A DNA stretch of 24,030 nucleotides from a virus, in the IMG/VR virus record IMGVR_UViG_3300043435_000415, positions 1 through 24,030 of that record. The stretch is one strand, 5' to 3'. Under the pieces are notes generated by a model. The model searched no databases, was not told the origin of the DNA, and saw nothing but the letters and a program-made list of their open reading frames with translations. The position numbers and the translations under genes are program-made. Shown one piece after another: positions 1 through 24,030 of this stretch. Each line of letters starts with the position of its first letter. The first letter of the stretch is position 1.

Positions 1-2348
1 TTACACAAACACCGACGGTTACTCAAACACCAACTAATACACCAACAAATACTCAAACCCCAACTAATACACTTACACCTACACCTACTCCAACAGTTTG
101 TGTTCCACAAATAATATATAGTGGTGAGAATTTTACTAATTTACCGATTCAAAATGGTGCGTCTTTCAAACCGGATGGTACTATATTATACGTTACCCTT
201 CATAATGGTTCACCTGATGATGGTGTATGTGCGTATTCATTATCAACTCCGTGGGATGTTTCAACAATTACATTACCACGAATAGGGTGTTCAATAGCAT
301 CTCCGGTAAGTCCTAGTGCAAATTACGGGTCATATTTTTCACCTGATGGTACTAAATTATTTTTAGCTAATGATTCCTCAAATTGTATTCTTAGATATAC
401 ATTGTCAACTGCGTGGGACATAACAACGTCTAGTTATTCCCCCGGTGACCTATACAGCGGAGCAACTTTTACAGACCCTCTATATGTTGAATTTAGTCCT
501 GACGGTTATTATATGTTTGTTAATTTGAATTTTAGCACTATTAAAAGATATACACTATCAACACCTTGGGTTATAAATACGGGTGTAGTAGAAACTCAAT
601 CAATATCTGTTTCGAGTGCTTATGGAATTAGATTTCAAAATAATGGATACTACTTGTTTACAATATCTACAAATACAGGAGTAATACGAATTGTTAAAAG
701 AACATTATCAATACCTTACGATTTAACTTCAGTTATTTTAACTGAGACTAGTGGAAGTTTGAGTTTTATTACTTTAGGTAATTTTTATTCACTTAATTTT
801 AAAGATGGTTATAAAGGGTTTATTGGAAGGTATTTCTCCGAAATTTACGCCTTCAATCTTACTTGTGAATGGGATATTAATGGGGTAGTAATATTACCTA
901 CACCAACCCCAACACCAACTCAGACGGTTACACCAACCAATACAGTTACTCCAACACCAACATTACCACCATCGTTTGTTTCAGTATGGAGAACAACAAC
1001 ACCATCTGAAAGTATTACATTACCATATTCACCATCAGGAACATATAGTGGAACAATAGATTGGGGCGACGGTAGTATATCCGCTAACACATATGCAAAT
1101 AGAACACACACATACTCATTATCAGGTAATTCTACTGTTACAATTTATGGAACAACTAATGGTTGGGCGTTTGGTAATACTGGTGACATATTAAAAATTA
1201 GAGAAGTTTTAAAATGGGGACCATTAAAAATTAGTAATGGTGCTCAAGTTTTTAGAGGATGTAGTAATTTAGTATTAACCGGTGTTACGGACACTATTGA
1301 TTTAACAAGTGTTAATAATTTAATTTATATGTTTGGAGGTTGTTCATCTCTTACAACCATCAACAACGTTAATAGTTGGAATGTTTCAGGAATTACCGTT
1401 ATGAGTAATATGTTTCAATCATCAACTTTTGACGATGATATAAGTTCTTGGAGTGTTTCAAATGTTACAGATATGAATCGTATGTTCCAATTTGGAGCAT
1501 TTAACCATAATATAAATTCGTGGAATGTTTCAGGGGTTACAAGTATGGAAAATATGTTTAGACAATCTTCTTTTAATCAACCATTATCAGGTTGGAATGT
1601 TTCAAAGGTTACATCTACTATGGCAGGTATGTTTGATGGAACCTTATTTAACCAAGATATAAGTATGTGGAATGTTTCAGGGGTTACAAGTATGAGTGGT
1701 ATGTTTAGATACACCCCATTTAATTATTCTCTTAATAATTGGAATGTTTCAAAGGTAACAAATATGTCTAATATGTTTTATGGTGCGTCATTTAATTTAC
1801 CATTATCAGGCTGGAATGTTTCAAAGGTTACAAATATGAATTCTATGTTCGCATCAACTTCACAATTTAACCAAAACATTAATTCGTGGAATGTTTCAGG
1901 TGTTACAGATATGGGTTCTATGTTTTATCAAAACGCATATTTTAACCAACCATTATCCGGATGGAGTGTGTCAAACGTTAGAAATATGTCTTTTATGTTT
2001 TACAATTCACCATTTAATTATCCTATTGGTAATTGGGATGTTTTAAATGTTACAGGAATGACATCTATGTTCCAAAGTTCATCATTTAACCAAGACATCG
2101 GAAATTGGAATATATCGGGAGTAACCAATTTCACTGATTTTATGTTTGCAAAAACACCGATTACATTCTCAACAATAAATTTAGATTCTATTTATAATGG
2201 ATGGCAAACCAAAACACCGCAAACCGGATTAACAATTAATTTTGGTTCTGCAAAATACACATTAGCGAGTCAACCGGGTAAAGATATACTAACAGGTTCA
2301 ACTATGAGCGGTGGATATGGTTGGACAATAACAGATGGGGGGATATAA
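1..2348 (+). CDS. Tail/adhesin-like protein: propeller-like repeats, PKD-like domain, BspA/DUF285 repeats (5' partial)
   Basis: The frame is open from the window edge (first full codon at 3), so the true start lies outside; the TTG at 402 is internal. In order it shows a Thr-Pro/Thr-Gln linker, about five propeller-like repeats of ~50 residues with the pattern FSPDGT..LF and YTLSTxWD (to about 870), a second TP linker (about 897-965), a PKD-like domain with the WGDG motif (about 980-1190), and 11 BspA/DUF285 repeats of the form W-N-V-S-x-V-T-x-M (about 1370-2150). A conserved ~60-residue C-terminal cap ends in Asp-Gly-Gly-Ile. DUF285 repeats are typical of surface adhesins of Bacteroidota and mycoplasmas. 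A virion fibre or receptor-binding role is inferred from the phage setting and not proven. The stop lies 3 nt before the next ATG, so the array is probably one transcript. Confidence 0.85.
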   Translation, partial: TQTPTVTQTPTNTPTNTQTPTNTLTPTPTPTVCVPQIIYSGENFTNLPIQNGASFKPDGTILYVTLHNGSPDDGVCAYSLSTPWDVSTITLPRIGCSIASPVSPSANYGSYFSPDGTKLFLANDSSNCILRYTLSTAWDITTSSYSPGDLYSGATFTDPLYVEFSPDGYYMFVNLNFSTIKRYTLSTPWVINTGVVETQSISVSSAYGIRFQNNGYYLFTISTNTGVIRIVKRTLSIPYDLTSVILTETSGSLSFITLGNFYSLNFKDGYKGFIGRYFSEIYAFNLTCEWDINGVVILPTPTPTPTQTVTPTNTVTPTPTLPPSFVSVWRTTTPSESITLPYSPSGTYSGTIDWGDGSISANTYANRTHTYSLSGNSTVTIYGTTNGWAFGNTGDILKIREVLKWGPLKISNGAQVFRGCSNLVLTGVTDTIDLTSVNNLIYMFGGCSSLTTINNVNSWNVSGITVMSNMFQSSTFDDDISSWSVSNVTDMNRMFQFGAFNHNINSWNVSGVTSMENMFRQSSFNQPLSGWNVSKVTSTMAGMFDGTLFNQDISMWNVSGVTSMSGMFRYTPFNYSLNNWNVSKVTNMSNMFYGASFNLPLSGWNVSKVTNMNSMFASTSQFNQNINSWNVSGVTDMGSMFYQNAYFNQPLSGWSVSNVRNMSFMFYNSPFNYPIGNWDVLNVTGMTSMFQSSSFNQDIGNWNISGVTNFTDFMFAKTPITFSTINLDSIYNGWQTKTPQTGLTINFGSAKYTLASQPGKDILTGSTMSGGYGWTITDGGI

Positions 2349-2351
2349 TAT

Positions 2352-4763
2352 ATGGGAACAATTTTAAAAATATTATCAATAAATTACGACGGACAATTCG
2401 CCGACATTACCTTTTACCCTTGTTCGGGTGGGAGTATTAATATCGGTGAAGTTAACTTACCATATAATTATTATTCGGAAAATTACTACGGAACATATAA
2501 CATTTATTTACTTGATTCGGGTAAAACTTGTTTGTTAAATGTTCCTTGTTTAACACCTACGCCTACTCCAACAACAACAATGACATTAACTCCAACAAAT
2601 ACTCCAACACCAACAAACACACCCGCACCAAATTGTGATTTATTAGGTTTAGATATTACAACCCCAACCCCAACTCCAACACCTACAATGACACCAACAC
2701 CAAGTTCTACACCATTATTACCATTTATATCTGTGTGGAGAACAACATCTCCGTCTGAGAGTATAACATTACCTTATTACGGTTTAGATTATTCAGGAAC
2801 CATTGATTGGGGTGATGGAAATTTTTCGGCGAATACATTTGCAAATAGGACACATATTTATACAACTCCTGATGACTATGTAATAACTATTACAGGTAAA
2901 GTTAATGTGTGGTCGTTTTATTATACACCAACAAGTAAACTTAAAATAAGAGAAATAACACAGTGGGGATGTCTTAACATAACTCAACTATCATATAATT
3001 TTTATGAGTGTTCTAATTTAATATTAACAGGTGTTACTGACACTCTAAATTTATCTCAAGTGACAAATTTAACATATATATTTCGTGGATGTTCGTCTAT
3101 TACAACCATAAATAATATTAATAATTGGGATGTTTCTAACATTACAGGTATGTCAGGAATGTTTGGTCAAAGTAATTTTAACGATAACATTAATAATTGG
3201 GATGTTTCGGGAGTTGAGGATATGAGTTATATGTTCCAAGGAGCAACATCTTTCAACGAACCATTATCTGGTTGGACTGTTTCAGGTGTTACAAATATGT
3301 CGAATATGTTCCAAGGAACAACATCTTTCAACCAACCATTATCAGGTTGGAACGTTTCAAATGTTGCGTCTATGACATATATGTTCCAAAATTCACAATT
3401 TAATCAAGATATTAATAATTGGGATGTTTCAAGTGTTATTTATATGAATTATATGTTTAACGGCACACCGTTTAATCAACCGTTGTCAGGTTGGAATGTT
3501 TCAAATGTTACAAGTACGTATTATATGTTTGCTAGCACCCCATTCAATCAACCAATCGGAAATTGGGATGTCTCAAAAGTGGTTAATATGGAGGGTATGT
3601 TCCAAAACGCAACATCCTTCAACCAACCAATTAATAATTGGAATGTTTCAGGAGTTACCAATATGACATCAATACTCCAAAGCACTGATTTCAACCTACC
3701 ATTATCCGGATGGAATGTTTCAAATGTCTATAATATGACTTTTATGTTTGCCAATTCACCATTCAATCAACCAATTGGGAATTGGAATGTTTCGGGTGTT
3801 ACAAATATGGTAGGTATGTTCCAAGGAGCAACATCGTTCAATCAACCATTATCCGGATGGAATGTAAGTAACGTTAATAGTATGAGGCAAATGTTTAATA
3901 CTGCTACCGACTTTAACCAACCTATTGGGTCTTGGAATGTTTCGGGGGTTACAGATTTGGGTTATATGTTTTATGCGTCATCATTTGACTATCCATTATC
4001 TGGGTGGAATGTTTCAAAAGTTACAGATATGACTTATATGTTTGCCAATTCCCCATTCAATCAACCAATCGGAAATTGGGATGTCTCAAAAGTTAAAAAT
4101 ATGTCAGGTATGTTTGTCAATACATCATTTGATTATCCGATTGGGAATTGGACTGTTTCAGGGGTAACAAATATGAGTAATATGTTTCAAAACGACCAAT
4201 ATTTTAATCAACCATTATCTGGATGGAACGTCTCAAATGTTGTTGATATGACATCTATGTTCCGAAATTCACAATTTAATCAAGATATTAATAATTGGGA
4301 TGTTTCAAGTGTTATTTATATGAATTATATGTTCGCATCTTCCCTATTTAATCAACCATTATCCGGATGGAATGTTTCAAATGTTGGTGATATGAACAAT
4401 ATGTTTTATAATTCGGAGTTCAATTACCCTATTGGAAATTGGGATGTATCTAATGTTGTTAATATGAACAATATGTTTAATATTAATACATATTTTAACC
4501 AAGATATTGGAAATTGGAGTATATCAAATGTAACTAATTTTACTGACTTTATGTTAGGTAAAACACCATTAACATTCTCAACAACAAATTTAGATTCAAT
4601 CTATAGTGGATGGTCAACTAAAAATCCGTATACAGGAAGAACAATAAATTTTGGAAGTGCTAACTACACAATATCCGGAGGACAACCAGGTAAAAATACA
4701 TTAACGGGTTCAACTATGAGTGGAGGATATGGTTGGACAATAACTGATGGAGGAGGAATTTAA
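2352..4763 (+). CDS. Tail/adhesin-like protein with PKD-like domain and 20 BspA/DUF285 repeats
   Basis: This is an 803-aa protein. Residues 1-65 form the N-terminal domain shared with the three genes that follow (N-Y-x-G near residue 12, SGGxINIG, LPYxY, YYGTY). Two short Thr-Pro linkers follow around residues 68-125, then a PKD-like domain with WGDG (about 125-195). About 20 DUF285 repeats of ~25 residues occupy 3120-4540 (core W-x-V-S-x-V-x-x-M with FNQPLSG or FNQDI between copies). The same C-terminal cap as in the upstream gene closes the protein. The shared N-terminus is probably the part that docks to a common virion site, with the repeats exposed, but this is inference. No signal peptide is seen, which favours a virion part over a secreted host protein. 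The gene contains a 69-bp exact internal direct repeat (3389-3457 and 4265-4333). Confidence 0.88.
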   Translation: MGTILKILSINYDGQFADITFYPCSGGSINIGEVNLPYNYYSENYYGTYNIYLLDSGKTCLLNVPCLTPTPTPTTTMTLTPTNTPTPTNTPAPNCDLLGLDITTPTPTPTPTMTPTPSSTPLLPFISVWRTTSPSESITLPYYGLDYSGTIDWGDGNFSANTFANRTHIYTTPDDYVITITGKVNVWSFYYTPTSKLKIREITQWGCLNITQLSYNFYECSNLILTGVTDTLNLSQVTNLTYIFRGCSSITTINNINNWDVSNITGMSGMFGQSNFNDNINNWDVSGVEDMSYMFQGATSFNEPLSGWTVSGVTNMSNMFQGTTSFNQPLSGWNVSNVASMTYMFQNSQFNQDINNWDVSSVIYMNYMFNGTPFNQPLSGWNVSNVTSTYYMFASTPFNQPIGNWDVSKVVNMEGMFQNATSFNQPINNWNVSGVTNMTSILQSTDFNLPLSGWNVSNVYNMTFMFANSPFNQPIGNWNVSGVTNMVGMFQGATSFNQPLSGWNVSNVNSMRQMFNTATDFNQPIGSWNVSGVTDLGYMFYASSFDYPLSGWNVSKVTDMTYMFANSPFNQPIGNWDVSKVKNMSGMFVNTSFDYPIGNWTVSGVTNMSNMFQNDQYFNQPLSGWNVSNVVDMTSMFRNSQFNQDINNWDVSSVIYMNYMFASSLFNQPLSGWNVSNVGDMNNMFYNSEFNYPIGNWDVSNVVNMNNMFNINTYFNQDIGNWSISNVTNFTDFMLGKTPLTFSTTNLDSIYSGWSTKNPYTGRTINFGSANYTISGGQPGKNTLTGSTMSGGYGWTITDGGGI
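3389..3457 (+). repeat. 69-bp exact direct repeat, copy 1
   Basis: It lies within the DUF285 repeat region and is identical, base for base, to 4265-4333. It covers roughly one 23-residue repeat unit. The flanking units differ, so a recent duplication or gene conversion inside the gene is the simplest explanation. Confidence 0.9.
4265..4333 (+). repeat. 69-bp exact direct repeat, copy 2
   Basis: Second copy of the unit at 3389-3457, 876 bp downstream. The distance is a multiple of 3, so recombination between the copies would delete or add whole repeat units without breaking the frame. Confidence 0.9.
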
Positions 4764-4767
4764 TATT

Positions 4768-6981
4768 ATGAAAACTTTTGAAATATTTACAACAAATTAC
4801 GACGGGTATATCGGAGATATAAGTTATTCCGCATATACCGGAGGAACTATTAGTTTAGGTTCACAGTTATTACCATACGATTATAATACAGATTATTATT
4901 ATGGAACATATACCGTATACATACCTTTTTATAATAAAACCTGTATTTTAGATTATCCGCCACCTTCTTGGGATTTAATCGGTGATACGTTAATATTGTT
5001 CATTTCAAGTTGGAAAACCGACAATGAAGGTTTTACTAACACTAATCAAATTGGTATTGTGTTAGACCCATCAGGAACTTTTAATTTTGTAATTGATTGG
5101 GGTGATGGAAATACAGACACAATAACATCATATAGTCAACCTGAGCTTATACATACTTACAATGTTATAGGAACATATACTATACGTATGTTTGGAGTAA
5201 TTGACGGGTTTAATATAGGAAATTATGCTGGTGATTATGGTAAAATTTTAAGTGTTCAACAGTGGGGTGATGTAAAATTAATTGATGGTGGATATCAATT
5301 TTATTATTGTTTTAATTTAGATTTATCTACCGTAATCGATACTTTAGACACTTCAAATCTGACTAATATCGACGCTATGTTTGCAGAATGTTATAGTTTA
5401 ACATCTGTAAATAATATACAATCGTGGGACATTTCTAATATAACAAGTTTATCTTATTTATTCTCCGGATGTATATTATTTAATCAAAACTTAAATAATT
5501 GGGATATTTCGGGAATTACAAATATAAGTGGAATGTTTTATTTGACAAGTTATAATCAACCATTATCCGGGTGGAATGTTTCAAATGTTCAATACACAAA
5601 TTATATGTTTAGTAATTCTCAATTTAATCAACCATTATCCGGATGGGATGTTTCAAATGTTGTTGATATGAGTAATATGTTTGAGTCTTGTCCATTTAAC
5701 CAACCAATCAATAATTGGAATGTTTCAGGTGTTACAAATATGGGTTATATGTTTAATGGGTCATCATTTAATCAACCATTATCCGGATGGGATGTTTCAA
5801 ATGTTACAGATATGAGTTATATGTTCTATAACAACTCAATATTTAATCAACCTATTGAAAATTGGAATGTTTCAAATGTTACAAATATGAGTGGTATGTT
5901 CTATTACAACTCAGCATTTAACCATCCAATTGGGAATTGGAATGTTTCGGGTGTTACCAATATGAGTTATATGTTCTATTACAACTCAACATTTAACCAT
6001 CCAATTGGGGATTGGAATGTTTCGGGTGTTACCAATATGTCGGGTATGTTCTCTAATAATCAAATATTTAATCAACCATTATCCGGGTGGAACGTCTCAA
6101 ATGTTACCAATATGTCGAATATGTTCTATTCCAACTCAACATTTAATCAACCATTATCAAGTTGGACTGTTAGTAATGTAACAAATATGTCAGGTATGTT
6201 TTATAATAATAGAATATTTAACCAACAAATTGATAATTGGGATGTATCTAAAGTTACAAATATGAGTTATATGTTTTTTAACAGTTTATTTGACCAACCA
6301 TTATCCGGATGGAATGTTTCTAAAGTTACTCTTATGTTTTCCATGTTTAATAATTCTCAATTTAATCAAAATATAAATAATTGGAATGTTTCTGGAGTTA
6401 CAAATATGAGTGATATGTTCTCTAATAATCAAATATTTAATCAACCATTATCCGGGTGGAATGTTTCAAAGGTTACAAGTATGAGTAATATGTTTGCCAC
6501 TTCATCATTCAATCAACCAATTAATAATTGGAATGTGTCGGGTGTCACAGATATGGGTGCGATGTTCTATCAATCTCAATTTAATCAACCATTATCCGGG
6601 TGGAATGTTTCAAATGTTATTAGTTTGTTTAATATGTTTAGGGGTTCAAAATTTAATCAACCTATTGGAAATTGGGATATTTCTAAAGTATCTAATGTTG
6701 TGTATATGTTTTATGAAAACCAATATTTTAAACAAAATTTAGGGAATTGGAACATATCAGGTGTTACAAATTTTTATTATTTTATGGGAACTAAAAACCC
6801 TATTACTTTTTTCACATACAATTTAGATAGTATTTATAATGGGTGGGTAACAAAAAACCCACAAATAGGGATACAGATTAATTTTGGTAGTGCAAAATAC
6901 ACATCAGCTGGTTTGGCGGCAAGGACAACCCTTGTAACAACTTATTTTTGGTCAATTAGCGACGGAGGAATGTTAACTTAA
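4768..6981 (+). CDS. Tail/adhesin-like protein with PKD-like domain and 19 BspA/DUF285 repeats, linker-less
   Basis: An ATG at 4747 gives a longer frame, but the one at 4768 is preferred. It aligns the N-terminus (MKTFEIFTTNYDG) with the paralogues and lies 4 nt after the previous stop, whereas 4747 would overlap that gene. The protein is 737 aa from this start. The shared N-terminal domain is followed almost directly by a PKD-like domain (VIDWGDGNT, about 5010-5220) with no Thr-Pro linker, unlike the two upstream genes. About 19 DUF285 repeats run from about 5420 to 6770, and the C-terminal cap is more diverged than in the other two (ends in Gly-Gly-Met-Leu-Thr). AGGAGG at 4751-4756 is 11 nt upstream of the ATG, but it encodes Gly-Gly in the preceding gene, so its role as a ribosome binding site is doubtful. 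Fibre or receptor-binding role inferred. Confidence 0.87.
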   Translation: MKTFEIFTTNYDGYIGDISYSAYTGGTISLGSQLLPYDYNTDYYYGTYTVYIPFYNKTCILDYPPPSWDLIGDTLILFISSWKTDNEGFTNTNQIGIVLDPSGTFNFVIDWGDGNTDTITSYSQPELIHTYNVIGTYTIRMFGVIDGFNIGNYAGDYGKILSVQQWGDVKLIDGGYQFYYCFNLDLSTVIDTLDTSNLTNIDAMFAECYSLTSVNNIQSWDISNITSLSYLFSGCILFNQNLNNWDISGITNISGMFYLTSYNQPLSGWNVSNVQYTNYMFSNSQFNQPLSGWDVSNVVDMSNMFESCPFNQPINNWNVSGVTNMGYMFNGSSFNQPLSGWDVSNVTDMSYMFYNNSIFNQPIENWNVSNVTNMSGMFYYNSAFNHPIGNWNVSGVTNMSYMFYYNSTFNHPIGDWNVSGVTNMSGMFSNNQIFNQPLSGWNVSNVTNMSNMFYSNSTFNQPLSSWTVSNVTNMSGMFYNNRIFNQQIDNWDVSKVTNMSYMFFNSLFDQPLSGWNVSKVTLMFSMFNNSQFNQNINNWNVSGVTNMSDMFSNNQIFNQPLSGWNVSKVTSMSNMFATSSFNQPINNWNVSGVTDMGAMFYQSQFNQPLSGWNVSNVISLFNMFRGSKFNQPIGNWDISKVSNVVYMFYENQYFKQNLGNWNISGVTNFYYFMGTKNPITFFTYNLDSIYNGWVTKNPQIGIQINFGSAKYTSAGLAARTTLVTTYFWSISDGGMLT

Positions 6982-6984
6982 TTT

Positions 6985-7194
6985 ATGGAATATATATATA
7001 GAATATCGACAAATAATTATACCGGATATACCGCCGATATAACTTTTAATCCATCAACAGGTGGAACAATTAATATTGGTACGGTTACATTACCGTATGA
7101 TTACCCTACAGATTATCCGTATGGTGATTATTATATATACATACCGGCAACAGGTGTATCGGGGTCTTTGAATAATCCCCCACCAACACCTTAA
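6985..7194 (+). CDS. Stand-alone copy of the shared tail N-terminal domain (69 aa)
   Basis: The protein consists only of the ~60-residue N-terminal domain found at the start of the three neighbouring large proteins (N-Y-T-G, STGGTINIGTV, LPYDY, YGDYYIYIP), then ends with Asn-Asn and Pro-Pro-Pro-Thr-Pro, just where the others enter a linker or PKD-like domain. The start is 3 nt after the preceding stop and the next gene begins 20 nt further on. It may be a truncated paralogue that lost its distal part, or a functional short capping subunit. The frame is clean and its spacing matches its neighbours, so expression is likely. Its function is not known. Confidence 0.75.
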   Translation: MEYIYRISTNNYTGYTADITFNPSTGGTINIGTVTLPYDYPTDYPYGDYYIYIPATGVSGSLNNPPPTP

Positions 7195-7214
7195 TTTATA
7201 CGAACTAACAATAT

Positions 7215-10200
7215 ATGAGTACAACTTTAGAAATATTAACTGCGAATTATAACGGACAATTAGCCGATATAACCTTTTTCCCTTGTTCGGGGGGGGTTAT
7301 AAATATTGGTGAAGTTACATTACCGTATAATTACGAATCCGAAAATTATTATGGAACTTACATTATTTACGTAATGTATTACGATGAAACTTGCTCGTTG
7401 GATATTCCTTGTATATCATTAACACCGACAAATACACCGACAAATACACCGACACCTACTATTACAGATACTCCAACTCAAACACCAACTCAAACTAATA
7501 CTGTTACACCAACTAATACTGGAACACCAGCACAAACCCCAACACAAACGACAACGCAGACACAAACACAAACACCTTCCAATACAGCTACACCTACTAA
7601 CACTATCACTCCAACTCAAACTCCAACTAAGACTCATACTCCCACACCAACAAATCGCCCTACAACAACACCAACAATGACACCAACAAATACTCCTACA
7701 CAAACAAATACTCAAACAAATACGCCAACAAATACGCAAACGCAAACACAAACGCAAACTCAAACCACTACACAAACTCCGACTAACACTCCAACACAAA
7801 CACAAACTCAAACACAAACACCGTCACCATTACCTCCAACAATTGGGTATTTTGAAGATTGTTGTTACCCATCTATAATATATAAAGTGGGTGGAATAAT
7901 ATATCCTGTTTTTATTGATAACTTCTATTATATAGAGACTACCGGATATAGTGGTTGTGTTAAAGCAATAAATCCTACGTCATTTAACAGTCAATATGAA
8001 ATTATTAGTTTAACTTCATATGTGAGTTGCCTTATTTGTCAATTAGACCACGAATGTATTTTACCTACACCTACACCAACTCCAACTCAAACTGTGACTC
8101 CAACGGTAACGCCAACAGTAACTCCAACAATTTCAACAACACCAACAAATACTCCTACACAAACACAAACACAAACTTCAACACCAACACAAACACCTAC
8201 CAATACACCAACAAACACTCAAACACAAACTCAAACACAAACACAAACTCAAACTTCAACACCGACACAAACACCTACTCAAACTCCGACTAACACTCCA
8301 ACCAAAACTCAAACTCCAACAACAACAACGACATTAACCGCAACACCAACTCAGACTCAAACTCCAACAAACACTCAAACACCAACAAAAACTCAAACAC
8401 CAACACCAACAAAAACAATGACTCAAACACCTACTAATACTCAAACACAAACACCAACCAAAACTCAAACACAGACGCCTACAAACACACCAGTTTGTTC
8501 AGCACCTCAAATGTTAGGTGTTACATTGTCATCAGGTTCAATTTTATCTGTTTCGATTATTCCGGGACCAAATTGTAGTGGTATTTTTATGATATATTCT
8601 TATGATAATATAAACTTTAATTCTGCTGTGGCAACTCCAAGTAACTGTACATCACCGTTTACTTTTGACTCTCTTACTACAACAGGAAATGTTTATGTAA
8701 AAGTGGGTCAATTATGTACATCAGGTGGTATTAGCGCATATTCTGAAGTTTTCCCATATTTCTTCCCAACCCCAACTCCGACACCAACACCAACAAATAC
8801 ACAAACGCCTACTAAAACTCCAACCAACACTCCAACTAAAACTCAAACCCCAACAACAACAACAACATTAACTGCAACTCCGACTCAGACTCAGACGCCA
8901 ACTAAAACTCCTACTAACACTCCAACCAAAACACAAACACAAACTCCAACTAAAACTCAAACTCCAACAACAACAACAACATTAACTGCAACTCCGACGC
9001 AAACACAAACGCCTACTAAAACTCCTACACAAACACCTACTCGAACAAACACTCCAACGCCAACAACATCGTGTGGTGTTACATTAATTTCTACCACATA
9101 TGTTTCAGGAACCACTTGGAATTATAATTTCACAACAGCAGGTTCTTGTGGAACACTTTTACCGGAATATTCGTCTGATAATATAACTTGGACTTTGGGT
9201 GGTGCAGGTGGTTGTACTTCACCTAGGTCGGCAATAACCGGTATTAATAGTGGAACAATATACTTTAGAATGACATTATTTTGTTCGTCTCTTACGGGAG
9301 TTTCAAATGTTATTACTTATGTGTTCCCATCACCAACACCTACACCTACAAGAACTCAAACACCAACACCAACAAAAACACCTACACCTACACCGACTGA
9401 AACACCACCTGGAGTAACTTGTGTATGTTATGAATTATATTGGTCTCCACCAGGTGGTCCTTTCTTTGGTTCAACAACTTTTGATTATATTGATTGTGAA
9501 GGGTTCCCTGCAAGTTCCTTTGCTAACAATATGGGTGATTCACCGAATATTTGTGCTCAAGAAAACACTATTTCATTTGGCGGTGGTGACAATTCAGGTG
9601 GTTGGCTTCCATCAATATATAATTGTTGCGCAACAAATATTACATTAGGATATAGAGTGTCAAATGCTGTATGTTCGTTACCTGGTTGGGCGTTAGTTAA
9701 TCAATGTATAAATCGTTCCGCAATTTTAGGTTTATGTGACGCAACCGAATTATATGATGATGATATATCCGGTAATTGTACCTTCGCATTTGCAGCTGCG
9801 GGTTATTATAAAACCACTGATAACTTTAGTAGAAGATATTGGGATGGAACCGCATTTACGGGTGCTTGTTTTTCGTGTGGTTGTTTAGTTGTTAATACAG
9901 TAATAACATTATCTGATGGTTCAACTAAATTAATACAAGATGTTCAAGTTAACGACATACTTAAATCTATTGATGTTTCAGGAATGCCACAACCATCAAA
10001 CGAATGGTACTCTTGGAGTAGTGACACTTTAAATTATGTAGAATCAACCTCTACAGTAATTAATTTTACAATATATGAATTTGATTCGGTTATTAATATT
10101 AATAACGATAAATTAATTGCGACTGATTCTCATAACCACGTTGTTAAACAAAATGGTGTTTGGTATATCAGAACAACATCTGATTTAAATGTTGGTGATG

Positions 10201-10337
10201 TATTATTAGATATTGACAATACTGAATTTGAAATCACATCATTAGTGACAATTACAGAATCAACAACAGTTTATAACGTTGATGTGAATAATAGTAATTT
10301 ATATTTTGCGAATAATGTCTTAACTCACAATAAGTAA
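7215..10337 (+). CDS. Large Thr-Pro/Thr-Gln-linked mosaic tail protein with C-terminal Hint (intein-like) domain
   Basis: This is a 1040-aa protein. Residues 1-65 are the shared N-terminal domain. TP/TQ linkers lie at about 72-206, 280-426, 518-617 and 706-733. Between them are a Cys-rich ~65-residue domain (about 207-275), two Ig/Fn3-like domains that resemble each other (about 427-517 and 619-704), and a Cys-rich domain (about 734-889). Residues 890-1040 form a Hint domain: Cys890 opens block A (CLVVNTVITLSDG), a TxxH motif (T970, H973) matches block B, and the last residues show the FANNVLTHN motif of block F/G, ending H1038-N1039-K1040-stop. In Hint families Cys1 and the block B His drive an N-S acyl shift. 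With one Lys after Asn there is no C-terminal partner to splice, so self-cleavage or thioester transfer at Cys890 is more likely than protein splicing. A tail-fibre role is inferred from context. Confidence 0.85.
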   Translation: MSTTLEILTANYNGQLADITFFPCSGGVINIGEVTLPYNYESENYYGTYIIYVMYYDETCSLDIPCISLTPTNTPTNTPTPTITDTPTQTPTQTNTVTPTNTGTPAQTPTQTTTQTQTQTPSNTATPTNTITPTQTPTKTHTPTPTNRPTTTPTMTPTNTPTQTNTQTNTPTNTQTQTQTQTQTTTQTPTNTPTQTQTQTQTPSPLPPTIGYFEDCCYPSIIYKVGGIIYPVFIDNFYYIETTGYSGCVKAINPTSFNSQYEIISLTSYVSCLICQLDHECILPTPTPTPTQTVTPTVTPTVTPTISTTPTNTPTQTQTQTSTPTQTPTNTPTNTQTQTQTQTQTQTSTPTQTPTQTPTNTPTKTQTPTTTTTLTATPTQTQTPTNTQTPTKTQTPTPTKTMTQTPTNTQTQTPTKTQTQTPTNTPVCSAPQMLGVTLSSGSILSVSIIPGPNCSGIFMIYSYDNINFNSAVATPSNCTSPFTFDSLTTTGNVYVKVGQLCTSGGISAYSEVFPYFFPTPTPTPTPTNTQTPTKTPTNTPTKTQTPTTTTTLTATPTQTQTPTKTPTNTPTKTQTQTPTKTQTPTTTTTLTATPTQTQTPTKTPTQTPTRTNTPTPTTSCGVTLISTTYVSGTTWNYNFTTAGSCGTLLPEYSSDNITWTLGGAGGCTSPRSAITGINSGTIYFRMTLFCSSLTGVSNVITYVFPSPTPTPTRTQTPTPTKTPTPTPTETPPGVTCVCYELYWSPPGGPFFGSTTFDYIDCEGFPASSFANNMGDSPNICAQENTISFGGGDNSGGWLPSIYNCCATNITLGYRVSNAVCSLPGWALVNQCINRSAILGLCDATELYDDDISGNCTFAFAAAGYYKTTDNFSRRYWDGTAFTGACFSCGCLVVNTVITLSDGSTKLIQDVQVNDILKSIDVSGMPQPSNEWYSWSSDTLNYVESTSTVINFTIYEFDSVININNDKLIATDSHNHVVKQNGVWYIRTTSDLNVGDVLLDIDNTEFEITSLVTITESTTVYNVDVNNSNLYFANNVLTHNK
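9882..10334 (+). other. Hint/intein-like autoprocessing domain (coding segment)
   Basis: This segment codes for residues 890-1040 of the mosaic protein. The signature residues are Cys890, the TxxH motif at 970-973, a hydrophobic LNVGDVLL strand, and the C-terminal His-Asn pair followed by a single Lys. About 150 residues is the size of a mini-intein or bacterial intein-like domain without an endonuclease insert. Confidence 0.8.
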
Positions 10338-10365
10338 AACAGATACTTATTAGAACAAAGTAAAC

Positions 10366-10373
10366 TATTTATA
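10366..10373 (+). promoter_or_regulatory. TATTTATA motif upstream of portal gene
   Basis: The 64-bp gap between the adhesin array and the portal gene holds TATTTATA 36 nt before the portal ATG. The same octamer precedes other genes in the window (12290, 13784, 14893, 18423, 19125, 20844, and 23548 on the minus strand). It is a candidate late promoter element; its reverse complement is TATAAATA, the T4 late consensus. Confidence 0.45.
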
Positions 10374-10401
10374 TAAGGAAAATTATATTTAAATTTAGAA
10401 T

Positions 10402-12288
10402 ATGGAAAATAATGAAAATAATGATTTAACGGTTTGGCAAAGGTTATCAAGAGCCTTTGGACCAAACGCGTTATTAAATCAAGACTACCCAACATATAAG
10501 TTAGATAAGAAAGAGTTGTTAAAGACAACATCACAAGCGGAATATGAAAGAGAAAAATTACAAGCTCAACAAACATATTACCTATCTAACCAATGGACTA
10601 AGATTGAAAGTAATCTATACACTCAAGCAGTTTATTATGAACCAACTCGTTTGGCTTCATTTTACGATTATGAATCTATGGAATACACCCCTGAGATATC
10701 AGCGGCATTAGACATCTATGGTGAAGAATCAACAACTGTTGATGAGAATGGATATATGTTACAAATTTATTCTGAATCAAAAAGAATAAAATCTATACTA
10801 GCCGATTTATTCAATAACGTATTAGACGTTAATACGAATTTAACTATGTGGACAAGAAATACTTGTAAGTATGGTGATAACTTTGTTTATTTAAAATTAG
10901 ATTCAGATAAAGGTATTGTTGGTTGTATGCAATTACCAAACATTGAAATAGAACGTTTGGAAAGAGGTATGGCAGCAAAATCTGCAACTATAGATGAACC
11001 TGCAGAACACAAAGGATTAAGATTTAAGTGGAAGGCAAAAGATATGGAGTTTAACTCTTGGGAAGTTGCCCACTTCCGTTTATTAGGTGACGATAGAAAA
11101 CTTCCATACGGAACGTCAATGTTAGAAAAAGCAAGACGTATTTGGAAACAATTATTATTATCGGAAGATGCGATGTTAATTTATAGAACTTCAAGAGCAC
11201 CGGAAAGACGTGTGTTCAAAGTATTCGTTGGTAATATGGATGATAAAGATGTTGAGGCTTACGTACAACGTGTTGCAAACAAATTTAAACGTGACCAAGT
11301 TGTTGATGCTAAAACAGGTAATGTCGATATGAGATTCAACCAAATGGCTGTTGACCAAGATTACTTTATTCCTGTTAGAGACCCAGCGGCGGCATCACCA
11401 ATTGATACGTTACCGGGAGCAACAAACTTATCTGAAATTGCCGATATAGAATATATCCAAAAGAAATTATTAACCGCTCTTCGTGTTCCTAAAGCATTTT
11501 TAGGATTTGAAGAAACTGCCGGTGATGGTAAGAATTTATCATTACAGGATATTCGTTTTGCAAGAACAATCAATAAGATTCAAAAATCAATGATTGCCGA
11601 ATTAAATAAAATTGCAATCATTCATTTATTCTTATTAGGGTTTGAAGATGAGTTATCTAACTTTACGTTAGGACTAACCAATCCATCATCCCAAGCAGAT
11701 TTATTAAAGAATGACCTTTGGAAAGAAAAAATTGCATTATACCAACAAGCCGTTGCGGCAATTGCGGGTATTGCTCCGGTATCTGTATCGTGGGCTAAGA
11801 AACATATTTTAGGATTCTCTGATGAGGAAATCAAACTTGATTTACAACAACAAAGAATTGAGATGGCTGTCGGAGCTGAATTAACAAATACGGCAACTAT
11901 CATAACACATACAGGTATCTTCGATAATATCGATAAATTATATGGTAACCCTGCATCCGGAGCAACTGCCGGTGGTGCGGCACCATCATCCCCACCACCA
12001 CCGGGAGGTGGAGGAGGTTTCGGCGGAGGTGGAGACTTAGGTGGAGGAATGGAAGATTTAGGTGGACCTGAACCAGGACCTGAACCGGGTGGACCTGAAC
12101 CGGGTGGAGCCCCTGAGGCGGCAGCTCCCGAAGCAGAAGTAACTCCTGAATCATTTAATAGAGATAATTTAAAAATATTGGTAGAAAGAAGTAATATGAC
12201 AGAAGATGATTCATACATTGATTTATCCAAAGGTGGAAACTCTTTAGGAGAAATTGAAGCTCAATTAGGTAAACTTCTAAAAGATTAG
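10402..12288 (+). CDS. Portal protein, T4 gp20-like
   Basis: The 628-aa protein resembles the T4-type portal family, the dodecameric head vertex ring through which DNA is packaged and to which the neck joins. Recognisable stretches are the N-terminal region with YEPTRLASFYDYESM and the acidic YTPEISAALDIY helix (about residues 80-105), the core with LPYGTSMLEKARRIWKQ (about 233-250), APERRVFKVFVGN (about 268-280), the DYFIPVRD segment, and the LLTALRVPKAFLGFEE region (about 353-370). The length is above the ~524 aa of T4 gp20. The extra length is mostly a Gly/Pro/Glu-rich low-complexity tail (about 517-580) followed by a short helical end. Its place at the head of the 20-21-22-23 series supports the call. 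No Shine-Dalgarno sequence precedes the ATG. Confidence 0.92.
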   Translation: MENNENNDLTVWQRLSRAFGPNALLNQDYPTYKLDKKELLKTTSQAEYEREKLQAQQTYYLSNQWTKIESNLYTQAVYYEPTRLASFYDYESMEYTPEISAALDIYGEESTTVDENGYMLQIYSESKRIKSILADLFNNVLDVNTNLTMWTRNTCKYGDNFVYLKLDSDKGIVGCMQLPNIEIERLERGMAAKSATIDEPAEHKGLRFKWKAKDMEFNSWEVAHFRLLGDDRKLPYGTSMLEKARRIWKQLLLSEDAMLIYRTSRAPERRVFKVFVGNMDDKDVEAYVQRVANKFKRDQVVDAKTGNVDMRFNQMAVDQDYFIPVRDPAAASPIDTLPGATNLSEIADIEYIQKKLLTALRVPKAFLGFEETAGDGKNLSLQDIRFARTINKIQKSMIAELNKIAIIHLFLLGFEDELSNFTLGLTNPSSQADLLKNDLWKEKIALYQQAVAAIAGIAPVSVSWAKKHILGFSDEEIKLDLQQQRIEMAVGAELTNTATIITHTGIFDNIDKLYGNPASGATAGGAAPSSPPPPGGGGGFGGGGDLGGGMEDLGGPEPGPEPGGPEPGGAPEAAAPEAEVTPESFNRDNLKILVERSNMTEDDSYIDLSKGGNSLGEIEAQLGKLLKD

Positions 12289-12289
12289 A

Positions 12290-12297
12290 TATTTATA
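12290..12297 (+). promoter_or_regulatory. TATTTATA motif (palindromic TATTTATAAATA)
   Basis: It lies directly after the portal stop and 21 nt before the next ATG. Here the octamer is part of the palindrome TATTTATAAATA, so TATAAATA (the T4 late -10 consensus) is also present on the coding strand at 12294-12301. Confidence 0.5.
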
Positions 12298-12310
12298 AAT
12301 AAAAAAACTT

Positions 12311-13027
12311 ATGAACTTCGGTATATTAAAAACAAAAATAGAAAGAGTGTTGTTAGAATCATACGCTAACGACACATTTAAAGACGAAATAAAAAATTTC
12401 AAAAAATATGTTTTAGAAAACAAAAACATAAGTAAATTATTTTATTTATACGATGAATTAAATTCTCCAAAAGCATTAAGTGAATCTTACGCCAGAGAGT
12501 TTATTAACGAAAGTATTAAAATGTATGAGAACACAATCAATAAAATCAAGCAATCTGATTTAAATAAAATAAAATCTTGGGTTGGTAATAAACAGATAGA
12601 GAATCAATATGAGACTATCGATACGTTGTTTTCTTCAGATATATTAACGATTGAATCTAAAATTAAATGTAGAAACATTCTGTCAGAATCTCTTAGAAAA
12701 TTACCGGTGGTGAAAACAGAAGGGATTGATTTACCGTTAACAACAATGGTAAGTGTTGCAAACAAAACTATTAAAAGTTATATTGATGGTTTAACTGAAT
12801 CTGACAAAAAAGAATTAATGTCTTTATTGTCTGAAGATGATTCAACATTGAATGAAAAATACGTTACACTTAAAGAAGGTGTAGTTACGAAACTAACGGA
12901 AATGAAGAATGCTAGCACTGATTCAACAATGCAAATAAGAATTGAGGATACTATCTCAAAAGTAATTTCTGAAAAATACGACAAACTTACGTACTTCAAA
13001 CTTAAAAACCTTAAAGAAAATCTTTAA
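12311..13027 (+). CDS. Unknown protein between portal and prohead protease
   Basis: A 238-aa, mostly helical, charged protein with no family I recognise. In T4 the small prohead-core genes 67 and 68 lie between genes 20 and 21, so a core or chaperone role is possible from position alone. The N-terminus (MNFGILKTKIERVLLE, then Ser) ends in a Leu-Leu-Glu site like those cut by gp21-type proteases after residue 16, which would fit a head-targeted protein. The stop codon overlaps that of the convergent bS21 gene (shared TTAA at 13024-13027). The ATG follows an A-rich leader with no Shine-Dalgarno sequence. Confidence 0.8.
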   Translation: MNFGILKTKIERVLLESYANDTFKDEIKNFKKYVLENKNISKLFYLYDELNSPKALSESYAREFINESIKMYENTINKIKQSDLNKIKSWVGNKQIENQYETIDTLFSSDILTIESKIKCRNILSESLRKLPVVKTEGIDLPLTTMVSVANKTIKSYIDGLTESDKKELMSLLSEDDSTLNEKYVTLKEGVVTKLTEMKNASTDSTMQIRIEDTISKVISEKYDKLTYFKLKNLKENL

Positions 13028-13218
13028 TTATCGTCTGATTTAAATTTTTTCTGAACATACTTAGCTTTTGAAAGACCATCACGTTTAATTACTGATGGTT
13101 TTTTAAATTCTTTTCGTTTTGATAATTCAGAGCTTTGACGGGTTTTAATTACTTTACTTTTATAGAGTTTTAGAGCTTTCTCAATCGTAATGTGATTATT
13201 TAATTTTACTATTAGCAT
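13024..13218 (-). CDS. rpsU: Phage-encoded ribosomal protein bS21
   Basis: The 64-aa basic protein matches bS21 along its whole length: MLIV start, IEKALKLYKSKVIKT, an EL..RKEFKKPSVIKR core (residues 31-46) and AKYVQ near the end. Bacteroidota bS21 shows the same landmarks (ALK.YK.K..KT, EL..R..F.KPS..KR, A.YVQ). bS21 sits on the 30S platform next to the 16S rRNA 3' end. In Flavobacterium johnsoniae it helps hide the anti-Shine-Dalgarno sequence, and from memory Tyr54 there takes part; Tyr54 is present here at the same number. Phage-borne bS21 genes are known from several aquatic phages. The gene runs against the surrounding head genes and has its own leader with a perfect AGGAGG. It may replace or compete with host bS21 in ribosomes. 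Confidence 0.93.
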   Translation of the reverse strand: MLIVKLNNHITIEKALKLYKSKVIKTRQSSELSKRKEFKKPSVIKRDGLSKAKYVQKKFKSDDN

Positions 13219-13234
13219 ATACTACATATATCTC

Positions 13235-13240
13235 CCTCCT
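13235..13240 (-). promoter_or_regulatory. Perfect Shine-Dalgarno AGGAGG upstream of bS21, with AUG-UAG start-stop
   Basis: On the minus strand AGGAGG is followed after 7 nt by ATG-TAG (13227-13222) and then, in the same frame, TAT and the bS21 ATG at 13218 (16 nt from the SD). No other gene in the window except the coincidental case at 4751 has such an SD. In Bacteroidota, rpsU is known as one of the few genes with a strong SD, used for autoregulation by ribosomes lacking bS21. Confidence 0.75.
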
Positions 13241-13276
13241 ACAAAAAAGTTTTGACATTACCCATAAAAACACCTA

Positions 13277-13292
13277 TTATTTTTAAAAATAA
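13277..13292. promoter_or_regulatory. 16-bp AT palindrome in divergent gap
   Basis: TTATTTTTAAAAATAA is a perfect palindrome in the 94-bp gap between the divergent bS21 and 156-aa genes, 21 nt before the latter's ATG. It resembles the TATTTATAAATA element in place and composition. It could be a variant promoter or an operator. Confidence 0.3.
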
Positions 13293-13312
13293 ACAGGAAA
13301 ATATGAAAATTA

Positions 13313-13783
13313 ATGAAAAAGGGAAAAACTTCTCTACTACACGGGTTCAAAACAGCGAAGATTGTTTATGGAACGGTAGACTCAATCAAACTTAAATCAC
13401 TTTACTTAAACATCCAAACTTGGGTTGAACCAATATACGAATGTGATAATTGGACAAGAACAGTTCTTAACCTAAGTAGGAGTATTAAACACTCAATCTA
13501 CGAGTCAATAAACAAAGATATATTCAACGACAAATTTATTGTAGACTTAGATTTAAGGTCCAGCGGACTCAATCTAAACAAAAAATCGTTTATGAACCTT
13601 GAAATAAATTTTTATTTAATACAAGAAGATTTGGATTTCAAATGTAACGAAATAAAAGAATCATTACAACAAATAACAAAACAAATTTTTAAAGATAATT
13701 TTTTAGATAATGAAAATTTTAACTTTTATCTAACCAAAAACAGTAAAATCACAGAAGAATTGTTACAAACCGAGAATGTTTAA
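13313..13783 (+). CDS. Unknown 156-aa protein upstream of the prohead protease
   Basis: I do not recognise a family. The protein has a mixed alpha/beta pattern, with a strand-rich middle (KFIVDLDLRSSGLNL, then MNLEINFYL) and an Asn/Lys-rich C-terminal third. The start at 13313 is the only ATG in frame, since an in-frame TGA lies at 13304-13306. An out-of-frame ATG 10 nt upstream opens a 30-codon frame that overlaps the gene. It is transcribed with the head cluster, and the protease gene begins 23 nt after its stop. A structural or neck role is possible from position only. Confidence 0.75.
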   Translation: MKKGKTSLLHGFKTAKIVYGTVDSIKLKSLYLNIQTWVEPIYECDNWTRTVLNLSRSIKHSIYESINKDIFNDKFIVDLDLRSSGLNLNKKSFMNLEINFYLIQEDLDFKCNEIKESLQQITKQIFKDNFLDNENFNFYLTKNSKITEELLQTENV

Positions 13784-13791
13784 TATTTATA
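13784..13791 (+). promoter_or_regulatory. TATTTATA motif (palindromic TATTTATAAATA) upstream of prohead protease
   Basis: It begins on the base after the previous stop codon and lies 23 nt before the ATG at 13807. It is nearly identical in sequence and spacing to the element at 12290. Confidence 0.5.
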
Positions 13792-13806
13792 AATAAAACA
13801 TTCAAA

Positions 13807-14532
13807 ATGAATTTAAGAATATTACAACCAAGTGAATCAGGGAAAGGTATATTAGTTGAATACGATGCTGGGTATATTAACCCAAATGATAATCGTAACG
13901 AAACATTAATTAGAGAATCTAGCGAAACTCTTGACCACACTAAACCAATTGAGTTTTATGCCGTATTACAAAAATATGATACCCCTAATAGAAATGGTAG
14001 ATTATATCCTGAACGTATATTAAAAAGAGAGGCGGAGAATTATAAAAAAATGATTAAAAAGGGAACAGCCCTATCCGAGTTAAATCACCCGGAATCATCT
14101 TTAATCGATTTAGATAGAGTTTCTCACGCAATCACCGAAGTATGGTGGGAAGGTAATGTCCTAATGGGTAAAATAAAACTACTTACATCACCGGGATATC
14201 ACGAAAGTGGTATTTGTTCAACCAAAGGTGACTTAGCAGCTAACTACCTAAGACAAGGAGTTACATTAGGTATCTCATCAAGAGGTGTAGGTTCCCTTAA
14301 AAAGATTGGTGAACAAAATGAAGTTCAAGACGATTTTGAATTAATCTGTTTTGATTTAGTATCATCACCATCAACCCCGGGAGCGTATCTATTCTTAAAT
14401 AAAGAGGATAAACAACTATACGATGAGAACTTAGAAGAAGAGAAAAAAATGAGTGTTGAGAGACACGTTGGTGATTCCGGAAATAAATCGCTTGACTTAA
14501 TGAAAAAATTAAACGATTATTTGGGTTACTAA
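13807..14532 (+). CDS. Prohead core protease, T4 gp21-like
   Basis: The 241-aa protein matches the T4-type prohead protease, a serine protease that matures the head by cutting scaffold and capsid proteins after (L/I)xE sites. Visible marks are the early block YDTPNRNGRLYPERIL (residues 58-72), the ELNHPESSLIDLDRVSH block with the likely catalytic His94, the segment GVTLGISSRGVGS with the likely nucleophile Ser157 or Ser158, and FDLVSSPSTPGAYL (182-195). The length is close to T4 gp21 (212 aa), with an added charged C-terminal tail. It acts inside the prohead on the acidic scaffold and on the capsid protein encoded downstream. No SD is present; an AT-rich TATTTATA element precedes it. Confidence 0.92.
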   Translation: MNLRILQPSESGKGILVEYDAGYINPNDNRNETLIRESSETLDHTKPIEFYAVLQKYDTPNRNGRLYPERILKREAENYKKMIKKGTALSELNHPESSLIDLDRVSHAITEVWWEGNVLMGKIKLLTSPGYHESGICSTKGDLAANYLRQGVTLGISSRGVGSLKKIGEQNEVQDDFELICFDLVSSPSTPGAYLFLNKEDKQLYDENLEEEKKMSVERHVGDSGNKSLDLMKKLNDYLGY

Positions 14533-14546
14533 TAAAAAAAAACAAA

Positions 14547-14756
14547 ATGGAAGAAAAGTATTTTATCGCAAAAGTTACCTTGGACTCAGTTGATGAGGCA
14601 TCAGGTAAGATTAAAAAATTAAGAGAAGAAAAATTAGTAAGTGGTTACAACCCTACTGATGTTGAGGCGAAAGTTACCAAAGTTTTTGAACATTATACAA
14701 TGGAGTGGAGAATTACCGCTATTGTAGAAAGTAAAATTGATGAAGTAATTGAGTAG
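14547..14756 (+). CDS. Small DUF4494-like protein
   Basis: This 69-aa protein resembles DUF4494, a small family of unknown function common in Bacteroidota. Shared landmarks are an N-terminal KV strand, a G-x-x-K-K turn followed by E..LV, an EA.V-type helix start (DVEAKVTKVF), and a C-terminal strand ending SKIDEVIE. The likeness is by eye only. The ATG follows the protease stop by 14 nt across an A-rich spacer, so the two are probably co-transcribed and end at the terminator at 14778-14805. The function in the phage is not known. Confidence 0.65.
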   Translation: MEEKYFIAKVTLDSVDEASGKIKKLREEKLVSGYNPTDVEAKVTKVFEHYTMEWRITAIVESKIDEVIE

Positions 14757-14777
14757 TTAAATTTTTAATTATTAAGT

Positions 14778-14805
14778 AAAAGAGGACATATAGTCCTCTT
14801 TTTTT
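14778..14805 (+). terminator. Rho-independent terminator after protease/DUF4494-like genes
   Basis: A perfect 10-bp stem (AAAAGAGGAC with GTCCTCTTTT) with loop ATATA is followed by a T run. It separates the protease unit from the scaffold gene. Confidence 0.85.
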
Positions 14806-14826
14806 ATGCTTTTTATTTTTTGGAGA

Positions 14827-14900
14827 TATTTATCAATGTATAAAAACCTAACTCAATTTAAGTAAATTTTAAACTTTTTTTGAATTAGGAGATATTTATA
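14827..14900 (+). promoter_or_regulatory. Tandem GGAGATATTTAT promoter-like elements upstream of scaffold
   Basis: Two copies are present: TATTTATC at 14827-14834 and TATTTATA at 14893-14900. The dodecamer GGAGATATTTAT is identical in both. The second lies 31 nt before the scaffold ATG. Placed between a terminator and the scaffold-capsid pair, they are good candidates for strong late promoters. Confidence 0.5.
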
Positions 14901-14923
14901 TATTAAAATAACAACAAAACGAA

Positions 14924-16435
14924 ATGGCAAAAGAAAAATCTTTAGTTGAAGAGGCTATCATCCAAATGAAAAACTTGGAAGAAGCGGTAGCTGAAAATGC
15001 AAAAGGAATACTTGCTTCTACAATGAAACAAGAAATCAAAGACCTAGTAAAAGAATCTCTAACTGAACAAGACGAGATTAACCCTGATGACGTTGAAGTG
15101 GATGAACCTATGGGTTCTGATGATATTGCCGATATTGATATGGGTGATGATTCAGATGAAGAAGGTGATGAAATGGATACTGATGATACTGATGACGAAG
15201 AAGATATGGACTTTGGTGACGAAGAAGATATGGACGACGAGGAAGACACTATTGACTTAACTGACGCAGACGATGAAGAAGTACTTAGAGTATTTCAACT
15301 TATGGGTCCGGATGACAACATTGTCGTAACAAAAGACGACAAAGGAAACACTCACCTTAAAGATGAGGAAACCGGTAAAGAGTATATGATTGTTGGTGAA
15401 AGTGAAGAAGAAGAATTTGAAATGTCTGAAGAATGGGACGAAGAACTTGAAGAAGATGAGATGGGTGACGAATCTATTGAATCAATCGTTGAGAGAATGT
15501 TCGGTTCTGATGATGAAGACGAAGACGAAGTGGAATTTGATTTTGAAGAGTTTGACGAATCTGATGATATGGACGATGAAGAAATCGTTTATGAAATCGA
15601 AATGGATGAAGAAGACGAAGAAGAATTAGGTGAAGAAGAAATGGATGATGAATCTATTACTGAAGCTAAAATGTCTATCAAACCAAAAGGTGTTGGGATG
15701 GGTAATCAATCAAAATTTAAATTTAACAAATCACCTAATCAAGGAACAGGATTTAAAACTAAAATGAAAGAGGCTCCAAAATCTGTAGGAACAGGTAAAG
15801 CGAAATTCGAGTATAAAGAAGGTGAAAATTCAGGAACTAAATTAGGAACAAACAAAGTTGTTAAGAAAACTGAAACAAAAGAAGGTTCAACTAGAAAACC
15901 AATGGTTAAAAAAGTTGAAGGTAAAAAAGAAGAGACAAAAGAGGCTGTAAGAACTTTAGGTTCAGGGTCTAACTTTAGAAAAGGTGGTTTACCAAAACCA
16001 AGAGCTCATTCAAGTTTTAATACTGCTATCAAAGAAAGTAACACTAATTCAGAGTTACAAGTTCTTAGAGAAAAAAACGAAGAATACAGAAAAGCACTTA
16101 ATGTTTTCAGAAGTAAATTAAACGAGGTTGCAATCTTCAATTCAAACTTGGCTTACGCTACACGTTTGTTCACTGAACATTCAACATCAAAACAAGAAAA
16201 AATTAACATTTTAAGAAGATTTGATGGTGTTGAAACTATCAAAGAATCTAAAAATCTATATCAGGTCGTTAAAAATGAATTATCCTCAGGAACTAAAACT
16301 CAAACTATGAACGAGTCAATTGAAAGAACAATCGCAAAATCACCTTCTACAGGAGCGGTTAACTTACTTGAATCAAAAACATATGAGAATCCACAGTTCT
16401 TAAGAATGAAAGATTTAATGGCAAAAATAAAATAA
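14924..16435 (+). CDS. Prohead core scaffold protein, gp22-like (highly acidic)
   Basis: The 503-aa protein has an N-terminal helix (residues 1-48), a very acidic Asp/Glu-rich region (about 50-246), a Lys/Gly-rich basic region (about 250-365), and a C-terminal coiled-coil-like part with LREKNEEYRKALNVFRSKL (about 381-400). T4-type cyanophage and related scaffold proteins have the same position and helical C-terminal portion. It would form the internal core on which the capsid shell assembles and then be degraded by the protease. Several (L/I)xE sites are present, such as I-T-E before Ala near residue 248 and L-L-E before Ser near the C-terminus. Call based on position, acidity and coiled coil. 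Confidence 0.8.
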   Translation: MAKEKSLVEEAIIQMKNLEEAVAENAKGILASTMKQEIKDLVKESLTEQDEINPDDVEVDEPMGSDDIADIDMGDDSDEEGDEMDTDDTDDEEDMDFGDEEDMDDEEDTIDLTDADDEEVLRVFQLMGPDDNIVVTKDDKGNTHLKDEETGKEYMIVGESEEEEFEMSEEWDEELEEDEMGDESIESIVERMFGSDDEDEDEVEFDFEEFDESDDMDDEEIVYEIEMDEEDEEELGEEEMDDESITEAKMSIKPKGVGMGNQSKFKFNKSPNQGTGFKTKMKEAPKSVGTGKAKFEYKEGENSGTKLGTNKVVKKTETKEGSTRKPMVKKVEGKKEETKEAVRTLGSGSNFRKGGLPKPRAHSSFNTAIKESNTNSELQVLREKNEEYRKALNVFRSKLNEVAIFNSNLAYATRLFTEHSTSKQEKINILRRFDGVETIKESKNLYQVVKNELSSGTKTQTMNESIERTIAKSPSTGAVNLLESKTYENPQFLRMKDLMAKIK

Positions 16436-16467
16436 AAATAAATTAAAATTAATAAAAACCAAAAAAA

Positions 16468-18339
16468 ATGGGAGCATTATTAGAATCAGGATTAGTTGGT
16501 AACATCGGGTTAAAACACCTTAAAGTTATCAAAGAAGACACAATCAACAAATGGGATAAATTAGGATTCCTAGAAGGTCTTAAAGGACACATGAGAGAAA
16601 ACGTAGCTCAGTTATATGAGAACCAAGCGTCTTTCTTAATAAACGAAGCTACAGGTGAAGGTTCAAACGGTTCATTCGAAACGGTTGTATTCCCTATCGT
16701 AAGAAGAGTATTCTCTAAATTACTTGCGAATGAAATCGTATCAGTACAAGCTATGAACTTACCAATCGGTAAATTGTTCTTCTTCGTACCTAAAATTCAA
16801 GGTTACCAATCAGGTCAAGAAACTATCTTAGGAACTCAATTAGGTGGTGGTACTCACTACGGACCAATTGGTGCGGCTGATGGACAAACTGCGGCTGATG
16901 GTCAATCAGGAGCTGGTTACACAGGAGCAAACGCATTCAAGAAAAATCTTTATGATTTATTCTATGAAGGAAACGAAGGTCAATTAGACCCTCCAGGATT
17001 GTTTGACTACTCTAAAGGACAATGGTCGGCAGTTACTAAACCAACAACAGTTATGGTTTGGTCAAATGGTAGTTTAGTTGTTGCTGACGCAACTGCATTA
17101 GCTAACCAATTCAATGGAAAAAACATTAGAAAAGTAATCGTAGCATTATCAGGATTCACAACTGCTGGTACAGGTAAATTAATCGGACCAGACGGTAATG
17201 AAGTTGATACTGAAACTTTCTTATCTGATTTAAGAATCTACAGTGATTCTACAACTGCATGGACTTCAACAACATCACCTTGTAGTGTTGTAAGTGGGTC
17301 TACCGGAATAAACTCATTATTGTTTAGAGTTGTTACTCAACAATATGGTGAAGGTATCGTTTCAGGATTAAACGGAAGAGGAACTACATCATTTGCAACT
17401 ACAGGTAATAACGGTACTTACAATGATACTTGTTCTCCTGCAGGAATCATCTACTTAGAAGTTGATTTATCTTGTCCAACTTGTCCTTCTTGTGGTGACA
17501 CATTAGACGGTTATACAGGAACAACTATCGGAGTATTACCATCAACTGGGTTTACTGCTGTTTACAGACGTTACGCTGATATGGAATTTGAAGATAAAAT
17601 CGGTGAGGTTTCTTTCGAATTAGATTCAGTTACTGTATCTGTTACAGAAAGAAAATTAAGAGCACAATGGTCTCCTGAGTTAGCTCAAGACGTTGCAGCT
17701 TTCCACAACATCGATGCTGAGGCTGAATTAACAGCTTTATTATCTGAACAAGTTGCGGCTGAAATCGACCGTGAAATCTTAAGAGATTTACGTAAAGGTG
17801 CGGCATGGAACTTACGTTGGGATTACAATGGTTGGAGAAGAATCTCTTCAACAACAAACTATACACAAAAAGATTGGAACCAAACTTTGATTACTGCAAT
17901 TAACCAATTGTCAGCACAAATCCACAAATCTACTTTAAGAGGTGGAGCTAACTGGATTGTAGTATCTTCTGAGGTTTCAGCGATTATGGATGACTTAGAA
18001 TACTTCCACGTATCTAATGCTTCACCTGAACAAGACCAATATAATATGGGTATTGAAAGAGTTGGAACATTAGCAGGACGTTACCAAGTATATCGTGACC
18101 CTTACTTCCCAGCTAACCAAGTGTTAATTGGACACAAAGGAACATCGTTACTTGATACAGGATACATCTACGCTCCGTATGTACCATTACAATTAACACC
18201 TACAATGTACAACCCATTCAACTTTACACCGATTAAAGGTATAATGACTCGTTACGCGAAAAAGATGGTGAATAATAGATTTTACGGCAGAATTACTGTA
18301 GATGGTGTTAGAACATTCGATTTAAGAGAATTGAGATAA
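16468..18339 (+). CDS. Major capsid protein, T4 gp23-like
   Basis: The 623-aa protein matches the T4-type capsid family (HK97 fold). Landmarks are SFETVVFPIVRRVFSKL and LANEIVSVQAMNLPIGK (about residues 69-102), EVSFELDSVTVSVTERKLRA (about 380-400), and the C-terminal region with IDREILRDLRKGAAWN, the YQVYRDPYFP segment and YAPYVPLQLTPT. Ile58-Asn59-Glu60 before Ala61 fits the (I/L)xE prohead-protease site; T4 gp23 is cut after Glu65. The protein is about 100 residues longer than T4 gp23 and carries an inserted stretch (about 245-360) that holds all five cysteines seen (C272, C322, C336, C339, C342). The gene is followed by a strong terminator. The leader is A-rich without an SD. Confidence 0.94.
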   Translation: MGALLESGLVGNIGLKHLKVIKEDTINKWDKLGFLEGLKGHMRENVAQLYENQASFLINEATGEGSNGSFETVVFPIVRRVFSKLLANEIVSVQAMNLPIGKLFFFVPKIQGYQSGQETILGTQLGGGTHYGPIGAADGQTAADGQSGAGYTGANAFKKNLYDLFYEGNEGQLDPPGLFDYSKGQWSAVTKPTTVMVWSNGSLVVADATALANQFNGKNIRKVIVALSGFTTAGTGKLIGPDGNEVDTETFLSDLRIYSDSTTAWTSTTSPCSVVSGSTGINSLLFRVVTQQYGEGIVSGLNGRGTTSFATTGNNGTYNDTCSPAGIIYLEVDLSCPTCPSCGDTLDGYTGTTIGVLPSTGFTAVYRRYADMEFEDKIGEVSFELDSVTVSVTERKLRAQWSPELAQDVAAFHNIDAEAELTALLSEQVAAEIDREILRDLRKGAAWNLRWDYNGWRRISSTTNYTQKDWNQTLITAINQLSAQIHKSTLRGGANWIVVSSEVSAIMDDLEYFHVSNASPEQDQYNMGIERVGTLAGRYQVYRDPYFPANQVLIGHKGTSLLDTGYIYAPYVPLQLTPTMYNPFNFTPIKGIMTRYAKKMVNNRFYGRITVDGVRTFDLRELR

Positions 18340-18361
18340 TCAAAATCTTAAAATATTTAAC

Positions 18362-18389
18362 AAAAAGGGACAATATGTCCCTTTTTTTT
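18362..18389 (+). terminator. Rho-independent terminator after the capsid gene
   Basis: A perfect 11-bp stem (18362-18372 with 18376-18386, core AAGGGACA/TGTCCCTT), loop ATA and a T run lie 22 nt after the capsid stop. Confidence 0.88.
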
Positions 18390-18392
18390 ATG

Positions 18393-18400
18393 TATATTTG
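18393..18400 (+). promoter_or_regulatory. Bacteroidota-type -7 box (TATATTTG) before HNH gene
   Basis: TATATTTG fits the TAnnTTTG -7 box of Bacteroidota housekeeping promoters, directly after the capsid terminator. No clear TTG -33 element is seen. A TATTTATA also lies at 18423-18430, 12 nt before the ATG, so two kinds of promoter may feed this gene. Confidence 0.35.
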
Positions 18401-18434
18401 TAAACAATCAAGTTTATGGTTGTATTTATAATAT

Positions 18435-19115
18435 ATGAAGAAAATACTATTAGAAAAATCAGTTGTTGATGAAATTTTGAGATTATATAATGATGAGATG
18501 TTAGGCTCTCCATCTATATCTGAAAAATTAAATATTAACAAACAAGTTGTGTTACGAACATTAAAAGAAAATGGTGCTATTGTCGGTATCTCCGGTAGAA
18601 AATATAAGGGTGGGAAATCTGAATCAGATAAACGACATTATCTTAAAAATAGAGAAAAACGATTACAATATTTTTCTGATTGGCAAAAAGATAATAGAGA
18701 CCGTCTAAATGATTACCATCAAAAATGGAGAGAAAAAAATATTGATAAACATAGAGAATATAAACGTAAGTATGAAAAACATCGTAAAGATACTGACCCC
18801 CTCTATAAACTAATCACCAATTTCAGAACTGCAATATGGACAGTATTAAAAGAAAGTAATGTAGACAAATATGGACATTACTTTGATGTTCTACAATATA
18901 GTCCGGAGGAATTGATTAATCATTTAGAAAAACAATTTAAGGATGATATGACGTGGGATAACTATGGAATTTGGCACGTGGACCATAAACTACCAATTAC
19001 ATCTTTTGATATACAAGAGATGGGTGACGAGGAATTTATGAGATGTTGGTGTTTGGATAACCTTCAACCAATGTGGGGTGAGGAGAATATTCGTAAATCA
19101 AATAAAGTTTTTTAA
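18435..19115 (+). CDS. HNH endonuclease with N-terminal helix-turn-helix
   Basis: The 226-aa protein begins with a helix-turn-helix-like part (about residues 8-48, with SISEKLNINKQVVLRTLKENG). A Lys/Arg/Tyr-rich helical linker follows (about 65-120). The C-terminal HNH nuclease has DDMTWDNYGIWHVDHKLP (171-187, with H181, D183 and H184), the DNLQPMW segment (Asn209) and Asn223 near the end. This arrangement is typical of free-standing phage homing endonucleases that cut related genomes lacking the gene. It sits just after the capsid terminator as an insertion between transcription units, and the capsid gene itself is intact. The basic composition differs from its neighbours. Confidence 0.88.
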   Translation: MKKILLEKSVVDEILRLYNDEMLGSPSISEKLNINKQVVLRTLKENGAIVGISGRKYKGGKSESDKRHYLKNREKRLQYFSDWQKDNRDRLNDYHQKWREKNIDKHREYKRKYEKHRKDTDPLYKLITNFRTAIWTVLKESNVDKYGHYFDVLQYSPEELINHLEKQFKDDMTWDNYGIWHVDHKLPITSFDIQEMGDEEFMRCWCLDNLQPMWGEENIRKSNKVF

Positions 19116-19124
19116 ATACTGAGG

Positions 19125-19132
19125 TATTTATA
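19125..19132 (+). promoter_or_regulatory. TATTTATA motif upstream of OmpA-like gene
   Basis: GAGGTATTTATA starts 9 nt after the HNH stop, and the octamer is 21 nt before the ATG at 19146, the same spacing as at 12290. Confidence 0.5.
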
Positions 19133-19145
19133 TAAAAAGAAAAAT

Positions 19146-20288
19146 ATGAACAATTTATTTGAGATATCGAGTGAGGAAAGAAGTAGAATATTAAATCTTC
19201 ACGAGAGTGCAACAAAACGACAATATTTAACGTTAGAACAGGTTGTTCAACCCCAATATCATTCGACAACTACATCAAAATCGACTAACACTACTTTTCC
19301 GGTTCAAAATGTTGGTGATAAATTTGCTTATGGTCAGGTTGATTCTCCAAATGTTAAGTCAAAAATAATTTCATTAAAACCTCAAATTGATAAATTTATC
19401 AAGGATGATGGTGGTAAAAATTTTGTTATAACTATTACTGCAGGGGAATCTAATGTTACGAATCCAAAAGGATTTGAAGAAAAGGGTAGTTTAGCATTGG
19501 CGAGAGCTAATTCTGTGAAAGGGTATTTTGAAGAAGTATTTCAAGATTTAATTAAAAATGGTGTTTTAACTATTAAAGTTCCTACAGATGTTAGTCAAGT
19601 ATCTTTAGGTAAAACACCATATGATAAGACTAAAGGTGATAATAAAAATCCTGATAAGATTAAATTATATAGTGGTGAGCAATTTGTAAACTTTACTATC
19701 ACAGGTAGTGGTTCAAAGTGTAATTTTGTTTTAGATGTTGAAGCTGGTCAAGGGGACCCTAATTTAGATTATGTAACAACTGATGAGATTTTAGAAGGTA
19801 AAGGGGAAGTTACATTTACTCCGGGACAGATTCCGGATAGATTGGTTATTATGGATAGTCAGGGTAAAATAGAAACGGACACAGGGTATATTACGGGTGA
19901 CGTTAGTAAATACCCGGATTGGAAATATACTCCACTATATGTTTATCTTTTAACTTTGGTAAGTCAAACTAACCCGGTTGCGGTTTCAGGTAGTGAAATA
20001 TTAACGATAACAGTTACAGATTATGCTGATTTGGTTAAACAATTATTGAATGACCCCAATTCACGTAGTTATCAAAAAATGGGTAGTGAGATAGAACCGG
20101 GGTTAAAAGCTATGGCGGGTATGATTAAAAAAGGGCGAACAGAGTTTGTTATTTATAAATTATCGAATGCGGGAACCACAGTTCAATTTGATTCACCAAA
20201 TAATGATAAAAAAATCAAAGTATATTCACCTATTGGAACCGGAACAATTAAAACAGGTTACGGGTTAGTAGGTCGTTGTATTAATTAA
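19146..20288 (+). CDS. OmpA-like domain protein with possible head-targeting leader
   Basis: The 380-aa protein starts with a short charged helix ending in Leu18-His19-Glu20 before Ser21, which fits an (L/I)xE prohead-protease site. A Ser/Thr-rich spacer follows. Residues about 72-175 resemble the OmpA C-terminal (peptidoglycan-binding) fold: a strand VITITAG followed by a loop, then ALARANSVKGYFEE, like the OmpA pattern N..LS..RA..V..YL. The rest (about 190-380) is strand-rich and not recognised. OmpA-like domains usually bind cell-wall diaminopimelate, so a role in wall contact at entry is possible. The gene stop overlaps the end of a convergent minus-strand gene by 8 bp. The OmpA likeness is moderate and judged by eye. 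Confidence 0.7.
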   Translation: MNNLFEISSEERSRILNLHESATKRQYLTLEQVVQPQYHSTTTSKSTNTTFPVQNVGDKFAYGQVDSPNVKSKIISLKPQIDKFIKDDGGKNFVITITAGESNVTNPKGFEEKGSLALARANSVKGYFEEVFQDLIKNGVLTIKVPTDVSQVSLGKTPYDKTKGDNKNPDKIKLYSGEQFVNFTITGSGSKCNFVLDVEAGQGDPNLDYVTTDEILEGKGEVTFTPGQIPDRLVIMDSQGKIETDTGYITGDVSKYPDWKYTPLYVYLLTLVSQTNPVAVSGSEILTITVTDYADLVKQLLNDPNSRSYQKMGSEIEPGLKAMAGMIKKGRTEFVIYKLSNAGTTVQFDSPNNDKKIKVYSPIGTGTIKTGYGLVGRCIN

Positions 20289-20529
20289 TTCGTTTTGAAC
20301 TAATTAACTCATAAGTTAATTTATTATCTTTTGCGTAGGCAATATAGGTTTTGATAGTATCGTTTTTAGTAATTTTCATTATAGAAAAAACTTTTTTGTT
20401 ATAAACTTTAGATAACGAATCCATCAAGACGTTGGCATCTTTGTCAATGTCTTTTGTTTTTGGTTTAACTTGAGCCACAGAGGTTAATGTTCCGATAAGT
20501 AATAACGATAATAAGAATAACTTTTTCAT
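20281..20529 (-). CDS. Small secreted protein with signal peptide
   Basis: The 82-aa protein has a clear signal peptide: Lys2-Lys3, a Leu-rich hydrophobic core to about residue 14, and a Ser-Val-Ala site before Gln20 suited to signal peptidase I. The mature ~60 residues are Lys/Asp-rich (VKPKTKDIDKDANVLMDSL) with a possible small alpha/beta fold. No family is recognised. It lies on the strand opposite to its plus-strand neighbours, with a Bacteroidota-type promoter (-7 TATATTTG, -33 TTTG) of its own. This fits a cargo (moron) gene acting in the host periplasm or envelope, for example in superinfection exclusion, but that is speculation. Confidence 0.8.
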   Translation of the reverse strand: MKKLFLLSLLLIGTLTSVAQVKPKTKDIDKDANVLMDSLSKVYNKKVFSIMKITKNDTIKTYIAYAKDNKLTYELISSKRIN

Positions 20530-20549
20530 AGTGTTTGTGTTTTGTTTGA

Positions 20550-20580
20550 CAAATATAAATATAATATTTTAACTGCCAAA
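20550..20580 (-). promoter_or_regulatory. Bacteroidota-type promoter for the small secreted protein
   Basis: On the minus strand, TTTG (20580-20577) is followed by 19 nt and then TATATTTG (20557-20550), matching the -33 TTTG and -7 TAnnTTTG consensus with a fitting spacer. The ATG is about 20 nt downstream. It differs from the TATTTATA elements of the head genes. Confidence 0.65.
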
Positions 20581-20592
20581 ATTTTTATATAA

Positions 20593-20618
20593 AAAAAGAC
20601 GTTATTCTACGTCTTTTT
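20593..20618. terminator. Bidirectional terminator overlapping the 74-aa gene stop
   Basis: The stem AAAAAGACGT/ACGTCTTTTT (20593-20602 with 20609-20618) with a 6-nt loop has a T run on the plus side and an A run that reads as T on the minus strand. On the minus strand it ends the 74-aa gene, whose stop codon lies in the loop and stem. Confidence 0.75.
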
Positions 20619-20826
20619 CTTTTTTGGCGGTTACTCTAATTGCTTTTGATAATACTTCACATTCTCCTAATGAGAATATTCCGGATTGATATGCGTATTT
20701 AACGGCTTGGGTTAGATAGTATATTCCGTGTTCTTTATCCATAGTTTCAAGTATGGCATCTAAGTGTTCTTCAGATTGGATTGGTATTGATTCAAATAGC
20801 TTTCCGAATAATTGAGGTTCTTCCAT
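20602..20826 (-). CDS. Small acidic protein of unknown function (74 aa)
   Basis: The frame is open much further upstream, but the start at 20826 is preferred: a longer reading would run through the divergent metallopeptidase gene. The protein is helical and acidic (SEEHLDAILETMDKEHG, then ALK-like AVKYAYQSGIFSLGECEVL) with a Lys-rich end. I do not recognise a family. It is divergent from the metallopeptidase gene with a 30-bp gap between start codons. A TATAAATA lies on its strand 18 nt before the ATG. Confidence 0.65.
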   Translation of the reverse strand: MEEPQLFGKLFESIPIQSEEHLDAILETMDKEHGIYYLTQAVKYAYQSGIFSLGECEVLSKAIRVTAKKEKDVE

Positions 20827-20843
20827 TTTTTTAATTTGTTTGA

Positions 20844-20851
20844 TATTTATA
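20844..20851. promoter_or_regulatory. TATTTATA/TATAAATA motif in divergent gap
   Basis: It lies in the 30-bp gap between the divergent 74-aa and metallopeptidase genes. It reads TATTTATA toward the metallopeptidase (13 nt before its ATG) and TATAAATA toward the other gene (18 nt before its ATG), so it could serve either or both. Confidence 0.45.
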
Positions 20852-20856
20852 AGTAT

Positions 20857-22086
20857 ATGAACAAAAATAACAAAATACAGATTAAAGAGGCTACCGGAGA
20901 GAGTGGAACTAGAGGTTCGTTTATAGCACCTCTTCAAGTGGGTATTAGAAAATTCAAAAAATCTCAAATGGGTCCGTTTACGACATCGGTATCTAAGTAT
21001 GATAATCCTGAATTGGAATTTGATAGTTATGATGGTTCGATGGATGAAACAAAGAAACAGATTAAGAAGATAGAGGGGAAGGCAAGAAAGGTAACTAATT
21101 ATATGACGAAACACCCTGATTCGACCAATAGTGATGAAGAGGGTAACAACATTAATCAAACACCCGGTAAGAAAAATTTAAAAGTTGTTCCAATTAAAGA
21201 AAATACGTTGGCTAGTAATGCCGGTGAATACAATGGTCCAATTGAGTTAGGATTAAAAAAATGGAGAAAGACTGAATTATTTCCTTTTAGTATTGATGTT
21301 GATAATCACCATAATAAAAAAGCTAAAGGTAAACATATAAAAAATAATGTTGAACGTGTTATTGGTATGTGGGAGAAAGGTGTTGACGGAAGTTATGATA
21401 TAGACACACACGACGTTCATACGGTTAAAGAATGGGTTGAGATAACCGAAGGCACCATATTGGGAGATATTGTCCCAAATGGACTAAAAATGTCCTCTAA
21501 TTACGACAGAGTTATTGATAAGTTTAGAAAGGATATTCCTGAGGATAAAATGAAGGAATATGATTTGATTTCTGAGAAGATAAAAGATTTTGTTCAAGAT
21601 AGGGGATATGTTATAAAAGTATTGAATTCTTGTAACACCGGATTTAAAGGGGTTAGAACAAATAAGGCAATTATTTTATGTTCACCTGAAATGTTTCCAA
21701 ATTTTGCATCATTTGTTTATATTTTATTCCACGAATTAAGGCACGAACAACAGATGAGTGAATTTGATTTGAAGGATTCCTATATGGGGGATATTGAGGA
21801 TTTTGAGGAATTTTATAAAATCTATTGGGATATGGAAATGGATGCCGATAATTACGGTAAGGATTGGGTTAAAAAAATTGGTGATGTGTTAAAATTGCCT
21901 GAGGATGTTTATTATCTAGATAATATGATTAAAAATTATCCATCAATGTCAAATATGGTTAGACAAATGACATCACACCTACACAGAGAAATACAAACCT
22001 TAAAGAGTCGAGGAATGACGTATACGGACATTAGTGACTTGGATATCGTTAAGAAACACTTACAGAGTCTTGAAGATATGTTTTAA
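20857..22086 (+). CDS. HExxH zinc metallopeptidase with duplicated N-terminal modules
   Basis: The ATG at 20857 is chosen over an upstream start at 20812, which would overlap the divergent gene and the promoter motif. The protein is 409 aa. The C-terminal third holds the zinc motif HELRH (H292, E293, H296) on a hydrophobic helix, and downstream EMDAD (E327-D331), the likely third ligand region, as in gluzincin-type peptidases. The N-terminal part has two related ~22-residue segments (24-45 and 127-148; pattern PLxxGIRKFKK...PF) each ~13 residues after an Ile-Lys-Glu (9-11 and 113-115). The sequence after the first, Ala-Thr-Gly-Glu, repeats the capsid protein's cleavage context. It could be carried in the head and act on host proteins or wall after entry; this is inferred. 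Confidence 0.82.
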   Translation: MNKNNKIQIKEATGESGTRGSFIAPLQVGIRKFKKSQMGPFTTSVSKYDNPELEFDSYDGSMDETKKQIKKIEGKARKVTNYMTKHPDSTNSDEEGNNINQTPGKKNLKVVPIKENTLASNAGEYNGPIELGLKKWRKTELFPFSIDVDNHHNKKAKGKHIKNNVERVIGMWEKGVDGSYDIDTHDVHTVKEWVEITEGTILGDIVPNGLKMSSNYDRVIDKFRKDIPEDKMKEYDLISEKIKDFVQDRGYVIKVLNSCNTGFKGVRTNKAIILCSPEMFPNFASFVYILFHELRHEQQMSEFDLKDSYMGDIEDFEEFYKIYWDMEMDADNYGKDWVKKIGDVLKLPEDVYYLDNMIKNYPSMSNMVRQMTSHLHREIQTLKSRGMTYTDISDLDIVKKHLQSLEDMF

Positions 22087-22091
22087 ATAAC

Positions 22092-22119
22092 AAACCCCTA
22101 CTCAACAGTGGGGGTTTTT
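22092..22119. terminator. Bidirectional terminator between convergent genes
   Basis: A stem of 11 pairs (AAACCCCTACT with AGTGGGGGTTT, one G-T pair), loop CAAC and a T run lie 5 nt after the metallopeptidase stop. The stop codon of the convergent minus gene (22098-22100) is inside the stem. Confidence 0.8.
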
Positions 22120-22541
22120 GATTTAATTAAGATTCTATTCTTTAATTTTGATAATGAATGTTCCACTTGGGATTTCATTTGTTCAATACGTTGCATTCTA
22201 TTTTGTTGCACTTTGTTATCATACATATTGGACATTTTCTTCCAATCTCTATCAGTAAGGGGGATATTACTATAATAACAAACGTGATTGATTATTGTAA
22301 TTTTTTTATCGTCTAAGATAATGAATACACCTAATTTTTTATTTTCTATAATTCTATGGTCAGATAGTGGAGCAATTTCATAAATGGAATTGGAATGTCG
22401 TAAGACATTACGGAAAATAAATTTACAATCATTGATATCCGCCAATCTTCCCGGGTCAACAACATCGTATAATATCTGTAACTCTAATAGTTTCTTTCTA
22501 ACAGCTCTACGTTTTAATTTTCGTTTTATGTATTTTATCAT
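22098..22541 (-). CDS. Unknown basic protein (147 aa)
   Basis: No family is recognised. The N-terminus is strongly basic (MIKYIKRKLKRRAVRKKLLEL), the middle holds a strand-rich part (KLGFIILDDKKITIINH-like region at about 68-86), and the C-terminus is a probable coiled coil rich in Gln/Arg/Lys. It has a Bacteroidota-type -7 box close upstream and ends at a shared terminator, so it is probably its own transcription unit, perhaps an early gene. No signal peptide or membrane segment is seen. Confidence 0.75.
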   Translation of the reverse strand: MIKYIKRKLKRRAVRKKLLELQILYDVVDPGRLADINDCKFIFRNVLRHSNSIYEIAPLSDHRIIENKKLGVFIILDDKKITIINHVCYYSNIPLTDRDWKKMSNMYDNKVQQNRMQRIEQMKSQVEHSLSKLKNRILIKSKTPTVE

Positions 22542-22561
22542 ATCTTTAGTGAATTATCGGA

Positions 22562-22569
22562 CAAAGATA
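22562..22569 (-). promoter_or_regulatory. Bacteroidota-type -7 box (TATCTTTG)
   Basis: TATCTTTG on the minus strand fits TAnnTTTG and lies 21 nt before the ATG at 22541. No -33 TTG is evident. Confidence 0.45.
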
Positions 22570-22603
22570 CGTAAAAATTTTATATATAAAAAAATAATTT
22601 GAT

Positions 22604-22634
22604 AAAAAAAAGGAGAAAATTAAATTCCTCCTTT
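22604..22634 (-). terminator. Terminator at the end of the 92-aa gene
   Basis: On the minus strand AAAGGAG (22634-22628) pairs with CTCCTTT (22615-22609), with an AT-rich partly pairable interior and a following T run. The gene's stop codon lies in the loop. Confidence 0.65.
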
Positions 22635-22898
22635 ATTTTTTGCTTTATCTAAGTAGTCATAAGCTCTATCTCCATACATTTCATATATTTTTTTGAAGAA
22701 TTGTGCGGGGTTTTTTCTTATGTATCTAAGAACATCATTTGGGATATACGAACCGTATTTGTCACCAAAGATTGATTTGACTTGTCTCTCTCTATCACTC
22801 GTTGGTCTATTAACATCGGATGAGTAATCTTGTTCAGACATTACTTTTTTAATAATGTTTGATAAATCTGATTCTGAAAGTTTAACTACCTTACCCAT
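22620..22898 (-). CDS. Small unknown protein with leader-like N-terminus (92 aa)
   Basis: The N-terminus is a short amphipathic, Lys-rich helix (GKVVKLSESDLSNIIKKVMSE, residues 2-22), followed by a polar spacer and a C-terminal part rich in Tyr, Lys and Asp. Leaders of the type KLxESDLxxIIKKV, ending in a Glu, recall short N-terminal tags I have seen on phage proteins. Here Met-Ser-Glu22 before Gln23 could be a prohead-protease site, though Met at the first position is not the T4 consensus. The gene starts 3 nt after the stop of the minus-strand gene upstream of it and is probably co-transcribed with it. The function of the rest is not known. Confidence 0.75.
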   Translation of the reverse strand: MGKVVKLSESDLSNIIKKVMSEQDYSSDVNRPTSDRERQVKSIFGDKYGSYIPNDVLRYIRKNPAQFFKKIYEMYGDRAYDYLDKAKNKGGI

Positions 22899-22901
22899 AA
22901 C

Positions 22902-23507
22902 TTACGAATTTAATCCATTCATTCCACCAAGTTCGATTGCATCTAGTAAGACAACTGCCTTACCATACGCGTTTGTCCAAGTTGGGTGGGGTGGGACAAC
23001 TGTTATAGTGTTACCACTACAATCAAGTACACACATAATTGTTTCTGTTCCTGCGGATATAGGTGGTGGTGATACACAATTTTCACAATCTAAAAAGGGA
23101 CCTGAATAGTAATAATAATTTGTTTCACCCGAATTAGTTAACCCATCAAAAGTTACGCAAAATGGTGTTCCTCTACCAAATTGTATTTCATAAGTACTAC
23201 CTGATGTGGGAGCACCAAAGTAACTACAAAATTCAGTTGGGTCTATATTAATCTCTTCTAATGTACCACATCGTATAAATTTAAAATTTAAATCCACTGT
23301 GGTCTCACTTAAACACTCACAACAATCTGTATATGATATCCCCAAGGTTACCCCTATAGTTGGAGGGTTAGACGTTTCTACCCCAACAGTAGCACAAAAT
23401 CCTATCTCGTCAATAGAATACCCTACTGTTTCTCCCACTGTTAACGTTATTGCAGAAACAATGTATTCCTCATTAGTTAAACAATCATTTATAATATAAT
23501 TTGCCAT
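22902..23507 (-). CDS. Cys-rich structural-type protein (201 aa)
   Basis: The protein is strand-rich, with about a dozen cysteines, including a YTDCCECL block (residues about 59-66) and ENCVSPPP near residue 150. Low charge and high Thr/Ser/Gly content match the Cys-rich domains in the 1040-aa tail protein (for example its EDCCYP block), so a tail or fibre part is likely, but no family is recognised. No signal peptide is present. A GATATTTATAAATA element lies 41 nt upstream, and the 92-aa gene follows closely. Confidence 0.75.
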   Translation of the reverse strand: MANYIINDCLTNEEYIVSAITLTVGETVGYSIDEIGFCATVGVETSNPPTIGVTLGISYTDCCECLSETTVDLNFKFIRCGTLEEINIDPTEFCSYFGAPTSGSTYEIQFGRGTPFCVTFDGLTNSGETNYYYYSGPFLDCENCVSPPPISAGTETIMCVLDCSGNTITVVPPHPTWTNAYGKAVVLLDAIELGGMNGLNS

Positions 23508-23540
23508 ATATTTTGTATTATTTTTTTTTTAGTTTTTATT

Positions 23541-23548
23541 TATAAATA
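23541..23548 (-). promoter_or_regulatory. TATTTATA motif upstream of the Cys-rich gene (minus strand)
   Basis: Read on the minus strand it is GATATTTATAAATAAA, like 12290 and 13784. It lies 41 nt before the ATG at 23507, just past the stop of the upstream gene. Confidence 0.5.
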
Positions 23549-23553
23549 TCTTA

Positions 23554-24030
23554 TTATTCCAAATACTTCACATTAACAATCTGAAATTTGATTTGTTTTT
23601 TGTAGGTATTAATCACCCCACTACTCTCAACTTTCAAATCAACATAGTATTCGTTTGGTATTTTATCCCTCGTATCGAACATAAAGTAATATTCATTTGG
23701 GGTTTGGTTAATTCTTGTCCATCCTTGAACTTGAACTTCTGTTTGCCCTTCTCTTACATACACTCGGTAATGAGCCTTTACGTTTGGAAGTAACTTATTT
23801 GTTGTGTAAGCTTGTTTAATTACCACGCCAACTTTTCTAATATCTGTGTTGTATATTTTTTCGTCTTGTTTTATTCCGTAAAAATCAAATCCATAAATCT
23901 TTGGGTCCTGAGTTGACGTACCAATTTGAATTGAATGTTTTAACGGGTATAATACAAAGTCATTGGTTATATTAGGTAAAGAAAAACCATTTAATTTTAA
24001 CCCTGACCAAATGTCATAAAAAGAACAAGG
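23554..24030 (-). CDS. Structural-type protein, 5' partial
   Basis: The frame stays open from position 24030 to the stop at 23554, about 158 codons; the GTG at 23826 is internal. The visible part is strand-rich. The last ~90 residues (YRVYVREGQTEVQVQGW, then YYFMFDTRDKIPNEYYVDL and a closing KFQIVNV strand) look like an Ig-like or baseplate-type beta domain. No family is named with confidence. The gene is on the same strand as the Cys-rich gene that follows it after 46 bp. Confidence 0.8.
   Translation of the reverse strand, partial: PCSFYDIWSGLKLNGFSLPNITNDFVLYPLKHSIQIGTSTQDPKIYGFDFYGIKQDEKIYNTDIRKVGVVIKQAYTTNKLLPNVKAHYRVYVREGQTEVQVQGWTRINQTPNEYYFMFDTRDKIPNEYYVDLKVESSGVINTYKKQIKFQIVNVKYLE

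Follow-up and report, generated by a model that had tools for sequence, protein, structure and literature searches.

A bS21 gene carried by a phage of the Bacteroidota is quite probably transcribed from a late promoter of the same type as that of the scaffold/major head protein (MCP) operon and translated from a near-leaderless mRNA. The AGGAGG hexamer in front of it would then be promoter spacer rather than a Shine-Dalgarno (SD) sequence, and bS21 would be supplied late and independently of SD pairing. Judged from the leaders of related phages, the hexamer is real but not conserved, and a role as a translation switch is improbable. The window analysed here is a single virus record of 24,030 bp with a GC content of 32.9%.

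The phage bS21 gene and its neighbourhood

Gene calls followed a simple ORF rule. The ORF at 13024-13218 on the minus strand (stop codon included) encodes a protein of 64 aa that scored 29.5-30.4 bits against PF01165 in profile searches, above the curated cut-off of 27. Its closest solved relative, and best PDB match, is bS21 of the Flavobacterium johnsoniae ribosome (7JIL, 7jil_z, E 5.4e-8), to which residues 1-57 align without gaps, with the Bacteroidia-type Tyr at position 54. By these matches the product is a genuine phage copy of bS21, of a kind already known from large Bacteroidota phages, and the first-pass annotation had named both the family and Tyr54 correctly. This gap-free alignment from the first residue onwards confirms the annotated start. 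A start at an ATG further upstream was also considered, and is ruled out in the window by a TAG codon and by the alignment of host bS21 from the annotated start. No viral relatives were found with a Bacteroidales-type bS21 as query.

The gene sits reversed between two hypothetical genes inside the portal/protease/MCP region, set against the head genes as had been described. The plus strand encodes a portal protein (10402..12288; phrog_213, E 4.9e-68), a head maturation protease (13807..14532; phrog_207, E 6.3e-44) and the MCP (16468..18339; phrog_138, E 6.5e-67). An acidic protein (14924..16435, plus strand), for which a family match was not found, is called scaffold by position alone, as it occupies the T4-type scaffold place between protease and MCP. 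The convergent neighbour of bS21 (12311..13027, plus strand, 238 aa), whose stop overlaps that of bS21 by 4 nt, and the divergent neighbour (13313..13783, plus strand, 156 aa) gave no above-cut-off match in family profile searches, and both accompany bS21 in more than 30 relatives. No TerL was detected in the 24-kb window.

Jumbo phages of freshwater Bacteroidetes with a reversed bS21 among portal, protease and MCP genes were described by Chen et al. 2022; their bS21 has an aromatic residue 54, is expressed late together with MCP and is proposed to enter host ribosomes (PMC9723584). The idea that the phage protein re-specialises host ribosomes, also raised by the first-pass annotation, is thus supported as an already published hypothesis. 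The bS21 of the Pelagibacter phage HTVC008M is reported, in work cited there, to enter E. coli ribosomes (PMC9723584). The present phage resembles that group in its reversed bS21 between two hypothetical genes and in its aromatic residue 54. The window is a 24-kb fragment and the contigs of its relatives measure 272 and 308 kb, compared with AT-rich genomes of 293-331 kb, GC 31.0-33.7% and TerL similarity of about 70% or more in the published group (PMC9723584). The bS21 leader is untreated in the available text of that paper; its twin promoter and SD-like tract are described here.

The AGGAGG tract in front of bS21

The hexamer AGGAGG (13235..13240, minus strand) lies within a hypervariable tract from -21 to -15 of bS21 (13233-13239). 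The leader of bS21 is the only AGGAGG-bearing one in the window and the only one among the 316 ORFs of the 272-kb relative. Its duplex with the 16S tail, which we take to be GAUCACCUCCUUUCU, reached -12.5 kcal/mol, the best value in the window and the second best in the 272-kb relative. The earlier claim that this is the only convincing SD holds for the uniqueness of the hexamer; 'only' is somewhat too strong, since the leaders of ORFs 2352 (-12.0 kcal/mol) and 4747 (-11.0 kcal/mol) also pair well. Nearly all phage genes were without an SD in the leader pairing survey.

If AGGAGG were part of the mRNA, it could be an SD preferred by bS21-free ribosomes, with the phage copy autoregulated like host rpsU. 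In Flavobacteriales, the host relies on an SD for bS21; the anti-SD core is CCUCC, and an extended SD has been defined by a criterion of -13 kcal/mol (McNutt et al. 2023, PMC9976891). The host control consisted of 88 rpsU leaders, drawn from the class to which an uncultured Flavobacteriales genome belongs, and 15 of these carried an extended SD (<= -13 kcal/mol) with 8-13 nt between GGAGG and ATG. The phage gene resembles the SD-autoregulated rpsU of Flavobacteriales (PMC9976891) in its length, its Tyr54 and its upstream AGGAGG. The phage leader pairs with an energy near the host threshold, the column consensus of the tract in the close clade is AGGAGG, and the alternative register AGGAGGGAG gives nine pairs at a spacing of 12 nt, inside the host range. 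At -12.5 kcal/mol, however, bS21 of the window falls short of the extended-SD threshold, by a margin that is small given that our own energy settings were used, and in the canonical register the end of GGAGG lies 16 nt from the bS21 ATG.

Comparison among relatives showed that the tract is not conserved. None of the 41 distinct bS21 leaders of the phage clade reached -13 kcal/mol and 11 reached -9 kcal/mol (median -5.9, several near -1.5), and bS21 leaders from other phage clades ranged from -1 to -5 kcal/mol; because many relatives are near-copies, the leaders should not be counted as independent. Divergence between closely related pairs was 0.24 differences per site over the seven positions -21 to -15. 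It was 0.006 at -39 to -22 and 0.045 at -14 to -5, with 0.069 for the fourfold sites of the bS21 ORF and 0.127 for the spacer farther upstream. Leaders with shuffled columns paired as strongly as those observed or more strongly, which argues that anti-SD pairing is not maintained beyond base composition. An SD kept as composition with a shifting register was considered and finds no support in the column shuffling. On a tree built from neighbouring DNA, the label of a 'strong' SD switches four times or more.

The first-pass annotation had proposed an SD device like that of host rpsU, and this did not stand. Related phages keep the gene, many of them without an SD. Set beside host rpsU leaders, the tract of the phages pairs less strongly, is hypervariable, mostly lies further from the ATG than 8-13 nt and is probably not transcribed. 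AGGAGG is separated from the bS21 start by an in-frame ATG-TAG, and the scaffold promoter contains the same tract at a place where an SD role is impossible (see below). An SD role is therefore unlikely; we keep a modest share of belief in it because the sole AGGAGG leader precedes bS21, the very gene that the host itself translates with an SD.

That start-stop (13222..13227, minus strand) suggests a different use of the hexamer, in which AGGAGG would guide ribosomes with an exposed anti-SD to the ATG-TAG 7 nt downstream. Ribosomes would terminate on this one-codon decoy ORF and reinitiate after another 9 nt, so that less bS21 is made or its synthesis is gated. The spacing of 7 nt is ideal for an SD, and the in-frame ATG is kept in 38 of 38 aligned leaders. 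The codon that follows varies, however, being a stop (TAG, TAA) in some lineages and sense (TAT, TTA) in others, and the ATG is absent from the more distant members L044, L045 and L049. Its conservation needs no translation, because it belongs to the box GATATATG, and we regard a decoy ORF as very improbable. Equally doubtful is a combined device, in which a transcribed AGGAGG and ATG-stop would sense a shortage of bS21 while SD strength and stop codon are retuned between lineages.

AGGAGG might also have arisen by chance in a spacer under no constraint, serving neither promoter nor translation. Although no other multi-base segment of the leader diverges as much between close pairs, the tract keeps its purine-rich composition in the close clade and has a counterpart in the scaffold promoter, so that some constraint on composition is likely and pure chance is a rather improbable account.

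A probable promoter type shared with the scaffold/MCP operon

The reading that we prefer, AGGAGG as promoter spacer, draws on the flanks of the tract. Upstream lies the conserved promoter element AAACTTTTTT (13243..13252, minus strand), in a conserved block at 13240-13257, TGTCAAAACTTTTTTGTA; the conserved flanks together read AAACTTTTT-N9..11-GATAT[A/T]TNT. A search for AAACTTTTT, 8-16 nt and GATAT[AT]TnT retrieved exactly two sites in each of two jumbo genomes and none in five shuffles. The two sites lie ahead of bS21 and ahead of the scaffold/MCP operon. In the window, the twin of the bS21 promoter is AAACTTTTTTTGAATTAGGAGATATTTATA (14871..14900, plus strand), in which AGGAG (14887-14891) stands 32 nt before the scaffold ATG at 14924. 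Relatives have TTAGGAGATATTTATA, TTGGGAGATATTTATA and similar sequences at the scaffold copy. Pairing of the scaffold tract with the anti-SD has a median of -7.3 kcal/mol (13 distinct sequences), compared with the -5.9 kcal/mol of bS21 leaders and with -2.1 kcal/mol for late-box promoters overall (n=157). At 32 nt from the ATG, the scaffold purine tract cannot be an SD. The simplest account of these sequences is that the purine tract would be part of a promoter subclass, of which AGGAGG is one variant in the lineage of the window.

The scaffold twin was first seen in a search with GTCAAANNTTTT...GATATAT. As a general regulon element this pattern was rejected, for it gave few hits, about twice the reversed control with three mismatches allowed, and no clear family of sites.

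The downstream flank contains a late-box-like sequence, GATATATGTA (13223..13232, minus strand), which is conserved in the clade and spans -14 to -5 of bS21, with the putative promoter box TATATGTA at -12. The two jumbo relatives of 272 and 308 kb were scanned for promoter boxes. The late box ATATTTAT[AT] was about 30-fold enriched in their leaders, its positions peaking at -11 to -13 (sharply at -11) and at -21 to -25, and the host-type -7 element TAYnTTTG peaked exactly at -12. Host-type TAnnTTTG elements in the phage relatives bear out the Bacteroidota-type host suggested earlier. In the gene leaders of G001 (L215-L228) and G004 (L229-L244), the late box TATTTAT[AT] stands at -11 to -13 in 50 genes and TAYnTTTG at -12 in 15 genes.

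In F. johnsoniae, the -7 element spans T-12 to G-5 and transcription starts 4-5 nt further on (PMC6847099). Because of this geometry, a box at -12 predicts a leaderless mRNA, and TA-like signals about 12 nt ahead of start codons were likewise read as leaderless by Zheng et al. 2011 (PMC3160421). The fixed spacing of 11-12 nt suggests, from position in the genome sequences, that many mRNAs of these jumbo phages are leaderless, early and late. In its position, 11-12 nt before the start, the putative bS21 box is like that of TA-led leaderless genes (PMC3160421) and the -7 element of sigma-ABfr (Baez et al. 2019, PMC6847099). Unlike the TAnnTTTG of sigma-ABfr, it resembles the phage-specific late box of the TATTTATA type. 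A literature search on TATTTATA late promoters found nothing relevant.

T4-type late promoters have the sequence TATAAATA. The phage promoters are like these in having an AT-rich 8-nt box ahead of head genes, but their box is TATTTATA, those of bS21 and scaffold add the AAACTTTTTT element, and the late sigma factor that would read them is hypothetical.

Several points weigh against AGGAGG as promoter spacer. The bS21 box, TATATGTA, has two mismatches from the late consensus ATATTTATA, and boxes with two mismatches are only about 1.5 times as frequent as control at that position. The AGGAGG consensus of the close clade and the fact that the lone AGGAGG leader among 316 ORFs is that of bS21 point the same way, and a promoter further upstream would place AGGAGG in the bS21 mRNA. 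In favour of the promoter reading, outgroup phages have an exact late box and no SD in their bS21 leaders, at -25 to -27 in L367, L368, L370, L372, L376, L377 and L378 and at -13 in L391.

Between bS21 and the divergent gene lies the near-palindromic TATTATTTTTAAAAATAAAC (13275..13294, plus strand), which is conserved in relatives. By its sequence it is probably a late-type promoter of the divergent gene, and it could serve either direction. The promoter of the divergent gene as sole cause of the conserved GTCAAAAC block was set aside, though not wholly. A TTGACA-17-TATTAT arrangement is found on the plus strand at this block; such hexamers are unused by the primary sigma factor of Bacteroidota (PMC6847099), and outgroup bS21 leaders retain GTCAAAACTT upstream of their late box. 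In L370, L372, L376, L377 and L378, members of other phage clades, a perfect inverted repeat, AGTCAAAACTTGACT, stands about 20 nt ahead of the exact late box, and the GTCAAAAC block forms one of its halves. This repeat may be an operator for bS21.

Proposed supply of bS21 and other genes of the window

Under the promoter reading, AAACTTTTTT, the purine-rich spacer and the GATAT late box would follow one another ahead of bS21, in the same architecture as at the scaffold/MCP operon. The box at -12 from the ATG would yield a leaderless or nearly leaderless bS21 mRNA, and AGGAGG would lie upstream of the transcript because a promoter box at that position predicts a near-leaderless mRNA. Synthesis of bS21 would then be late and timed with that of scaffold and capsid; it would need no SD and would escape host bS21 autoregulation. 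The phage protein, with Tyr54 kept, might replenish the bS21 of host 30S subunits or substitute for it. On bS21-replete subunits the anti-SD would stay sequestered, which would favour the SD-less and leaderless mRNAs of the phage. In host ribosomes, the absence of bS21 impairs translation of SD-less mRNAs and improves that of the SD-bearing host rpsU mRNA (McNutt et al. 2023, PMC9976891).

As bS21 is the commonest phage-encoded ribosomal protein, its dosing bears on the remodelling of host ribosomes by phages. If the promoter reading is true, supply of bS21 would be coupled to scaffold and capsid synthesis, and the SD-based feedback of the host would be bypassed. A caution also follows for the reading of single genomes: a lone AGGAGG can belong to a promoter instead of marking a ribosome-binding site, as shown by the presence of this tract at a position where ribosome binding is impossible.

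Other parts of the window and of the collection gave further observations. At 402-6981 of the window, three large ORFs contain DUF285-type repeats (phrog_17273, phrog_3649) and P/T-rich linkers, with ten PF03382 stretches in ORF 2352-4763; going by these repeats, they are possibly adhesin-like virion proteins. A protein of 1040 aa (7215-10337) has long PT/QT repeats and an intein/Hint-like C-terminal part, to which PF14890 and PF07591 match weakly, below their cut-offs. One viral-collection contig, L366, is perhaps host DNA or a prophage: its bS21 is 77% identical to that of a Flavobacterium-type host, and the genes that neighbour bS21 in the phages are absent. Immediately after the MCP gene, an Endonuclease VII/HNH-type gene (18435-19115; phrog_1035, E 2.3e-11) probably encodes a homing endonuclease.
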